Assembly (NCBI GenBank): GCA_902532565.1
Contig: CACAIR010000004.1
Span: 1 to 64,000 of the forward strand
From: an uncultured Pelagibacteraceae bacterium
GTDB lineage: Bacteria > Pseudomonadota > Alphaproteobacteria > Pelagibacterales > Pelagibacteraceae
Direction of reading: 5' to 3'
Length of the DNA stretch: 64,000 nucleotides
Shown here: piece by piece, positions 1-64,000 of the stretch
Layout of the letters: every line of letters begins with the position of its first letter
How positions within the stretch are numbered: the first letter of the stretch is position 1
Notes under the pieces: model-generated
What the model was told of the DNA's origin: nothing
Databases searched by the model: none
The model's input: only the letters and a program-made list of their open reading frames with translations
Program-made: the position numbers and the translations under genes

Positions 1-132
1 CCAGCCAATCCATATAATTATAGCAATAATAACTAGTATACCTTCACTAGATCCAGCACCAGGGTAAACAGCACCAACAACTTCTTCAGCTGGTTTGTTA
101 AGGTGATCTATCCAGTTTGTAACTGTAGCCAT
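1..132 (-). CDS. Small membrane protein downstream of amt (partial, C-terminus outside window)
   Basis: The minus strand reads an open frame of 44 codons from ATG at 132 to the window edge. It starts MATVTNWIDHLNKP and enters a hydrophobic stretch (GILVIIAIIIWIGW) typical of one membrane helix. It begins 12 bases after the amt stop and has a near-perfect ribosome binding site (AGGAGG, 6 bases before ATG), so it is almost certainly translated and co-transcribed with amt. I do not recognise the family. Its position suggests an accessory protein of the transporter, but that is inference only. The C-terminus is not visible. Confidence 0.6.
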   Translation of the reverse strand, partial: MATVTNWIDHLNKPAEEVVGAVYPGAGSSEGILVIIAIIIWIGW

Positions 133-144
133 ATTATTCCTCCT

Positions 145-1545
145 TTACCTGGTTGCAGATAAAACTGCTTTTTCATCATCTTTAGCAGTTTCCATTATTT
201 CATAGTCTAGTCCAGCTATCTCTACTTCACGAGGGATTCTTAATTTACCCATACCGTGTAATATCTTAGCTATGACATAGCCTGGTATTAGTCCAAGAAC
301 AACAAACATTATAATTGCTCCTATAAACATACCTAAAGGATTTATAGCTGCATATGTTGTTCCATCCCACATTGCACCAACACTGTAACCAGATGATGGA
401 TAACCATTTAAGACAAAACCACATATTACTAGTCCAACAAATCCAGCATAACCGTGTACCGCTACTGCACCGACTGCATCATCAATTTTGAACTTACGTT
501 CAACCCAGTAATGTAGTTTGTAAGCAATCACAACACCGATCATACCTATGATCATTGATTGAATTGGATGATATAAATCATTTCCGGCAGACGCACATAT
601 AATTCCTGCTAGCCCACTAGAATATGTCCAGAAAGGATCACCCTTAGCAATTACATAACCTGCTAATAAACCACCTGATAATGACATCAAGAAATTCATT
701 GTAATACCACTAAGTGTAGTAGGAGTTACATAAATGTTAGTAGCCGTCCAATAAGATATACCTTCCATACCGTATTCTGGTCCAAGATCATAAATTGGGA
801 TATTACAAGCAGCATAGAAACCCCAAAATCCAGTATAAATTAGGAACAGTCCAATTGTTACTAACCAAGGATTTCTTGGTCCTATATTTCTTGGCTCACC
901 ACTTGATGAAAATTTTCCAATTCTTGGTCCTAAAACCATTAGAACACCAAGCGCAAATCCGCCTGCTATAGCGTGAATTACTCCTGATGCATATGCATCA
1001 TGGTATCCTAAAATTTTAAGCATCCATCCATCAAAGTGCCATCCCCATGCAGCATCAATCGTCCAGAATACTGAACCTATTGCAATCGCTAAAATTCCAA
1101 ATGCAAAAGTTGTAATTCTTTCGATAATTGCTCCAGAAACGATGGAAGCAGCTGTCCAAGAAAATAAAAGGAAAGCTGCCCAGAAAACACCAGATATATG
1201 GTCTCCTAGGTTGATCGCCATTAATTCACTTGTAGCTGTATACCATGTAGCACTAAATGCAGAATCATCTGTAACTAGCGCAGCACTTTCATTCATTATT
1301 GATGGTGCTAATCCCGGTCCTGTCGGGAAAGCCCAGTAAATCCACCAACCGAATAAAAACCAAGTTACTGTTACTAAAGGTATCAGCATCGTGTTTTTCA
1401 TAAGAGTATGTTGATGGTGTTTGTATCGAGAAGCTCCAACTTCATACATACAGAAACCGACGTGAATCAAAAACATCAGTACCACTGTTACCCAGTAGTA
1501 AAATTCTGTAAATATAGTAGTAAGAGCACCTAACTGATCAGTCAT
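145..1545 (-). CDS. amt: Amt-family ammonium or methylammonium transporter
   Basis: A 466-aa polytopic membrane protein of the Amt/MEP/Rh family, which moves ammonium or methylammonium across the inner membrane. About 11 hydrophobic segments can be read. The twin pore histidines are present as H191 (in GVIHAIAGG) and H364 (in AVHGYAGFVG). The first motif departs from the usual DFAGG-VVHI form (here DAYASGVIHAI), so this is a divergent paralogue. A GGAGAG ribosome site precedes the ATG. It lies downstream of the mgs/gmaS genes on the same strand and directly before a small membrane gene. The setting next to methylamine-assimilation genes suggests a role in methylammonium uptake or recapture of released ammonium; the substrate is not shown by sequence. 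Confidence 0.9.
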   Translation of the reverse strand: MTDQLGALTTIFTEFYYWVTVVLMFLIHVGFCMYEVGASRYKHHQHTLMKNTMLIPLVTVTWFLFGWWIYWAFPTGPGLAPSIMNESAALVTDDSAFSATWYTATSELMAINLGDHISGVFWAAFLLFSWTAASIVSGAIIERITTFAFGILAIAIGSVFWTIDAAWGWHFDGWMLKILGYHDAYASGVIHAIAGGFALGVLMVLGPRIGKFSSSGEPRNIGPRNPWLVTIGLFLIYTGFWGFYAACNIPIYDLGPEYGMEGISYWTATNIYVTPTTLSGITMNFLMSLSGGLLAGYVIAKGDPFWTYSSGLAGIICASAGNDLYHPIQSMIIGMIGVVIAYKLHYWVERKFKIDDAVGAVAVHGYAGFVGLVICGFVLNGYPSSGYSVGAMWDGTTYAAINPLGMFIGAIIMFVVLGLIPGYVIAKILHGMGKLRIPREVEIAGLDYEIMETAKDDEKAVLSATR

Positions 1546-1614
1546 ATTCTCTCTCCATATTAGTTTTTGAAACCCTATAAAATTTCAGAGGGTGTGACAA
1601 ATGAAACAATCATC

Positions 1615-1642
1615 TAAAACCTAATATTGACAGTAGGTTTTA
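1615..1642. other. Hairpin between the mgs operon end and amt
   Basis: A perfect 9-bp inverted repeat (TAAAACCTA and TAGGTTTTA, 10-base loop) lies between the last mgs-operon gene and amt. On the minus strand it is not followed by a clear T-run, so it is a weak terminator at best, and it could equally be part of the amt leader. Downstream on the minus strand, TTGTCA and TATAGG spaced 15 bases apart (about 1602-1576) could be an amt promoter; that is only suggestive. Confidence 0.35.
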
Positions 1643-1669
1643 AAAAATAATCAACTTTAGATTGTGTAA

Positions 1670-2080
1670 TTAAAATTTTAGGTAAGCTTTTTTTAAATCA
1701 ACAAGTGGGTGTTTTGGTGACATTTGGAATTTAACCAAAAGTTCTCTAGCAATCATATCTCTATCTTGTTGATTATTTGGTAATTTTATTGATTTGGGTA
1801 TTGTAACCCAACCATTTGCATTCCTACAAAATACTGCAGGTCTTCCTTCTTCATATCCCATGTGAACATCCTCTAACCAATTTAAATCATCCCACCCCAT
1901 TGCCTCAACATATTTTTTTAGAAAAGGAGTTATTTTAGTATAGTCTGGAAGAAGATTAACATCATATCTATAACCAATTGATTGACCAATCATCTTCTCT
2001 CTTGCTGTTTCTTTTTTCTTACCTAATTGTTGATCTTTAAGAGTTATTGATTTTGATATTTTCTTTTTTTTTTTAGCCAT
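1670..2080 (-). CDS. Unknown lysine-rich protein in the mgs operon
   Basis: A 136-aa protein with a very basic N-terminus (MAKKKKKISK) and a mixed soluble remainder with several Trp and Gly residues. It has no signal peptide or membrane segment. It starts 8 bases after the stop of mgsC on the same strand, so it is probably the last gene of the gmaS-mgsABC transcript. I do not recognise a domain. The MAKKKKK start resembles that of the neighbouring mgsC product (MAKKKIKKKAKG), which may reflect shared expression or a local duplication of the start region. A function tied to N-methylglutamate synthase is inferred from position only. Confidence 0.75.
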   Translation of the reverse strand: MAKKKKKISKSITLKDQQLGKKKETAREKMIGQSIGYRYDVNLLPDYTKITPFLKKYVEAMGWDDLNWLEDVHMGYEEGRPAVFCRNANGWVTIPKSIKLPNNQQDRDMIARELLVKFQMSPKHPLVDLKKAYLKF

Positions 2081-2088
2081 AATTATAT

Positions 2089-3492
2089 TTAAATTTTATG
2101 ATAGTTATCAACACCAACTGTGTAGTTAGTTCCAGCCAATGGAACTTTTGCTAAAGCTGATGCTTCTGAAGTTAAAGCAGCTAAATCTTCAGGCTCTAGA
2201 GAGTGTATATTTGTTTTACCACAAGCTCTTGCTAAAAGTTGAGCCTCTAATGTCATCGAGTGAAGATAATTATAAACTCTTAATGCTGCATCATCAGGAT
2301 TTAATCTTGCTCTTAATTTAGGATCTTGAGTAGCTACACCAACCGGGCAACGTCCAGTATGACAGTGATAACATTCACCTGCTTTCACACCCATCTCTTT
2401 TTCAAAATCAGCCTCTGGAATGTCTTTATTACAGTTCAAAGCAATCATTGATCCAGTACCAATTGCTATTGCATCAGCACCTAAAGCTAAAGCTTTTGCC
2501 ATATCAGCGCCATCCCTTATTCCTCCAGCATATATCAGTGTTACTTTTCCAGTTTTACCAACATCATCTATCGCTCTTCTTGCCTCTCTGATTGCTGCAA
2601 TACCAGGAATTCCAGTATTTGCTGCTGCAATGTGAGGTCCTGCTCCTGTTGAGCCTTCCATTCCATCTAAATAAATAGAGTCGGGATCACATTTGGCAGC
2701 CATACGCACATCATCATAAACTTTAGAAGCGCCAAGCTTTAATTGAATTGGAACTTTATTTTTTGTCAGTTGTCTTAACTCCTCAACTTTTAAAGCTAAA
2801 TCATCAGGACCTAACCAGTCCGGATGTCTTGCAGGTGATCTTTGGTCAATTCCAGATGGCAATGATCTCATCTCTGCAACTTGATCAGTAACTTTTTGGC
2901 CCATTAAATGTCCACCCATACCAACTTTTTGACCCTGTCCAATAAAAACTTCGATACCATCAGCTAACTGTGCATGGTGAGGATTAAATCCATATCTTGA
3001 TTGAATACATTGATAATACCATTTTTCTGAATATCTTCTTTCATCTGGTATCATACCACCTTCACCAGAACATGTTGCACTCCCAGCCATTGTAGCCCCT
3101 CTTGCTAAAGCAGTTTTCGCTTCATAAGAAAGTGCACCAAAACTCATTCCAGTAATATAAACAGGAATGTCTAATTCAATTGGATTTTCACACCTTGGTC
3201 CAATTACAGTTTTAGTTTCACATTTTTCTCTGTAACCCTCAATTACAAATCTAGTTAACGTTCCAGGTAAAAAAACTAAATCATCAAAAGTAGGAATTTT
3301 TTTCATTAATGCCATTCCTCGCATTCTGTATCTTCCCAATTGAGATTTTATATGAATGTCGTCTATAACCTCTGGAGTAAAAATAGCATTATGACCTAGT
3401 AGGCTTTTATTTCTTTTTCCTTCTTCATATTTGTGTACATCTGCTTTTCCACCAACTCCTTTTGCTTTTTTTTTAATTTTTTTCTTAGCCAT
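2089..3492 (-). CDS. mgsC: N-methylglutamate synthase subunit C (glutamate synthase-like FMN/Fe-S subunit)
   Basis: A 467-aa protein matching the FMN-binding barrel of glutamate synthase. Visible marks are TGMSFGALSYEAK, the strongly conserved GEGGM segment, the phosphate-binding part IYAGGIRDGADMAKALALGADA, and a cysteine cluster CYHCHTGRCPVGVATQD that in the family binds a 3Fe-4S centre. In the N-methylglutamate pathway this subunit joins methylamine, from gamma-glutamylmethylamide, to 2-oxoglutarate to give N-methylglutamate. It overlaps the mgsB stop by one base (TAATG) and has a GGGAG ribosome site. The split into three genes (mgsA, mgsB, mgsC) is characteristic of this enzyme rather than ordinary GltB. 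Cytoplasmic. Confidence 0.9.
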   Translation of the reverse strand: MAKKKIKKKAKGVGGKADVHKYEEGKRNKSLLGHNAIFTPEVIDDIHIKSQLGRYRMRGMALMKKIPTFDDLVFLPGTLTRFVIEGYREKCETKTVIGPRCENPIELDIPVYITGMSFGALSYEAKTALARGATMAGSATCSGEGGMIPDERRYSEKWYYQCIQSRYGFNPHHAQLADGIEVFIGQGQKVGMGGHLMGQKVTDQVAEMRSLPSGIDQRSPARHPDWLGPDDLALKVEELRQLTKNKVPIQLKLGASKVYDDVRMAAKCDPDSIYLDGMEGSTGAGPHIAAANTGIPGIAAIREARRAIDDVGKTGKVTLIYAGGIRDGADMAKALALGADAIAIGTGSMIALNCNKDIPEADFEKEMGVKAGECYHCHTGRCPVGVATQDPKLRARLNPDDAALRVYNYLHSMTLEAQLLARACGKTNIHSLEPEDLAALTSEASALAKVPLAGTNYTVGVDNYHKI

Positions 3493-4346
3493 TATATTGC
3501 TCCCTTCTTTTCAGTAGGCTCTAAATTATCATAGTTCCAAAGTTTTTTACCTGCTACTATCTTTTTCATTTTACTAACATCAAATTTTTCACCAATCTCA
3601 GCAACTCTTAATTTTCTTTTAAGCCATTCTTGGTCGCTTTTAGTTAATTCAGCATCTACAGCATCACTACCATATGATCCAATTTCACCACCTACGAAAA
3701 TTGTCCCATCATACATAGAATCACCTAAATTTATCCCAACATTTCCTAAAATTATAATTCTGCCTCTTTGCATCATGAAACCTGTAAATGCTCCAGCATC
3801 ACCGCCAATAATGATAGTACCACCTTTCATATCAATACCAGTTCTTGCGCCTACGCTTCCTTTACAAATAAGATCTCCACCTCTTATAGCTGCACCAAAA
3901 CATGATCCAGCATTTTTTTCTATTACCACTTTACCAGCCATTAGATTTTCAGCACATGACCATCCAACTCTTCCATTTATTCTTACTATTGGACCATCGC
4001 ACGAACCCATTCCAAAATATCCTAAACTTCCTTCAAAAATTAAATTTAATTTATTGAGTATACCCACTCCCAAACTGTGTTTACCCTGTGGGTTTTTAAT
4101 AACTATTGTCCCATATCCTTGACTCATTAAATTATCAATTTCTTTGTTGGCTTCTGGAGCAGTCATATCTTTCACATCAAGTTCTGTTCTTTTATTAAAG
4201 TTTACATCGTGGGTACCAAAATAATAAAAATTTTCAGCCTCATCTGGGTTAAAAAACTTTTGCTGAGTTCTTCCTGTTAAGACTTCAGAATGCATACCCA
4301 TTGATTGGGCTTTTGATTTTTTAGATACGGTTTTTAAATTTGCCAT
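3492..4346 (-). CDS. mgsB: N-methylglutamate synthase subunit B (GXGXG beta-helix domain)
   Basis: A 284-aa protein whose centre (about residues 90-230) is a run of glycine-rich turns such as GSVGARTGIDMKGG and GGDAGAFTGF. This is the right-handed beta-helix (GXGXG) seen at the C-terminus of glutamate synthase and in FwdC. In the three-subunit synthase it links the amidotransferase and FMN subunits. It overlaps the end of mgsA by 13 bases and the start of mgsC by one base, so the three are translationally coupled. Nothing suggests degeneration. Confidence 0.88.
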   Translation of the reverse strand: MANLKTVSKKSKAQSMGMHSEVLTGRTQQKFFNPDEAENFYYFGTHDVNFNKRTELDVKDMTAPEANKEIDNLMSQGYGTIVIKNPQGKHSLGVGILNKLNLIFEGSLGYFGMGSCDGPIVRINGRVGWSCAENLMAGKVVIEKNAGSCFGAAIRGGDLICKGSVGARTGIDMKGGTIIIGGDAGAFTGFMMQRGRIIILGNVGINLGDSMYDGTIFVGGEIGSYGSDAVDAELTKSDQEWLKRKLRVAEIGEKFDVSKMKKIVAGKKLWNYDNLEPTEKKGAI

Positions 4347-5278
4347 ACTTTAACCTCCCCATCGAATGGATCATATGTATTAATTTCTTGAGGTAGAACT
4401 GATCTTATAGCTATTTCCTCCGAACCCATTGCTACCAAATCATCTGACTCATAAAGGACCAAGGGCTTTGCAGCCATCGTATCTTTTGCCATACCCAAAG
4501 AGTCTTTTGTAGCAACAAAATAAGTAAATACTCCATCCAAACCTGTAAGAGACTCTTTCATTCCTTCTTCTAAAGATGCCCCATCTCTCATTTTTTCAGC
4601 TAAATAAACAGCAATTAGCTCAGAGTCACATTCTGACATAAATCTCATACCTTTGTTTTCTAAAGCTCTTCTATTATTCCAATAATTAGTTAGTTGACCA
4701 TTGTGAACTACTGATACATCACTGAATGGGTAGCCCCAAAAAGGGTGAGCAGATTTAATATCTACCCCAGATTCAGTTGCCATCCTCGCGTGTCCAATAG
4801 CATGAGTTCCAACAACTTTATCTAAGTTATATCTATCACAAACCATTTTAGCGTTTCCAAGATCTTTAATTACCTCTAAAGATTTGCCCATTGATAGTAT
4901 TTCAACTCCTGGAATACTCTCTATTCTTTGAGAAAAATCTAATAAATCTTTTGTATTGTAATCAATTTCATATCTTAGTGAATATGGAAGAGTTCTTTCT
5001 TCTTTTACTATTTTAGCTCCAATCTCAGCTAAAGTTTGGTCTACAATTTTTTTTCTTTCATCATAAACTGATATGTCTTCAACTACTGATGAACTTCCTT
5101 CACCTACATTCTCTCCAACTTTAAAACGCATTATAAAATTTTTTCCATCTGTATCACCATACAAAGCGTAGCCAGTTGAATCCTCTCCTCTATGTTTTAA
5201 TGCCTGTAGCATTCCCTGCAATTCACTTCCAACATTTGAGGATTTACCTCTGTGTATTAATCCAGCAATTCCGCACAT
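4334..5278 (-). CDS. mgsA: N-methylglutamate synthase subunit A (class II glutamine amidotransferase)
   Basis: A 314-aa class II (Ntn) amidotransferase domain. The frame is open 30 codons further upstream, but the start is placed at ATG 5278 because the product must begin MCGIAGLI, with Cys2 becoming the N-terminal nucleophile after Met removal. The longer form would bury it and overlap gmaS. Other family marks are HRGEDSTGYALY, GHARMATES and VVHNGQLTNY. It is the amide-hydrolysing subunit acting with mgsB and mgsC, taking gamma-glutamylmethylamide as amide donor. It lies 23 bases after gmaS, its substrate supplier. Confidence 0.9.
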   Translation of the reverse strand: MCGIAGLIHRGKSSNVGSELQGMLQALKHRGEDSTGYALYGDTDGKNFIMRFKVGENVGEGSSSVVEDISVYDERKKIVDQTLAEIGAKIVKEERTLPYSLRYEIDYNTKDLLDFSQRIESIPGVEILSMGKSLEVIKDLGNAKMVCDRYNLDKVVGTHAIGHARMATESGVDIKSAHPFWGYPFSDVSVVHNGQLTNYWNNRRALENKGMRFMSECDSELIAVYLAEKMRDGASLEEGMKESLTGLDGVFTYFVATKDSLGMAKDTMAAKPLVLYESDDLVAMGSEEIAIRSVLPQEINTYDPFDGEVKVWQI

Positions 5279-5301
5279 ATGCTTTTCCTCTCTAATATTT
5301 A

Positions 5302-6771
5302 CTATGGTAAACAATCTAGATAAGTATCTAGATCCCATTGAGTTGTAGCACCTAAAAACTTTTCCCATTCGTCATTTTTATACCAATGAAATATTTTATA
5401 CATTTCATCTGGCATAGCTGATTGAATCACTTTATCTTCAGAAAGTCGTTCAAGCGCTTCACCTAGACTTAAAGGTAATTTTTGAACACTTTTACCAGCT
5501 TTTTGAGCTTCATAAATATTTCTAGATTCAGGTTTGCCCGGATCAATTTTATTTGAAATTCCATCATCAAAAGCTTTTAATAGTGCCGCACCCATTAAAT
5601 AAGGGTTATGCATAGAGTCTACCGATCTATACTCAAATCTACCTGGAGCAGAAACTCTTAAACCACAAGTTCTATTTTGATATCCCCAGTCAGCATAAAC
5701 TGGTGCCCAAAAACCTTGGTCCCACAATCTTCTGTATGAGTTTACAGTTGATGATCCTATAGCAGTTAAGGCCGGTAAATGTTTCATTACACCTCCAATA
5801 GATTGTAATCCAACTTTTCCTGGTAATTGTACATCTTTAGTATCTGGCATAAATGTATTTGTTCCACCTTGAACATAAGTAAATACTTCATCAACGCCCG
5901 GTAAAGATTTATGTCCTAATTTATTTAAGACATCTTTTCCTCCTTTCCATAGAGACATATTGGTATGACAACCACTAGCAGAAACACCCATAAAAGGTTT
6001 TGTCATGAAACAAGCGATCAAACCGTGTTCTCTTGCTACTTGTGCACAAATTTGTCTGTAAGTTGAAAGTCTATCGGCATTTCTTAATACATCGTCAAAC
6101 ATCCAGTTTAATTCCAGTTGGCCTGGGGCATCTTCATGATCGCCTTGAATCATATCAAGACCCATTGCATTTGCGTATTCAATAACTTTCATAAATACTG
6201 GTCTTAATGACTCAAACTGATCTATGTGATAACAAAATGGTTTTGAAAACCCTTTCCCTGTAGGAGTACCATCTTCATTTTTAGTTAACCACATCATCTC
6301 AGGTTCTGTACCAACTCTCATTTGATAACCATGTTTTTTCTTAAATTCTTCAGCAATAATTCTTAAATTTCCTCTACAGTCAGAAGTTAAATGTCCACCT
6401 GGATTTTCTCTTTCTTCTCTATTTCTAAAACAAGTGCAATAAACTCTTGCTACCTTTTTGTCCCAAGGTAATTGAACAAACGTTTCTGGGTCGGGTATAC
6501 CAACTAACTCTTTAGCTTCTGGACCATAACCGATGTAATTATTGTGACGATCTAAAAATAAATTTGCAGTCGCTCCATAAACTAATTGAAATCCTTTTTC
6601 AGCAGTTCTTTCCCAATGATCTGCTGGAATACCTTTACCAACAATTCTTCCAGTAACGGAGATAAATTGAAAGTATATGTAAGTTATTCCTAACTCATTA
6701 ATTTTTTCTCTAACTTTTTTTATTAATTTTGCTCTTCCTGGTTGGTTAACGTGTTTTTCTAGATCTGTCAT
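5302..6771 (-). CDS. gmaS: Gamma-glutamylmethylamide synthetase (glutamine synthetase family)
   Basis: A 489-aa glutamine-synthetase-fold enzyme that ligates methylamine to glutamate with ATP. Visible GS marks include the metal-binding GTEPEM segment, GDHEDAPGQLELNW, and the ATP-binding KPFMGVSASGCHTNMSLW, a form typical of the GmaS/GlnT clade rather than GlnA. The C-terminal arginine region RVSAPGRFEYRSVDSMHNPY is also present. It has a GAGGGG ribosome site. It is followed by mgsA, mgsB and mgsC, which consume its product. GlnT-like glutamine synthetase activity is the alternative, but the context makes methylamine the likely substrate. Confidence 0.9.
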   Translation of the reverse strand: MTDLEKHVNQPGRAKLIKKVREKINELGITYIYFQFISVTGRIVGKGIPADHWERTAEKGFQLVYGATANLFLDRHNNYIGYGPEAKELVGIPDPETFVQLPWDKKVARVYCTCFRNREERENPGGHLTSDCRGNLRIIAEEFKKKHGYQMRVGTEPEMMWLTKNEDGTPTGKGFSKPFCYHIDQFESLRPVFMKVIEYANAMGLDMIQGDHEDAPGQLELNWMFDDVLRNADRLSTYRQICAQVAREHGLIACFMTKPFMGVSASGCHTNMSLWKGGKDVLNKLGHKSLPGVDEVFTYVQGGTNTFMPDTKDVQLPGKVGLQSIGGVMKHLPALTAIGSSTVNSYRRLWDQGFWAPVYADWGYQNRTCGLRVSAPGRFEYRSVDSMHNPYLMGAALLKAFDDGISNKIDPGKPESRNIYEAQKAGKSVQKLPLSLGEALERLSEDKVIQSAMPDEMYKIFHWYKNDEWEKFLGATTQWDLDTYLDCLP

Positions 6772-6843
6772 AATCCCCTCTGTTAAGAATTTTTAAGTTC
6801 AAAAAAGGTAACTGAAAAAAAAACGTATGTCTACTTAGATCAA

Positions 6844-8190
6844 CTAACTCCAGGGAAATGGACTGTTCGAAGTAGGGTGTAATTCTCCCTTCTCGTAACG
6901 GTTGAATCTAAATGGTTTCAGCAAATCACTCTCTTGTCCTAAAATTTCTTTAGCAACTAATTCTCCAACCCCAATCATTTTATATCCGTGATTGGCATCA
7001 GCTATCATGTAAACGTTTTCTAAAAATCTATCAAAAATTGGAAAAGAGTCTGGTGTCATACATCCAAGTCCTCCTGAAGGTCCTTTTCGATATAAATCTG
7101 ATTTACCTTCAAATCTTTTTTGACAATGAGCAAGAGCCGAGCACCACATGTCATTAAAAGCCTCGGTTGTTTGGTATTCTGGTGAATCTATTCCATAAGG
7201 GTCAACATTTACTTCATCAAAATGTTTTTTTACTATATAAGGAGATGTCCCACCTTGAACTCCTAAACCTTCAATATCAGGTTTATAATAAATCCCCCAA
7301 ATTTTATCTGTAATTAATTTTTTTGTTTTATCTGAATATAATGGAGATGTTGAGTCAACGTGAATTACGGGAGGAGCTTTGCCGTTATTCATCTTTAAAA
7401 AGTCTGGTTCAACCCCAATCACACCCTCTTGCAACATCCAGTAAGTCCACATATCTGTTGTATGCATTTTACCATCTTTACCTTTAATGTTTGCAATTTT
7501 TGGAAGTTCAAGCATATTCCAAAAATCTCTAGCCCAAGGTCCTGCTCCAATAACTACTTGTTCGCAATCAATTGTACCTTGGTTTGTTTCAACACCAGTT
7601 ACTGCTTTACTATTGCTTCCTCTTTTAAATCCATTTACTTTGACACCTTTAATAACTTGAACACCATTTGTAGTAGATTTATTTTCAAGAGCCTTAATAG
7701 AATCTTTATTAAATGCATAACCACCTTTTTTTTCATGTAGGATTGAAGTAATTCCTTGAGCTTGCCAATCATCAAAAATACCTTTCATATAATTCATGCA
7801 GTCTTTTTCTCCTTCAATAAACTCTGAATCATAACCAATAGCTCTTTGTTGCTTATAAATCGATGCAACATCCTCGTGCATTATTTCGGGTGATATTTGT
7901 AAATATCCCACTGCATTGTATTTAAATGCTTCTGGATCGCTCTCCCAAACTGAAACTGAATGAGCCATTAGTTCTCTCATCGCTGGCTGAAAATAGTTAT
8001 TTCTGATTACACCACAAGCTATTCCGCTAGCACCAGCTGCAATATCTTTTTTTTCTAAAACGACAATGTCTCCTGGATTTTTATAAGTTTCAGATAATTT
8101 CCAAGCTGTGCTTAATCCGTGAATACCGCCACCGATTATTACTACTTTTGCTTTTGTCGGTAATGACATACTTACATCTTTATTTTTCAT
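6844..8190 (-). CDS. FAD-dependent oxidoreductase of the DAO/sarcosine oxidase beta type, substrate unknown
   Basis: A 448-aa protein with an N-terminal dinucleotide fold (VVIIGGGIHGLSTAWKL, about residues 15-31), an acidic second-strand end (VVLEKKDIAAGASG) and a C-terminal FAD-contacting segment (GGLGCMTPDSFPIFDRF then ADANHGYKMIGVG). This is the DAO fold of sarcosine, dimethylglycine and N-methyl amino acid oxidising enzymes. It sits between gmaS and the marR-tdm pair on the same strand, exactly between the enzymes that release dimethylamine and consume methylamine. No DMA monooxygenase gene set is visible in the window, so this is a candidate for a secondary-amine oxidation step. Translation may start at residue 1 or 8 (Met). 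The exact substrate is unproven. Confidence 0.85.
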   Translation of the reverse strand: MKNKDVSMSLPTKAKVVIIGGGIHGLSTAWKLSETYKNPGDIVVLEKKDIAAGASGIACGVIRNNYFQPAMRELMAHSVSVWESDPEAFKYNAVGYLQISPEIMHEDVASIYKQQRAIGYDSEFIEGEKDCMNYMKGIFDDWQAQGITSILHEKKGGYAFNKDSIKALENKSTTNGVQVIKGVKVNGFKRGSNSKAVTGVETNQGTIDCEQVVIGAGPWARDFWNMLELPKIANIKGKDGKMHTTDMWTYWMLQEGVIGVEPDFLKMNNGKAPPVIHVDSTSPLYSDKTKKLITDKIWGIYYKPDIEGLGVQGGTSPYIVKKHFDEVNVDPYGIDSPEYQTTEAFNDMWCSALAHCQKRFEGKSDLYRKGPSGGLGCMTPDSFPIFDRFLENVYMIADANHGYKMIGVGELVAKEILGQESDLLKPFRFNRYEKGELHPTSNSPFPWS

Positions 8191-8206
8191 GCGACGTAAA
8201 TATATA

Positions 8207-8228
8207 ATTTTTTATATATATAAAAAAT
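8207..8228. promoter_or_regulatory. 22-bp AT-only palindrome between marR-like gene and FAD oxidoreductase
   Basis: ATTTTTTATA and TATAAAAAAT form a perfect inverted repeat with a two-base centre in the 61-base gap. It could be an operator for the neighbouring MarR-type regulator, or a weak AT hairpin. The region is extremely AT-rich, so chance is a real possibility. Confidence 0.3.
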
Positions 8229-8251
8229 ATAAGTAATAATTTTTTTACTAA

Positions 8252-8602
8252 TTAAAAACTCAAATGTTTAAGGGTTTCAAGATATTGATTAAATTCTTGA
8301 ATAAATGAAACGCTGGGCTTTATATGTTTTTTTCTTTGATCATCTGAAGTTTTTTCTAAGAAAAAGAAACCTTTTTCACAAGCTTCATTTATCATCAAAG
8401 CAGATTTAGGACGCGATGTTTTAAATAATTTCGTTTTTAATTCTTCCACAGTTAGTTTCTCTTTGTATTTATAAGCATGCATTACTAACAGCATCATATG
8501 ATAATGAGATGGTGATTTTCTAAAAAAATAGTTACTGGATGTATGAGATAACTTCATTTGATCCTCCCAAAATTCTAACAAATCTTTTGTAGTTTTTGGC
8601 AT
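8252..8602 (-). CDS. MarR-type winged-helix transcriptional regulator
   Basis: A 116-aa protein with the layout of a compact MarR regulator. It has an N-terminal helical part, a helix-turn-helix region (about residues 53-80: LTVEELKTKLFKTSRPKSAL) and a wing signature (TSDDQRKKHIKPS) corresponding to the D-x-R motif of MarR wings. Its ATG overlaps the tdm stop by one base (TAATG), so it is translationally coupled to TMAO demethylase and probably controls the methylamine genes. The ligand is unknown. It is shorter than typical MarR proteins (about 140-150 aa), lacking part of the dimerisation helices. Confidence 0.7.
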   Translation of the reverse strand: MPKTTKDLLEFWEDQMKLSHTSSNYFFRKSPSHYHMMLLVMHAYKYKEKLTVEELKTKLFKTSRPKSALMINEACEKGFFFLEKTSDDQRKKHIKPSVSFIQEFNQYLETLKHLSF

Positions 8603-10941
8603 TAAGAACGAACTCTTGTCTTTTTTGGATCAAAATGAGGAAATTGTACAACTTTCGCAGAAATTCTTTTTTGGTGACCATCTATTTTTCCAACCTCAAC
8701 CTCTGTTCCTGGCTCTGAGTATTGAGTATCTATTCTGCAAAGTGCTATATTTTTATTAAGAGTTGTTGATAAACAACCACTTGTTATTATTCCAACCTGG
8801 GATCTTCCAACATGCACACAATCTCCATGACCAGCATGTTCTTTTCCAATAAGATCTAAACCAACAAGTTTTTTTTGTGGATTTGATTTCCGTTCTTTTA
8901 GAATTTCTTTTCCTATAAAATCCTCTTCTTTAGTTTTGAGTGGAACTGTGAATCCAATCCCAGATTCAAAAGGATCTTGCTGTCCATCAAATTCATTACC
9001 AAATAAAATTAAACCCGCTTCAATTCTTAATTTATCTAAAGCCGCAAACCCTGCAGGAATTAAACCATGATCTTTTCCAGCCTCCATAAGTTTATCCCAA
9101 ACTTCAGGAGCATTTTTTGGGTGACACCAAACTTCATAACCAAGTTCACCCGTATAACCTGTTCTTGAAACTATTAAAGGAATACCCTGAAGTTCTTCAA
9201 CTCTACAAATTGTAAACCTAAACCATTCTAATTCATCTATTGAAGGTTGAGTAGGAGGAGTAAAAATTAATTTTTTTAAGATTTCTCTACTTTTAGGCCC
9301 CTGAATAGAAACATTACTAATTTGATCTGTAGAATTTTTTACATTTACCTTGAAGTTTTTTTTCTTTGCTACTTCTTTTAACCATTCACCAGCATATTCA
9401 TCTCCACAAATCCATCTAAAACCAGTTTCACTTAATCTTAATAACGTGCCATCATCAAACATCATTCCATTTTCATAACACATTGCAGAATAAACAACTT
9501 GACCAACAGAAAGCTTTTTAATGTTCCTAGTGAGTGTGTAGTTCATTAATTCTTCGGAATCTGGCCCTATAATTTCAAATTTTCTTAAAGAAGATAAATC
9601 AATCAGAACAGCTTTTTCTCTGCACGCATTATATTCCTCGACTACACCATGCTTAGTATAATCATTAGGTAACCAAAAACCTCTAGCATCAATGAAGTTT
9701 CTAGTTAATTTTGATGTCCTTTCATAAAAACCAGAATTTCTAGTAAGTTTTTTTTCGGAGTCTGTTTTCATTCTAAATGCAAATGATTTTGAAAATTCTT
9801 TATTTTTGTCATAGGTTCTAACAAAAATATCAGTTGGATTCCATGAATTACATGCATCAATATCACTTGGACATGCAGTTGTTCCAATAGTTAAATCTTT
9901 AAGTGCTCTAAACATTACATAATCTCCAGGCCTAGCAAATGACTCATCAGAAATTACAGAATTTAATCCTGAAGCTGAAGTGTTAAAAAATAAGTTAATA
10001 GCATGCCAACCTTTTTGTTTTTGAATGCCATATTTAGACATGGAGGCTGTTAAATTGTCAGAGCAGTTTGAGTGACCAAAATAGCCAGCATCCTCATAAT
10101 ATTTTGAAGTACAAGCAAGGTTAAATGTGTCATGCTTGCCAACAGTATCTCTAATTACCTCAACTAATGGTTCATGATCAGTGTCATAAAATTTTGAAAA
10201 TAATCCTGGCCCAGGAAAAGTATTACCCATAAAAGTTCTTGTTGTTTGCCAATCAAGACCTTTTTCAATTTTTTTGTCTAGCTTTCTCGTGTCAAATGCA
10301 ACAAAATCAGAGCATTGCCTTCCTGCTGGGCTAATAACCTGAATGTAATCTCCTTCTTTCACTTGATAAGAAATTGAACTTTCTCTATCAATATTTTTTT
10401 CAAAAATAGGTTCATAAATTGGATCAGGTATGACTGATAACTCTTTATCATTAACTATTTTTGACCTTTTTATAAATATAGTTAAATCACTTGATGGATT
10501 TTGATCACTAACCAACATATCATTTTGTGGTGCTGAAAAAATCACATAACATTTATCTTTTGATTTGATTTTTATTTTTTCACCACTCGGAGATTGATTA
10601 TCAAATAAAATTGAGCATATAGATTTATCTATATCCAAATTTCTTTTTTTTAATTGAAGGTTAGTAACTAAAGAACTTTCATCTTTTCTTTTTAGTATTT
10701 TTTTTATAAAACTTTCTTTAGAACTTTCTTTTAAACTAAGAATTCCAATTTCAGATTTTCCATCTTTATCAAAACAAATTATTTCACAGATTTGATTTCC
10801 TTCATCATTAATTATTTCTATTTCATCATCTGGAAAAATTTGTAAACCAGTAATACCACCTGCATTTACAACATGTCGTTCAACCCCAGGTGGTAATACA
10901 TTAAGTCCTGGTTCTTTAATATCTAGAGTAGTTTGCGACAT
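8602..10941 (-). CDS. tdm: Trimethylamine N-oxide demethylase (DUF1989 plus GcvT fusion)
   Basis: A 779-aa two-domain protein. Residues about 180-375 form a DUF1989 domain carrying C277, C293 and C357. This 16/64 spacing is the same as I recall for the three zinc-binding cysteines of Methylocella Tdm. Residues about 410-779 form a folate-binding GcvT domain (IDLSSLRKFEIIGP, SRTGYTGELGYEVW, ending in RVRS). The family converts TMAO to dimethylamine and formaldehyde, with THF capturing the formaldehyde. An extra N-terminal portion (1-170) precedes the DUF1989 domain. It is divergent from the TMAO importer gene tmoX across a 100-base region and coupled to a MarR regulator. Cytoplasmic. Confidence 0.92.
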   Translation of the reverse strand: MSQTTLDIKEPGLNVLPPGVERHVVNAGGITGLQIFPDDEIEIINDEGNQICEIICFDKDGKSEIGILSLKESSKESFIKKILKRKDESSLVTNLQLKKRNLDIDKSICSILFDNQSPSGEKIKIKSKDKCYVIFSAPQNDMLVSDQNPSSDLTIFIKRSKIVNDKELSVIPDPIYEPIFEKNIDRESSISYQVKEGDYIQVISPAGRQCSDFVAFDTRKLDKKIEKGLDWQTTRTFMGNTFPGPGLFSKFYDTDHEPLVEVIRDTVGKHDTFNLACTSKYYEDAGYFGHSNCSDNLTASMSKYGIQKQKGWHAINLFFNTSASGLNSVISDESFARPGDYVMFRALKDLTIGTTACPSDIDACNSWNPTDIFVRTYDKNKEFSKSFAFRMKTDSEKKLTRNSGFYERTSKLTRNFIDARGFWLPNDYTKHGVVEEYNACREKAVLIDLSSLRKFEIIGPDSEELMNYTLTRNIKKLSVGQVVYSAMCYENGMMFDDGTLLRLSETGFRWICGDEYAGEWLKEVAKKKNFKVNVKNSTDQISNVSIQGPKSREILKKLIFTPPTQPSIDELEWFRFTICRVEELQGIPLIVSRTGYTGELGYEVWCHPKNAPEVWDKLMEAGKDHGLIPAGFAALDKLRIEAGLILFGNEFDGQQDPFESGIGFTVPLKTKEEDFIGKEILKERKSNPQKKLVGLDLIGKEHAGHGDCVHVGRSQVGIITSGCLSTTLNKNIALCRIDTQYSEPGTEVEVGKIDGHQKRISAKVVQFPHFDPKKTRVRS

Positions 10942-10957
10942 TTTTATAAATCTATTC

Positions 10958-10970
10958 TTATATTATATAA
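10958..10970. promoter_or_regulatory. Palindrome overlapping the tdm -10 box
   Basis: TTATAT-T-ATATAA is a perfect 13-bp palindrome in the divergent tdm/tmoX gap. It contains a perfect TATAAT on the minus strand (10967-10962), 20 bases before the tdm start. No convincing -35 was found at 17 bases. An operator role is possible but AT bias weakens the case. Confidence 0.35.
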
Positions 10971-10981
10971 ATATCTAGTAG

Positions 10982-11010
10982 TTGACTATCTTTTTACTTA
11001 AGCACATACT
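10982..11010 (+). promoter_or_regulatory. Probable sigma-70-type promoter of tmoX
   Basis: TTGACT (10982-10987) and CATACT (11005-11010) are separated by exactly 17 bases and lie 31 bases before the tmoX ATG. The downstream leader carries an AGGGGA ribosome site. Confidence 0.55.
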
Positions 11011-11041
11011 GATAACTCTTAATATTAAGAAAGGGGAAATA

Positions 11042-11986
11042 ATGCGAAAAATAATATCATTAATTTCTGCAGCGATAATCGCAGTAGTAAGTTTTGCTGG
11101 ACTATCAAATGCAGATAGCAAAAAACCCATCGTAATTCCAACACACAATTGGTCAAGTCAAATTGTAATGGCTTACGTTATTGGTGGAATAATGGAAGAC
11201 ATGGGCAACAATGTAAAATATGTAAATGCTGACTCACAAGCAGTATACGAATCAATTAGAATTGGTGACGTTACTATATCTCACGAAGTATGGGAATCTG
11301 CTTTTGGAAAATCATTTACAACAGCTCTTGATAAAGGTGGATTGCTAGACTGGGGAGACCATGAAGCAAGAACACTTGAGGATATGGGATATCCTAATTG
11401 GGTTGCTGAAAAAGGATTATGCCCAGGACTACCAGACTGGACAGCTTTAAAAAATCCAGACTGTGCTAAAAATTTTACAACACCTGATTCACCAGATGGA
11501 AAAGGAAGAATGTTGGAAGGTCCACAAACTTGGCATGGTGATTTAATTCCACAAAGGGTTGACGCTTTAGGTTTAGGCGATCTATGGTGGGTTAAATTTG
11601 CTGGAAGTGCTGATGCACTTTGGGCAGAGTTAGCAGCAGCTGAAAAAGAAGGAAGAGGAACAATTATCTTTAACTGGACACCAAACTTTACTGATGGTGC
11701 TGGTTTTACATTTATCGACTTTCCTCCTTACACTGCAGGTTGTAGACCTGAGGATGGCGGAGATGGAAAATGTGGTTCGCCAGATGGTTATTTGAAAAAA
11801 GCAGTTAATGCTGATTTTCCAAAAACTCATCCTGATGCAGCAGCAATGTTCAAAAAACTTTCTTTCTCAACAAGTCAGATTGGTGCAATGGCAGCTCTAG
11901 TTGACATTGATAAAATGACTCATGAGGATGCAGCTAAAAAATGGTTGAAAGATAACAAGAAAGTTTGGAAAGCTTTTACTAAATAA
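11042..11986 (+). CDS. tmoX: TMAO-binding periplasmic protein of the TmoXVW ABC importer
   Basis: A 314-aa substrate-binding protein starting at ATG 11042, chosen because of the AGGGGA site and because residues 1-25 then form a clean signal peptide (MRKIISLISAAIIAVVSFAG, cleavage near SNA-DS). It belongs to the glycine-betaine/OpuAC binding fold. It is rich in tryptophan (W37, W84, W104, W120, W133, W164, W182, W183, W212), consistent with the aromatic cage that holds the quaternary or N-oxide head group. Four cysteines (127, 141, 234, 244) may form disulfides. Downstream are its own terminator and, after three small genes, tmoW and tmoV. Divergence from tdm makes TMAO the likely ligand; betaine or choline are alternatives. 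Confidence 0.9.
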   Translation: MRKIISLISAAIIAVVSFAGLSNADSKKPIVIPTHNWSSQIVMAYVIGGIMEDMGNNVKYVNADSQAVYESIRIGDVTISHEVWESAFGKSFTTALDKGGLLDWGDHEARTLEDMGYPNWVAEKGLCPGLPDWTALKNPDCAKNFTTPDSPDGKGRMLEGPQTWHGDLIPQRVDALGLGDLWWVKFAGSADALWAELAAAEKEGRGTIIFNWTPNFTDGAGFTFIDFPPYTAGCRPEDGGDGKCGSPDGYLKKAVNADFPKTHPDAAAMFKKLSFSTSQIGAMAALVDIDKMTHEDAAKKWLKDNKKVWKAFTK

Positions 11987-12010
11987 GGTAAATAGCAATT
12001 AAATCTTTAA

Positions 12011-12044
12011 ATCTCTCCCAACTATGTTGGGGGAGATTTTTTTT
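12011..12044 (+). terminator. Rho-independent terminator after tmoX
   Basis: A 12-bp stem (ATCTCTCCCAAC and GTTGGGGGAGAT, one G-T wobble) with a three-base loop is followed by a run of eight Ts. It lies 24 bases after the tmoX stop, which would let the binding protein be made in excess of the permease. Confidence 0.9.
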
Positions 12045-12056
12045 AAACAAATTTTA

Positions 12057-12518
12057 ATGATCAATTATTTTTTAACTATACTAATAAGTTTATTATTCTT
12101 TAATCAATCTTTAGCAAAAGATGTTAGTATTAATGAAAATCTTGATCTACATTTTATCTGTGATTTGGAAAAAAAAATAATTAAAAATTCAGAATATAAC
12201 TATCAAACTTTTTTAGCTAAAGATTTAAATGAAAAAGGTTTAGATAGATTTAAAATTTCATCAAAAAAACCGGAAACACTTTTGATCAAAGGATTATCTT
12301 CATTTCTTTCGGACTCCACAAAACTTAATGTTAAAGTAGTAAATAAAGATGTAGTTTTATTTAAATCAATTGATAAAGAAAAAAATTATTCTGAGTCTGG
12401 TATTATTACAAGAAAAACTGGTGAATTAATTCATGAAATAACGAAAAATATAAAAAGTGAAAACGCTGAAAAATATATTTCTATTTATTCATGTAATAAA
12501 GATGACAAAAAAGTATAA
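12057..12518 (+). CDS. Small exported protein of unknown function
   Basis: The product is 153 aa when started at ATG 12057. An in-frame ATG at 12024 lies inside the tmoX terminator stem and would spoil the signal peptide, so it is rejected. Residues 1-20 (MINYFLTILISLLFFNQSLA) form a signal peptide ending near SLA-KD. The mature part is lysine-rich with two cysteines and no motif I recognise. It sits between tmoX and tmoW on the same strand, downstream of the terminator. A role in TMAO uptake is not supported by sequence. Confidence 0.6.
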   Translation: MINYFLTILISLLFFNQSLAKDVSINENLDLHFICDLEKKIIKNSEYNYQTFLAKDLNEKGLDRFKISSKKPETLLIKGLSSFLSDSTKLNVKVVNKDVVLFKSIDKEKNYSESGIITRKTGELIHEITKNIKSENAEKYISIYSCNKDDKKV

Positions 12519-12552
12519 TTATTTTTTAGCTAATTTTGTGTAAAGTATACCT

Positions 12553-12930
12553 ATGAAAAAATATCTCTTAGTAATAATTTTAAGTTTATTTATTAGTTCT
12601 GTTGCGATAGCGCGAAGTACAGGGTGCAAAGAAGGAAATTGTGAAAACGGTTTTGGAAAATGGGTTTACACAGATAAAACTACCTATGAGGGCGAGTGGG
12701 TAGGTACGAAAAAAAATGGACAAGGAGTTGAAACTTGGCCAAACGGATACATCTACAAAGGTGAGTTTAAAAATAGTGAATGGAGTGGTGTAGGTATTTT
12801 AACTTTTCCTGATGGCTCAACTTATGAAGGTGAATGGGCAAAAGGTTTTATGAATGGACAAGGAACTTTTACATGGTCTGATGGAACTCAAAAAACAGGA
12901 ACATGGAAAAACGGAAAGTTACAAGAGTAA
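12553..12930 (+). CDS. Exported MORN-repeat protein
   Basis: A 125-aa protein with a signal peptide (residues 1-20, MKKYLLVIILSLFISSVAIA) followed by about four MORN repeats. Typical units are YEGEWVGTKKNGQGVETWPNG, YKGEFKNSEWSGVGILTFPDG and YEGEWAKGFMNGQGTFTWSDG, each about 23 residues. Two cysteines precede the repeats (GCKEGNC). MORN repeats form extended beta-hairpin stacks and often bind lipid or protein partners; no enzymatic part is present. It ends one base before the next ATG, so it is probably expressed with the following gene. Confidence 0.8.
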   Translation: MKKYLLVIILSLFISSVAIARSTGCKEGNCENGFGKWVYTDKTTYEGEWVGTKKNGQGVETWPNGYIYKGEFKNSEWSGVGILTFPDGSTYEGEWAKGFMNGQGTFTWSDGTQKTGTWKNGKLQE

Positions 12931-13482
12931 ATGTTGAAAGAAAATTTTTTAAGTAAAATAAGATATTTACCTGAGACTACTAAACAGTTTGGTGGCCTGG
13001 TATTAATAATTTTGATTATTTCACTATCTTTTTTTATTCTAAATATAAAGTTTGGTGGTGGCGATGAACTTGTAAGAAAAATGAAGTTAGAGGAGGAGAG
13101 AATTGCTAAAGAAAAGAAATTAAGTGAATTAATTTCTAAATTACCTTCAGGGATATTAGTAACCTTTGATGGCACAGATCACTATAAGTTAACAGATGAA
13201 GTTTATGAGCAAGTTTGTAAAGCTACAAAATTAATTCCTCAACGTGCAATTATGGGTGCAAATTTTTTAAATTTTAGAGCTCATGAAATTTATACAATTA
13301 ATGGTAACAAAATTGATGAAACATTTGTTAAGTGGGATGAGGAGAAAAATAAGTGTTTTGCAGGGTTTACAGTGAGTGGAAATAATGTCGGAGTTGATGA
13401 AACAATAACTGTAAGTGGTGAAGCATTAAGTTTTTTAAGTACGGGAATTGATACCAGAGTTTATTATATTAAAAATTTTTAG
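12931..13482 (+). CDS. Membrane-anchored protein of unknown function
   Basis: A 183-aa protein with one clear membrane helix (about residues 21-40, FGGLVLIILIISLSFFILNI), a short charged coiled-coil-like stretch (KMKLEEERIAKEKKLSEL) and a C-terminal soluble domain of about 110 residues. That topology suggests an N-in, C-out anchored periplasmic domain. It starts immediately after the MORN gene. I do not recognise the soluble domain. Confidence 0.65.
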   Translation: MLKENFLSKIRYLPETTKQFGGLVLIILIISLSFFILNIKFGGGDELVRKMKLEEERIAKEKKLSELISKLPSGILVTFDGTDHYKLTDEVYEQVCKATKLIPQRAIMGANFLNFRAHEIYTINGNKIDETFVKWDEEKNKCFAGFTVSGNNVGVDETITVSGEALSFLSTGIDTRVYYIKNF

Positions 13483-13546
13483 GGGGTAAAGTAACAATAT
13501 TATGGATTTAATTTTATCCTAATTTCATATAACTTAATTAAAATTT

Positions 13547-14575
13547 ATGTCTGAGCCAGTTATCAAATGTGAAAATGTATATAAAATATTTGGAGCAAAT
13601 GCTCAAAAAATGCTTCAAGACTCAAATGGCAATGTTGATGCTAAAACTTTCCAAGAAAATGGGTGTATTGTAGGTGTGAACAATGCTTCCTTTGAAGTTT
13701 CAAAAGGAGAAATGTTAGTTGTTATGGGCTTATCAGGCTCAGGTAAATCAACTTTATTAAGATGTATATCCAGATTAACTGATGCAACAGGTGGTAAAAT
13801 TTTTATAGAAGGTCAGGACCTCTTACAACTAAATAATAAAGATCTAATAGATCTTAGAAGAAATAAAATGGGAATGGTTTTCCAAAGCTTTGCTTTACTT
13901 CCACATAAAACTGTAGTTGAAAATATAGCCTTCCCACTTCAGATTAAAGGAATCAAGACTGAAGACAGTATTAGCAAAGCAATGGATATGGTTAAATTAG
14001 TAGGACTTGACGGTAGAGAAAACTATTTTCCAAGAGAACTTTCAGGAGGACAACAACAAAGAGTAGGTATTGCAAGATCATTAGCAGTTGAGCCAGATAT
14101 TTGGTTTTTAGATGAGCCTTTTTCAGCTTTAGATCCATTAATTAGAAAAGAGATGCAAGATGAGTTTTTAAGACTTCAAGAAAAGTTACAAAAAACGATC
14201 ATGTTTATTACACATGATTTTGATGAAGCTCTAAAACTTGCTGACAAAATTGCAATAATGAAAGATGGAATAATTGAGCAGTTAGACACACCAGCTAATA
14301 TTGTTTTAAACCCAGCTACGGAATATGTCAGAAAATTTACTGAAGAAGTACCAAGAGAAAAAGTTTTATTGATTGAGGATGTCATGGAGTTATCTAAAGA
14401 CAATTTAGGTGACTTAAAAGTTTCAAAAGATGAAATCATAGAGAATGTTGCAGAAAAAATTCTTACTCAAGAAAAAATAGTTGCTGTAGTTGATAATAAT
14501 AATGAAATTATAGGATCTATTAACCCAACCAAAATTATAAATACAGTCTTTGGAGGAAGAAAAAATAACAATTAA
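13547..14575 (+). CDS. tmoW: ATP-binding subunit of the TMAO ABC importer
   Basis: A 342-aa ABC ATPase with Walker A GLSGSGKST (61-69), Q-loop Q113, signature LSGGQQQR (165-172), Walker B WFLDEP (186-191) and H-loop ITHDF. After residue 270 there is a regulatory tail with a CBS-like segment (IVAVVDNNNEIIGSINP), as in ProV and OpuAA of betaine importers. It is followed three bases later by the permease gene tmoV. Family and context fit TMAO import; general betaine transport is the alternative. Inner-membrane cytoplasmic face. Confidence 0.9.
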   Translation: MSEPVIKCENVYKIFGANAQKMLQDSNGNVDAKTFQENGCIVGVNNASFEVSKGEMLVVMGLSGSGKSTLLRCISRLTDATGGKIFIEGQDLLQLNNKDLIDLRRNKMGMVFQSFALLPHKTVVENIAFPLQIKGIKTEDSISKAMDMVKLVGLDGRENYFPRELSGGQQQRVGIARSLAVEPDIWFLDEPFSALDPLIRKEMQDEFLRLQEKLQKTIMFITHDFDEALKLADKIAIMKDGIIEQLDTPANIVLNPATEYVRKFTEEVPREKVLLIEDVMELSKDNLGDLKVSKDEIIENVAEKILTQEKIVAVVDNNNEIIGSINPTKIINTVFGGRKNNN

Positions 14576-14578
14576 ATT

Positions 14579-16732
14579 ATGGAACTTTTAAAAAAATATC
14601 CAAAAACTTTTCAATGGTTATTTTTATTAATTGTATTTTTTGCTTTATGTTTTGCGATCGATGTCCCTGAAACATATAAGTTCATTAGAGGCCAAGCAGA
14701 ATTTGTGAAAGATCCTAATCAAAGCAGTTATGTATTTTTAGGAAAAGAAGTAAGATATTATGCTTTCGATGTCTTCTGGAGACTGCCTCCATTGCTTGGA
14801 TGGTTGCCTATTTGGATTAATGACTCATTATTTTTCTTAATGAACGACTGGATGCCAATTGAAATTTGGAATGAAGATACTCAAGAATTTAAAAGTCGTC
14901 CGATAGTTTTACAAATAAGCAGAAATTTGACTGCATTCATGACTTTTTTGATAGAGTTAATAAGAGAGATATTATTAGGTGGTCTTGAAACTATAGTTGC
15001 GTTTACTAGTTGGGATTGGATAGATAAAAATCCATGGGCTGAATTACCAGGATTACCTTGGACAATTGTTGCAGCAGGTGCAGCGCTTCTTTCATATAAG
15101 CTTAGTGGTAAAGGTCTAGCTTTATTCGCGGGTTTAACTATGGTTTACATTTCTGTATTTGGTCAATGGAAACCTTCTATGCAAACACTTTCTTTTATAT
15201 TAGTTGCTGCTCCATTATCTTTTATTTTTGGTTTAGGATTGGGGATAGCAGCTTTTAAAAGTAAACGAGTAGAAAAAGCTTTATACCCAATATTACTAGT
15301 AATGCAGACAATGCCACAATACGCTGTATTGGTTCCAGCGCTAGTTCTTTTTGGAGTGGGTGATCATGCTGCAGTGATTATTACTATGGTTGTAGCAATA
15401 CCTCCGATGATTTTATTAACTCTATTAGGTTTAAGAGCAGTCCCTCCAGAAGTTATTGAAGCAGGTAGAATGAGTGGATGCAATAATTTTCAATTAATGT
15501 TTAAAGTATTAATTCCTACTGCTAGGAGAGATATTTTAATTGGAGTTAATCAAGTCATCATGGTGTGTTTTTCAATGGCAGTTATATCAGCCTTTATTGG
15601 TGCAAAAGGTTTAGGATTTAATTTACTATTAGCACTAAACCAATTAAATATTGGATTAGCTTTAGAGGCAGGCTTATGCATCAGTTTAATTGCAATTCTT
15701 TTAGATAAGATGTCTTTGGCATGGGCAAATAAACAAACAGATTATTTTGGTAATCTTACCTTCTACCAAAGAAACAAAAATCTTTTATTTTTCGGTGTTA
15801 TATTTGTCATTGGGATAGTACTAGCTTATATTGGAAATTATTTATTTAAAGATACTTTTAATTATTTATTCGAAATTCCCCATAACAAAGGAATATCGAC
15901 TGCCGATTTTTGGAATAAAGGAGTAGATTGGATTTTTGATACTTTCTTTATTTATATTAAAGCTTTCAATACATGGTTGATACAAGATGTGCTTCAACCT
16001 ATGAGAGCTTTGTATTTAAGAATGCCTGCAATCGCTACAATAGTTTTGGTTGTTGGTGCGGGATATTTAATTGGTGGTTTACGTTCAGCATTAGTAGTTT
16101 GTGCTTTAACTTTATTTATTGCATTCAGCCCTTGGTGGGATAGAGCTTTGGTCACAGCATATATGGCAACTTTCGGAGTCATCGTTTCTTGTATTATTGG
16201 ATTTACCGTAGGAACTTTATGTTTCCAAAATAAACACTCAGCAAACTTTATGTTGGGAGTATGTGATATTTTCCAAACTTTCCCTTCATTTGTATACTTA
16301 ATTCCTGTAATGATGTTATTTGGTATCACTGACACTTCTGTATTAATAGCAGTAATAGTTTATGCAACTATACCTGCAACAAGATATACAATTGAAGGTC
16401 TCAGAAGTGTTCCGGCTGGACTGCATGATGCAGCAACTATGTCAGGTGTAAATAAATTTCAAAGATTAACTAAAATAGAATTTCCTTTGGCATTCCCACA
16501 TATGATGCTTGGTATAAATCAAACGATTGTATTTGCTTTATTTATGGTTATCATCGGAGCATTTATTGGAACAGAGGATTTAGGTCAATATATATTAAAA
16601 GCATTATCAGATAAAAAAGGTGCTGGAATTGGATTAACACTTGGAATCTGTGTAGCTTTCATAGCTTTAATATTTGATAATTTAATTAGAGCTTATGTTC
16701 AAAAAAGAAAAAAACACCTCGGTATCGATTAA
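14579..16732 (+). CDS. tmoV: Double-length permease of the TMAO ABC importer
   Basis: A 717-aa protein with two fused permease domains. Each has an EAA-type cytoplasmic loop: EVIEAGRMSGCNNFQLMFKV (about residues 285-304) and LHDAATMSGVNKFQRLTKIE in the second half. The doubled layout is known for TmoV-type permeases, where one chain replaces a homodimer. It is directly downstream of tmoW. It ends eight bases before the convergent tmm gene, leaving almost no intergenic space. Confidence 0.9.
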   Translation: MELLKKYPKTFQWLFLLIVFFALCFAIDVPETYKFIRGQAEFVKDPNQSSYVFLGKEVRYYAFDVFWRLPPLLGWLPIWINDSLFFLMNDWMPIEIWNEDTQEFKSRPIVLQISRNLTAFMTFLIELIREILLGGLETIVAFTSWDWIDKNPWAELPGLPWTIVAAGAALLSYKLSGKGLALFAGLTMVYISVFGQWKPSMQTLSFILVAAPLSFIFGLGLGIAAFKSKRVEKALYPILLVMQTMPQYAVLVPALVLFGVGDHAAVIITMVVAIPPMILLTLLGLRAVPPEVIEAGRMSGCNNFQLMFKVLIPTARRDILIGVNQVIMVCFSMAVISAFIGAKGLGFNLLLALNQLNIGLALEAGLCISLIAILLDKMSLAWANKQTDYFGNLTFYQRNKNLLFFGVIFVIGIVLAYIGNYLFKDTFNYLFEIPHNKGISTADFWNKGVDWIFDTFFIYIKAFNTWLIQDVLQPMRALYLRMPAIATIVLVVGAGYLIGGLRSALVVCALTLFIAFSPWWDRALVTAYMATFGVIVSCIIGFTVGTLCFQNKHSANFMLGVCDIFQTFPSFVYLIPVMMLFGITDTSVLIAVIVYATIPATRYTIEGLRSVPAGLHDAATMSGVNKFQRLTKIEFPLAFPHMMLGINQTIVFALFMVIIGAFIGTEDLGQYILKALSDKKGAGIGLTLGICVAFIALIFDNLIRAYVQKRKKHLGID

Positions 16733-16739
16733 TCTTAGA

Positions 16740-18071
16740 TTATTTATCTAAAAAAGTTTTTGAAGAGTCATCCATAGCAGTTGCCCATGGTGTATGATGA
16801 ATAGGAGCAACAGAACCAGTTACGGGAGATGTAAAAGATTTGTTTCTGTAAGTTAAAATATCCTCAACTTTATGATGTTCCCACTCTTTAAAGTGTTTTC
16901 TTATTAATTCAAAATCAATTTTTGGGTAATCTGACATTTCATGAAGTTCTTTTGTATAATCAGTCTGGAAATCAATCATTTGATCTGGGTTTTCAAGCTT
17001 TTCTTCCATTGCAACCCATTTATTAATATCTTTTTCAACTTCACCATTCCCAGGTATCTTGATCTTATTCATAATTACATCTCTAGCGTACCAAGCTTGG
17101 CAATCAAACATATTAAATGTATGAAATTGATCTTGCATACCAAGATATAAAAGTTTGTGATTATTTTGCCAAACTACTCCTTTATATAATTTTGGTGGAT
17201 ACAATCTATTTCCAGTTTTTAATTGTAAATTTTCCTCTAAAAAAGGAAAATGATGAAGATAACCAGTGCATAAAATTAAGACATCAGCTTCTTGCTCAGT
17301 TCCATCTTTGAATATTGCTTTTTTTCCAACTAATTTATCCAGATAATGAACTTCTTTCATACCCTCTGGCCATTTAAATCCCATCGGATTGTGTCGATAA
17401 CCAATGGTAACACTTTTGGCCCCGTATTTATTGCATTGAAGCGCAATGTCCTCTGCTGAATAACTACTTCCTAGCACTATTACATTTTTATTTCTAAATT
17501 CCTCCGCATCTCTAAAATCATGAGAATGCATTATTCTTCCTGGAAATGTGTCCATACCTTCGTATTCTGGAATAAATGGAACTGAAAAATGACCTGTTGA
17601 AACAACAACATAATCAAAATTATCTTTTAATATTTTATTATTAACTTTATCTTGATAACTAAGCTCAAATTTGTCATTTTTAAAAATTGTATTTATAACT
17701 CTTGTATTAAATTTTATTTTTTTTTTTAAATTACCTTTACTTACTCTTCCAACAATATAATTATATAAAACTTCTCTAGGTGGAAAGGATGGTATTGGCT
17801 TTCCAAAATGTTCATCAAAAGAATAATCTGCAAATTCTAAACACTCTTTTGGTCCATTGGACCAAAGATATCTATACATGCTGTTAGGTACGGGATCTCC
17901 ATATTGATCTGATCCTGTTCGCCAACTATAATTCCATAAACCACCCCAATCTTCTTGTTTTTCAAAACAAACTATTTCAGGGATTTTCTCACCTTTTTTT
18001 TTTGCTAATTCGAATGATCTGAGCATGGATAAACCACATGGTCCTGCTCCTATAATCGCTACTTTTGTCAT
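16740..18071 (-). CDS. tmm: Trimethylamine monooxygenase (bacterial flavin-containing monooxygenase)
   Basis: A 443-aa FMO that oxidises trimethylamine to TMAO with NADPH and O2. It has the FAD motif GAGPCG (8-13), the FMO identifying motif FPGRIMHSHDF (176-186), the NADPH motif GSSYSAED (201-208) and the late DVLILCTGY segment. Length and order match characterised Tmm proteins. It is convergent with tmoV and divergent from the GpsA-like gene. With tdm and tmoXWV nearby, it completes TMA entry into the pathway. Other FMO substrates such as dimethyl sulfide are possible. Confidence 0.92.
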   Translation of the reverse strand: MTKVAIIGAGPCGLSMLRSFELAKKKGEKIPEIVCFEKQEDWGGLWNYSWRTGSDQYGDPVPNSMYRYLWSNGPKECLEFADYSFDEHFGKPIPSFPPREVLYNYIVGRVSKGNLKKKIKFNTRVINTIFKNDKFELSYQDKVNNKILKDNFDYVVVSTGHFSVPFIPEYEGMDTFPGRIMHSHDFRDAEEFRNKNVIVLGSSYSAEDIALQCNKYGAKSVTIGYRHNPMGFKWPEGMKEVHYLDKLVGKKAIFKDGTEQEADVLILCTGYLHHFPFLEENLQLKTGNRLYPPKLYKGVVWQNNHKLLYLGMQDQFHTFNMFDCQAWYARDVIMNKIKIPGNGEVEKDINKWVAMEEKLENPDQMIDFQTDYTKELHEMSDYPKIDFELIRKHFKEWEHHKVEDILTYRNKSFTSPVTGSVAPIHHTPWATAMDDSSKTFLDK

Positions 18072-18215
18072 AAAGTTACTTTATTAAATTTCTAAATCTA
18101 CTTTACTAACAAATTAAGGAAAATTAAAATGAAATATTGTATCATTATTTAGATTATTTGAGATTACTTTCTCTAGCATGTGTTGTATTAAACATATAAT
18201 TTTTAAGCTATTAAT

Positions 18216-19178
18216 ATGAAAAAAATTTTGGTAATCGGTGGTGGAGCAATGGGCTCGGCTTTTACGATCCCTTGTATAGAAAAAAAAAATGACGTTACAA
18301 TTACTGAACCTTATTCTAAAAGATTTATAAGAGACCTATCATCAAAGAAAAAAATTCATTCTGCATTAAAAATTAGACTTCCAAAAAAACTCAAATTTCG
18401 AAATTTTTCTGATGAATTATTAAAAGAAAAATTTGACCTTTTAGTTATAGCATTAAGTTTACCGGGAATAGATTTCATTGGAAAGAAATTAAAAAATAAT
18501 AAGATAAAGTTACCTGTTTTAGTCCTCACAAAAGGCTTAAAATATTTATCCAAAAAAAAAAAAATTTTAACAATTTCCGAAAGTCTAAAAAAAAATTCTG
18601 GAGTTAGAAATGTATCAGTTCTAAAAGGTCCCTGTTTAGCGAAAGAATTAGCCAGAAAAAATCAAACAAGTGTTGTTATTGCAAATAAAAATATTAATAT
18701 TGCTAAAAAAATTGGAAAACAAATTTCCACAAAATATTATCTTACGGAATTTTCAACAGATGTAATTGGAGTAGAAGTTTGTTCAGCTATAAAGAATATT
18801 TATTCTATGATAATTGGGGCTGGTCAAAGTTTAAATGCTTCCTCAAATTTATTTCAAAAATCAATAATCGAAATGAATTATGTTACAAAATACTTTAGAG
18901 GAAAAGAAGAAACGACACTAGGGCTTGCGGGTGCTGGAGATCTTTATGTAAGTGCTGCTGGTGGAAGAAATAGTAAAATGGGAAGTTATTTAGGCAAAGG
19001 ATATAGTTTTAAGACTGCAAAAAAAAAGTTTATGCCAAATGATACAGTTGAGGGTGAACAGCTTGCCCGAGAAATAGCTCCATTTGTTTTAAAGAAATTA
19101 GATAAAAAAAAGATTCCTATGATGAGAAATTTAATAACAACAATAATTAAAAATAAAAAACTTAAGATAAAAGTTTAA
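18216..19178 (+). CDS. Glycerol-3-phosphate dehydrogenase-like NAD(P) enzyme
   Basis: A 320-aa GpsA-family protein. It has an N-terminal Rossmann motif ([11 protein letters not shown]), GPCLAKELA, the catalytic lysine region [15 protein letters not shown] and [18 protein letters not shown] with the substrate-binding arginine. Several positions differ from true GpsA (for example [11 protein letters not shown] after the lysine and GAGDLYVSA for GLGDL-LT), so it is a divergent paralogue and may use another substrate. It contains a run of 13 A bases near 18552. Its 3' end overlaps the convergent fhs gene by four bases. Its link to methylamine metabolism is positional. Confidence 0.75.
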
Positions 19179-20860
19179 AATAAACCCTCTATATCACCAT
19201 TTTTATTTAACTTAATCGAGTCTGCCGCAGGGACTCTAGGTAATCCTGGCATAGTCATTATCTCACCACAAACAACAACGACAAATTCTGCTCCAGACGA
19301 CAATCTTACTTCTCTCACGGGCAATACATGGCCAGTTGGTGCACCTTTTAAATTTGGATCTGTTGAAAAACTATATTGGGTCTTTGCTATACAAACTGGA
19401 AGTTTACCATAACCTTTTTCCTCAAAATCTTTTAATTGTTGTCTTATTTTTGTATCAGCCACGACCTCACTAGCATGATAAATTTCTAAAGCAATTTTTT
19501 CTATTTTTTTAAATAAAGGTAACTTATCTTCGTATAAATATTTAAAAGTATCTTGATTATCATTGCAAATGTCCACAACATTGTTTGCAAGTTCTACTGT
19601 TCCATCACTTCCATCAGACCAATGAGTACATTTAGAGGCTTTAACACCTAGAGTTTTGCAGAAATCTAATAATATTTTCATCTCTTTATCTGTGTCGGTA
19701 ATAAAATGATTTACAGCAATAGTTACAGGCAGACCAAATTTTCTGGTATTATTGATATGTCTTTCTAAATTTACTAAACCTTTTTTTAAAGCTTTAATAT
19801 CCTCTTTTTTCAACTCATCTTTTGATAAACCTCCATGCATTTTTAGAGCTCTAATTGTAGCAACAATAACCACGCAATCTGGTTTGATTCCAGATTTTCT
19901 ACATTTAATATTAAAAAACTTTTCTGCACCAAGGTCTGCACCAAAACCAGCTTCTGTGACAACAAAATCTGCTAACTTAAGTCCTGCTTTTGTTGCAATT
20001 ACAGAATTACAGCCATGAGCAATATTTGCAAATGGACCTCCATGAATTAAAGCAGGATTATTTTCTAAAGTTTGAGTTACATTTGGTCTAATTGCATCTT
20101 TTAATAGAACTGTCATCGGACCTTGTGCATTTAAATCTTTTGCATGTATCGGTTTTTTATCTCTAGTGTATCCAATTGTAATATTTGCAATTCTATTTTC
20201 TAAATCCTTTAAATCTGTCGCAAGACAAAAGATCGCCATTAACTCAGATGCAACTGTTATATCAAAACTATCTTGTCGTGGGTATCCATTAGCTACACCG
20301 CCAAGATCTACAATTATTGATCTCAAAGATCTATCATTTATGTCCATTACTCTTCTCCATGAAACTCTTCTAACATCTATATTAAGTTTATTTCCCCAAT
20401 AAATATGATTATCAATTAAAGCTGATAATAAGTTATGAGCTGAAGTGATTGCATGAAAATCACCAGTGAAATGTAAATTAATTTGCTCCATTGGAACAAC
20501 TTGAGCATAACCTCCTCCAGCAGCACCTCCTTTTAATCCAAAAGAAGGACCAAGACTCGGTTCTCTTAAACAAACAATTGATTTTTTACCTATTTTATTT
20601 AAACCATCATTTAATCCAACTGAGGTCGTAGTTTTTCCTTCACCAGCAGGAGTAGGTGTAATTGCAGTAACTAAAACTAATTTTCCATTCTCTTTATCTT
20701 TTAAATCATCTAAATATTTTAAATTAATTTTTGCTATATGACGCCCCATGGGACTAAAAGCTGCGCTTTCATCTGGAACATTAATTTTAGACAATATGTC
20801 TTTAATTGGCTCCATTTTTGCTTCTCTTGCTATTTGAATATCTGATTTTACTTCACTCAT
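19175..20860 (-). CDS. fhs: Formate-tetrahydrofolate ligase
   Basis: A 561-aa protein with the P-loop [12 protein letters not shown] (about 68-79), [23 protein letters not shown] and the C-terminal [10 protein letters not shown] that define 10-formyl-THF synthetase. It interconverts formate plus ATP and 10-formyl-THF, so it can release formate and ATP when one-carbon units are oxidised. It lies between tmm and the N-methylglutamate dehydrogenase operon and starts divergently from that operon, consistent with a role in disposing of methyl-derived carbon. Confidence 0.95.
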
Positions 20861-20982
20861 CGATAGTCCTTTTTAATTACGAGTTGATGATTAGTATCTC
20901 TTTTTAAAGCCTTTGGAAATATCTAAAAATTATATATAAAAAAAATACGAACTATTTATACTCATTATTATAAAATTATATA

Positions 20983-22239
20983 ATGCAAAAATATTCAGTA
21001 TTTAATTTAATTAAGAATGCCTTTTCCAATCATGAAAAATGGGATTTGGCTTGGAAAGACCCCTCACCAAAAAAAGAGTATGATGTAGTTATTATTGGAG
21101 GTGGAGGGCATGGCTTAGCAACAGCCTATTATCTGGCGAAAGAGCACAATATTACAAATGTTGCAATCATAGAAAAAGGCTGGATCGGTGGAGGAAACGT
21201 TGGTCGAAATACTACCATTATCCGATCTAATTACATGCATGATGATAATGGTTTGTTCAGTGAATTTGGAATGGATTTGTGGAGAAGAATGAGTCAAGAC
21301 TTGAATTACAATGTAATGTTTTCCCCTCGAGGAATTATAAATTTAGCTCACTCAGATGCTCAGATGAACGTATATGCTAGAAGGGGCAACTCGATGAGAT
21401 TAAATGGTATCGATGCAGTACTTTTGAATAGAGAACAAGTGAAAGAAATTATTCCAATGGCTGATTTTTCAGAGAATGTGAGATTTCCAATTTATGGTGG
21501 TTTAATGCAACCAAGCGCAGGAACTGCTAGACATGATGCAGTTGCTTGGGGTTATGCACGTCAGGCTGATTCTATGGGGGTAGATATAATTCAAAACTGT
21601 GAGGTAATAGGATTTGATGTTTCAGCAGGAAAAATAAACGGAGTAAGAACATCTAGAGGAGATATTAAAGCAAAAAAAATTGGGTTATGTGTTGCCGGTA
21701 GTACTAATATTTTAGCTGAAAAACTAAATATGACTCTACCAATTGAAACTCATCTTTTACAAGCTTGTGTCTCAGAACCCATTAAACCTGTCTTAGATAA
21801 TGTAGTAACATTTGGTGCTGGTCACTTTTATATCAGTCAATCAGATAAAGGTGAAATGGTTATGGGTGGTGATTTAGATGGGTACAATAGTTATGCTCAA
21901 AGAGGAAATTTGCCAACATTGCAACATGTCTTAACTGAAGGAATAGCAATGATGCCTTTTTTAAGTAAATTAAAAATGCTCAGAACTTGGGGTGGTATTA
22001 TGGATATGTCCATGGATGGTTCTCCTATTATTGATAAAACTCATATTGAAGGTTTATACTTAAATTGTGGATGGTGTTATGGAGGATTCAAAGCTACACC
22101 TGCATCAGGCTGGACATTTGCACATACTATTGCGCAAGATAGAGTTCATGAATTAAATGCAGGTTATAGTTTAAATAGGTTTAATACAGGTTTCTTACTT
22201 GATGAAAAGGGACTCGGGACCAAGACTTGGATTTCTTAA
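20983..22239 (+). CDS. mgdA: N-methylglutamate dehydrogenase / sarcosine oxidase beta subunit
   Basis: A 418-aa SoxB-type flavoprotein with the FAD motif VVIIGGGGHGLATAYYLA (about 36-53). His184 in TARHDAVAWGYAR corresponds, from family knowledge, to the covalent FMN site. The C-terminal GGIMDMSMDGSPIIDKT and GWCYGGFKATPASG are also present. It is the first gene of a four-gene operon with no gaps (soxBDAG order). Sequence alone does not separate sarcosine oxidase from N-methylglutamate dehydrogenase; the gmaS-mgsABC genes nearby favour the latter. The alternative name is soxB. Confidence 0.88.
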   Translation: MQKYSVFNLIKNAFSNHEKWDLAWKDPSPKKEYDVVIIGGGGHGLATAYYLAKEHNITNVAIIEKGWIGGGNVGRNTTIIRSNYMHDDNGLFSEFGMDLWRRMSQDLNYNVMFSPRGIINLAHSDAQMNVYARRGNSMRLNGIDAVLLNREQVKEIIPMADFSENVRFPIYGGLMQPSAGTARHDAVAWGYARQADSMGVDIIQNCEVIGFDVSAGKINGVRTSRGDIKAKKIGLCVAGSTNILAEKLNMTLPIETHLLQACVSEPIKPVLDNVVTFGAGHFYISQSDKGEMVMGGDLDGYNSYAQRGNLPTLQHVLTEGIAMMPFLSKLKMLRTWGGIMDMSMDGSPIIDKTHIEGLYLNCGWCYGGFKATPASGWTFAHTIAQDRVHELNAGYSLNRFNTGFLLDEKGLGTKTWIS

Positions 22240-22509
22240 ATGCTTTATATTAATTGTCCACACTGTGGAATGAGATCTCAAAATGAATTTTCTTATGGTG
22301 GAGACGCAAGTGTTAAAAGACCATTATTGAACAAAGAAGTTTCTGATCAAGAATGGGACGATTTTGTTTATAATAGAAAAAGTTTGAGAGGAAAACATTT
22401 GGAGCTTTGGCATCATATTTCTGGGTGTAGGCAGTGGATCAAAGTCGAGAGGGACACTTCAACTCATGAAATATTTAGAACATTTAAGGCTGATGAGGAA
22501 GTTGTCTAA
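22240..22509 (+). CDS. mgdB: N-methylglutamate dehydrogenase / sarcosine oxidase delta subunit
   Basis: An 89-aa SoxD-type subunit with an N-terminal CPHCG metal motif, and later a histidine pair and cysteine (WHHISGC) that complete the zinc site known for this subunit. It begins directly after the beta gene and overlaps the next start (ATG in TAATG at 22509). It is structural, not catalytic. The alternative name is soxD. Confidence 0.9.
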   Translation: MLYINCPHCGMRSQNEFSYGGDASVKRPLLNKEVSDQEWDDFVYNRKSLRGKHLELWHHISGCRQWIKVERDTSTHEIFRTFKADEEVV

Positions 22510-25505
22510 TGACCCAAAATTTTAGAGTTAAAAATGGTGGATTGATAAACAGAGATAAAAAATTATCATTTACATTTAATGGTAAGTCTTATTTTGGTTT
22601 TGAAGGTGATACATTAGCATCAGCCTTACTGGCAAATGGAGTTCATTTAGTGGGAAGAAGTTTTAAATATCACAGACCTAGGGGATTTTTTGGTGCAGGA
22701 GTTGATGAACCCTATGCAATAGTTCAACTTTATAGAAATGGTGAGACAGAACCAAATATTAAGGCTACTGAACAAGAACTTTTTGATGGTTTAGAAGCAA
22801 AAAGTGTTAATTGTTGGCCAAGTGTAAATTTTGATATCGGTGCAGTAAATAATTTTCTGAAAATTTTCTTGCCAGCAGGGTTTTATTATAAAACATTTAT
22901 GTGGCCTAAAAGCTTTTGGTATAGAATTTATGAACCATTAATAAGAAAAGCTGCAGGATTAGGTGTAGCTTCAACTAAACATGATAAAGAAAGATATGAA
23001 CACAAATATGAATATTGTGATTTATTAATTGCTGGATCTGGACCATCAGGACTAGCAAGTGCTTATGCTGCAGCAAAAAATGGAGCTAAAGTTATTTTAG
23101 CAGAAGATAAACCAAGGTTTGGTGGAACGTTATTAACTAGTGATGTTAATATTAGTAACCTGTCAGGAAAAGATTGGTCAGAAGCTATTATCTCAGAGCT
23201 TAAAGAAATGCCAAATGTTTTAGTAAAAAATAGATCTCAAATTTTTGGTTACTACGATCATAATATGTTAGTGATGTCTGAAAAAGTCAGTGACCATTTA
23301 CCAAAAACTAAAAAATATCATCCTAATAAAAGACTTTGGTACATAAGGGCAAAAGAAGTTTTGATATCATCAGGATCAATTGAAAGACCAATAGTTTTTG
23401 GTAATAATGATACCCCAGGAGTTATGTTGTCCTCAGCTGCAAAAGAATATTTAAAAGTTTACGGAGTGTTAGTTGGAAAAAAACCATTAGTATTTACTAA
23501 TAATGACAGTGGATATGAAACAGCAATTGAATTTAAAAAAAATGGCGTCGATCCAGTTGTATTAGACACAAGAAAAAATCCTAATTCAGAGATAATTGAT
23601 GAAGCGATAGATCTTGGAATAGATATTAAATTTTCATATGTTGTCGTTGCAGCTCAAGGATACAAAAAAGTTAAATCAGCAGATATTGCAAGTATTTCAG
23701 ATGATAAAAAAAAACTTGGAAAATTAGAAAGTTTCGAGTGTGACTGTATATGTGTCTCAGGTTTTTGGACACCAACAATTCATTTAGCTTCACAATCAGG
23801 AAATAAAACTATATTTAAAGAGGAAATTGACGCTTTTGTTCCTGGAAAATCAAAACAAAATGAAACTACTCTAGGAGCTGCTAATGGTATATTTTCTTTA
23901 GAAGAAACTTTAAAAACATCATTTGAAGCTGGAAACGAGTTATCTAAAAAAATAACTAAAACTGATAAAAAAATTTCTGTACCAAATGTTGTTGAAAAAA
24001 AATCCTCTCAACATGATAAGTTTTGGTGTGTACCATTACCTAAAGGTAAAAATTATAAAAGATTCTTAGATTTTCAAAATGATGTAGCAGTATCTGATAT
24101 AGAAATAGCATTAAGAGAAGGTTATCGATCGATTGAACATGTTAAAAGATATACTACACTTGGTATGGCAACTGACCAAGGTAAAACAAGTAATTTAAAT
24201 GGTCTTCAACTTGTGTCCGAAATTGAGAATAAAGTTGTCCCATCAGTTGGTCATACTACTTTTAGACCACCTTATACACCAGTATCTATTGGTGCAATCG
24301 TTGGAAGAGAAGTTGGCAAACATTCGAAACCAACCAGAAAATCACCGATGCATTTGTGGCATGAGAAAAATAATGCAGTTTTTGTTGATGCAGGTGTATG
24401 GTTAAGACCCCGATATTATAGAATAGGAAACGAAACTTTATTTGAGGCCTCAAAGAGAGAGGCAAAAAATGTTAGGTCAAATGTTGGAGTTTGTGATGTA
24501 ACAACTTTAGGTAAAATAGACGTTAAAGGTCCTGATGCAGTTGAATTTTTAAATAGAGTTTACACAAACGCTTGGTTGAAGTTACCCGTTGGTAAAGCAA
24601 GATATGGGGTGATGTTAAGAGAAGATGGAATTGTCATGGATGACGGAACAACAACTAGAATTTCGGAAAATCATTATCATATGACAACAACTACGGCTCA
24701 AGCTGCAAATGTTCTGTCTCACTTAGAGTATTATTTACAATTAGTTTGGCCAGAGCTTAATGTAAATGTGGTATCAACAACTGAGCAGTGGGCTGGTGCA
24801 GCAATAGCTGGCCCTAAATCGAGAGATTTATTGCAAAAACTATTTCCAAAAATAGATGTATCAAATGAAGGAATTCCATTTATGGGATTCACCGAGGAAG
24901 ATTTATTTGGAGTAAAAGCAAGAATTTTCAGGATTTCATTTTCTGGAGAGCTAGCTTACGAGGTAAATGTTGAGTCTGATAATGGAAACTTTATGTGGGA
25001 AAAAATAATTGAAAAAGGACAGGAATTTAATATTCAACCATATGGAACTGAAGCACTTTCAACATTAAGAATTGAAATGGGTCATGTGGCTGGCTCAGAA
25101 TTGGATGGAAGAACAATACCATATGATAATGGTTTAGATGGATTATTAAGCAAAAAGAAAGATTTTATTGGAAAGAGATCTTTACAAAGGGAGGCCTTTG
25201 TTTCTGAAAATAGACAAAGATTAGTAGGAGTTATTCCAATAGACAAAAAGACAAGTATTCCAGAGGGCTCACATTTAGTAAAAGATGCTAAAGCACCTTT
25301 ACCAAATCCAAAATTGGGTCATATCTCTGCATCATGTTGGAGTGTTGAATACGATAATCCATTTTCATTAGCTATATTAAAAGATGGAAAAAATATGATA
25401 GGAGAAAAATTATTTGCAATGTCCCCACTGAAGAATAAAATAATACCTGTGGAGATAGTGTCCTCACATTATGTTGATCCTAAAGGTGAAAGGGTACGTT
25501 CATGA
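22509..25505 (+). CDS. mgdC: N-methylglutamate dehydrogenase / sarcosine oxidase alpha subunit
   Basis: A 998-aa protein with three parts. The first is an N-terminal 2Fe-2S-fold-like domain (about 20-100, GDTLASALLANGVHLVGRS). The second is a FAD/NAD fold (GSGPSG at 176-181). The third is a C-terminal GcvT folate domain (about 620-998, with VCDVTTLGKIDVKGPD and ending in ERVRS). The folate domain captures the methyl-derived formaldehyde as methylene-THF. It overlaps both neighbours and is full length for the family. The alternative name is soxA. Confidence 0.92.
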   Translation: MTQNFRVKNGGLINRDKKLSFTFNGKSYFGFEGDTLASALLANGVHLVGRSFKYHRPRGFFGAGVDEPYAIVQLYRNGETEPNIKATEQELFDGLEAKSVNCWPSVNFDIGAVNNFLKIFLPAGFYYKTFMWPKSFWYRIYEPLIRKAAGLGVASTKHDKERYEHKYEYCDLLIAGSGPSGLASAYAAAKNGAKVILAEDKPRFGGTLLTSDVNISNLSGKDWSEAIISELKEMPNVLVKNRSQIFGYYDHNMLVMSEKVSDHLPKTKKYHPNKRLWYIRAKEVLISSGSIERPIVFGNNDTPGVMLSSAAKEYLKVYGVLVGKKPLVFTNNDSGYETAIEFKKNGVDPVVLDTRKNPNSEIIDEAIDLGIDIKFSYVVVAAQGYKKVKSADIASISDDKKKLGKLESFECDCICVSGFWTPTIHLASQSGNKTIFKEEIDAFVPGKSKQNETTLGAANGIFSLEETLKTSFEAGNELSKKITKTDKKISVPNVVEKKSSQHDKFWCVPLPKGKNYKRFLDFQNDVAVSDIEIALREGYRSIEHVKRYTTLGMATDQGKTSNLNGLQLVSEIENKVVPSVGHTTFRPPYTPVSIGAIVGREVGKHSKPTRKSPMHLWHEKNNAVFVDAGVWLRPRYYRIGNETLFEASKREAKNVRSNVGVCDVTTLGKIDVKGPDAVEFLNRVYTNAWLKLPVGKARYGVMLREDGIVMDDGTTTRISENHYHMTTTTAQAANVLSHLEYYLQLVWPELNVNVVSTTEQWAGAAIAGPKSRDLLQKLFPKIDVSNEGIPFMGFTEEDLFGVKARIFRISFSGELAYEVNVESDNGNFMWEKIIEKGQEFNIQPYGTEALSTLRIEMGHVAGSELDGRTIPYDNGLDGLLSKKKDFIGKRSLQREAFVSENRQRLVGVIPIDKKTSIPEGSHLVKDAKAPLPNPKLGHISASCWSVEYDNPFSLAILKDGKNMIGEKLFAMSPLKNKIIPVEIVSSHYVDPKGERVRS

Positions 25506-26089
25506 CCTCAATATCAGCACTAGCAAATGTTCATAAAAAAGGTCAATTTGGTGATTTTGAGGATAAAAACGAAAAAGATCTTTTAAAGATTTCTGAAATT
25601 AAAAATTTATTGTTAGTTCAAATTTTTCAATATAAAAATTCTAAAATTAAACTTGAGAATATTGAGATTGATGAACTTAAATTTAAAAATGAACCATTAA
25701 GTGTAGTTAATAATGATAATACAAGAATTTTGTGGAATGGACCAAAAAATTGGCTTTTGGTTTCAACAAAAAAAGAATTAATTAAAGATATTTTTGAAAA
25801 TTTTAATGAAACAGATTTTGCAGTCACAGACTTGTCTCATTCAAGAGCAATAATCGATATAGAGGGATTAAATGTTAAAGAAATTTTAAAAAAAGGATGC
25901 CCATTTAATTTCAATGAATTAAAAAAAAATAACTCAATTAACACGACTTACAATGGATTGGTATTAACAGTTGACATGCTAAATGATAATCCAAACAAAG
26001 TAAGATTATTTATTTTAAGAAGTTTTGGTGAATCTCTATATCATTCTATTACAGATGCATCTCTAGAATTTGGTTTTAAATCTTTATAA
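25502..26089 (+). CDS. mgdD: N-methylglutamate dehydrogenase / sarcosine oxidase gamma subunit
   Basis: A 195-aa SoxG-type subunit overlapping the end of the alpha gene by four bases. Recognisable features are ILWNGPKNWLLVS, DLSHSRAIIDIEG and the C-terminal GESLYHSITDA, which match the small GcvT-like gamma subunit. Its conservation is lower than that of the other subunits, as usual for this protein. It closes the operon; the next gene is convergent with a gap of only six bases. The alternative name is soxG. Confidence 0.85.
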   Translation: MTSISALANVHKKGQFGDFEDKNEKDLLKISEIKNLLLVQIFQYKNSKIKLENIEIDELKFKNEPLSVVNNDNTRILWNGPKNWLLVSTKKELIKDIFENFNETDFAVTDLSHSRAIIDIEGLNVKEILKKGCPFNFNELKKNNSINTTYNGLVLTVDMLNDNPNKVRLFILRSFGESLYHSITDASLEFGFKSL

Positions 26090-26095
26090 TTTTTT

Positions 26096-26944
26096 TTAAT
26101 CTCTTGTAGCAATATATACACCCACAGATGCTATTAAGAATCCGATAATATCCAAACTAGTCAAATATTCATCTAGAAATAGCCAAGCCATTATAGCAGA
26201 TGTTGCTGGAATTAAAAAAAATATAGAAACAGTTTTGCTTGCAGAATTTTTTTTAATTAGATACATTAATATTGTGAAAGCTCCAAAAGAGACTAAAAAT
26301 ATTTGATGCATCATTGCTAAAATAAATGTTTGTGTAAAATTTACGTAAGGTTCCACAAAAAAAAATATAACTGTAATATGAAATATTACTCCTCCTAAAG
26401 CTTGATACATATTACTTACAGATAATGGTAAATTATTACTTAATTTTTTTTGCCAAATAGTTGACGATGTAATTGCAATTAAAGCTATTATTGTTGCAAT
26501 TAAACCAATCGTTGGGATATCAGTTCCAATATCTAAGCCAATAACTAGAGTTGCACCAAATAAACCAAGTAAAACACCTCCCCATTGTTTAATAGTAATT
26601 TTTTCATTTAATATTGGTCCACTTAAAGCATTAGTTAAAACTGGCTGAAGAGTAACGATTAGGGCTGCAATACCTGTAGGTACTCCTTTTGAAATTGAAA
26701 AAAAAACACCACCTAAATATAATCCATGAAAAAGGACACCACTAAAAAATGATTCAATAAAATTTCTTTTATTGATTAAAATTTTTTGTTTTGAATATAG
26801 AGCAAATAAAAAAAAACCTATGGTTACAATTAAAAATCTAAAAGCAAGTGCGGAAAATGGATCGCTATTATCTATAAGAGGTTTTGTTGTTATGAAAGCT
26901 GATGACCACAAAAGAACAAATATAAATGGAAATATTTTAACCAT
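26096..26944 (-). CDS. EamA/DMT-family transporter
   Basis: A 282-aa integral membrane protein with about ten hydrophobic segments in two repeated halves (FVLLWSSAFITTKPLID near the N-terminus, LQPVLTNALSGPILNEKI in the first half, IPATSAIMAWLFLDEYLT in the second). That is the EamA duplicated fold of drug/metabolite exporters. The substrate cannot be inferred. It is convergent with the mgd operon. Confidence 0.85.
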   Translation of the reverse strand: MVKIFPFIFVLLWSSAFITTKPLIDNSDPFSALAFRFLIVTIGFFLFALYSKQKILINKRNFIESFFSGVLFHGLYLGGVFFSISKGVPTGIAALIVTLQPVLTNALSGPILNEKITIKQWGGVLLGLFGATLVIGLDIGTDIPTIGLIATIIALIAITSSTIWQKKLSNNLPLSVSNMYQALGGVIFHITVIFFFVEPYVNFTQTFILAMMHQIFLVSFGAFTILMYLIKKNSASKTVSIFFLIPATSAIMAWLFLDEYLTSLDIIGFLIASVGVYIATRD

Positions 26945-27047
26945 TGTATTTTATAGACTTAAAAATTGAGTAAAATCAAATAAATCGTTGCCTAAAATGA
27001 ACTAATTAATCATAGAATTATTTAAACAAATCACTTAAGTTTTTAGT

Positions 27048-27362
27048 ATGAATTTAAAAGTTGTAAAAATTGTAACGATACTAATTTCATTTTTTCTATT
27101 AAATGGTTTTTTAGCCTTTGCATCTGTGATAGGGCCTAGTTTCACCGCTCTTACCTCTGGTAATATTTACAAAGCAAGTGCTCAGTTTATAATTGATCAA
27201 ACCATCAAAAAAAGGACTGGAAAAAATTCTTTATCTCTAGTTAAAGAGGAGATAGATAAAAAAAATCAACAAAATAAGCTAAACAAAGAGTTGAGGCAGT
27301 TAGTTGAAAAAAGAATTAATATTACGAGAAAACAACTTAATTTAGATAATATTATTCAATAA
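27048..27362 (+). CDS. Small exported or membrane-attached protein, unknown
   Basis: A 104-aa protein with a hydrophobic N-terminus (residues 8-26, KIVTILISFFLLNGFLAFA) that looks like a signal peptide, followed by a lysine- and glutamine-rich helical tail. No motif is recognised. It overlaps the convergent gene at 27352 by 11 bases. SAR11-type genomes carry many small envelope proteins of this kind. Confidence 0.6.
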   Translation: MNLKVVKIVTILISFFLLNGFLAFASVIGPSFTALTSGNIYKASAQFIIDQTIKKRTGKNSLSLVKEEIDKKNQQNKLNKELRQLVEKRINITRKQLNLDNIIQ

Positions 27363-27789
27363 TATTTAGATATATTAGATTTTTTTGCCTAGTTTCCTTA
27401 CACCACAACTCATAACTTTCACACATTCTCCATAAGTGATCAAAAGCTCTTTGGGAAATTTCTAATGGATAGTGACTTTTTGTGTAATAAAGTTCTGGAA
27501 ATTGAATAAGTTGTTTAATCATCATATCTTTTTGTATCTTTAATAATCTTATTGTTTCTACTGGAATTTTTTTTTTAGTATATTCATCAATAAAATTATT
27601 CTTATTTAATCTTTCAAACCATTCGTCATGAAACTTCCCGCTACTTATATATTTATATATTTTTGTTCCAATAAAACCATCAATAGCATCTATATTTGAA
27701 AAATTAAGATTTTTTTTTTTAATTTTTGAAATTTCAAAATATATTAATTCTGCAACAAATAAAATATAGGGTTTTTCTTTAGACGACAT
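27352..27789 (-). CDS. Conserved-looking hypothetical protein
   Basis: A 145-aa soluble protein rich in lysine, isoleucine and aromatic residues, with a C-terminal part (HLWRMCESYELWCKE) that could form a packed helix. No signal peptide, membrane segment or motif is seen. It starts three bases after the racemase-like gene stop on the same strand and is probably co-transcribed with it. I do not recognise it. Confidence 0.6.
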   Translation of the reverse strand: MSSKEKPYILFVAELIYFEISKIKKKNLNFSNIDAIDGFIGTKIYKYISSGKFHDEWFERLNKNNFIDEYTKKKIPVETIRLLKIQKDMMIKQLIQFPELYYTKSHYPLEISQRAFDHLWRMCESYELWCKETRQKNLIYLNIIE

Positions 27790-27792
27790 TAA

Positions 27793-28539
27793 TTATTTTT
27801 TATATTTTTTCATTGCAGCCTGCGCCAATATTAAATTTGGGTCTAGAAAAATTTTTGACTCTTTAATTGTTTTGAATGGTTTAAATGCAAATATTGCGAT
27901 TGGTAATTCAGTACATCCAAGTATTATTTTTTTACATTTTTTTTTGATTAAGAACTTTATAGCAGGCTTGATAACTTTATTTGCAGTTTTAACATCACCC
28001 ATTTTTACTAATTTAATAGCCTTATTGACCGACGTTCTTTGAAGCAAAGAATTTGGATAAACTAGATTATATTTTTTATCAAAAAATTTGTTATAAACTC
28101 CTGTTCTCAAAGTACCCTCTGTCGCAAGTAAACCAATGCTAGAGTTTTTTTTACATTTTCTAAGTGTATGATTTAAGACTTCCTTAGGCATATTAATTAT
28201 TGGTAATTTAATTTTTTTTTTTAAATCATCATACCAATAGTGCGCGGTATTGCAGGGTATGACTATAAACTGAGATTTACTTTTTTTAAGTAACTGACAA
28301 CCTTCTAATAAACTTTTTAAAACTGATAAATATTTTTTTTTACTTTTTTTATTAATTAATCTATTGGTTATATTTACAGTATGAACTCCTATTGACTCTG
28401 GTCGCCCAGGAATATTCGCCTTATTGTAAAGTAAAAATAATGGATACTCTTGATCTATTTTACCTCTATTTAAAATTGCAAGTTTATTACAGAAGTCTAG
28501 ACCTGCTTGAGTGCCCATCCCTCCCAGAATACCAATCAT
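27793..28539 (-). CDS. Aspartate/glutamate racemase family protein
   Basis: A 248-aa protein with MIGILGGMGTQAGLDFC at the N-terminus and the two catalytic cysteines of the Asp/Glu racemase family in IPCNTAHYW and LGCTELPIA. It probably interconverts an amino acid or related acid, but members also include decarboxylases and isomerases. It is followed by an unknown gene in the same direction. Lysine content is unusually high even for this window. Confidence 0.85.
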   Translation of the reverse strand: MIGILGGMGTQAGLDFCNKLAILNRGKIDQEYPLFLLYNKANIPGRPESIGVHTVNITNRLINKKSKKKYLSVLKSLLEGCQLLKKSKSQFIVIPCNTAHYWYDDLKKKIKLPIINMPKEVLNHTLRKCKKNSSIGLLATEGTLRTGVYNKFFDKKYNLVYPNSLLQRTSVNKAIKLVKMGDVKTANKVIKPAIKFLIKKKCKKIILGCTELPIAIFAFKPFKTIKESKIFLDPNLILAQAAMKKYKK

Positions 28540-28563
28540 TTTGTTAATATATTAAAGAAAAGT

Positions 28564-28621
28564 TTATTGGCTACAAAAAAAAAGTTCTCAAAAAAGTTCT
28601 TAAATAATTAGTAGCCAATAA
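28564..28621 (-). other. Inverted repeat downstream of the cold-shock gene
   Basis: TTATTGGCTAC (28564-28574) and GTAGCCAATAA (28611-28621) are perfect 11-base complements 16 bases beyond the csp stop. The loop, read on the minus strand, holds two copies of AGAACTTTTTT-type sequence. It could form a large 3' UTR hairpin with embedded U-runs, acting as a terminator or stabiliser. Confidence 0.5.
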
Positions 28622-28636
28622 TTGATATAATGAAAA

Positions 28637-28843
28637 TTATGCAGTTTTTAAGTTAACTGCTGAAGGACCTTTAGGACCATCTTCAACATCGAAAGTCAAA
28701 GATTGACCCTCATCTAAACCATTCATACCAGCATCTCTTACAGCTGAAACATGTACAAACACATCTTTTTCTTTATCTTCTCTTTCAATAAAACCAAAAC
28801 CTTTGGTTGGATTGAACCATTTTACTTTTCCTTGTAGACTCAT
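28637..28843 (-). CDS. Cold-shock domain protein
   Basis: A 68-aa single cold-shock domain with [15 protein letters not shown] (RNP1) and DVFVHVSAV (RNP2). It binds single-stranded RNA or DNA and acts as an RNA chaperone. It is monocistronic, with more than 100 bases of AT-rich leader and a structured 3' region. It is full length for the CspA family; the exact paralogue cannot be named. Confidence 0.95.
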
Positions 28844-28958
28844 ATTTATCTTCTTAGTTTGTTATATTAATTTTTTACTTATAATTAAGTAAAGAGTGCT
28901 TTTTTTAGAAATATTATGGTTTTGTCAACTAAATTGATTAATAGATAGCAATTTAATC

Positions 28959-29426
28959 TTAATTGTTGTTTAAAAGTTTAGTTAAATAAAGTGAATTGAT
29001 ATCCTCTTTATAGTGAGCAAAAGGCATGCAAGGTTTAAAACCACACTTATTAAATAATTTTCTTGCTGGTTCAAAAAATTTACTAGACCCAGTTTCAATA
29101 CTTATTCTTGTAATTTCTAGTGTTTTAGACTCTTTTATTAAATGACTGATTATTTTTATGCCATAACCTTTACCCCTAAAATTGTCATGAATTCTGATGG
29201 ATTTAAATTCACCGTGATTTTTATCAAGAAATTTCAAAGCCCCACACCCAATTAGTTGGTTTTCTTTCCATAAACTCCAAAACTTTATGGAGGGTATTTT
29301 TAGTCCAGGAATATCTAGAACGTGGGTACTTCCTTTTGGTGAAGCTGCTTTTAACTCAATAAAGTGTTTTTTTAAAAGTTGATTAACCTCAGGATTATCA
29401 AAATTTCCCTCAATTGATTTAAGCAT
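28959..29426 (-). CDS. GNAT-family N-acetyltransferase
   Basis: A 155-aa protein with the acetyl-CoA binding motif RGKGYGIKIISHLI (about residues 84-97), preceded by the beta-strand HGEFKSIRIHDNF. The start MLKSIEGNFDNPEVNQLLKK fits the YsnE-like subgroup. The substrate is unknown. It begins one base after the purK stop, so it is the last gene of the purE-purK transcript. Confidence 0.85.
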   Translation of the reverse strand: MLKSIEGNFDNPEVNQLLKKHFIELKAASPKGSTHVLDIPGLKIPSIKFWSLWKENQLIGCGALKFLDKNHGEFKSIRIHDNFRGKGYGIKIISHLIKESKTLEITRISIETGSSKFFEPARKLFNKCGFKPCMPFAHYKEDINSLYLTKLLNNN

Positions 29427-30473
29427 TTATTTTAAAGTTGTTAAATGACCCATTTTTCTTTTTTCTTTAATATCTTTTTTTAAATAGTCAAAAAAAAATT
29501 GATTGTCATTTATCTTTGGATTTTCTCGATATGGAATAATTTGATCTCCAATTAGATTTATCATTTCTGCATTAGATATTTTTTGCAGAGGAATTTGATC
29601 TAGAGAACATACAGCTCTTACATGATTTTCAAATTGACTTATATTATAAGCATTAATTGTTAAGTGACCTGAATTGTGAACTCTTGGCGCAACCTCATTT
29701 ACATACAAGTTATCATTTCTATCTATAAAAAATTCTACACAAAGAGTTCCAATATATTTTAGTTCCTCAGCAATAAATATTGCCCATTCTTTAGATTGTT
29801 TAAAAAGTTTTTCGTTGATTTCTGCTGGAATTTTTGATTGTTTTAAAATTTGTTCTTCATGACTATTTTCAATGGGTTCATAAATTTCATATTTATTATT
29901 ACTAAATCGAGTAATTATTACAGAAATTTCTTTTTTTAATTTAACTAGTTTTTCTAAAATATATTCTTTATCAAAATTTATATTTAATGAGTCTATTTGT
30001 TCTAGATTGTTAATTGGATATTGACCCTTACCATCATATCCCATAGTTGTTGTTTTTAATATTCCTGGCAAAAAATCTTGTAATGTTAAAAGATCTTCTT
30101 TATTTTGAATATGCACATACCTCGTAGTTCTTATATTTAATTTGTTTATAAAATCTTTTTCGGCCAATCTATGTTGTATTAAACGATTTACCGAAGGTTT
30201 TGGTAATACAGTTTTTAATTTGTTTAGTTCATTTAAAGTTTTGTATGGAATGTTTTCAAATTCATAAGTAATTATATCCACTTTCTTTGCAAATTCATAA
30301 ATCTTATCTATATTATCATATTTTGCATAAATAAATTCATCGCAAAATTTTTGAGCTGGGGCATCTTGATCATCGCAGTAAATGATAGTTTTAACATTTA
30401 ATTTGTTTGCAGCACTAGCAAGCATACTTCCTAGTTGCCCACCACCAATGATACCCAAATTTTTTATCGACAT
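29427..30473 (-). CDS. purK: 5-(carboxyamino)imidazole ribonucleotide synthase
   Basis: A 348-aa ATP-grasp enzyme: LGIIGGGQLGSMLASAA at the N-terminus, TTTMGYDGKGQYPI in the ATP-grasp region and VNEVAPRVHNSGHLT near the C-terminus. It makes N5-CAIR from AIR, bicarbonate and ATP in de novo purine synthesis. It is three bases downstream of purE, its pathway partner. Confidence 0.95.
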   Translation of the reverse strand: MSIKNLGIIGGGQLGSMLASAANKLNVKTIIYCDDQDAPAQKFCDEFIYAKYDNIDKIYEFAKKVDIITYEFENIPYKTLNELNKLKTVLPKPSVNRLIQHRLAEKDFINKLNIRTTRYVHIQNKEDLLTLQDFLPGILKTTTMGYDGKGQYPINNLEQIDSLNINFDKEYILEKLVKLKKEISVIITRFSNNKYEIYEPIENSHEEQILKQSKIPAEINEKLFKQSKEWAIFIAEELKYIGTLCVEFFIDRNDNLYVNEVAPRVHNSGHLTINAYNISQFENHVRAVCSLDQIPLQKISNAEMINLIGDQIIPYRENPKINDNQFFFDYLKKDIKEKRKMGHLTTLK

Positions 30474-30476
30474 GTT

Positions 30477-30968
30477 TTATTTTGGATTTTTCTTTACAGA
30501 TCTTGTTTGTGATAATCGCCAATTAGTTAATTTCTTTTTTATAGAAGGATTACTATTTGCAATAATCGCTGTTGCTAATAAAGCAGCATTTATGGCTCCA
30601 TCTTCACCAATCGCAAGAGTCCCAACAGGTATCCCTTTTGGCATTTGTGCTATTGATAATAAGCTATCAAGTCCTTTAAGTTTTTTACTTTCAATAGGAA
30701 CTCCTAAAACTGGAATTGAAGTTAAAGCTGAAATCATACCAGGTAAATGTGCTGATCCACCAGCACCAGCAATAATTACTCCAATATTATTTCTCGACAC
30801 GCTCTCTGCAAATTCATACATCCTTTTTGGCGTTCGGTGGGCAGATATAATTTTGGTTTCAAATTGAACACCCATTTTTTTTAGTATATTTGTAGATAAT
30901 TTCATAGTTTTGAAGTCTGATTGGCTTCCCATCAAAATTGCTACTTTGAAATTTTTATTCTTTTTCAT
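30477..30968 (-). CDS. purE: N5-carboxyaminoimidazole ribonucleotide mutase
   Basis: A 163-aa class I PurE: MGSQSDFKTMK, ISAHRTPKRMYEFA and AGAGGSAHLPGMISALT, with SLLSIAQMPKGIPVGTLAIG. It converts N5-CAIR to CAIR, following PurK. It is the first gene of the purE-purK-GNAT unit. Length and all catalytic segments are normal. Confidence 0.96.
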   Translation of the reverse strand: MKKNKNFKVAILMGSQSDFKTMKLSTNILKKMGVQFETKIISAHRTPKRMYEFAESVSRNNIGVIIAGAGGSAHLPGMISALTSIPVLGVPIESKKLKGLDSLLSIAQMPKGIPVGTLAIGEDGAINAALLATAIIANSNPSIKKKLTNWRLSQTRSVKKNPK

Positions 30969-31069
30969 GATTTATTTACAGAATATTTATTTCAAAATTA
31001 GATAAAAATTTCAATAAAATAAATAGTATTTAAAAAACAACTTGGTATGGTTAACCAAATTTAACTAAA

Positions 31070-32035
31070 ATGAAATTTAAAATTGATAACCTTCAATATT
31101 GTAATTGGTCAAGAAAAGTTTTTGAGATTAATCGTGAGGCTGGCCTAGATGCAGTTCACGTAACAATTGTCTATCATGAAGACTTTGATGAACTTAAAAA
31201 TGAAATAAAAAAGTGGGAAATTTTATTAAAAGAAAATTCAGATTTAATTTTTTTAGGTCAAAGTTTTAAAGATATTGAAAAGGCAAACAGTGAAAACAAA
31301 ACAGCTATTTTTTTTGGTTTTCAAAATTGTTCTCCAATTGAAGATGATATTAATTTAGTTGAAAAAGTTCATAATCTAGGATGTAGGTTCATGCAACTCA
31401 CTTATAATAATCAATCATTGTTAGCTACGGGTTGTTATGAGAAAAATGATAGTGGGGTAACTAATTTTGGACGGGAGGTTATCAGAGAAATGAATAGAGT
31501 TGGTATTGTAGTAGACATGTCCCACTCAGCAGAAAAAAGTACTTTTGATGCAATTGAGTTTAGTGAAAAACCAATAGCAATCACTCATGCAAACCCATCC
31601 TTTTGGCATATTGCAAAAAGAAATAAATCCTCAGAATTACTAAAAACTTTAAGTGATAGTGGTGGTATTTTAGGTTTGTCTCTTTACCCACATCATCTTA
31701 AAGATAATACTAATTGTTCTCTGGAGAGCTTTTGTGAAATGGTGGCTAAAACAGCAGATATAATGGATATTAATAATATTGGCATAGGATCAGATCTTTG
31801 TTTAAATCAACCAGATGAGGTTGTTGAATGGATGAGAAATGGAACCTGGTCAAAAAATAAAAATTATGGAGAAGGTTCAAAAAATAAGTCAGGCTTTCCT
31901 AAACAGCCTAATTGGTTTGAAGATGCAAGAGGTTTTAGAAACTTAGAAATAGGTTTAAAAAAAGTTGGTTTTTCAGAGACTGAGACCAATGGAATACTAG
32001 GTAACAATTGGTATAACTTTTATAAGACTATCTAA
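31070..32035 (+). CDS. Peptidase M19 (membrane dipeptidase)-like protein with altered metal site
   Basis: A 321-aa protein with the renal dipeptidase fold: GCRFMQLTYNNQ, VVDMSHSAEKST (H152), AITHANPSFWH (H173) and IGIGSDL (D242). The N-terminal HxD zinc motif is replaced (KIDNLQYCNWSR), and the bridging glutamate of the GxEGG segment is Gln85 (FGFQNCS). Three of the usual metal residues are therefore missing. It belongs to a dipeptidase-like clade that, as I recall, lies beside dimethylglycine catabolism genes in Pseudomonas. It is probably not an ordinary dipeptidase. It is followed two bases later by an unknown 551-aa gene. Confidence 0.8.
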   Translation: MKFKIDNLQYCNWSRKVFEINREAGLDAVHVTIVYHEDFDELKNEIKKWEILLKENSDLIFLGQSFKDIEKANSENKTAIFFGFQNCSPIEDDINLVEKVHNLGCRFMQLTYNNQSLLATGCYEKNDSGVTNFGREVIREMNRVGIVVDMSHSAEKSTFDAIEFSEKPIAITHANPSFWHIAKRNKSSELLKTLSDSGGILGLSLYPHHLKDNTNCSLESFCEMVAKTADIMDINNIGIGSDLCLNQPDEVVEWMRNGTWSKNKNYGEGSKNKSGFPKQPNWFEDARGFRNLEIGLKKVGFSETETNGILGNNWYNFYKTI

Positions 32036-32037
32036 AT

Positions 32038-33693
32038 ATGAATGTAGAATTAAGAGATCCCAATATCATAATGAAGTTATCAAGACTTGGTTCATTTCAT
32101 CAATCAAGATTATCTTTCTTAAGAAGTTTCTTATGTGAATTTAAAGACTGGCAATATAATAGAGATTTGTTCGATTTAGACCAAGAGGGCTATGGCACAG
32201 TAGTATATTCATTCAAAAAAAAAAACAGAGTTTATTCTTTAATTTGCTATGCAAACAAAATTAATGATGATGAAAGATCGGATAGAGTTATAGCAACAAA
32301 GTGGGATGCAGCTTTTACATTACATGATGGCGTACCTTTAAAAGAAGATATTGAAAGATTAAGGAATGAAGTTCCAAAACAAGAAGTTGGTAGAGTGTCT
32401 TACAAAGAATTGACATTATCTAGAGCGAATAAGTCTGTTAGGGTATTTGATCATGTTGTTGAAAGTTTAAGTAATGGAAAACAACCAAATTTAAATCTAC
32501 TTGAAAAAGTTGGATATTTATACAGAACTACAGCAGTTTATGGATCAGGTAAGTTTGGTTTAGCAGATCGATTTAGAATTAAAAATAGAAAGGAAATTAA
32601 TGGACCATTCAGATTAGAGATGATGTTAGTTTATTTAGTTAGACAATTTACATTTGATCAAGTTAATCATATTGCGAAAAATAAAAATCCTGACTCAGCT
32701 GTTAAACTAGATTTAAAAATTTGTAGAAATTTGGGGATTGGAAATTCTACCGGATTAGGAATGGCCCCATTTATCATTAATCATCCAACTTTGTTGAATA
32801 ATTGGATACTTAGTAGAGAAGTTGCGCTCAAAAAAATTAGAGAAATTAAAATTGTTAAAACTCAAGATAGAGATTTATTCAAAGATTGTGTTAAAAATTC
32901 TCTTAAAAATATCACAAGCTGGAATACAGAGAGTGAATATCAACTTAAAAAAATTAAACTTTTACTAAATGATATAAAAAAATTTATTAATTTTTTAGAA
33001 AATGAATTTACCTTTGAAAAAGATTACCCTTTTAATGAAATTTACCTTTGGCTTGAGAAAAAAACCTGTGAGGAATGTATTGAATATATTGTTTCAATTA
33101 TGATGGAGCCTTTCGGTGAAATAATTCAGCCATTGGTAAGGCAAATGAGTTCTGAGGAAGAAAAATACTTTAATATTCCAACTGAGCGTGAAGTGGGAGA
33201 TTTAAAAAAAATTTTAGAAAATAAATATTCTAATATTCTTAAAATTGATTTCAAAACAGAAGAAAGCACTCAGAAATTTTGGTTTATTTCAAAAAATAAA
33301 GAAGAGCCAAGATTAGCCAATCGATTTGAGGAGAATGGTGCAGATTTAGAACAACCACTGGCTATAGCGCGAGACATAAAAAGATTATATGAAAGATTAT
33401 TAACTCTAAAAAGTAATTTGAGAATTAATCAATTTTTAATTGATAATAATGATTTAAGACATGTTGTAAGAAGAGCTTTTATAATTGAAAAATTCCCATA
33501 TTCAGAAATACAAGATAATACTATAGGAGAAAATTTAGTTCCAATTGATATGTTACGATTAAAATTATCTTTCTTTGGTGCTTTAAAATTCGACCCAAGA
33601 TCTGACAAATGGTTGAGAATATGTATGTTTCAAGGTGCACCACTTCCAAATGAATTAAAAGATTATGATGAGCAATGGGTTTATAAAACTTAA
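32038..33693 (+). CDS. Large cytoplasmic protein of unknown function
   Basis: A 551-aa protein with no signal peptide or membrane helix. It has an ordered N-terminal half (YGTVVYSFKKKNRVYSLI, VGYLYRTTAVYGSGKFG, GIGNSTGLGMAPFIINHP) that looks like a conserved domain. The helical middle is rich in Lys and Glu, and the C-terminal part has LRHVVRRAFIIEKFPYSE. I do not recognise the family. It sits tightly between the M19-like gene and a DUF3726-like gene, so the three probably act together. Confidence 0.85.
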   Translation: MNVELRDPNIIMKLSRLGSFHQSRLSFLRSFLCEFKDWQYNRDLFDLDQEGYGTVVYSFKKKNRVYSLICYANKINDDERSDRVIATKWDAAFTLHDGVPLKEDIERLRNEVPKQEVGRVSYKELTLSRANKSVRVFDHVVESLSNGKQPNLNLLEKVGYLYRTTAVYGSGKFGLADRFRIKNRKEINGPFRLEMMLVYLVRQFTFDQVNHIAKNKNPDSAVKLDLKICRNLGIGNSTGLGMAPFIINHPTLLNNWILSREVALKKIREIKIVKTQDRDLFKDCVKNSLKNITSWNTESEYQLKKIKLLLNDIKKFINFLENEFTFEKDYPFNEIYLWLEKKTCEECIEYIVSIMMEPFGEIIQPLVRQMSSEEEKYFNIPTEREVGDLKKILENKYSNILKIDFKTEESTQKFWFISKNKEEPRLANRFEENGADLEQPLAIARDIKRLYERLLTLKSNLRINQFLIDNNDLRHVVRRAFIIEKFPYSEIQDNTIGENLVPIDMLRLKLSFFGALKFDPRSDKWLRICMFQGAPLPNELKDYDEQWVYKT

Positions 33694-33702
33694 TCTTAAA
33701 CT

Positions 33703-34314
33703 ATGAAATCCTTAAGCGAAATAGAGACTACAGCAAAGAGGGCAAGTCGCGCAGCTGGATACTCGTGGGGTATAGCAGAGGAAGTTGGTAAATCTATAAG
33801 ATTATCTGAATTATTTGGTTTTCCAGGGATTAAACATCTTAATCAATATTATCAAAATAAAAAAAAAAAAAATTTTGAAACGATAAAATTAATCAATAAA
33901 ATTAATAAATTAAATTCATCAACTTTTTGTCCAATTATTTTAGGTGTTAATTTTATTGATCAAGTAAAGAAAATCGAAACTTTAAAAAAATGTTCAGTTG
34001 AAAATCTATCATATCCATTGTTACTTTTACCTTTTTTAAGCAGAGGTTCAGAAATTATTGGAAAAAAATTATTGGTTTCATTTGATGATAGTAAATTTTT
34101 ATTGAATTTTAATTTGAGTATTTTGTCTAATTTCTGGAATAAAGAAATACCAATTTTAGCAAATCAAGTAGAAATAAGTTTTTTAAATAATGAGGATAAT
34201 TTTACTGATCATGATTGGAAAAATCTTTATAAACTCGCTGAGAATACATTTGTAGAAGAAACAGATAGTTTAAAAGAGGGTGCCGCTGGCTCTGGCCTGA
34301 CAGATAATGACTGA
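33703..34314 (+). CDS. DUF3726-like protein
   Basis: A 203-aa soluble protein whose N-terminus (SLSEIETTAKRASRAAGYSW, then GIAEEVGKSIRLSELFGFPG) matches my memory of DUF3726. Function is unknown. It begins nine bases after the 551-aa gene and overlaps the next small ORF by eight bases. It contains a run of 14 A bases near 33859 (encoding KKKKN) that could cause slippage. The family call rests on recollection of the N-terminal motif. Confidence 0.65.
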   Translation: MKSLSEIETTAKRASRAAGYSWGIAEEVGKSIRLSELFGFPGIKHLNQYYQNKKKKNFETIKLINKINKLNSSTFCPIILGVNFIDQVKKIETLKKCSVENLSYPLLLLPFLSRGSEIIGKKLLVSFDDSKFLLNFNLSILSNFWNKEIPILANQVEISFLNNEDNFTDHDWKNLYKLAENTFVEETDSLKEGAAGSGLTDND

Positions 34315-34465
34315 AAATAAGGAAATAGATAAAAATTTAAAAGATTTAGACAACATATGTGATGAATGTAAGGAGAAGGATGAGAGTGTCTCTCAAAACT
34401 TAATTCTAACCGGTTTTAAAATTTGTAAGTCTTGTAGGGTTTCTAAAACATTATTTCCAATTTAG
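34307..34465 (+). CDS. 52-aa zinc-ribbon-like microprotein
   Basis: The frame starting at ATG 34307 overlaps the DUF3726-like gene end by eight bases and stops at TAG 34463-34465. It encodes 52 residues with two CxxC pairs, ICDEC (C18, C21) and ICKSC (C40, C43), spaced as a four-cysteine zinc ribbon. The overlap and the motif both argue that it is real. Its 3' end overlaps the convergent Yip1-like gene by four bases. The role is unknown; it may serve the same pathway as the three genes upstream. Confidence 0.65.
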   Translation: MTENKEIDKNLKDLDNICDECKEKDESVSQNLILTGFKICKSCRVSKTLFPI

Positions 34466-35004
34466 ATATTATTAATTGGCAGCGCATTCATTCTGCTCAT
34501 CACAAAAGAAATAGATAAAAAAGCAATTATTAAAAAAGATAAAAAAATAATTCCAAAAGATTTAAAATTTGATTTAAGATTTAAAACTTGTTTTGTAGCT
34601 ATTATTAAGGCTGCAAAAATCCAAAATTGAGTGAGAAAAATAATTGGTATCATTAGTTCTGGAGTAACAGCAAAAAATCTTAATAAACCTGGTGCATGAG
34701 CAAAACCTACAGCTATTAAAACTTTTTTAAATGGGACTTTAGTTTGTTTATCTGGAAAAAGTTTAACACCAATTACATAAATAAATATACCCCAAACCAA
34801 CCATGTTAAGATTGCTGTAAGACCTGACATTGCTACTGCTGTTTTAATTATAGTGTTTGCTGCAACGGCACCAGCAATACCATCTAGAATCATTATCAAA
34901 CCAGCAAAATAAATTGCAGCTTCTCCAAAGTTTTTAGTATCACTGTATAGTGTTTTATCTAATTTAATTGATTTAAAAACTATATTTAAGAATTCACCAA
35001 ACAT
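34462..35004 (-). CDS. Yip1-like integral membrane protein
   Basis: A 180-aa protein with about five hydrophobic segments (AIYFAGLIMILDGIAGAVAA, LTWLVWGIFIYVIGVKLF, IIFLTQFWIFAALIIATKQV and FGIIFLSFLIIAFLSISFVM). The layout and the FAHAPGLLRFF segment fit the Yip1/DUF1282 domain seen in many bacteria. No function is established for these proteins. It is monocistronic and convergent with the zinc-ribbon ORF. Confidence 0.7.
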   Translation of the reverse strand: MFGEFLNIVFKSIKLDKTLYSDTKNFGEAAIYFAGLIMILDGIAGAVAANTIIKTAVAMSGLTAILTWLVWGIFIYVIGVKLFPDKQTKVPFKKVLIAVGFAHAPGLLRFFAVTPELMIPIIFLTQFWIFAALIIATKQVLNLKSNFKSFGIIFLSFLIIAFLSISFVMSRMNALPINNI

Positions 35005-35115
35005 TATTTTTTTTTATTTTTCTGCTTTTTATAAGAAACAATTAATGGGAATAATATTAAAAGCAATAGTTATAATAATGTAAATTGCTATTAAAAAAGC
35101 TTTGGTCATGAAATT

Positions 35116-35141
35116 TAAAAGGGGAGTAAAACTTTCTCCCC
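35116..35141 (-). terminator. Terminator after the GcvT-like gene
   Basis: On the minus strand GGGGAG and CTCCCC pair across a nine-base loop and are followed by TTTTAAATTT. It lies about 11 bases after the stop of the GcvT-like gene and probably ends the metF-gcvT transcript. Confidence 0.7.
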
Positions 35142-35151
35142 CAATAATTTT

Positions 35152-36516
35152 TTAACCTTTTACAACTTCTCTGGTATTAGCGTTGAATGATTCTTTAAAT
35201 GGAATATCTACAACTACAGCTTCTACAGGTTCACCAGGTGTTTCTGAGTATTTCTCAGGAAGATGAACTTTAAACTTAGTTCCAACCTTATTTTTTGGAA
35301 ATCCATTAGCGTTTAAAGCTCCATCAAAAGGAACATATCCCATAGCAATATTGGTTTTTTTTTCCGGATGCCACCACGGTGAAGTTAAAAATCCGACTGG
35401 ATCTCCTCCATTTTCAGGGGATACTAGCCAAAAGTCAGGTGCATAATCGTCAATAGGTTTACCACCTAACTCCATACCAACCAATTGAAGTTTGTATGGT
35501 TTCTTTCCAGCCCTTATGTCTGCACCCATTTTTTCAAGAGCTTCTTTACCAACATAGTCAGTTTTTTTGTTCCATTCACCTTTGCCTGATAACGAAACTT
35601 GATATCCTAAATTACATTGATAAGGGTTATGCTGTTGATCCATATCTTGTCCCCAAGAAAGAATACCTGCTTGAATTCTTCTATGGTGTGCTGGAGCTAT
35701 AACCATCAAGTTATGTTTTTTTCCTGCATCCAATACTGCATTCCACATATCTTCAGCATATAAAGTTGCATTTCTTAAGTATATCTCATAGCCGGCTTCT
35801 CCTGAAAAACCAGATTGAGAAATTACACAACTTCTTCCACCAACTGTTGCCTCTGCCAGTCCATAGAAAGGCATATTATCAAAATCAACTTGGTCCCCAC
35901 ATAGGTCTTGCATTAAAGCTTTTGATTTAGGACCCTGAATTTGAACTGGACAATGATCGGTTTCCTCTATTTTACAATTAAATCTTCCATCTGAATTAAC
36001 TCCTTGAAGATACATTCCAATATCAGAGTCTGATAATGAGAACCAAAATTCGTCTTTAGAAATTCTGAGTAAAATTGGATCATTTAAAACACCTCCAAAT
36101 GTATTACATAAAATTACATACCTGGCTCTCATAGGTGAAATTTTTGTAGCGTCTCTTGTTATTACATAGTCAACAAATTTTTCTGCATCTGGACCCTTAA
36201 CTCTAATTTGTCTTTCAACAGCAACATTCCACATTGTTACATGATTTACAATTGCATCATATTCAACCATTGCCCCGCCATCTTCTGGCTTTACATATCC
36301 TCTTGGATGATAAATTCGATTGTAAACAGTTGCTCTCCAGCAACCCGCCTGCATTGATAAATGCCAATAAGGTGATTTTCTTACCCTTGTTGAAATTAAC
36401 ATTTCAACTTTTGTTGGTCCGCTTTGTCTTAAATTATATGGTACTTCTCTATCTGATTGATCAACAGAAGTAACATGTTTTAGTTTAGTATAGTCAAATT
36501 CCTTAGACATAACCAT
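35152..36516 (-). CDS. GcvT/DmdA-family THF-dependent demethylase, substrate unknown
   Basis: A 454-aa protein of the aminomethyltransferase family, longer than GcvT or DmdA (about 365-370 aa) because of an N-terminal extension of about 50 residues. Recognised segments are MWNVAVERQIRVKGPDAEKF, ITRDATKISPMRARYVILCN, VQIQGPKSKALMQDL, SQSGFSGEAGYEIYL and APAHHRRIQAGILSWGQDMD. Members move a methyl or methylene group from a substrate to THF. The start could be Met1 or Met3. It overlaps the end of an MTHFR gene by up to 14 bases, implying that the product is 5-methyl-THF. The start does not match the SAR11 DmdA start I recall, so DMSP is not assumed. Confidence 0.85.
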   Translation of the reverse strand: MVMSKEFDYTKLKHVTSVDQSDREVPYNLRQSGPTKVEMLISTRVRKSPYWHLSMQAGCWRATVYNRIYHPRGYVKPEDGGAMVEYDAIVNHVTMWNVAVERQIRVKGPDAEKFVDYVITRDATKISPMRARYVILCNTFGGVLNDPILLRISKDEFWFSLSDSDIGMYLQGVNSDGRFNCKIEETDHCPVQIQGPKSKALMQDLCGDQVDFDNMPFYGLAEATVGGRSCVISQSGFSGEAGYEIYLRNATLYAEDMWNAVLDAGKKHNLMVIAPAHHRRIQAGILSWGQDMDQQHNPYQCNLGYQVSLSGKGEWNKKTDYVGKEALEKMGADIRAGKKPYKLQLVGMELGGKPIDDYAPDFWLVSPENGGDPVGFLTSPWWHPEKKTNIAMGYVPFDGALNANGFPKNKVGTKFKVHLPEKYSETPGEPVEAVVVDIPFKESFNANTREVVKG

Positions 36517-37276
36517 TCTCCTTCAACCACTTGTTAGTTTCCTTCAAGCCGCCGAATGTATAAATGTGGAAGAAATCAGTATGCGATTTAACTTTCCCAA
36601 TTAGATCATTAGGGTCTTTAGGTTTTAATAAATCTAACGCCTTACTAAAATTAGATTTAAGAAAATTTAGAGAATTTTTTGCACCAACAATATTAGCAAA
36701 TTTTATTAAGCTAGATATTTTTAGAGGCCCAGTAATTCCCACATGCACTGGTACGCTTTGTTTAGAAATAAAATCTATGATTGGCTGTGGATCTAATAAC
36801 CATTGGGTTACAATGTAATCAGCATAAGGCTTTTTATCTATCATAGCTTTTTCTAAATTTGAATCGGATATATCAGGACTCCCCTCTGGGTGTCCAGCAA
36901 TTCCTATTGTCATTTTCTCAAAATAACCAGTCTCTAATAGTTGGAAAGAGCTATCAAATTTTCCCATTGGTTCTCTACCACCACCAATTACTAAAACTTG
37001 TTTTACTCCTCCATCTTTACATCTAGAAACATAATCTTTTAGTTGCTTTTCATCTTGCATCGATCTTGCTGGAAAATGAGGTACTGGATTAAAACCTTTT
37101 TTGACTAACTCAACTGCTTGTTGTGCAGTCTCTTTATAGTCTCCGCCTGGTAGCATAGTTATATAAACATCACCAACCTTCGGAACTGTCTCGAGGTCTG
37201 TTTGTGGTCCTATTTCCAAAGAAAATTTCATTTCTCGATCATTATCTTTTTTGAAAAAGCTGTCAAAGAAATTCAT
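36503..37276 (-). CDS. Methylenetetrahydrofolate reductase family protein (MetF-like)
   Basis: A 257-aa protein with a MetF-type FAD barrel: MKFSLEIGPQT, VYITMLPGGD, FNPVPHFPARSM, VLVIGGGREPMGKF, IGIAGHPEGSPD, ADYIVTQWLLDP and VPVHVGITGPL. It is shorter than E. coli MetF (about 296 aa), like the demethylase-linked subgroup. It probably oxidises the 5-methyl-THF formed by the overlapping GcvT-like enzyme. It is divergent from the Rieske oxygenase gene with very little space between. Confidence 0.85.
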   Translation of the reverse strand: MNFFDSFFKKDNDREMKFSLEIGPQTDLETVPKVGDVYITMLPGGDYKETAQQAVELVKKGFNPVPHFPARSMQDEKQLKDYVSRCKDGGVKQVLVIGGGREPMGKFDSSFQLLETGYFEKMTIGIAGHPEGSPDISDSNLEKAMIDKKPYADYIVTQWLLDPQPIIDFISKQSVPVHVGITGPLKISSLIKFANIVGAKNSLNFLKSNFSKALDLLKPKDPNDLIGKVKSHTDFFHIYTFGGLKETNKWLKENGYV

Positions 37277-37315
37277 TTATAGGTGTGGCGAAATTTGTTG
37301 CCAAAAATTATGCTC

Positions 37316-38527
37316 ATGATAATTTTTTTTGTGGATCAAAATATTAAAAATTTACCCTTATCAAAAATACTAGATATTGAGAAACTCAATAATGTTGATC
37401 AAACAATAGAAGTAGCTAATGGTCTACCTAATGAGTGTTACATAAACAATGATTATTTGGCCCATGAAAGAGAAAAGGTTTTTTATAATAAATGGACGGT
37501 AATTGGGGTAGCAAGTTCAATCCCACATCCTGGAGATGCTAAACCACACAATCTACTCGGGATTCCATTGATCTTGTTAAGAGATAAAGACATGAAGATT
37601 CGAGTATTCCATAATGTTTGTAGTCATAGAGGTTTTAAACTTTTAGATAAACCATGTAGCCTAAAAAATTTAATTAGATGTCCTTATCATTCTTGGTCGT
37701 ATGATCTTAATGGAAAACTTATCGCAACACCACATATTGGCGGTCTGAACAATCATAAATTAGAAAATTTTGATAAGACAAAAAGTAACTTAAAAGAGGT
37801 TAAAACTAGAGTTTGGATGGATATAATTTTTGTAAATATTAATTCAAATGAAATTGAGTTTGATGAATATATTAAACCCTTAGAAAATAGATGGCTAAAG
37901 TTCATTAATAAAGAGGATTACAAATCTTTAGTTCATTCATACGATTATGGTTACTTTAGTTTAGAAGTTAATTGTAATTGGAAATTTGCAATAGAAAATT
38001 ATTGTGAGAGTTATCATTTGCCAACAATTCATCCAGAATTAAATAAGGTTTCAAATATTAATGATCATTATCACATTCAAGGATTACCCAATAGATTTGC
38101 TGGACAAGGAAGCAAAAAATATGAACAACCAGCCAAAGGAAATAAAAAGTTTAATACTTTCTCTAATTGGGATAAAGATATGTTAAAAAATTCAGAATAT
38201 ATAGCTTTATTTCCAAATGTAATGATTGGTTTGCATATAGATCACTTTTATGTTTTTTGGTTAGAACCATTAACTATGAACAAAACTAAAGAACATATGC
38301 AAATGTATTATGTAGGTAATGAAAGTGCAAATGGAGTAGAGTTAAAAGAATTAAGAAAAGAGAATTCAAGATTTTGGAAAGATGTTATGTTAGAGGACAT
38401 AAATGCAATTGAAGGAATGCAAGAAGGAAGAAATTCACCAGTTTACAATGGAGGAAATTTTTCACCTATAATGGATCAACCAACCCATCAATTCCACAAG
38501 TGGGTAGCAAATAGTTTAGTGGAGTAA
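37316..38527 (+). CDS. Rieske non-haem iron oxygenase, choline/betaine monooxygenase-like
   Basis: The frame is open from GTG 37283, only six bases from the divergent metF-like start. The ATG at 37316 is preferred (403 aa) but no ribosome site settles it. A Rieske 2Fe-2S motif CSH-17-CPYH is present, followed by a mononuclear iron site NWKFAIENYCESYHLPTIHP (two histidines). The late segment ALFPNVMIGLHIDHFYVFWL resembles choline and glycine betaine monooxygenases. Such enzymes hydroxylate N-methyl groups, releasing formaldehyde, and need a reductase, which is not encoded nearby. A methylated-nitrogen substrate is inferred. Confidence 0.82.
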   Translation: MIIFFVDQNIKNLPLSKILDIEKLNNVDQTIEVANGLPNECYINNDYLAHEREKVFYNKWTVIGVASSIPHPGDAKPHNLLGIPLILLRDKDMKIRVFHNVCSHRGFKLLDKPCSLKNLIRCPYHSWSYDLNGKLIATPHIGGLNNHKLENFDKTKSNLKEVKTRVWMDIIFVNINSNEIEFDEYIKPLENRWLKFINKEDYKSLVHSYDYGYFSLEVNCNWKFAIENYCESYHLPTIHPELNKVSNINDHYHIQGLPNRFAGQGSKKYEQPAKGNKKFNTFSNWDKDMLKNSEYIALFPNVMIGLHIDHFYVFWLEPLTMNKTKEHMQMYYVGNESANGVELKELRKENSRFWKDVMLEDINAIEGMQEGRNSPVYNGGNFSPIMDQPTHQFHKWVANSLVE

Positions 38528-38534
38528 TACTTAA

Positions 38535-39161
38535 ATGGCACTTAAAGATGTTGGTAATAAAGTTCCTATATACAAACTTAAGACTACTGATGAGGTTATG
38601 AAATATTATGATGAGTGGGGTGAAAAAGATAAATATAATAAAGATATGGTTGAGTGGAATTATACAGGACCAAAAGAAACTGTAGATGTTTTTAGAAAAT
38701 ATACTGAAAATAAAGAAATGTTAATATTTGATGCAGGATGCGGCACTGGTTTAGTAGGTTTACAATTAAAAAAATATGGTTTTAAATATTTTCACGGGGC
38801 CGATCTATCACAAAAATTACTCGATACTATTCCAAAACAACTTTATCAAAAAATAATAAAAGTTGACTTAAATAAACCTATTGATGTTAAAGATAATTTT
38901 TATGATGCAACAATGTGTGTTGGAACTTTTACTTTTGGACATGTAAAACCACAAGCTTTAGATGAATTTGTTCGAGTTACAAAAAAAGATGGATTGATTT
39001 GTTTCACAATTAACGAAGGTATCTATAAAGATTATGGCTTTGATAAAAAAATCGAAAATTTAAAACAAGATAATAAATGGGAAGAATTAGAGTTTTTTAA
39101 ATCAGATTATATTGCCAGCAAAGATGTAAATGCTTGGCTTGGATTATATCGAGTAAAATAA
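38535..39161 (+). CDS. SAM-dependent class I methyltransferase
   Basis: A 208-aa protein with motif I LIFDAGCGTGLVGLQL (about residues 60-75) and the later DATMCVGTFTFGHVKP and FVRVTKKDGLICFTIN segments of a small-molecule methyltransferase. It follows the Rieske gene by seven bases and its stop overlaps the next ATG by one base (TAATG). The acceptor is unknown. Confidence 0.85.
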   Translation: MALKDVGNKVPIYKLKTTDEVMKYYDEWGEKDKYNKDMVEWNYTGPKETVDVFRKYTENKEMLIFDAGCGTGLVGLQLKKYGFKYFHGADLSQKLLDTIPKQLYQKIIKVDLNKPIDVKDNFYDATMCVGTFTFGHVKPQALDEFVRVTKKDGLICFTINEGIYKDYGFDKKIENLKQDNKWEELEFFKSDYIASKDVNAWLGLYRVK

Positions 39162-39568
39162 TGAAAATTATATTAATAATGGGATTACCTGGATCTGGCA
39201 AAACAACTTTAGCTAATGAATTAGCTCCAATGTTAAATGCAAAAAGATTAAATGCAGATGAAGTTAGAAAACAAGCTAATGATTGGGATTTTTCTGAGGA
39301 GGGTAGAAAAAGACAAGCCAAAAGAATGGCAGACTTTGCTTTAAAGATGAAAAATGATGGAAGTAATGTTGTTGCAGATTTTATTTGTCCAACACCTGAA
39401 GCAAGAAGTTTATTTCCAGCTGATTATATTATTTGGGTTGATACCATTAAAGAGGGTAGATTTGATGATACCAATAAAATGTTTGTTAAACCAGATAAGT
39501 ATAACTTTCATGTTACTACTCAAGATGCTAAAAACTGGGCACCTAAAATATTAAAGGAGATAAAATAA
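39161..39568 (+). CDS. Small P-loop kinase, adenylylsulfate-kinase-like
   Basis: The product is 135 aa starting MKIILIMGLPGSGKTT at 39161. An in-frame upstream TTG start at 39134 is rejected because the ATG is coupled to the previous stop. It has a Walker A GLPGSGKTT and the LNADEVR segment seen in APS-kinase-like and related small kinases, but is shorter than true CysC (about 200 aa) and lacks its usual full motif set. It overlaps the next start by one base. The substrate is unknown. Confidence 0.75.
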   Translation: MKIILIMGLPGSGKTTLANELAPMLNAKRLNADEVRKQANDWDFSEEGRKRQAKRMADFALKMKNDGSNVVADFICPTPEARSLFPADYIIWVDTIKEGRFDDTNKMFVKPDKYNFHVTTQDAKNWAPKILKEIK

Positions 39569-39942
39569 TGGCTTACGAGTGGGATAATAAAAAACCAACA
39601 GCACAAATGTTAGGAAGATGGCAACCATTTCATGATGGTCATTATACTTTATTTAGAGAAATAATAAAAAAAACAGGTCAAGTTTGTATTCAAATAAGGG
39701 ATGTTCAGGGAGTAGATGATAATCCTTTTGACTTTGATACAGTAAAAAAAAATATTGAAGACAGGCTAAATCCAGAATTCGAAGGAAGATTTAAAATAAT
39801 GTTAGTGCCTAATATTACCAATATTTGTTATGGTAGAGGTGTTGGATATAAAATTGAGGAAGTTGTATTACCTGAAGAGATACAGAAAATTTCAGCTACT
39901 AAAATTAGAGCTAAGATGAGAGAAGAAGGAAAGCTAAAATAG
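39568..39942 (+). CDS. Mini nucleotidyltransferase (HxGH family)
   Basis: A 124-aa protein with LGRWQPFHDGHYTLF, giving the HxGH nucleotide-binding motif (HDGH), and a C-terminal SATKIRAKM corresponding to the ISSTxxR motif of NMN adenylyltransferases and cytidylyltransferases. It is shorter than typical family members. The tight kinase-nucleotidyltransferase pair recalls a phosphorylate-then-activate route. The substrate cannot be named. Confidence 0.75.
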   Translation: MAYEWDNKKPTAQMLGRWQPFHDGHYTLFREIIKKTGQVCIQIRDVQGVDDNPFDFDTVKKNIEDRLNPEFEGRFKIMLVPNITNICYGRGVGYKIEEVVLPEEIQKISATKIRAKMREEGKLK

Positions 39943-39950
39943 AATTTTTA

Positions 39951-40724
39951 ATGAATATAAAAGTTAAAAATTTATCTAGTGGGATATCTACTGTCACAAT
40001 CAATGAACCCAAAACATATAACTCATTATCATTTAAAAATTTAAAAGATCTAATCAAAGTATTTAAAAAACTTGATAAAGACAAAAAAACAAAAGTAATT
40101 ATTCTTGAGGGATCTGGCAGAGGTTTCAGTGCTGGACATAATCTTAAAGAAGTTAAAAATTTAAAGGTAAGAAATAAATATCAAAAGCTATTTAATTTAT
40201 GTTCAAAATTAATGCTTCAAATTGTTGAAGGAAAAAAACCAGTTATAGCTAAAGTTCATGGTGCAGCATATGCAGCTGGATGTCAATTAGTTGCAAGTTG
40301 TGATTTGGCATATAGTACCAAAGAAGCTTTGTTTGCTACTCCAGGAGTAAATATTGGTTTATTTTGCAGCACACCAATGGTTGCAGTTAGTAGAAAAATA
40401 AATAGAAAACCCATGATGAAAATGTTGTTAACAGGAGAACCAATTAAAGCAAACTATGCAAAAGAAATTGGATTAATTAATGATTGCTTTTCAAAGTCTA
40501 AATTAAATAATGAAGTTATTAAGGTAGCAAAAAAAATAGCATCAAAATCAAATCTTACAATTAAAATTGGAAAACAGGCTTTTTATAAACAATTAGAAAT
40601 GCCGTTAAGGAAAGCGTACGCTTATACCAGTAAGATGATGACACTCAATATGATGGCAATGGATGCAAAAGAGGGGATTTCTGCCTTTTTAGAAAAAAGA
40701 AAACCTAAATGGAAAAATAAATGA
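39951..40724 (+). CDS. Enoyl-CoA hydratase/isomerase family protein (ECHDC3-like)
   Basis: A 257-aa crotonase-fold protein. The oxyanion-hole segments are GFSAGHNLKEV and KVHGAAYAAGCQLVASCDLA, and GLFCSTPMVAVSRK resembles the ECHDC3 group. The usual catalytic glutamates of true enoyl-CoA hydratase are not obvious in that region, so hydratase activity is uncertain. It overlaps the next small gene by four bases. Confidence 0.82.
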   Translation: MNIKVKNLSSGISTVTINEPKTYNSLSFKNLKDLIKVFKKLDKDKKTKVIILEGSGRGFSAGHNLKEVKNLKVRNKYQKLFNLCSKLMLQIVEGKKPVIAKVHGAAYAAGCQLVASCDLAYSTKEALFATPGVNIGLFCSTPMVAVSRKINRKPMMKMLLTGEPIKANYAKEIGLINDCFSKSKLNNEVIKVAKKIASKSNLTIKIGKQAFYKQLEMPLRKAYAYTSKMMTLNMMAMDAKEGISAFLEKRKPKWKNK

Positions 40725-40909
40725 AAATTAAGAATATCTTAATTATAATTTTTGTTTTTGTTGGACTTTATATAGTTTTAAACTTCAGAGATCATAATTT
40801 TAAAAGAGCTATAGATGCTTGTGTAGCAGGAAGTCAAAAATTAGAAAAACCAATGACTATGAAAGAAGCAAAAAAATTTTGTGAAGATAAAATTTTAGAA
40901 AAAAAATAA
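40721..40909 (+). CDS. Small single-helix membrane protein
   Basis: A 62-aa protein with an N-terminal membrane segment (residues 4-20, KNILIIIFVFVGLYIVL) and a short basic/charged tail with two cysteines (DACVAGSQKLEKPMT, AKKFCEDKI). It overlaps the crotonase gene end by four bases and precedes a CoA-binding protein, so it is probably translated. No known family. Confidence 0.55.
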   Translation: MKIKNILIIIFVFVGLYIVLNFRDHNFKRAIDACVAGSQKLEKPMTMKEAKKFCEDKILEKK

Positions 40910-40916
40910 ATAATTA

Positions 40917-41351
40917 ATGAGTGAAATTAAAGATATTCTTACTAAATATAAAACAATTGCAATGGTTGGTGTTAGCAAAGATACTAAGAAAACATCAACT
41001 ATAGTCATGAAATATATGAAAAATTATGGATTTAAAGTTTATCCAGTAAATCCATCAGCTAAAGGAGAAAAAATTTTAGGTGAAGAAGTATATGCTAAAA
41101 TTACAGATATAAAAAAAAATGTAGATATAGTAGATGTATTTAGACCATCCAAAGAAGCTTATGAAATTGCAAAAGATGCTGTAAAAATAGGTGCTAAAGT
41201 TCTATGGCTTCAACTTGGCATTCGTGATGAAAATGCAAAAAAATTAATTGAGGAAAACAAAATGGAATATATTGAAAACAAATGTACTAAAATGGAATAT
41301 CAAAAACATTTTTTAAAAGTAAGACCAGCCTTTCCAGTTTTAAGTGACTAA
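40917..41351 (+). CDS. CoA-binding domain protein (YccU-like)
   Basis: A 144-aa Rossmann-type protein: IAMVGVSKDTKKTS, YGFKVYPVNPSAKGEKILGE, VDIVDVFRPSKEAYEIAKDA and VLWLQLGIRDENA match the stand-alone CoA-binding domain family related to succinyl-CoA synthetase alpha. The role is not established. It follows the small membrane gene and ends at the start of an MFS transporter gene. Confidence 0.85.
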   Translation: MSEIKDILTKYKTIAMVGVSKDTKKTSTIVMKYMKNYGFKVYPVNPSAKGEKILGEEVYAKITDIKKNVDIVDVFRPSKEAYEIAKDAVKIGAKVLWLQLGIRDENAKKLIEENKMEYIENKCTKMEYQKHFLKVRPAFPVLSD

Positions 41352-42962
41352 ATGAATAAAGTAATTAGATTTTTAGATGATACTTTTTTAGATTTAGGTC
41401 GTCAGTTTAAGTGGACTTATTTACCACCTTTAATGGTTTACATGGCTGCTGGAATTTCTGGTTTGACTGGAATTGTTGGAACTTTCTTTGTCAAAGATTA
41501 TTTAAACTTATCTGCTGCTTTCCTTGCAGGATTAGGTTTCTGGGCAGGTATTCCTTGGGCATTGAAAATGCCTTTAGGGCATTTGGTGGATCTAATTTGG
41601 CAGAGAAAAAATTATATGGTCTACTTTGGAGCATTCTTAATATCTTTAAGTTTGTTGATAATGTATGGATTAATCATCCACACAGAAGAAATGTCAAAAA
41701 TATTTTCTGTTGAGACTTGGTTTGTTTTAAGCGTAATTTTAGCTCCAGTTGGTTATGTGGTTCAAGATGTTGTGGCTGATGCTATGACAGTCGAAGCTGT
41801 TCCATTAATTGACGAGTTAGGAAACAATTATTCTAAAGATCAAATTAAATTAATGCATACAACGATGCAAACACTTGGAAGGTTTGCTATAATTGGTGGT
41901 ACCGTACTTGTTGCTTTAGTTAATGTTATTGTATTCAGAGATGTAGAAAGTTTAGAGCAGACCGAAAAGATAAATTTATATGGAACCATCTATATTTATG
42001 CTCTTGTAATACCCTTAGTTTCTATATTAGGAGTGATTTTAGCAAATTATTTAAGACACAAAAAAATTCAGCTTTTACAATCAAAAGGTTTAGAATTTAA
42101 AGAAGAAAGGGGTGAAGAAAAAACAAAAATTAATTGGTGGATTTTAGGAGGAAGTTTGGTTTTTGTTATTTTCACCTTGTCAGTTGGCTCATTCAAAGTA
42201 CCATTTGCTCAAGAAATTGTATTCGTTGGCTCTGTAATAATTATTTTGTTTTTAATGTTTAAACTTATCAAGGAACTACCTGAAGAATTACGATTAACTA
42301 TAGTAGGTACTGCAGTAATTATTTTTGTATTTAGAGCTATGCCAGGACCAGGACCAGGCTTGACTTGGTTTGAAATTGATAATCTAGGATTCAACGAGCA
42401 GTTCTTTTCCATTCTATCACTACTAGCGTCAATTTTAACATTAGCAGGAATTGTTTTGCTGAGGCCATTTATGGCAAATAATTCAATAGCAAAAATAATT
42501 GTTGTTTTAAGTATTGCGGGCGCAATTCTATTTTTACCGAGTGTTGGAATGTATTATGGTTTTCATAACTGGACATCTTCATTAACAGGTGGAGTAGTTG
42601 ATGCTAAGTTTATTGCATTGATTAATACTGCATTAGAGTCTCCGCTTGGTCAAGTATCAATGATTCCTCTACTAGCCTGGATAGCAAAAAATGCTCCTGC
42701 GCATTTAAAGGCAACTTTTTTTGCAGTCTTTGCATCTTTTACTAATCTTGCTTTGTCAGCAAGTGCGTTAGGAACAAAATATTTAAATGAAATATTTACT
42801 GTAACTAGAGAGGTTAAAGATAAAGTTTCCGGTGAGATACAAACTACAGCAGATTATTCTGAACTTGGAATTTTATTAATTGTTGTAACACTTTTAACTT
42901 TAATTCTTCCAATTGTGTTTGTATTTATAATTAATAATAGTAAATATAAAACTACTGAATAA
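41352..42962 (+). CDS. MFS transporter, BT1/folate-biopterin-like
   Basis: A 536-aa membrane protein with about 12 hydrophobic segments. WAGIPWALKMPLGHLVDLIW and VGYVVQDVVADAMTVEAVP recall the BT1 folate/pteridine transporter group within the MFS. Two long inter-helix stretches hold charged loops. The substrate is not certain; pteridine or folate is a guess from family resemblance. It starts directly after the CoA-binding gene. Confidence 0.7.
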   Translation: MNKVIRFLDDTFLDLGRQFKWTYLPPLMVYMAAGISGLTGIVGTFFVKDYLNLSAAFLAGLGFWAGIPWALKMPLGHLVDLIWQRKNYMVYFGAFLISLSLLIMYGLIIHTEEMSKIFSVETWFVLSVILAPVGYVVQDVVADAMTVEAVPLIDELGNNYSKDQIKLMHTTMQTLGRFAIIGGTVLVALVNVIVFRDVESLEQTEKINLYGTIYIYALVIPLVSILGVILANYLRHKKIQLLQSKGLEFKEERGEEKTKINWWILGGSLVFVIFTLSVGSFKVPFAQEIVFVGSVIIILFLMFKLIKELPEELRLTIVGTAVIIFVFRAMPGPGPGLTWFEIDNLGFNEQFFSILSLLASILTLAGIVLLRPFMANNSIAKIIVVLSIAGAILFLPSVGMYYGFHNWTSSLTGGVVDAKFIALINTALESPLGQVSMIPLLAWIAKNAPAHLKATFFAVFASFTNLALSASALGTKYLNEIFTVTREVKDKVSGEIQTTADYSELGILLIVVTLLTLILPIVFVFIINNSKYKTTE

Positions 42963-42973
42963 AATTTAATATC

Positions 42974-43543
42974 ATGAAAAAAATTTTTCTTGTTTACGGA
43001 CACTATAATGAAAATTCATTTAATGCAGCAATTCGAGATGAATTTGTTAAACAATCAAAAGCAAATGGAAATCAAGTTGATATCGTTGATTTATATAAAG
43101 AAAAATTTAATCCAGTTTTTGCTGGTGAGGAACCTGACAAAGAAGTTTTAGATCATAGAAAAAGAATTGAGGAAAGTGATACCATAGTTTTAATTGCACC
43201 AATTTGGAATTTTAGAATGCCAGCGATAGTAGAAGGCTGGATTGATAAAGTATTAGCACCGCCTTGGGCGTTTAGATTTAAACAGTTGGTTGGAAATTAC
43301 GGTTATCCAATTGGAAACTTAAGAGATAAAAAGGCTATAATTTTTTGTACATACGGATCACCGAGATTAGCAATCACTACTTTTTTTTTAAACTTACCAA
43401 TTAGAAGATTAAAAAGGGGTGTATTTCATATGTGTGGCATATATAACATTGTCTATAGAAGATATTTTGCAGTACCATTTGTTTCCGATGCGAAGAGACA
43501 AGAATTTTTAAACGATGTTAGAAAAACCGCTAGTAATATTTAA
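42974..43543 (+). CDS. NAD(P)H dehydrogenase (quinone)-like flavodoxin-fold protein
   Basis: A 189-aa protein starting KKIFLVYGHYNENSFNAAI, with ESDTIVLIAPIWNFRMPAIV and WIDKVLAPPWAF, matching the NQO1/MdaB/KefF family that reduces quinones or other electrophiles with NAD(P)H using a bound flavin. The C-terminus overlaps the next gene by 29 bases. Confidence 0.85.
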   Translation: MKKIFLVYGHYNENSFNAAIRDEFVKQSKANGNQVDIVDLYKEKFNPVFAGEEPDKEVLDHRKRIEESDTIVLIAPIWNFRMPAIVEGWIDKVLAPPWAFRFKQLVGNYGYPIGNLRDKKAIIFCTYGSPRLAITTFFLNLPIRRLKRGVFHMCGIYNIVYRRYFAVPFVSDAKRQEFLNDVRKTASNI

Positions 43544-43988
43544 ACTCACAATTTTATTTTTTTTCTTTATTTCATTTTCGTACGCTGAATTATTAAACCC
43601 CAAAAGCACTATAGGCCCCAAAGAAGTTGTAAAAATTCAATTGAGTGGGCTTCAACAAAATGATCTCGAGTACAAAGATAGTGGTATCGAACAGACTTGG
43701 AAATTTGCTCATCCAAATAATAAAAGAGTAACAGGGCCATTAAGTAAATTCAAGATGATGATAAAAAGTGACACTTACGGAATGATGATTAATCACTTAA
43801 GTCACACAATTACTGAGCTTGGAAGTAATGACAAACGGGCTCAATTTGAGGTAATCATACTCGATAAAGATAAGATTTATCACAAATTCAATTGGCAAGT
43901 TGAAAAGTACACGGTGGATGGAAGTTTGAAAGACTGTTGGCTAACTACAATGGTATCTAGCCCTATTCCTCTTGGAAGCTCAATTTGA
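43515..43988 (+). CDS. DUF4864-like exported protein
   Basis: A 157-aa protein with an N-terminal hydrophobic signal (residues 8-24, IFKLTILFFFFISFSYA) and a mature domain (QTWKFAHPNNKRVTGPLSKF, MMINHLSHTITELG) that I associate with DUF4864. Function unknown. It overlaps the quinone reductase gene by 29 bases, so the start could be later, but the signal peptide supports this one. Confidence 0.7.
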   Translation: MLEKPLVIFKLTILFFFFISFSYAELLNPKSTIGPKEVVKIQLSGLQQNDLEYKDSGIEQTWKFAHPNNKRVTGPLSKFKMMIKSDTYGMMINHLSHTITELGSNDKRAQFEVIILDKDKIYHKFNWQVEKYTVDGSLKDCWLTTMVSSPIPLGSSI

Positions 43989-44045
43989 TTATCCACAGAT
44001 ACATTTTTGTTTCGCAACATTTAAAAATTTAGTAGGAATCTCAGA

Positions 44046-46478
44046 ATGAAAACAAAAACTAAAGTTGTTGTAGTTGGTGGGGGTGTTGTAGGAGTTAGTG
44101 CTCTTTATCATCTTGCAAAAAAAGGTTGGTCAGATGTTGTTCTTATTGAAAGAAAAGAATTAACTTCAGGATCTACTTGGCACGCCGCAGGATTATTACC
44201 TTTGTTTAATATGAGTTATTCTGTCGGACAACTTCATAAGTACGCAGTTGATCTTTACAAAACACTTGAAGAAGAAACTGGAAAAAATGTTGGTTTTAGT
44301 GTTGTTTCAAATATTCGTTTAGCAAGTACAAAAGATAGAATGGATGAGTACCATCAATACGCAGGGGTTGCCCGAACTATTGGAGTAGATGTAAAATTTT
44401 TAACTCCACAACAAGTTAAAGAAATTTGGCCTTTGTGCCATACAGATGATCTAGTTGGTGCAATACAACACCCAGAAGATGGATATATTCAACCAGCTGA
44501 TTTAACACAAGCATTAGCAACAGGCGCAAGAAATAGAGGAGCAGAAATTTATAGAAACACAACTGTCATATCAATGAGACAAACTAAAGACGGATGGGTT
44601 GTGGAAACAGATAAAGGATCAATAGAATGCGAACATGTTATTTCATGTTCAGGAAATTTTGCGCGACAAACAGGTGAAATGGTTGGATTAGATATTCCAG
44701 TAATACCTGTTGAACATCAATACATAGTTACTGAACCTCATCCTGCAATTCAAAAAAGAAAAAAAGATGGATTACCAGAAATGGGAGTCTTAAGAGATAG
44801 TGATAGCAGATGGTACATGAGGGAGGAAGCTGGAGGATTAATTTTAGGTCCTTATGAAGATGGTGCACCAGCTTGTTATGTAGAAGGTCCATCAAAAAAT
44901 TCAGAATATGAATTATTTCAAGAAGACTTAGATAGATTAGCTCCACACATTGAAGGTGCAATTCATAGGGTGCCTGCGTTTGGAGAAGTTGGAGTAAAGA
45001 AAGTTTATAATGGAGCAATCTGTTATACTCCTGATGGAAATCCAATTGTTGGACCAGCTTGGGGTCTTAAAAATTTTTGGATTAATGAAGGACATAGTTT
45101 TGGAATAACAGCAGCAGGTGGTGCAGGCTGGCAATTAGCAGAGTGGATCATTGATGGTGAGCCCACAATTGATATGTTGGGAGTTGAACCAAGACGTTAC
45201 GGAAACTATGCAACCAAATCTTATTTAAAGGCAAAAAATGAGGAAGCATATAGTCATGTATTTATTGTTCATTATCCAGATGAAGAAAGACCAGCAGCAA
45301 GACCATTAAGAACATCTCCATGTTATGAACGAATGAAAAATTTAGGAGCAGTTTTTGGTCAGAAATTTGGATGGGAAAGACCTAATTTTTTTGCAACAGA
45401 TGGAATGGAACAAAAAGATGATTGGTCATTTAGAAGATCAAAATGGTTTGATGCGATTAAAAAAGAATGTCAGAATGTAAAAGAAAACGTAGGTCTTTTA
45501 GATATGACTGCGTTTGCAAAATGTAGAATTAGAGGACCTAAAGCAGAGGAATTCTTAGATTATTTAGTTGCAAACAAACTTCCAAAAAAAATTGGAAGGA
45601 TTAATTTATGTCATGCATTGAACACTAAAGGTGGAGTACATTCAGAATTTACAATAATGAAAGAAGCAGAAAATAGTTATTATCTAGTTTCTGCTGGAGC
45701 AAATTTAAGATTGGACCATGATTGGATAAAAAAATGGATGCCAGATGATGGATCTGTAATATTTGAAGATCTAACTAATAGTACTGGAGTTTTGGTAGTA
45801 GCTGGTCCAAAAGCTAGACAATTAATGCAAAAGGTTTCAACAGATGATTTTTCTAATGGGAACTTTAAATGGCTAACTGCAAAAAATGTAAATGTGGGAT
45901 ATGCACCGGTAAATGCTATGAGAGTAAACTTTGTTGGTGAGCTTGGTTGGGAATTACATCACCCAATTGAATATCAAAACCATATTTTCGATAAACTAAT
46001 GGAGGCGGGTAAAGATTTAGGGATTAAACCTTTTGGAATTAGAGCTATGAATAGTTTAAGAGTTGAAAAATCCTATAAACTAGTTGGCACAGAATTATCA
46101 ATTGAATACTCACCTTATGAATCTGGTCTTAATAGATTTATTCATCCAAACAAAGGTAATTTTATTGGTTTAGATGCTCTTAATAAATGGAGAGAAAAAG
46201 GCTTCAATAATAAATTAGTTACTTTAGAGGTGCATAACACTAAAGATGCTGATGTTTTAGGTAATAATCCAATTTTTAAAGATGGTAAAGTTGTTGGAAG
46301 AGCAACAGGAGGTGAATTTGGATTTAGATTAGATAAATCAATAGCCCTTGCAATGGTTAAGCCAGATTGTTCAAATGTAGGCGACAAATTACAAGTTGAT
46401 ATACTAGGTGAAATGTACGAAGCTACTGTCTTAGATGAAAGTCCATACGATTCAGAAAATAATTTATTGAGAGCTTAA
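44046..46478 (+). CDS. Dimethylglycine/sarcosine dehydrogenase-type enzyme
   Basis: An 810-aa protein with an N-terminal DAO FAD domain ([18 protein letters not shown], about 7-24). GSTWHAAGL contains His46, which by family knowledge carries covalent FAD. An FAO-type middle domain follows, then a C-terminal GcvT folate domain (about 460-810: [33 protein letters not shown]). It oxidises an N-methyl group and captures formaldehyde as methylene-THF. The stop overlaps etfB, whose product would accept its electrons. Dimethylglycine is the likely substrate; sarcosine and dimethylamine-related substrates are alternatives. Confidence 0.88.
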
Positions 46479-47227
46479 TGAAAATTTTAGTAGCTGTAAA
46501 AAGAGTTATTGATTACAACGTTCAGATCAGAGTTAAAGAAGATGGATCTGGTATAGTTACTGACAATGTTAAAATGTCAACCAATCCTCCTGACGACAAT
46601 GCAATAGAAGAGGCTGTGAAAATAAAAGAGGCAGGCAAAGCTACAGAAGTAGTTGCAATAACCGTTGGAGAAGAAAAAGCTCAAGAAACAGTTAGGAAAG
46701 CTTTAGCCGTTGGTGCAGACAGAGGTATTCATGTAAAAGTTGATGGAATTCTAGAACCACTTGCTGTTTCAAAAATTTTACAAAAAATAGTAGATAAAGA
46801 AAAACCAGATTTAGTATTTATGGGCAAACAAGCAATTGATGATGATTGCAATCAAACAGGCCAAATGTTGAGTGCTTTACTAAATTGGCCACAAGCAACA
46901 TTTGCTTCGAAGATTGATGTTAAAGATAAAAAATTAGAGGTAACTAGAGAAATAGATGAAGGTCTTGAAACAATTGAAATAAATGTTCCATCTATTGTAA
47001 CTTGTGATCTAAGGTTGAATGAACCAAGATATGCATCATTACCAAATATAATGAAGGCTAAGAAAAAACCTATTGAGGAGATTTTAGCTTCTGATTTAGG
47101 TGTAGATATATCATCAAGAATAGAACAATTAAAAGTAGAGGAGCCTCCAAAAAGAAAAGCAGGTATAAAAGTAGCAAATGTTGCTGAATTAGTTCAAAAA
47201 TTAAAAAATGAAGCGAAGGTAATTTAA
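46478..47227 (+). CDS. etfB: Electron transfer flavoprotein beta subunit
   Basis: A 249-aa ETF beta with [53 protein letters not shown] and [20 protein letters not shown], all standard. It overlaps the dehydrogenase stop by one base and abuts etfA, so electrons from the upstream flavoenzyme pass to this ETF. Cytoplasmic, soluble. Confidence 0.96.
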
Positions 47228-48180
47228 TGGCAGTTTTACTTATAGCAGAGCATAATAATAAAGAGTTAAGACCATTTACTCTTAATGCAGCTACAGCTGC
47301 ATCTCAAATTGATTCAGACGTTCATGCCGTAATTATTGGTCAAAACACCGTAGAAGCTGCAAAACAATTATCTGAACTCCCAGTAGTTAAAAAAGTACTA
47401 AGTGTAGAGGCAGCTCACTATGAAAACTTCACAGCAGAAAATTTTGCTCCAGTGATTGTTAAACTTGCAGAGAATTATTCTCATATTATTTGTTCAGCAA
47501 ATACATTTGGAAAAAATTTAATGCCAAGAATTGCTGCTTATCTTGATACTTCTCAGGTAAGTGATATTATTAAGGTAATATCACCAGATACTTTTTTGAG
47601 ACCAATTTATGCTGGAAATGCTTTTGCAACAATTAAAAGTAACGATACTAAAAAATGTGTAACTATAAGACCAACATCTTTTGATCCATGTGAAAGTACT
47701 GGGGGATCATCTTCAATTGAAAAAGTAGAAGCAAGTGAAGAATTTTCAAATACAAAATTTGTTAAAAGGGAAGAAATAAAATCTGACAGACCAGAACTTG
47801 GAACAGCAAGAATTGTTGTGTCAGGTGGAAGAGGAATGCAAAGTGGAGACAATTTTAAATTAATTACTGAAATTGCTGATAAGCTTGGTGCAGCAATTGG
47901 AGCATCAAGAGCAGCAGTGGATGCAGGATATATAAGCAACGATCATCAAGTTGGTCAAACAGGAAAAGTAGTAGTGCCAGATTTATATATCGCTATAGGA
48001 ATTTCAGGTGCAATTCAGCATTTAGCAGGAATGAAAGAAAGTAAAGTGATAGTTGCAATTAACAAAGATGGAGAAGCACCCATTTTTAGTGTTGCAGACT
48101 ACGGTCTAGAGGCAGACTTATTTGAGGCTATACCTCAGTTCATGGAAGAATTGAACAAATTAAACACTATACAAAAATAA
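47227..48180 (+). CDS. etfA: Electron transfer flavoprotein alpha subunit
   Basis: A 317-aa ETF alpha: the C-terminal FAD domain shows VVSGGRGMQSGDNF, SRAAVDAGYISNDHQVGQTG and GISGAIQHLAGMKES. It forms the heterodimer with EtfB. The gene overlaps etfB by one base. It is followed by the membrane acceptor ETF-quinone oxidoreductase. Confidence 0.96.
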   Translation: MAVLLIAEHNNKELRPFTLNAATAASQIDSDVHAVIIGQNTVEAAKQLSELPVVKKVLSVEAAHYENFTAENFAPVIVKLAENYSHIICSANTFGKNLMPRIAAYLDTSQVSDIIKVISPDTFLRPIYAGNAFATIKSNDTKKCVTIRPTSFDPCESTGGSSSIEKVEASEEFSNTKFVKREEIKSDRPELGTARIVVSGGRGMQSGDNFKLITEIADKLGAAIGASRAAVDAGYISNDHQVGQTGKVVVPDLYIAIGISGAIQHLAGMKESKVIVAINKDGEAPIFSVADYGLEADLFEAIPQFMEELNKLNTIQK

Positions 48181-48203
48181 TCCTTACAGTTAAAAACTAA
48201 TTT

Positions 48204-49823
48204 ATGTCTAGAGAATCAATGGAATATGATGTTGTTATCATAGGTGGAGGTCCATCTGGTTTATCTACAGCAATAAAGTTAAAACAATTAGATTCAAGTT
48301 TGAATGTTTGTTTGTTAGAAAAAGCTTCAGAAATTGGAGCCCATATATTAAGTGGAAATGTTTTTGAAACACGTGCACTAGACGAATTAATACCTAATTG
48401 GAGAGAATTAAATTCACCAATTAAAACAAAAGTAACAAAAGAAAAATTTTTATTTTTAGGAAAAACAAAATCATTAAGTTGGCCTACATGGCTTCTTCCA
48501 TCAGTACAACAAAATCATAAAAATTATATTATAAGTTTAGCAAATTTATGTAGATGGCTTGCTGAACAGGCTGAAACTTTAGGTGTTGAAATCTTTCCAG
48601 GTTTTCCTGCAAGTGAAATTTTATATAACGAAGATGGATCAGTTAAAGGTGTTATAACTCAAGATATGGGAATAGATATAGATGGAAATAAGAAGGATAG
48701 TTTTGAACCAGGAATTGAGCTTTTAGGAAAAGTAACAGTTTTTGCTGAAGGTTGTAGAGGTCATTTAGGAAAACAACTTATTAAAAAATTTGAATTAGAC
48801 AAAGGTAAAGACCCTCAACAATATGGAATAGGATTTAAAGAAATTTGGGAAATAGATGATAAAAATCATGATGAGGGTTTAGTAATGCACACCGCTGGAT
48901 GGCCATTAGATAATAGTACTTATGGCGGAAGTTTTATGTATCATGCAGAGAATAAACAAGTTTTTTTAGGGTACGTAATTGGTCTAGATTATAAAAATCC
49001 CCATTTATCTCCATATGATGAATTCCAGAGGTTTAAAACACATCCAGCGATTAAAAAAATTATAGAAGGTGGAAAAAGAATTTCATATGGAGCTAGAGCA
49101 CTAATAGAAGGTGGATTTCAAAGTTTACCAAAAATGTACATGCCTGGAGCTTTATTAGTTGGTTGTGATGCTGGAACTTTAAATATGCCAAAGATTAAAG
49201 GTTCTCACACCGCAATGAAAAGTGGAATAATTGCTGCGGAAACAATTAATTATCACTTTAAAAAGGGAGACAATTTATCTGTTTATGAAAAAATTTTTAA
49301 AGAGAGTTGGTTATATAAAGAATTATATAAGGCAAGAAATGTTAAACCAAGTTTTAGCTGGGGATTAATTTTAGGAATTATATTTACAGGAATAGATCAA
49401 ATATTATTCAGAGGAAGTCTTCCATTTACTCTAAAACATAGGCATGCCGATCATGAAACATTAAAACCCGCTAATCAAATGCCGAAAATAGAATATCCAA
49501 AATACGACAACGTCTTTACTTTTGATAAAACAAGCTCTGTATACTTAACTGGTACTAATCATGCAGACAATCAACCTGTTCATTTGAAACTAAAAGACCC
49601 TAATTTACCAATTAATTATACGCTAGAAAAATATGATGAGCCTGCTCAGAGATATTGTCCAGCTGGAGTTTATGAGGTTCAAAAGGAAAACAACGAAAAT
49701 AAATTTGTCATTAATTCTCAAAATTGCATTCACTGTAAAACATGTGATATTAAAGAGCCTTCTCAAAACATCATGTGGGTAACTCCAGAGGGTGGAGGTG
49801 GCCCAAAATATGGAAATATGTAA
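48204..49823 (+). CDS. Electron transfer flavoprotein-ubiquinone oxidoreductase
   Basis: A 539-aa protein with an N-terminal FAD motif VVIIGGGPSGLSTAIKL and GAHILSGNVFETRALDEL. The quinone/membrane-associated middle includes GSHTAMKSGIIAAE, and the C-terminal 4Fe-4S site is in RYCPAGVYEV followed by NCIHCKTCDIKEP. It takes electrons from ETF into the quinone pool at the inner membrane. With the three preceding genes it makes a complete N-methyl-dehydrogenase to quinone route. Confidence 0.95.
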   Translation: MSRESMEYDVVIIGGGPSGLSTAIKLKQLDSSLNVCLLEKASEIGAHILSGNVFETRALDELIPNWRELNSPIKTKVTKEKFLFLGKTKSLSWPTWLLPSVQQNHKNYIISLANLCRWLAEQAETLGVEIFPGFPASEILYNEDGSVKGVITQDMGIDIDGNKKDSFEPGIELLGKVTVFAEGCRGHLGKQLIKKFELDKGKDPQQYGIGFKEIWEIDDKNHDEGLVMHTAGWPLDNSTYGGSFMYHAENKQVFLGYVIGLDYKNPHLSPYDEFQRFKTHPAIKKIIEGGKRISYGARALIEGGFQSLPKMYMPGALLVGCDAGTLNMPKIKGSHTAMKSGIIAAETINYHFKKGDNLSVYEKIFKESWLYKELYKARNVKPSFSWGLILGIIFTGIDQILFRGSLPFTLKHRHADHETLKPANQMPKIEYPKYDNVFTFDKTSSVYLTGTNHADNQPVHLKLKDPNLPINYTLEKYDEPAQRYCPAGVYEVQKENNENKFVINSQNCIHCKTCDIKEPSQNIMWVTPEGGGGPKYGNM

Positions 49824-49828
49824 TTAAA

Positions 49829-49990
49829 TTATAAAAATTTTAAAAAAATTACTATTACTCCTATAATAACAAGCCATATTAAAAAATTATTAAAAAAAAT
49901 TTTTCTGTTTTTATTTGCATAAATAAATCCAGGTAAAATTAATACCAATATTAATAATAGATAAACAACTGATAAAAAGCCATCATTCAT
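49829..49990 (-). CDS. 53-aa membrane protein
   Basis: The minus strand between the ETF-QO and DUF2237 genes encodes a 53-residue frame from ATG 49990 to TAA 49829. It has two hydrophobic segments (SVVYLLLILVLILPGFIYA and FLIWLVIIGVIVIFLKFL) separated by NKNRKIFFNN, giving a two-helix hairpin. It is six bases downstream of the DUF2237 gene on the same strand, so it may end the hisI-DUF2237 transcript. The family is not recognised. Confidence 0.55.
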   Translation of the reverse strand: MNDGFLSVVYLLLILVLILPGFIYANKNRKIFFNNFLIWLVIIGVIVIFLKFL

Positions 49991-49996
49991 CAAATA

Positions 49997-50371
49997 TTAT
50001 GATAGATCAATTGCAAATTTTTTAAGTGTTTCAATTGGTAAAACTTTAAGAGTATTTTGATGGGTGCTTTTAAGATAAATTGGACAACCTTTTCCTGCTT
50101 CAACAGCTTTGGCATACCAGCTAGCACAAACACACCATCCATCTCCATCTTTTAAACCAGAAAACCCAAACTCTGGATGTGGGGTAATTAAGTCATTTCC
50201 AGCTTCTTTACACCATTCTAAAAATTCAGATGTAACTTTTGCACATACTGTATGAACACCATGATCATTCTCATCTGTGTTACAACAACCGTCTCGATAC
50301 CATCCAGTCAATGGATCAAGTGAACATTCTTCTAAGTCTTGACCTAGAACATTTTTCTGTTTTTTTTTCAT
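49997..50371 (-). CDS. DUF2237 family protein
   Basis: A 124-aa cysteine-rich cytoplasmic protein: NVLGQDLEECSLDPLTGWYR, DGCCNTDENDHGVHTVCA and GDGWCVCASWYAKAVEAGKG match DUF2237 closely. Function unknown; several cysteines suggest metal or redox binding. It directly follows hisI with no gap. Confidence 0.9.
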   Translation of the reverse strand: MKKKQKNVLGQDLEECSLDPLTGWYRDGCCNTDENDHGVHTVCAKVTSEFLEWCKEAGNDLITPHPEFGFSGLKDGDGWCVCASWYAKAVEAGKGCPIYLKSTHQNTLKVLPIETLKKFAIDLS

Positions 50372-50839
50372 TTATATTTTTGTGGGATTAGGTTGATCCT
50401 TATAAACTTCTTCAGGATCAAATTTTTTTTCTTTTTCAGTAAATTTCATTTCTACTTTTCGTCCATTTTCAATTGGCCCAAGTGGAATAGATCTATAAAA
50501 ACAAGATCGATAACCAACATGACAGCTAGCTCCGTTGCCAATATCAACAGTTAACCAAATAGAGTCTTGGTCATCATCAATTTTGATTTCAGTTACTTTT
50601 TGAACAAAACCGCTTGTTTTACCTTTATGCCAGATAGTTTTTCTTGATCTGCTGAAATAATGAGCTTCTTTTGTTTCAATAGTTTTTTTTAATGCTTCAA
50701 CATTCATATAACCATGCATCAAAATTTCTTTTGTTTGAGAGCACATTGTAACAACAGGTATTAATCCATCATTATCAAATTTAGGTGAAAGAAGATTTCC
50801 TTCTTCAATTTCCAGCACATTTTCTCTTTTTTTGAACAT
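50372..50839 (-). CDS. hisI: Phosphoribosyl-AMP cyclohydrolase
   Basis: A 155-aa HisI with HGYMNVEALKKTIETKEAHY, FSRSRKTIWHKGKTSGF, and the zinc-binding cysteine region GNGASCHVGYRSCFYR. It opens the purine ring of PR-AMP in histidine synthesis. It lacks a fused HisE domain. It is the first gene of a short minus-strand unit and is divergent from folE. Confidence 0.95.
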   Translation of the reverse strand: MFKKRENVLEIEEGNLLSPKFDNDGLIPVVTMCSQTKEILMHGYMNVEALKKTIETKEAHYFSRSRKTIWHKGKTSGFVQKVTEIKIDDDQDSIWLTVDIGNGASCHVGYRSCFYRSIPLGPIENGRKVEMKFTEKEKKFDPEEVYKDQPNPTKI

Positions 50840-50915
50840 ATTCGGTGATTATGTAGCACATATCTAGATATATTAAATATTTTAAAAATGCACATTTATA
50901 TGTATAAAACGCATC

Positions 50916-51530
50916 ATGAAATTAGTTAAAGATATAGATAATAATCAAAATTCAAAAAAGATTTCAGACAAGGAAGCCGAAGAAGCTTTTAAAACTATTT
51001 TAACCTGGATGGGCGAGGATCCAAGTAGAGAAGGATTATTAGAAACTCCAAAAAGAGTTGTTAAGGCATTTAAAGAGTATTTTAAAGGCTATACAGAAGA
51101 TCCCATCCAGGTTTTAGATAAAACTTTTGGTGATGTGGATGGGTATGATGACATGGTTATACAAAAAAATATCTCTGTTCAGAGTCATTGCGAACATCAT
51201 ATGGCGCCTATTATAGGTAAAGCTCATGTAGCTTATATTCCAAATAAAAGAGTTGTTGGATTAAGTAAATTAGCGAGAGTTGTTGAAGTTTTCTCTAAAA
51301 GATTACAAACTCAAGAAAGACTAACTATGCAAATTGCTAATACGCTAATGGAGGCTTTAGACGCTAAAGGAGTTGCGGTTACTATAGACTCAACCCATCA
51401 GTGTATGACCATGAGAGGAATTAAAAAAGAGCAAGCAACAACAGTTACAAATTATTATTTAGGCCAATTCAAAGAGGATCTAAGTTATCAAAATAGATAT
51501 TTAAGGTTAATTAGCAATTCAAAAGATTAA
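50916..51530 (+). CDS. folE: GTP cyclohydrolase I
   Basis: A 204-aa FolE: ILTWMGEDPSREGLLETPKR, SHCEHHMAPIIGKAHVAYIP, VVGLSKLARVVEVFSKRLQ and THQCMTMRGI, with the zinc ligands in CEHH and HQC. It starts folate synthesis, which fits the heavy use of THF in this genome's methyl metabolism. It is followed two bases later by the AcuI-like gene. Confidence 0.96.
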   Translation: MKLVKDIDNNQNSKKISDKEAEEAFKTILTWMGEDPSREGLLETPKRVVKAFKEYFKGYTEDPIQVLDKTFGDVDGYDDMVIQKNISVQSHCEHHMAPIIGKAHVAYIPNKRVVGLSKLARVVEVFSKRLQTQERLTMQIANTLMEALDAKGVAVTIDSTHQCMTMRGIKKEQATTVTNYYLGQFKEDLSYQNRYLRLISNSKD

Positions 51531-51532
51531 AA

Positions 51533-52534
51533 GTGTCAGATCAATTTAAAGCATTAGTTTTAAATCAAGAAGGTGACAACTTTACAAGAGAAGTAAAATC
51601 AGTAGATAAAAGTTTTTTAAAACATGGTGATGTCACTGTCAAAGTAGATTATTCAGACCTTAATTTTAAAGATGGGATGATTTTAAAAAACGGCGGAAGA
51701 TTAGTAAAAGAATTTCCTCACATCCCTGGAATCGATTTTTCAGGAACTGTCGTTGAAAGTGAAAATTCAAAGTTTAAGTCAGGTGATCAAGTAATTTTAA
51801 CTGGGTTCAGAGTTGGAGAAATCTTTTATGGTGGTTATTCACAAATGGCAAAAGTCAATGGTGATTTTTTAGTTAAAAAACCAAATGACCTTACAACCAA
51901 GCAAACAATGATTTTAGGAACTGCAGGCCTCACTTCTTTGATGGCTGCATTTGCAATTAAAACAAGAGAAGAAATATTACTTGGCGCAAAAGTAAATGAT
52001 GTTTTAGTTACTGGGGCATCAGGAGGAGTAGGTAGTATCGCAGTAATGATACTGAATAAAATGGGATACAATGTGACAGCTGTATCTGGTAAAGATTCAA
52101 AAGCAGATTATCTTAAATCGTTAGGTGCTAAAAATGTTATAAATCGTAGTGAATTTGATAAAGATCCTAAGCTTATAGACAAGGGTTTGTGGGATGGAGT
52201 AGTTGATACTGTCGGTGGAAAAATTTTAGCAAATGCAATTGTTCAAACCAATTCAAATGGAATTATTGCAGTCTGTGGTAATGCTAGTACTAATGAGCTT
52301 AACACTAATGTTATTCCATTTATGTTACGAGGAATAAAACTTTGGGGAATGGACTCTGCTAATTGCAGTATCAAGAGAAGAGAATTTATTTGGGGTGAAG
52401 CAGCAAAACTAATTGACTTTAATTTAATAGAAAAATCGGTTCAAACAGTTAGCTTGGAGGAGTTAATTAAAACTTATCCTAAAATATTAAATGGGGAAAT
52501 TTCTGGGAGAGTTTTGGTTGATTTAAATAAATAA
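51533..52534 (+). CDS. acuI: Acrylyl-CoA reductase AcuI / YhdH-type oxidoreductase
   Basis: A 333-aa medium-chain dehydrogenase without zinc, starting at GTG 51533. Marks are KVDYSDLNFKDGMILKNGGR, FPHIPGIDFSGTVVES, GTAGLTSLMAAFAI, VLVTGASGGVGSIAVMIL and GMDSANCSIKRRE. These match the YhdH/AcuI subgroup, which reduces acryloyl-CoA with NADPH in acrylate and DMSP metabolism. It overlaps the following LysR regulator by one base. General quinone reductase annotation is the alternative. Confidence 0.82.
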   Translation: MSDQFKALVLNQEGDNFTREVKSVDKSFLKHGDVTVKVDYSDLNFKDGMILKNGGRLVKEFPHIPGIDFSGTVVESENSKFKSGDQVILTGFRVGEIFYGGYSQMAKVNGDFLVKKPNDLTTKQTMILGTAGLTSLMAAFAIKTREEILLGAKVNDVLVTGASGGVGSIAVMILNKMGYNVTAVSGKDSKADYLKSLGAKNVINRSEFDKDPKLIDKGLWDGVVDTVGGKILANAIVQTNSNGIIAVCGNASTNELNTNVIPFMLRGIKLWGMDSANCSIKRREFIWGEAAKLIDFNLIEKSVQTVSLEELIKTYPKILNGEISGRVLVDLNK

Positions 52535-53424
52535 TGGATTGGGATAAACTTAAGATTTTTCATGCAGTTGCAGAGGCAGGAAGTTTTACTAATGCTACTG
52601 TTAATTTAAACCTTAGTCAATCTGCAATTAGTAGACAAATTCAATCTTTAGAACAGGATCTAAAAGTTCAATTATTTGAAAGACATGCAAGAGGGCTCAC
52701 ACTTACAGAAAATGGAGAATATGTTTTTAAGACTGCTCATGAAGTTATCAGCAAATTGAAAGAAGTTGAAACTTCTCTAGGAGATCAAAAAAATAAACCC
52801 ACTGGCAAATTAACAATTACAACAGTTAGAAGTTTCGGTACTCATTGGTTAACACCAAGAATTGAAGAATTTATGCGTCTAAACCCTGAAGTAGAAATAG
52901 AGCTTATTTTCGAGGACAAAGAATTAGATTTAAGCACCAGACAAGCAGATATTGGTATTTTTATGAGAAGACCAAAACAACTAAATTATATTCAAAAAAA
53001 ATTGATTGATCTTAAATACTTTATATATGGTTCAAATAAGTACTTAGAGAAACATGGTATGCCTAAGACGATAGCTGATTTAAATAAGCATAAATTTATA
53101 TCTTTTGGCAAAGGGGCACCATCACCAGTTTATAATCCAGATTGGGCGCTTAAATTAGGAATGCATGATGGAAAAAAACGAAAGACTATTATGAAGGTTA
53201 ATAGCGTAATGGGACTGCTTTTAGCAGTAGAGGCTGGTGTTGGTTTAGCTGCACTACCAGAATATCTTGTAAGTAATTCAAGAAATATAATCAAAGTTCT
53301 TCCAAAATCAGAGGGACCAATCACGGAAGCACATTTTGTTTATCCTCAATCTTTAAAAAACACAGCTAGAGTAACAGCTTTTAGAAATTTCTTATTTAGC
53401 AAAATAGGCGACTGGAAGTCCTAA
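52534..53424 (+). CDS. LysR-family transcriptional regulator
   Basis: A 296-aa LysR protein with an N-terminal helix-turn-helix (about residues 17-36: SFTNATVNLNLSQSAISRQI) and a C-terminal effector domain (VEIELIFEDKELDLSTRQAD; LAVEAGVGLAALPEYLVS). It is translationally coupled to acuI (TAATG), so it likely controls acuI or a related pathway. The inducer is unknown. Confidence 0.92.
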   Translation: MDWDKLKIFHAVAEAGSFTNATVNLNLSQSAISRQIQSLEQDLKVQLFERHARGLTLTENGEYVFKTAHEVISKLKEVETSLGDQKNKPTGKLTITTVRSFGTHWLTPRIEEFMRLNPEVEIELIFEDKELDLSTRQADIGIFMRRPKQLNYIQKKLIDLKYFIYGSNKYLEKHGMPKTIADLNKHKFISFGKGAPSPVYNPDWALKLGMHDGKKRKTIMKVNSVMGLLLAVEAGVGLAALPEYLVSNSRNIIKVLPKSEGPITEAHFVYPQSLKNTARVTAFRNFLFSKIGDWKS

Positions 53425-53446
53425 AAGACTGCGACACTATTGCGAT

Positions 53447-53483
53447 TGATAATCATTCTCAATGAGAATAGTTCTCATTCTCA
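53447..53483 (+). promoter_or_regulatory. Overlapping Fur-type operators upstream of the iron importer
   Basis: Three overlapping 7-1-7 inverted repeats lie in the 97-base gap: TGATAATCATTCTCA (53447-53461), ATTCTCAATGAGAAT (53455-53469, perfect) and TGAGAATAGTTCTCA (53463-53477), with a further half-site TTCTCA at 53478-53483. The pattern fits Fur boxes and is placed 38 bases before the iron-binding-protein start. Confidence 0.75.
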
Positions 53484-53521
53484 TTAAATCATGCGGAAGA
53501 ACTAGGAATAACGGAGAATAA

Positions 53522-54550
53522 ATGAGGAAGATATCAATTATAACGTTAATCTTTTCAGTAATTGCATCATCATTTGCAATTGCAAACGAGGTTAATGTTT
53601 TCAATGCAAGACATTATAAAGCAGACTCTGAGCTTTATTCTAAGTTTACAAATATGACTGGAATTAAAGTTAATTTGATAAACGGAAAATCAGGTGCTTT
53701 AGAAAAAAGAATCATAAGTGAAGGTGCAGACTCATCTGCTGATTTATACATCACTGCAGATGCAGGAAGATGTGGTGCAATGGATGCTAAAGGCACTCTT
53801 CAAAGTGGTTTAACATCTACAGCAATTAAAAATGCTGTTCCAAAAAGCTTTAGAACAAATAAGTGGGTTGGAATCGCAAAAAGAGCAAGAATAATTTATT
53901 ACTCACCAGAAAGAGTAACTGGTGCTGAATTATCTGGAATGACTTATGAGGGTTTAGCTGATCCAAAATGGAAAGGTAGATTAGTAATAAGAAAATCTAG
54001 CAACATTTATAATAAATCTCTTGTAGCGTCTTTGATTAAAAATAATGGAAAAGCTGCAACAGCAGCATGGGCCGAGGGGGTTGTTGCCAACATGGCAAGA
54101 ACACCAACAGGTAATGATAGAGCGCAAATTATGGCAGTCGCAGCTGGTGAAGCTGATATTGCTGTAGCAAATACTTACTACTTAGCTCTTATGTTATCTG
54201 GTAAAAAAGGTGCTGAGCAACAAGAAGCTGCAAAAAAAGTTAAAGCTTTCTTTCCTAATCAAAATGATAGAGGAACGCACATGAATGTTAGTTGTGCTGC
54301 TTTAGTAAAAGGCGCACCTAACAAAGCTAACGCTGTTAAACTTGTAGAGTTTTTATTAACTCCAGAGTCTCAAGAGCATTTTACAAATAATACTTTTGAG
54401 TTCCCAATGATTGATGGTGTTTCACCAAGTCCATTAGTTGTCAATAATTTAGGATTAGATTTCAAACAAGATATGAAAACTAAATTAGCTTCTTATGGAA
54501 AAAATCAAGCTGCTGCAGTTGAAGTAATGACAGCTGCTGGTTGGAAGTAA
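53522..54550 (+). CDS. Iron(III)-binding periplasmic protein of an ABC importer
   Basis: A 342-aa FbpA/IdiA-type protein with a signal peptide (residues 1-21, ending SFAIANE), NVFNARHYKADSELYSKF, GADSSADLYITADAGRC, and a late tyrosine pair (VANTYYLALML) that in the family helps bind Fe(III). It is preceded by Fur-type operators and followed by a cysteine microprotein gene, a hairpin and permease and ATPase genes. A cognate iron uptake role is well supported. Confidence 0.92.
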   Translation: MRKISIITLIFSVIASSFAIANEVNVFNARHYKADSELYSKFTNMTGIKVNLINGKSGALEKRIISEGADSSADLYITADAGRCGAMDAKGTLQSGLTSTAIKNAVPKSFRTNKWVGIAKRARIIYYSPERVTGAELSGMTYEGLADPKWKGRLVIRKSSNIYNKSLVASLIKNNGKAATAAWAEGVVANMARTPTGNDRAQIMAVAAGEADIAVANTYYLALMLSGKKGAEQQEAAKKVKAFFPNQNDRGTHMNVSCAALVKGAPNKANAVKLVEFLLTPESQEHFTNNTFEFPMIDGVSPSPLVVNNLGLDFKQDMKTKLASYGKNQAAAVEVMTAAGWK

Positions 54551-54553
54551 CAG

Positions 54554-54724
54554 ATGGAAGAAAAAAAGAAATTTATTTCTGAAGTTGATTTAAATAAATC
54601 TTCCAAAGCATGTTCCCCATGCAATTTGGAGTGTAAAAAAATCAATAAAAGAATAAATTACAGAAAGCTTTCAGAAATTAAAACTGAGGAGGTTCCGCAT
54701 ATCCTAAAAGTATTTGATTTTTGA
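54554..54724 (+). CDS. 56-aa cysteine-motif microprotein in the iron importer locus
   Basis: The frame from ATG 54554 (three bases after the binding-protein stop) to TGA 54724 encodes 56 residues with a compact cysteine motif ACSPCNLECKK (C20, C23, C27) in a lysine-rich soluble sequence. Its position directly after the iron-binding-protein gene and before a hairpin suggests that it is a real product, perhaps binding iron or an Fe-S cluster. No family is recognised. Confidence 0.5.
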   Translation: MEEKKKFISEVDLNKSSKACSPCNLECKKINKRINYRKLSEIKTEEVPHILKVFDF

Positions 54725-54735
54725 TTTTCTGGTTT

Positions 54736-54761
54736 TGAGGTGCCTTAACTAAGGCACCTCA
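54736..54761 (+). other. Perfect hairpin between iron-binding-protein and permease genes
   Basis: TGAGGTGCCTTA and TAAGGCACCTCA are perfect 12-base complements around a two-base centre, GC-rich by the standards of this window. No T-run follows on the plus strand, so it looks like an mRNA stabiliser or processing site that lets the binding protein be made in excess, rather than a full terminator. Confidence 0.6.
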
Positions 54762-54814
54762 GAAATAACGCATTGAACATAGTACTTTCATTTTTATAAG
54801 GCGGATTATAAATT

Positions 54815-56434
54815 ATGAGAATAAATTTTTGGCATATATCTTCATTTATAATTTCATTATTTGTAATCATTCCAATTTTAACTGTCTTTTCTAGTTTTTT
54901 TGATAATACCTCTAATTATTATAAAATATTAAAAGATACTTTTTTAATGGAGTATATCTTTAATTCTCTAATCTTATTGGTGAGTGTTTTAATTTTAACT
55001 TTTATTATAGGGACAGGATCAGCTTACTTAGTTTCATTTTTTAATTTTCCATTTAGTAATTTTTTTAAATGGGCACTAATCTTATCTTTTGCTGTACCAC
55101 CTTATATCTATGCATATTCCTTAACAGCTTTTTTTGAAAATTATGGAACTGCCTATACCATTTTAAAAAATTTATTTGGTGAGGGTAATTACAATCAAAG
55201 TATTCCTAAATTTGATGGTTTATTAGGTGTGGTATTATCAATTTCTTTTTCGCTTTATGCCTATGTTTATATTCTAGCTAGAGCGTCATTTTTATATCAA
55301 TCACAAAACATAATTGATTTGGGGAAAAACTTAGGGTTTACAAAATTTAAGGCATTTTACTCAATTATTCTCCCAGCAGCACGACCTGCTATAGTTGCTG
55401 GCTTATCGCTAGTGGCCATGGAAACGCTTGCTGAATTTGGTGCAGTAGATTTCTTCTCAATAAATACGTTAACTACGGGTATCTATAATTCATGGATTGC
55501 TTTTGATGATTTAGCATTTGCAAATCAATTATCTTTCTTTTTACTGTTATTTATTTTTGCACTTTTTATTTTAGAAAATTTATCTAGAAGAAATGCCAAA
55601 TATCACTTCAATACTAAAGCAGGATTTAAACAAAAACAAAAAATACAACTTTCAGGTAAAAAAGCTTTTTTAGCTTTTTCTTTTTGTTTTTTAGTATTCT
55701 TTTTAAGCTTTTTATTTCCACTTAGTCAGATGATGTATTGGACAATTAAATTTCCAGAAAATTTGTTTGATTTAAAAATTATAGATTTATTAATGAATAC
55801 TCTTTACTTAGTAATTTTATCAAGTCTACTATTAATAATATTTGGTTTAATTTCCAATTATGGAAACAGAGTAAATAAAAATAAAACTTTAAATATTTTA
55901 TCCACATTATCTATTTCAGGTTATGCAATTCCTGGAGTAATATTAGCTGTCGCATTCATAACCTTTATTGCATGGTTTGATGATAGTGTGATTAAAAATT
56001 TAGGTTTTGTTTCTATTAAAAAAGTTTTTATAGGATCAATTCTTGGATTAGTACTTGTATACTTTATTAGATTTTATTCACTTGCATATAATGGAATTAA
56101 ATCAGGCTATGAGAAAATTAATATTTCAGTTGATGAAAGCTCATATTTACTTGGTTACTCAAAAAGAAAAACTTTTATGAATATTCATATTCCTTTTTTG
56201 AGAAATTCTTTATTGTTTGTTGGAATATTAGTCTCTTTAGAAATAATAAGAGAACTACCAATTACTCTCATTTTAAGACCTTTTAATTTTGAAACTTTTG
56301 CAACAACAGCTTATATCTCTGCATCAGAGGATTTACTTGAGGCTGCGGCGGTACCTTCATTATTTTTGATTTTGATTGCAACTTTCTTCATAATTGTTAC
56401 ATCTAAATATATCTTAAGAGATAATAATGAATAA
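54815..56434 (+). CDS. Iron(III) ABC importer permease (FbpB-like, two domains)
   Basis: A 539-aa permease with about 12 membrane segments in two homologous halves. Each has an EAA-type loop (DLGKNLGFTKFKAFYSIILP and DESSYLLGYSKRKTFMNIHI). It is fused like FbpB/SfuB iron permeases. The start ATG is at 54815. It overlaps the ATPase gene by eight bases, giving coupled translation. Confidence 0.9.
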   Translation: MRINFWHISSFIISLFVIIPILTVFSSFFDNTSNYYKILKDTFLMEYIFNSLILLVSVLILTFIIGTGSAYLVSFFNFPFSNFFKWALILSFAVPPYIYAYSLTAFFENYGTAYTILKNLFGEGNYNQSIPKFDGLLGVVLSISFSLYAYVYILARASFLYQSQNIIDLGKNLGFTKFKAFYSIILPAARPAIVAGLSLVAMETLAEFGAVDFFSINTLTTGIYNSWIAFDDLAFANQLSFFLLLFIFALFILENLSRRNAKYHFNTKAGFKQKQKIQLSGKKAFLAFSFCFLVFFLSFLFPLSQMMYWTIKFPENLFDLKIIDLLMNTLYLVILSSLLLIIFGLISNYGNRVNKNKTLNILSTLSISGYAIPGVILAVAFITFIAWFDDSVIKNLGFVSIKKVFIGSILGLVLVYFIRFYSLAYNGIKSGYEKINISVDESSYLLGYSKRKTFMNIHIPFLRNSLLFVGILVSLEIIRELPITLILRPFNFETFATTAYISASEDLLEAAAVPSLFLILIATFFIIVTSKYILRDNNE

Positions 56435-57488
56435 AAATTTTTTTGAAGTTAAAAATGTTGATTTTAAAATAGGTAACAAAACTAAAGTTAAAAATGTTAC
56501 CTTTGCAATTGAAAATCAAGGCGATGTAATATGTCTTTTAGGCCCTTCAGGAATTGGAAAAACCACAATATTAAGAACAATTGCGGGCCTTGAAAAATTA
56601 AAAAAAGGGTCAATCATATTAAATGGAAAAACCTTATCCTCTGAAAATATTAATTTAGAGCCAGAGGACAGAAATGTTTCACTTGCTTTTCAAGATAACA
56701 GCTTATTCCCACATTACACTATTGAAAAAAATATTTCGCTTGGTTCTGAAAGAAATAAGGAAAAAAAAGAGAAAAAAATTAGTTTAAAGGAAATAGTAGA
56801 TTTATTAGATATATTTCACATACTTAATAAATATCCTCATGAGGTAAGTGCTGGTGAAGCCCAAAGAGCCTCATTAGCAAGATCATTAATAATGCAACCA
56901 GACTTGTTGTTACTTGATGAGCCATTATCAAATGTAGATCAAAGTTTTAAAGAAGAAATTCAAGTAAGATTAAAAAAAATTTTAAATAAATTAAAGATTA
57001 CAACAATCATTGTTACACATGACTCTTATGAGGCATTTTATTTAGGATCTAAATGCGGAATAATTTTAAATCAAGAACTGAAACAATTTGATGATCCTTA
57101 CAAGGTTTATCATCTTCCTAATTCAATAGAAGTAGTCAATTTTTTAAATAGAGGGATATTAATACCTGCTAAAGTTACAGGAAAAAATACTTTAGAAAAT
57201 TGGGACTTAGGAACAATTGAAGGAAATTTTATAAAAGAATATCCTAAAGGTTCAAATGTACAATTACTGCTGCAGCCAGAAGATTTAGAACATGATGATC
57301 AAAGTAATTTAAAACTCGAAGTAGTTGATAGAAAATTTAGAGGAACAAATTTTATTTATACTTTAAAAACACCAAGTAACACTATGATACCTGTATTTGT
57401 TCATTCACATCACATCCATCAACATGAAGTTGATGAAAAATTTGGCATTAAAAGACCAATTCATATTGATCATATAGTCTGCTTCTAA
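56427..57488 (+). CDS. Iron(III) ABC importer ATPase (FbpC-like)
   Basis: A 353-aa ABC ATPase with Walker A GPSGIGKTT and Walker B LLLLDEPLSNVD. The signature is VSAGEAQRASLARSL, a departure from the common LSGGQ form. The C-terminal third is a TOBE-like regulatory domain (VQLLLQPEDLEHDDQSNLKL). It follows its permease. The C-terminal domain may sense iron or another ligand; that is not shown. Confidence 0.88.
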   Translation: MNKNFFEVKNVDFKIGNKTKVKNVTFAIENQGDVICLLGPSGIGKTTILRTIAGLEKLKKGSIILNGKTLSSENINLEPEDRNVSLAFQDNSLFPHYTIEKNISLGSERNKEKKEKKISLKEIVDLLDIFHILNKYPHEVSAGEAQRASLARSLIMQPDLLLLDEPLSNVDQSFKEEIQVRLKKILNKLKITTIIVTHDSYEAFYLGSKCGIILNQELKQFDDPYKVYHLPNSIEVVNFLNRGILIPAKVTGKNTLENWDLGTIEGNFIKEYPKGSNVQLLLQPEDLEHDDQSNLKLEVVDRKFRGTNFIYTLKTPSNTMIPVFVHSHHIHQHEVDEKFGIKRPIHIDHIVCF

Positions 57489-57504
57489 TAAAAGTTTCTT
57501 ATAA

Positions 57505-58200
57505 ATGAAAAGCAATCTTACAGTTTTTTTTAAAGGTGTTATTGATGTAAGCCCATTAATGATACCTGTTGTTCCATTTGGTCTTATTTTTGGAGTTTTA
57601 GCTATTGATATTGGGTTTAGTCCTCTAGAAACAATGAGTATGTCACTGATAATTTTTGGAGGAGCATCACAAATAGTTTTATTACAGTTATTTTCTGGTG
57701 GCGCTTCATCTTTAGTAATAATTAGTTCTGTTGGAGCTGTAAATTCTAGACATTTGCTTTATGGTGCAGTTGTTTCTGAGCATTTATCTGATTTAAAATT
57801 AATCTGGAAAATTATTGTATCATATTTTTTGATTGATCAAGCCTTTGCAAGGTCAAATGAATATTTAAAAAATAATAATCAAAAAAATAAATATTTTCAT
57901 TTAATTGGAGGAGGAGCTACCTGTTGGATTGTATGGCAAACTACAACTTTTTTTGGGATTATTTTAGGTTCAGCTATACCAGAAAAACTAGGGTTAAGCT
58001 TTGCAGTTCCATTAACTTTTTTAGCATTATTAGTTAATGATTTTAGGAAACTGGTTAACGTAATTGTAATATTCATTTCAGGTCTAGTAGCAACATTTGG
58101 ATTCAATCTTATTCCTTATAAAGCCTATGTAATTGTTGCAGCATTAGTAGGTTTATTTATTGCGATGATTTTAACAAAATCGATTAAAAAAGATGAGTGA
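57505..58200 (+). CDS. azlC: AzlC-family amino acid exporter large subunit
   Basis: A 231-aa membrane protein with about six or seven hydrophobic segments: VPFGLIFGVLAIDIGFSP, MSLIIFGGASQIVLLQLF, GAVNSRHLLYGAVVSEHLSD and AVPLTFLALLVNDFRKLVNV match AzlC/YgaZ. With AzlD it exports branched-chain amino acids or analogues. It overlaps azlD by eight bases. Confidence 0.9.
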   Translation: MKSNLTVFFKGVIDVSPLMIPVVPFGLIFGVLAIDIGFSPLETMSMSLIIFGGASQIVLLQLFSGGASSLVIISSVGAVNSRHLLYGAVVSEHLSDLKLIWKIIVSYFLIDQAFARSNEYLKNNNQKNKYFHLIGGGATCWIVWQTTTFFGIILGSAIPEKLGLSFAVPLTFLALLVNDFRKLVNVIVIFISGLVATFGFNLIPYKAYVIVAALVGLFIAMILTKSIKKDE

Positions 58201-58504
58201 TTGGGTGCTAATTATTTGCTGTGGATTTATTACTTTTTTAACAAGGTTTTCAATGATCGCATTGTTAAAAAAAGAGATGTTCAATGATAGAATTAGAGAA
58301 GTTTTATCTTTTGTGCCCTCAGCTATTTTTCCAGCAATTATATTTCCTGCAATTTTTTTAGACAATTCAGGATCATTACAATTTGAAGATAATCCTAAGA
58401 TTTTAGCATCAATAATTGCTGTAATTATAGGTATATTAAGTAAAAATATTTTAGCCACAATTGTTGGTGGTTTATCTACATATTGGTTTTTAATTTTTAT
58501 ATAG
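58193..58504 (+). CDS. azlD: AzlD-family amino acid exporter small subunit
   Basis: A 103-aa membrane protein (VLIICCGFITFLTRFSMIAL, EVLSFVPSAIFPAIIFPAIF) of the AzlD/YgaH family, overlapping azlC by eight bases. It forms the exporter with AzlC. The substrate is inferred from the family. Confidence 0.88.
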   Translation: MSDWVLIICCGFITFLTRFSMIALLKKEMFNDRIREVLSFVPSAIFPAIIFPAIFLDNSGSLQFEDNPKILASIIAVIIGILSKNILATIVGGLSTYWFLIFI

Positions 58505-58565
58505 GTATCAAAATCTTAAACGAAAGATGTTTCTTTAAAAACTAATTTATTATAATCTTAAATTA

Positions 58566-59558
58566 ATGAGTTTATTAAAGGACACTTTTGGAAGAAAATT
58601 TCCTTATATGCGATTATCAATTACTGACGTCTGTAATTTTAAATGCGGATATTGTTTACCTAATGGTTACGAGGTAAATAAAAGTGATAATAGAAAATTT
58701 CTTCATTTAGATGAAATAAAACGTTTAGCAAAAGTATTTTCAAAATTAAGTGTAAGTAAAATCAGACTTACGGGAGGAGAGCCGACTGTTAGAAAAGATT
58801 TGCCTGAAATTATAAAAATTTTAAAGAATGAATCAGGAATTAAAAAAGTTGTAATAACAACTAATGGTTATCATTTAGATAAGAAAATAAAAATGTTATT
58901 AGATAGTGGCTTGAATGGTATCAATATCAGTATTGATAGCCTTGATAGAGATACTTTTAAAAAAATAACAGGTCATGACCGATTACCTGAAATTTTGAGA
59001 GGAATTAAAGTTTTACAAAATTTAAATTTCAATAATATCAAAATAAATGCTGTCCTTTTGAATGGTGTAAATGCTTCTGAAAAAGATTTTGATTCTTGGG
59101 GAGAATTTATAAAAATCAATAAAGTAGATTTTAGATACATAGAACTTATGCAAACAGGTAATAATTTAGAATATTTTAAAAAATATCATGTTTCATCTAA
59201 AATTTTTAAAGAATACTTAAATAAGAATAATTGGATTTATCAAACCTTAGTTAAAGATGCTGGTCCTTCATTAAATTATATTAACCCAGAATTTAAAGGT
59301 AAGTTTGGAATTATTGCGCCATATTCCAAAGATTTTTGTAGAAGCTGTAATCGTTTAAGAATTACATCAAGGGGCGATTTAAGATTATGTTTATTTGGAA
59401 ATACAGGGATTAGTATTAGACATTTATTGCAAAAAGATGATCAACTTGAAGAATTGCAAGACCTTATGCTTGGTCAAATGAAATTTAAGAAAGAATCTCA
59501 TTATTTAGAACTTGGAAAAACTGGTATAACAAATAATTTATCTTCAATAGGTGGTTAA
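58566..59558 (+). CDS. moaA: GTP 3',8-cyclase
   Basis: A 330-aa radical SAM enzyme with the N-terminal cluster CNFKCGYC (C23, C27, C30), LTGGEPTVRKD, a C-terminal second cluster (FCRSCNRLRITSRGDLRLC) and the required C-terminal Gly-Gly end (SSIGG). It makes the first intermediate of molybdopterin synthesis from GTP. Its stop overlaps the moaC start by one base. Confidence 0.96.
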   Translation: MSLLKDTFGRKFPYMRLSITDVCNFKCGYCLPNGYEVNKSDNRKFLHLDEIKRLAKVFSKLSVSKIRLTGGEPTVRKDLPEIIKILKNESGIKKVVITTNGYHLDKKIKMLLDSGLNGINISIDSLDRDTFKKITGHDRLPEILRGIKVLQNLNFNNIKINAVLLNGVNASEKDFDSWGEFIKINKVDFRYIELMQTGNNLEYFKKYHVSSKIFKEYLNKNNWIYQTLVKDAGPSLNYINPEFKGKFGIIAPYSKDFCRSCNRLRITSRGDLRLCLFGNTGISIRHLLQKDDQLEELQDLMLGQMKFKKESHYLELGKTGITNNLSSIGG

Positions 59559-60103
59559 TGACAAAACTTAAAGTTATAAATCAAGAAGGACTTAAAGATT
59601 GGGTAAAAGAAATTTTTAAAAAAAATTCTTTTAACATGGTTGATGTTTCATCTAAAAAGGAAACATTTCGTAGAGCATTAGCTTCAGGAAAAATTTATGT
59701 TGGAAAAGAAGTTTTTGATTTAATTAAACATAAAAAAATGCCCAAAGGAGATCCTATTATGTTAGCTGAAATTTCAGCTGTATTAGGAGTAAAAAAAACA
59801 AGTGAGTTAATTCCATTATGTCATCCACTACCTCTTGATCATATTGCAACCAAAACAATCATGAATGAAATTGATCAATCACTAGAGGTTTTTTGTGTAG
59901 TTTCAGCATTTGCAAAAACTGGTGTTGAAATGGAAGCCATAATGGGTGTTAATACTGCTTTAATTACTATTTATGATTTAAGCAAAATAGTAAATCAAAA
60001 TTTGAAAATTGATAATGTTAAATTGTTAATCAAAGAAGGTGGAAAAACTGGATTATGGACTAATCCAGATGGATTGCCTAAGTTTTTAAAAGATATATTT
60101 TAA
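59558..60103 (+). CDS. moaC: Cyclic pyranopterin monophosphate synthase
   Basis: A 181-aa MoaC with MVDVSSKKETFRRALASGKI, SELIPLCHPLPLDHI, GVEMEAIMGVNTALITIYDL and IKEGGKTGLW. It is about 20-25 residues longer than usual because of an N-terminal extension before MVDVS. An internal start at that Met (about 59636) is possible, but the overlap with moaA favours the longer form. Confidence 0.94.
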   Translation: MTKLKVINQEGLKDWVKEIFKKNSFNMVDVSSKKETFRRALASGKIYVGKEVFDLIKHKKMPKGDPIMLAEISAVLGVKKTSELIPLCHPLPLDHIATKTIMNEIDQSLEVFCVVSAFAKTGVEMEAIMGVNTALITIYDLSKIVNQNLKIDNVKLLIKEGGKTGLWTNPDGLPKFLKDIF

Positions 60104-60109
60104 TTTAAA

Positions 60110-60580
60110 ATGTCTGTTTATCTTAGTACTCAAAAAATAATTCATGATTGGATTGATTATAACGATCATATGAATGTTTCATATTATCTATTAATATTTG
60201 ATAAATATGGTGCAGATATTTTAAATAATATTTTTCAAATGGGAGAACAATCTGCAAAAATAACTAAGAAAAGTACAATGATTGTAGAATCTCATATTAC
60301 ATATAATCAAGAGCTTCAACTTAATGATGAAGTAGATATCAATTGTGTTTATTTTGATCATGATAAAAAACGACTTCAGTATAAGATGGAAATGATACAT
60401 AAAGAAAAAAAATTTCTGGCTTCAACCATTGAAATTCTAGCTTTATATGTAGATCTTAATGAAAGAAAGGTTGCTGAATTCGAAGATGAAAAAATTAAAA
60501 TAATGGATAAATTTATTAATAAAAATACATCTCATTTTAAAAATGAAAACTTGAAATTTTCATCAAAATTAAAAAAATGA
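60110..60580 (+). CDS. Hotdog-fold thioesterase-like protein inserted in the moa cluster
   Basis: A 156-aa protein with HDWIDYNDHMNVSYYLLIFD, the active-site-type segment of 4-hydroxybenzoyl-CoA thioesterases, followed by LNDEVDINCVYFDHDKKRL. Similar proteins appear in carnitine/betaine catabolism, where they hydrolyse CoA esters. Its position between moaC and moaD is unusual and does not by itself imply a molybdopterin role. It overlaps moaD by four bases. Confidence 0.8.
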   Translation: MSVYLSTQKIIHDWIDYNDHMNVSYYLLIFDKYGADILNNIFQMGEQSAKITKKSTMIVESHITYNQELQLNDEVDINCVYFDHDKKRLQYKMEMIHKEKKFLASTIEILALYVDLNERKVAEFEDEKIKIMDKFINKNTSHFKNENLKFSSKLKK

Positions 60581-60846
60581 AAATCAAATTAGAATTATTT
60601 GGTGCTAGTAGAGATTTTAGTGAGAAAGATCACTTAAATCTTAAATTACAAAATAAAGCCTCAATAGATGACCTAAGAAATGAAATTATCAAATATATTG
60701 ATAATAAATTTAGTGGGAATGAGAACTTTATTAAAGTAGTAAAATCTTCTGCCTTTTGTTCTGAAAATAATGAAATAATTAGCGACAATTATAAAATCAC
60801 AAAAGATCAAAAGATTGGTATTATACCACCTATTGGAGGAGGTTAA
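60577..60846 (+). CDS. moaD: Molybdopterin synthase sulfur-carrier subunit
   Basis: An 89-aa ubiquitin-like protein ending IGIIPPIGGG, which supplies the C-terminal Gly-Gly needed for thiocarboxylate formation. The start MKIKLELFGASRDF is also typical. It overlaps the thioesterase gene by four bases and moaE by one base (translational coupling), matching its role as partner of MoaE. Confidence 0.93.
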   Translation: MKIKLELFGASRDFSEKDHLNLKLQNKASIDDLRNEIIKYIDNKFSGNENFIKVVKSSAFCSENNEIISDNYKITKDQKIGIIPPIGGG

Positions 60847-61292
60847 TGCTTCATACAAAAATAATAAATTCTAAAAAATATAAAATACTCACTTCAAACG
60901 CTGAAAAATTTATTACACACCCCAAGTTTGGAGCATCAATTTATTTTTTAGGGACCGTTAGAAATATTAATAATAATAAAACTGTGACTGGAGTCACATA
61001 TGATAGTCATGATGAGATGGTGATTAAAAGCTTTGAGGAAATTTATAATGAAGCAGAACAAAAGTTTGATATTAAAGATAAAGCTGTGTTTATTGAGCAT
61101 GCCAAAGGGTATTTAGAATTAGGTGAGATAAGCATAATAATTGCAGTTGCTTGCAAGCATCGAAATCAAGCATACTTACTATCAAGATATGTTATTGAAG
61201 AAATAAAAAAAAGATCTCCAATTTGGAAAAAAGAACATTATGAAAACGAAGAAAGTGAATGGTTAAAAGGAAATCCTATTTTAGGCACCTAA
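60846..61292 (+). CDS. moaE: Molybdopterin synthase catalytic subunit
   Basis: A 148-aa MoaE: GASIYFLGTVRNINNNKTVT, VFIEHAKGYLELGEISIIIA, SRYVIEEIKKRSPIWKKEHY. The lysines in the last segment are the catalytic ones by family knowledge. It overlaps moaD by one base. Its 3' end overlaps the convergent hydrolase gene by 12 bases. Confidence 0.95.
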   Translation: MLHTKIINSKKYKILTSNAEKFITHPKFGASIYFLGTVRNINNNKTVTGVTYDSHDEMVIKSFEEIYNEAEQKFDIKDKAVFIEHAKGYLELGEISIIIAVACKHRNQAYLLSRYVIEEIKKRSPIWKKEHYENEESEWLKGNPILGT

Positions 61293-61961
61293 TTTTAAAT
61301 TTTTAGAAATATTTTCCTCTATTGATATTGGTTTTTTTAGATTTAAATTATTCATTATTTCAACATATTCATCAACACTTTCTACTTGTAACCTTGGATT
61401 ATATTTTTTTTCCTTTCCAATTGTACTAACTTTTTCACCTTTGTAATCATGTGCAGGGTAAAGTAAAGTTTCATCTGGTAATTTTAAAAGTTTATTAAAA
61501 ATTGAATTATAAGCATCTTTTGCATTTCCATTTTGAAAATCTGTTCTACCAGTTCCATTAATTAATAATGTATCTCCTGAAAAAAGATAATTATTCATTA
61601 AGAAACTGTAACTATCTGAAGTATGTCCAGGAGTGTAAATGGCTCTAATTTTTAAATTATCCAAATTTATATATTCGTCATCTTTAACTTTAATTTCTAC
61701 CATTTCAGCTGGGGTATGATCACCCATAATTGTAGAGCATTTAGTAATATCTTTAAGTTTAGATGCGCCAGTTACATGATCTGCATGAATATGTGTGTCT
61801 ATAACTTTAACTAGTTTTAAATCTAATTCTTTTAACAATTTTATATATTCACCTACATTTTCTATTACTGGGTCAATTATTATAGCTTCCCGGCCTTTAG
61901 CAGATGAAATAATATAAGTATAAGTCGATGATTTTGTATCAAAAACTTGTTTAAAAATCAT
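61281..61961 (-). CDS. Metallo-beta-lactamase-fold hydrolase, ETHE1-like
   Basis: A 226-aa MBL protein with DTHIHADHVTGASKL (HxHxDH), YTPGHTSDSYSFLM, LFSGDTLLINGTGRTDFQNG and YPAHDYKGEKVSTIGKEK. This is the ETHE1/persulfide dioxygenase subgroup, which oxidises glutathione persulfide. A hydroxyacylglutathione hydrolase role is less likely given GTGRTDFQ. It is monocistronic. Confidence 0.88.
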   Translation of the reverse strand: MIFKQVFDTKSSTYTYIISSAKGREAIIIDPVIENVGEYIKLLKELDLKLVKVIDTHIHADHVTGASKLKDITKCSTIMGDHTPAEMVEIKVKDDEYINLDNLKIRAIYTPGHTSDSYSFLMNNYLFSGDTLLINGTGRTDFQNGNAKDAYNSIFNKLLKLPDETLLYPAHDYKGEKVSTIGKEKKYNPRLQVESVDEYVEIMNNLNLKKPISIEENISKNLKLGA

Positions 61962-62025
61962 AGCTTAAATTATCACATGTACTTGTTAATTTAAATCAAA
62001 TATCCACCTAATATAAATAAGTTTT

Positions 62026-62463
62026 ATGATAGCAACTGCAATTAATTGGTCTTGTGCACATACTTGGAAAAGGAGTGCGCGAAATACTGCTTGGTGTGTA
62101 TTAGGTTGTGCAATCGGGGATTTTGGAACAATATTATATTTTCAATTAACTGAAATTTCTTTTCCAGTATTAGGAATAATGATTTTAGCAATTATAAATG
62201 GTTTAATTACAAGTATTATTTTAGAAACAATAATTTTAATAATGCAAAAAATAAAATTAGTTAACGCTTTTAAAACTGCTTTAGGTATGAGTTTGATCTC
62301 TATGATTAGTATGGAAATAATGATGAATTTTACTGACTACATTTTAACTGGTGGTGCTATACTTACTTGGTGGGTAATTCCTATTATGTTAATAGTAGGT
62401 TTTTTAACTCCTTGGCCTTATAATTATTGGAGATTGAAGAAATATGGCATCAACTGTCATTAA
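62026..62463 (+). CDS. DUF4396-like membrane protein
   Basis: A 145-aa protein with an N-terminal cysteine/histidine segment (INWSCAHTWKRSARNTAWC, then VLGCAIGDFG) and about three to four hydrophobic helices. I associate this with DUF4396. The SCxH and C residues suggest metal binding at the membrane. Function is unknown. It overlaps the following methyltransferase by 20 bases. Confidence 0.75.
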   Translation: MIATAINWSCAHTWKRSARNTAWCVLGCAIGDFGTILYFQLTEISFPVLGIMILAIINGLITSIILETIILIMQKIKLVNAFKTALGMSLISMISMEIMMNFTDYILTGGAILTWWVIPIMLIVGFLTPWPYNYWRLKKYGINCH

Positions 62464-63154
62464 AAATTGGGACAATAAAACATGGTTGTCCTCTAAGGAT
62501 TACATAAAAAAATTTAATTCATTTTTAGCAAAGAATATCAAAATACACTCTAAATCTGAAATTTTAGATATTGGATGTGGTCGAGGAAAAATTTTAGGTA
62601 ATTTGAGCACAAAACTAAAACTTAAAAATAAACCTTTAGGTATTGATTTAATTAATCACAATGACAAAGATAAAAGAATTAAATTTAAAAAGATTAATGC
62701 ATTAAATTTTTTTTTAAATAATAAAAAGAAATTTGATTTAATATTAATTAAGCAAACAATTCATTTACTTAAATTAAGCGAAATTAAAAAGTTTTTGTAT
62801 TTATCTAAAAAAAATTTAACTCCTAAAGGAAAAATTTTTATATTTTCTTTAGATACAAATAAAAATGAAATACCTACTTTTAAGCTAATGAAAAGAAAAC
62901 TTTCAAAATCTCTCGCACGAGATAAAAAGATATTAAATTTGATTATTAGATCAAATATTCAAATAACTAAAAAAAAATTTTCTTATAAAGTAAAAATATC
63001 AAAAAAAAAATACTTAGATATGATAAAAAATAGATATATATCTACTTTATTAACTTTAAAAAAAAAAGAGTTGCTAGAAGGCTTGAAGGAGATAAACCTT
63101 AAATACAAAAAAAAAATTGAATTTAAAGATAAGTTAATTTGTATAATTTTATAA
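62444..63154 (+). CDS. SAM-dependent methyltransferase
   Basis: A 236-aa protein with motif I SEILDIGCGRGKILGNL (about residues 40-56), a FDLILIKQTIHLLKL motif and a highly basic C-terminal half. The acceptor is unknown. It overlaps the DUF4396 gene by 20 bases and the convergent cytochrome gene by six bases. Lysine content is very high, as in other SAR11-type proteins. Confidence 0.75.
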   Translation: MASTVIKNWDNKTWLSSKDYIKKFNSFLAKNIKIHSKSEILDIGCGRGKILGNLSTKLKLKNKPLGIDLINHNDKDKRIKFKKINALNFFLNNKKKFDLILIKQTIHLLKLSEIKKFLYLSKKNLTPKGKIFIFSLDTNKNEIPTFKLMKRKLSKSLARDKKILNLIIRSNIQITKKKFSYKVKISKKKYLDMIKNRYISTLLTLKKKELLEGLKEINLKYKKKIEFKDKLICIIL

Positions 63155-63676
63155 GATTTTTTTTAGTAAATTTTCCTTAAATAATAGCTTGTGAATGATG
63201 ACTGCAGATATATGTAAAACAATTAAAGCTATGAGAGTATAATTTCCAATTATATGAATTTCATAAAAAAGTTCAGCTAAATCAAAGTTATCTTTAATTT
63301 CTAAATTAAAAAAAAATAAATCAAGTATTTCTCCACTATATAATTTTTTGAGAGCCCCAGAAACAGTTATTACTAAAATTGATAAATATAAAAGCAAATG
63401 ATTTAATTTTGCCATAAATCTTTGTCCAACAAAAATACTATTTTTCAAAGCTGGCGTAGGGTTAAAAAGTTTAAAAATTAATCTTAATATTGTTAAATAA
63501 AAAATACTTAAACCAATAGTTACATGAATATTTTCAATAAAAAATCGTTTATTACTAAAATCCAGATCAACTAGATAAAAACCTAATGGTATTTGTATAA
63601 ATAGAACTGCGGCACTTATCCAATGAAATATTTTGGATATTAATCCATATTCTGTTAGGTTATTTGTTAATCTCAT
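63149..63676 (-). CDS. Cytochrome b561
   Basis: A 175-aa protein with four membrane helices and the haem-ligand histidines in SKIFHWISAAVLF, IENIHVTIGLSIFYL, LNHLLLYLSIL and YEIHIIGNYTLIALIVLHIS. It moves electrons across or along the inner membrane. Its ATG is directly next to the divergent cytochrome c-prime-like ATG, leaving no room for a separate promoter. Confidence 0.9.
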   Translation of the reverse strand: MRLTNNLTEYGLISKIFHWISAAVLFIQIPLGFYLVDLDFSNKRFFIENIHVTIGLSIFYLTILRLIFKLFNPTPALKNSIFVGQRFMAKLNHLLLYLSILVITVSGALKKLYSGEILDLFFFNLEIKDNFDLAELFYEIHIIGNYTLIALIVLHISAVIIHKLLFKENLLKKIL

Positions 63677-64000
63677 ATGTTACGGAATTATACCATATAT
63701 ATTTTAAAATATATTTGCTTTACATTTGTTATTTTGACCTTTTCATTCTCTGCAAATTCAGAACCTTCGGTTGAAGAAATTATTAAAGGAAGAAAAGCAT
63801 TATTTAGTAAAAACTATAGCATTGCTAAAAGAGTACAATCTCTTGCATCAAAAGGAGATTTTGAAAACTCTAAAAGCTTAATGCTTGAAATGAGTGAAAA
63901 TTATAAAATTTTAATTGAATATTTTCCTGATAACACAAAAGAAGGTTTTAAAACTGAGGCTTTACCATCTATATGGGAAAATAAAGATGAGTTTAATAAT
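63677..64000 (+). CDS. Cytochrome c-prime-like protein (partial, C-terminus outside window)
   Basis: The plus strand reads 108 codons from ATG 63677 to the window edge without a stop. Residues 10-27 form a signal peptide (LKYICFTFVILTFSFSANSE), followed by SEPSVEEIIKGRKALF, YFPDNTKEGFKTEALPSIW and ENKDEF. This resembles the helix bundle of cytochrome c-prime; the CXXCH haem site would lie beyond the edge and cannot be checked. Its start abuts the divergent cytochrome b561 gene, suggesting a linked electron-transfer pair. Confidence 0.7.
   Translation, partial: MLRNYTIYILKYICFTFVILTFSFSANSEPSVEEIIKGRKALFSKNYSIAKRVQSLASKGDFENSKSLMLEMSENYKILIEYFPDNTKEGFKTEALPSIWENKDEFNN

Follow-up and report, generated by a model that had tools for sequence, protein, structure and literature searches.

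An intact open reading frame of 448 amino acids on the minus strand (6844-8190) of the window, that is, of the whole 64,000-nucleotide stretch of Pelagibacteraceae DNA that was analysed, encodes a flavoenzyme (hereafter DAO) which probably demethylates dimethylamine (DMA) after this amine has been attached to glutamate. We put at about even the chances that DAO acts as N-demethylase in a second cassette of the N-methylglutamate type, one serving dimethylamine in alphaproteobacteria that lack DmmABC. More tentatively, and at a little short of an even chance, we propose that a complete, undescribed and oxygenase-free DMA pathway, running via gamma-glutamyl-dimethylamide and N,N-dimethylglutamate, replaces DmmABC in SAR11 and other alphaproteobacteria, with the flavoenzyme as its N,N-dimethylglutamate demethylase. 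According to this scheme, Tdm would release DMA, which a GmaS-like ligase (GS') would join to glutamate to give gamma-glutamyl-dimethylamide, and Mgs'ABC would shift the dimethylamino group onto 2-oxoglutarate to yield N,N-dimethylglutamate. DAO, with FAD, would then oxidise one N-methyl group to leave N-methylglutamate together with formaldehyde or methylene-THF, and MgdABCD would take off the second methyl group. The substrates and products named here for GS', Mgs' and DAO are those that we infer from the genes themselves, their families and order, their co-occurrence and the active-site residues they retain.

The preliminary description of this DNA had placed the flavoenzyme exactly between gmaS and tdm. 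The genes do share a strand, with tdm upstream, and a 116-aa ORF (8252-8602) separates tdm from DAO. The order on the minus strand is tdm, 116-aa ORF, DAO, GS', mgsA', mgsB', mgsC', 136-aa ORF and amt, and a divergent tmoX/tmoW/tmoV group, followed by tmm and a soxBAG set, adjoins this run (Table 1). The window would therewith hold candidates for the conversion of TMA via TMAO to DMA and for the oxidation of N-methylglutamate, and none of a known kind for the DMA step. For mgsA', the start giving MCGI was chosen, while the ORF list places an ATG upstream, at 5368. The 116-aa protein may be a regulator; its best Pfam match has an E of 0.07 and the NCBIfam search gave no match, and a MarR-type assignment was an impression by eye which no model backs.

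Table 1. Features of the window that bear on methylated amine metabolism, with their positions and the basis of each name.
Feature	Position	Strand	Basis
Divergent Amt-family transporter	145..1545	-	PF00909 4.8e-52; TIGR00836 177 bits, below cut-off 343
136-aa ORF	1670..2080	-	no Pfam/NCBIfam match; 10-row alignment; follows mgsC' in cassettes of other families
mgsC', glutamate-synthase-like FMN subunit	2089..3492	-	PF01645 6e-89; 49-53% identity to MgsC paralogues
mgsB', GXGXG-domain subunit	3492..4346	-	PF01493 2.2e-14
mgsA', class II glutamine amidotransferase-like subunit, N-terminal Met-Cys	4334..5278	-	GATase_6/7; MCGI start
GS', GmaS-like amine-glutamate ligase, proposed gamma-glutamyl-dimethylamide synthetase	5302..6771	-	TIGR03105, 7cql, pocket residues
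DAO-fold flavoenzyme, proposed N,N-dimethyl-amino-acid (N,N-dimethylglutamate) demethylase	6844..8190	-	PF01266, clamp, SoxB profile match
116-aa ORF between tdm and DAO, SAR11-conserved	8252..8602	-	14-row alignment
tdm, TMAO demethylase, dimethylamine source	8602..10941	-	NF053776 1081.8 bits, just below cut-off 1100; DUF1989 + GCV_T
tmoX-like substrate-binding protein, TMAO/betaine ABC transporter	10982..11986	+	PF04069 1.1e-37
tmoW/tmoV-like ABC ATPase and permease, two ORFs	13547..16732	+	TIGR01186 334.8, above 326.6; TIGR03416 339.1, below 363
tmm, trimethylamine monooxygenase	16740..18071	-	NF058570 734.7 bits, above cut-off 675
soxB/soxA/soxG (mgdABCD-like), candidate N-methylglutamate dehydrogenase	20983..26089	+	TIGR01373 666.9 and TIGR01372 1319, both above cut-off; soxG 59.7, below 143.95

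That the frame encodes a DAO-fold flavoenzyme, as the preliminary description had it, is borne out by a match to PF01266 (E 1.4e-34; 120.6 bits against a gathering threshold of 27.9), which spans only positions 1-225 of the 353 in the model, and by a conserved N-terminal FAD-binding dinucleotide motif, G-x-G-I-H-G-L-S; both place it in the DAO superfamily. Its nearest NCBIfam model is SoxB (TIGR01373), reached with 83.2 bits against a cut-off of 529.45, and monomeric sarcosine oxidase (TIGR01377) gives 38.2 bits against 479.65, so that it belongs to neither family as modelled. The solved chains closest to it are sarcosine oxidase beta subunits (best 1.9e-15). DAO is homologous to SoxB/MgdA, the beta subunit of heterotetrameric sarcosine oxidase and N-methylglutamate dehydrogenase (hhalign 99.6%, E 8e-24, 369 columns), and has a carboxylate clamp in common with it. 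Unlike SoxB/MgdA, however, it has a long middle stretch without counterpart, ends in a conserved HPxSxSPFPWS tail and, in the window's run, lacks accompanying genes for alpha, gamma or delta subunits. Two other assignments were considered and discarded. A covalent-FAD monomeric sarcosine oxidase is out, since C377, the sole Cys near what we take to be the place of the FAD-linked cysteine, is A, C or G across the aligned rows. Dimethylglycine dehydrogenase, which carries a C-terminal GcvT-type folate domain, is out as well, as the 448-aa protein has no GCV_T match and a separate DAO+GcvT protein lies at 44046-46478. A structure of DAO predicted from 34 SAR11 sequences reached a pLDDT of 38 and was not used as evidence.

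The clamp bears on the choice of substrate. In the Sox family, Arg52, Tyr55 and Lys348 form salt bridges with the substrate carboxylate (PMC12582975). DAO has R63, Y66 and K404 at the matching positions, without exception in the 37 aligned orthologue rows, the 5 divergent rows and the 34 SAR11 rows; these residues are common to both SoxB paralogues, differ in the DAO+GcvT protein, and are paired with the same clamp residues in the DAO-SoxB profile alignment (369 columns). By this mark DAO is a Sox-type amino acid oxidase. With the clamp invariant and no carboxylate on DMA, the free amine is unlikely to be the substrate, and a form of DMA bound to glutamate would fit better; the clamp is common across the Sox family and could also have another role. 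The preliminary description had DAO fill the dimethylamine step; the link to DMA is upheld by the distribution data given below, and direct oxidation of free DMA is doubtful given the clamp and the finding that the neighbouring ligase is a different one. Such direct oxidation, to methylamine and formaldehyde, with the methylamine taken up by GS'/Mgs' or by canonical GmaS/Mgs, is an alternative to which we would give only a small share of the probability. The same set of genes would suffice for it, and a free amine needs no partner ligase, in keeping with the three genomes that have DAO without GS' (G357, G045 and G004). It would, however, make the invariant clamp useless, and it leaves unexplained the two parallel ligase/synthase cassettes in 28 of the 39 GS'-bearing genomes, mgsABC being seen there on the fetched stretches only.

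The neighbour at 5302-6771 had been called gmaS. It scores 309.6 bits with the GmaS model TIGR03105, whose cut-off is 469.6, and so fails as a canonical GmaS by score; among solved structures that of GmaS, 7cql, comes up with E 5.4e-49, after an archaeal and other glutamine synthetases. In the relatives of the window's genome, the canonical GmaS set follows amt. The paralogue beyond amt in genome G012 reaches 623.9 bits with TIGR03105 and 7cql at 1.4e-172, is 28% identical to GS', and is accompanied by a separate mgsABC set whose identity to that of the window is 33 to 52%. Judged by its sequence, the neighbour is therefore not a canonical GmaS but a paralogue, GS', with its own mgsABC, and the true GmaS lies beyond amt in the relatives. 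By residues, GS' does resemble GmaS: the amine-pocket residues of RhGmaS, K30, Y147, Q175, D177, E179, E186 and N188, are kept in 17 of 17 aligned rows, and Asp50' of the ammonia-using enzymes is lost in all of them, V or W standing at the position given for it. A conserved 10-residue insertion in the Asp50'-loop sets the 17 GS' rows apart from five GmaS rows. The roles of these residues are taken from PMC7948447, which also gives RhGmaS as poor with DMA (Km 16 mM, kcat 2.57/s). With the pocket kept, Asp50' gone and the loop extended, GS' looks like an alkylamine-glutamate ligase with a changed amine specificity. A reading as the gamma-glutamyl-putrescine system (PuuA/PuuB) is out, as GS' scores 223 bits against 650, and we know of no part for mgsABC in that route.

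The cassette resembles the methylamine system GmaS-MgsABC-MgdABCD, in which the genes of a ligase, a three-subunit synthase and a flavin demethylase likewise stand together and whose ligase has the pocket residues kept in GS'. It differs from this system in a ligase that falls below the GmaS cut-off and carries the 10-residue insertion, in the extra 136-aa ORF and in a demethylase of one subunit. Of the 39 genomes with GS', 28 have canonical GmaS as well; GS' is thus no mere duplicate of GmaS, and the coexistence speaks for an amine of its own. The same parallel also invites the reading, improbable in our estimate, that DAO is an N-methylglutamate dehydrogenase of one subunit, with GS'/Mgs' forming a second route for methylamine. 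The carboxylate clamp would suit such an enzyme. Moreover, canonical GmaS was not found in 11 of the 39 genomes, including the window's own (G000), where a methylamine role for GS' is conceivable; that genome is 66.85% complete, and its contig starts 144 bases from the end of amt. Against this reading, the route would often be doubly redundant, with soxB/soxA near DAO and canonical GmaS in 28 of 39 genomes, and the exclusion of DmmC would have no explanation.

Conservation was followed in 61 genomes, comprising the window's own, 36 of its genus and 24 of its order. Orthologues of DAO, 64-93% identical to that of the window, are present in 20 of the 60 relatives (21 of 61 with the own genome). 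Tdm matches (1e-100) occur in 19 of the 61; 17 of these are near full length, and all 17 genomes have DAO. The remaining two, G022 and G026, have Tdm relatives that are shortened, lying in open frames of about 500 aa and covering positions 9-485 or 10-477 of the 763 in the model, and have no DAO. Four genomes with DAO gave no tdm call; in three, DAO lies at or near a contig end, and G023 carries a fragment of tdm at the contig end. GS' (1e-150) was found in 17 of the 61 genomes, all of them with DAO, and of the four with DAO and no GS' call, two (G028, G030) are truncated at contig ends, G004 retains a remnant, and in G045 none was found. Among the best-scoring 80 of 581 confirmed stretches, which are not a random sample and whose record names, all Pelagibacteraceae, Pelagibacterales or Candidatus Pelagibacter ubique, mark the window as SAR11, GS' is the next recognised gene after DAO in 80 of 80 loci; in these same best-scoring 80, the 116-aa ORF stands upstream of DAO in 73, and the other seven are at contig ends.

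The association extends beyond SAR11. In 385 alphaproteobacterial genomes, searched at 1e-150 for tdm, 1e-60 for DAO, 1e-120 for GS' and 1e-80 for the GmaS model, tdm was found in 34, DAO in 47 and GS' in 39. DAO and GS' occur together in 32 (Fisher 1.6e-28, with relatedness uncorrected), and in 25 of these DAO lies on the same strand at most 1.5 kb upstream of GS', two pairs being farther apart and five on different contigs. The block DAO-GS'-mgs'ABC-136-aa ORF recurs in the families f9, f18, f36, f39, f50, f81, f83, f88, f125 and f149 (the numbers are search labels). Among 398 genomes of the phylum, GS' was found in three, all Alphaproteobacteria, one being the window's own.

Dimethylamine monooxygenase was followed by PF11927, named HODM_asu-like by Pfam, which we take to be a marker of the DmmC subunit; strong matches in G312 and G343, no more than 15 kb from tdm, indicate that the marker works. 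It had no match in any of the 61 genomes, among them G012, a single contig that is 100% complete. The preliminary description saw no multi-subunit monooxygenase and took a dmm set elsewhere in the genome as one part of what would refute its reading; the former is confirmed and no such set was found, with the weight of the absence in the window's own genome lessened by the incompleteness of that genome. Across the 34 tdm-bearing alphaproteobacteria, the cassette and DmmC show an almost complementary distribution: 27 have GS' (24 with DAO), five have strong DmmC, none has both and two (G319, G395) have neither (Fisher p 7.5e-5). The 27 comprise 26 found by search and G406, where GS' is cut at a contig end; the values for G000 come from the 61-genome searches and those for the other 33 from separate searches. 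Counted by 18 families, 13 have GS', four strong DmmC, none both and one neither (p 0.0016). When three weak PF11927 matches are included, two tdm-bearing genomes have both GS' and DmmC (p 1.4e-4). For DAO alone, 25 of 34 have it and one of them also has DmmC (p 0.012). The GS'/DmmC tests ignore relatedness within and between families. The cassette would thus occupy the same pathway position as DmmDABC of Ruegeria pomeroyi, downstream of Tdm; unlike that system, it is made up of unrelated genes, includes no oxygenase gene and, in the 61 genomes searched, occurs without PF11927.

A further alternative is that the cassette serves a different amine, such as ethylamine, a breakdown product of betaine or another N-methylated compound, with DAO acting on the matching N-alkyl amino acid and the link to tdm reflecting a shared habitat. 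This is consistent with the absence of tdm from 13 of the 39 GS'-bearing genomes and with several neighbours of DAO, namely an MTTB-family methyltransferase in G317 (27% identical to one that adjoins the divergent DAO of G116), a Rieske oxygenase in G219 and, in G238 and G334, an MmgE/PrpD protein together with genes of an ABC transporter that by eye looks peptide-type. We regard it as unlikely, since GS' was found by search in 26 of 34 genomes with tdm against 13 of 351 without, GS' and strong DmmC never occur together in the 34, and GS' is packed close to tdm in SAR11, f67, f77 and f82. Several of these neighbours could make N,N-dimethyl compounds or use N-methyl compounds, which would fit an N,N-dimethyl amino acid as substrate of DAO, whether or not it is that of glutamate. 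A Rieske-type oxygenase at 37283-38527 of the window, perhaps a betaine demethylase, is 43% identical to the one in G219.

Other neighbourhoods of DAO agree with a substrate carrying two N-methyl groups. In G256 a single run reads DAO-GS'-mgs'ABC-136-aa ORF-soxB-soxA, and soxB immediately follows DAO in G236 (with GS' on another contig), G332 and G045. The mgd-like soxB/soxA genes are in the same run as DAO, or near it, in these four genomes and in G254, and such a pairing of two demethylases fits the removal of two methyl groups. The proposed pathway is weakened, on the other hand, by genomes in which DAO occurs without GS', by GS' without DAO in three tdm-bearing genomes (G131, G137, G426; seven of 39 in all), and by the 13 GS'-bearing genomes without tdm. 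DAO occurs without GS' in 15 of 47 genomes, a number that falls to seven once seven divergent or partial matches, and G406 with its GS' cut at a contig end, are set aside. In G357, a SAR11 genome on one contig (99% complete), DAO is retained along with the 116-aa ORF, and searches for tdm (1e-150), GS' (1e-120) and the GmaS model (1e-80) gave no match. In G045 (92% complete), tdm, DAO and soxB are present and neither GS' nor the GmaS model gave a match, and G004 keeps DAO and canonical GmaS with only a remnant of GS'. The lack of a working GS' partner in these three favours a free or imported substrate there. At L165:7761-11123 of G357, DAO and the 116-aa ORF have as neighbours a likely glycerol kinase and ABC transporter genes, both identified by eye.

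SAR11 has been described as lacking dmmDABC, which was interpreted as a marine bottleneck for DMA that feeds aerosols of this amine, with no evidence at that time for DMA oxidation by SAR11 (Lidbury 2017). With TMAO as its only source of nitrogen, strain HTCC1062, which lacks dmm, shows weak growth, and an isoenzyme has been suggested (PMC8918994); this growth counts for an alternative DMA cassette. In the same strain SAR11_1304 has been termed 'monomeric sarcosine oxidase' and tied to sarcosine or unknown substrates and not to DMA (Sun 2011, PMC3160333). It is probably the DAO orthologue by gene position, as it adjoins SAR11_1303, a GcvT-like aminomethyltransferase in the position of tdm, and SAR11_1302, a transporter, as in the window. 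The same study assigns glxBCD and glnT to SAR11_1313-1316, which by position would fit the canonical GmaS set rather than the cassette of the window. No description of the cassette was found in the open-licence literature. If the proposal is true, the cassette would fill the SAR11 DMA gap noted since 2017, and naming it makes that gap testable in E. coli; the bottleneck estimate could be lower, because counts of dmm genes alone would miss the cassette. The gmaS gene has been described as a validated methylamine biomarker. A GS-like gene beside mgsABC-like genes in SAR11, however, need not be GmaS.

Several smaller observations concern the subunits of the cassette. The 136-aa protein is strongly conserved behind mgsC' (orthologues on L171, L173, L174, L181, L199, L215, L219, L202 and L214) and had no match beside the canonical mgsABC of L185, L219 and L223; it is perhaps an extra subunit of Mgs'. 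In mgsC', three cysteine columns are present in 6 or 7 of 7 Mgs'C rows and in none of the three canonical MgsC rows. A further type of GS' in G326 and G433 (L226:7789-9255, L227:7909-9375), 63-66% identical and with W at the A48 position, adjoins another GS-like gene and has no mgsABC match beside it. Second copies of GS', 55-63% identical, occur in G223, G225, G321, G349 and G398.
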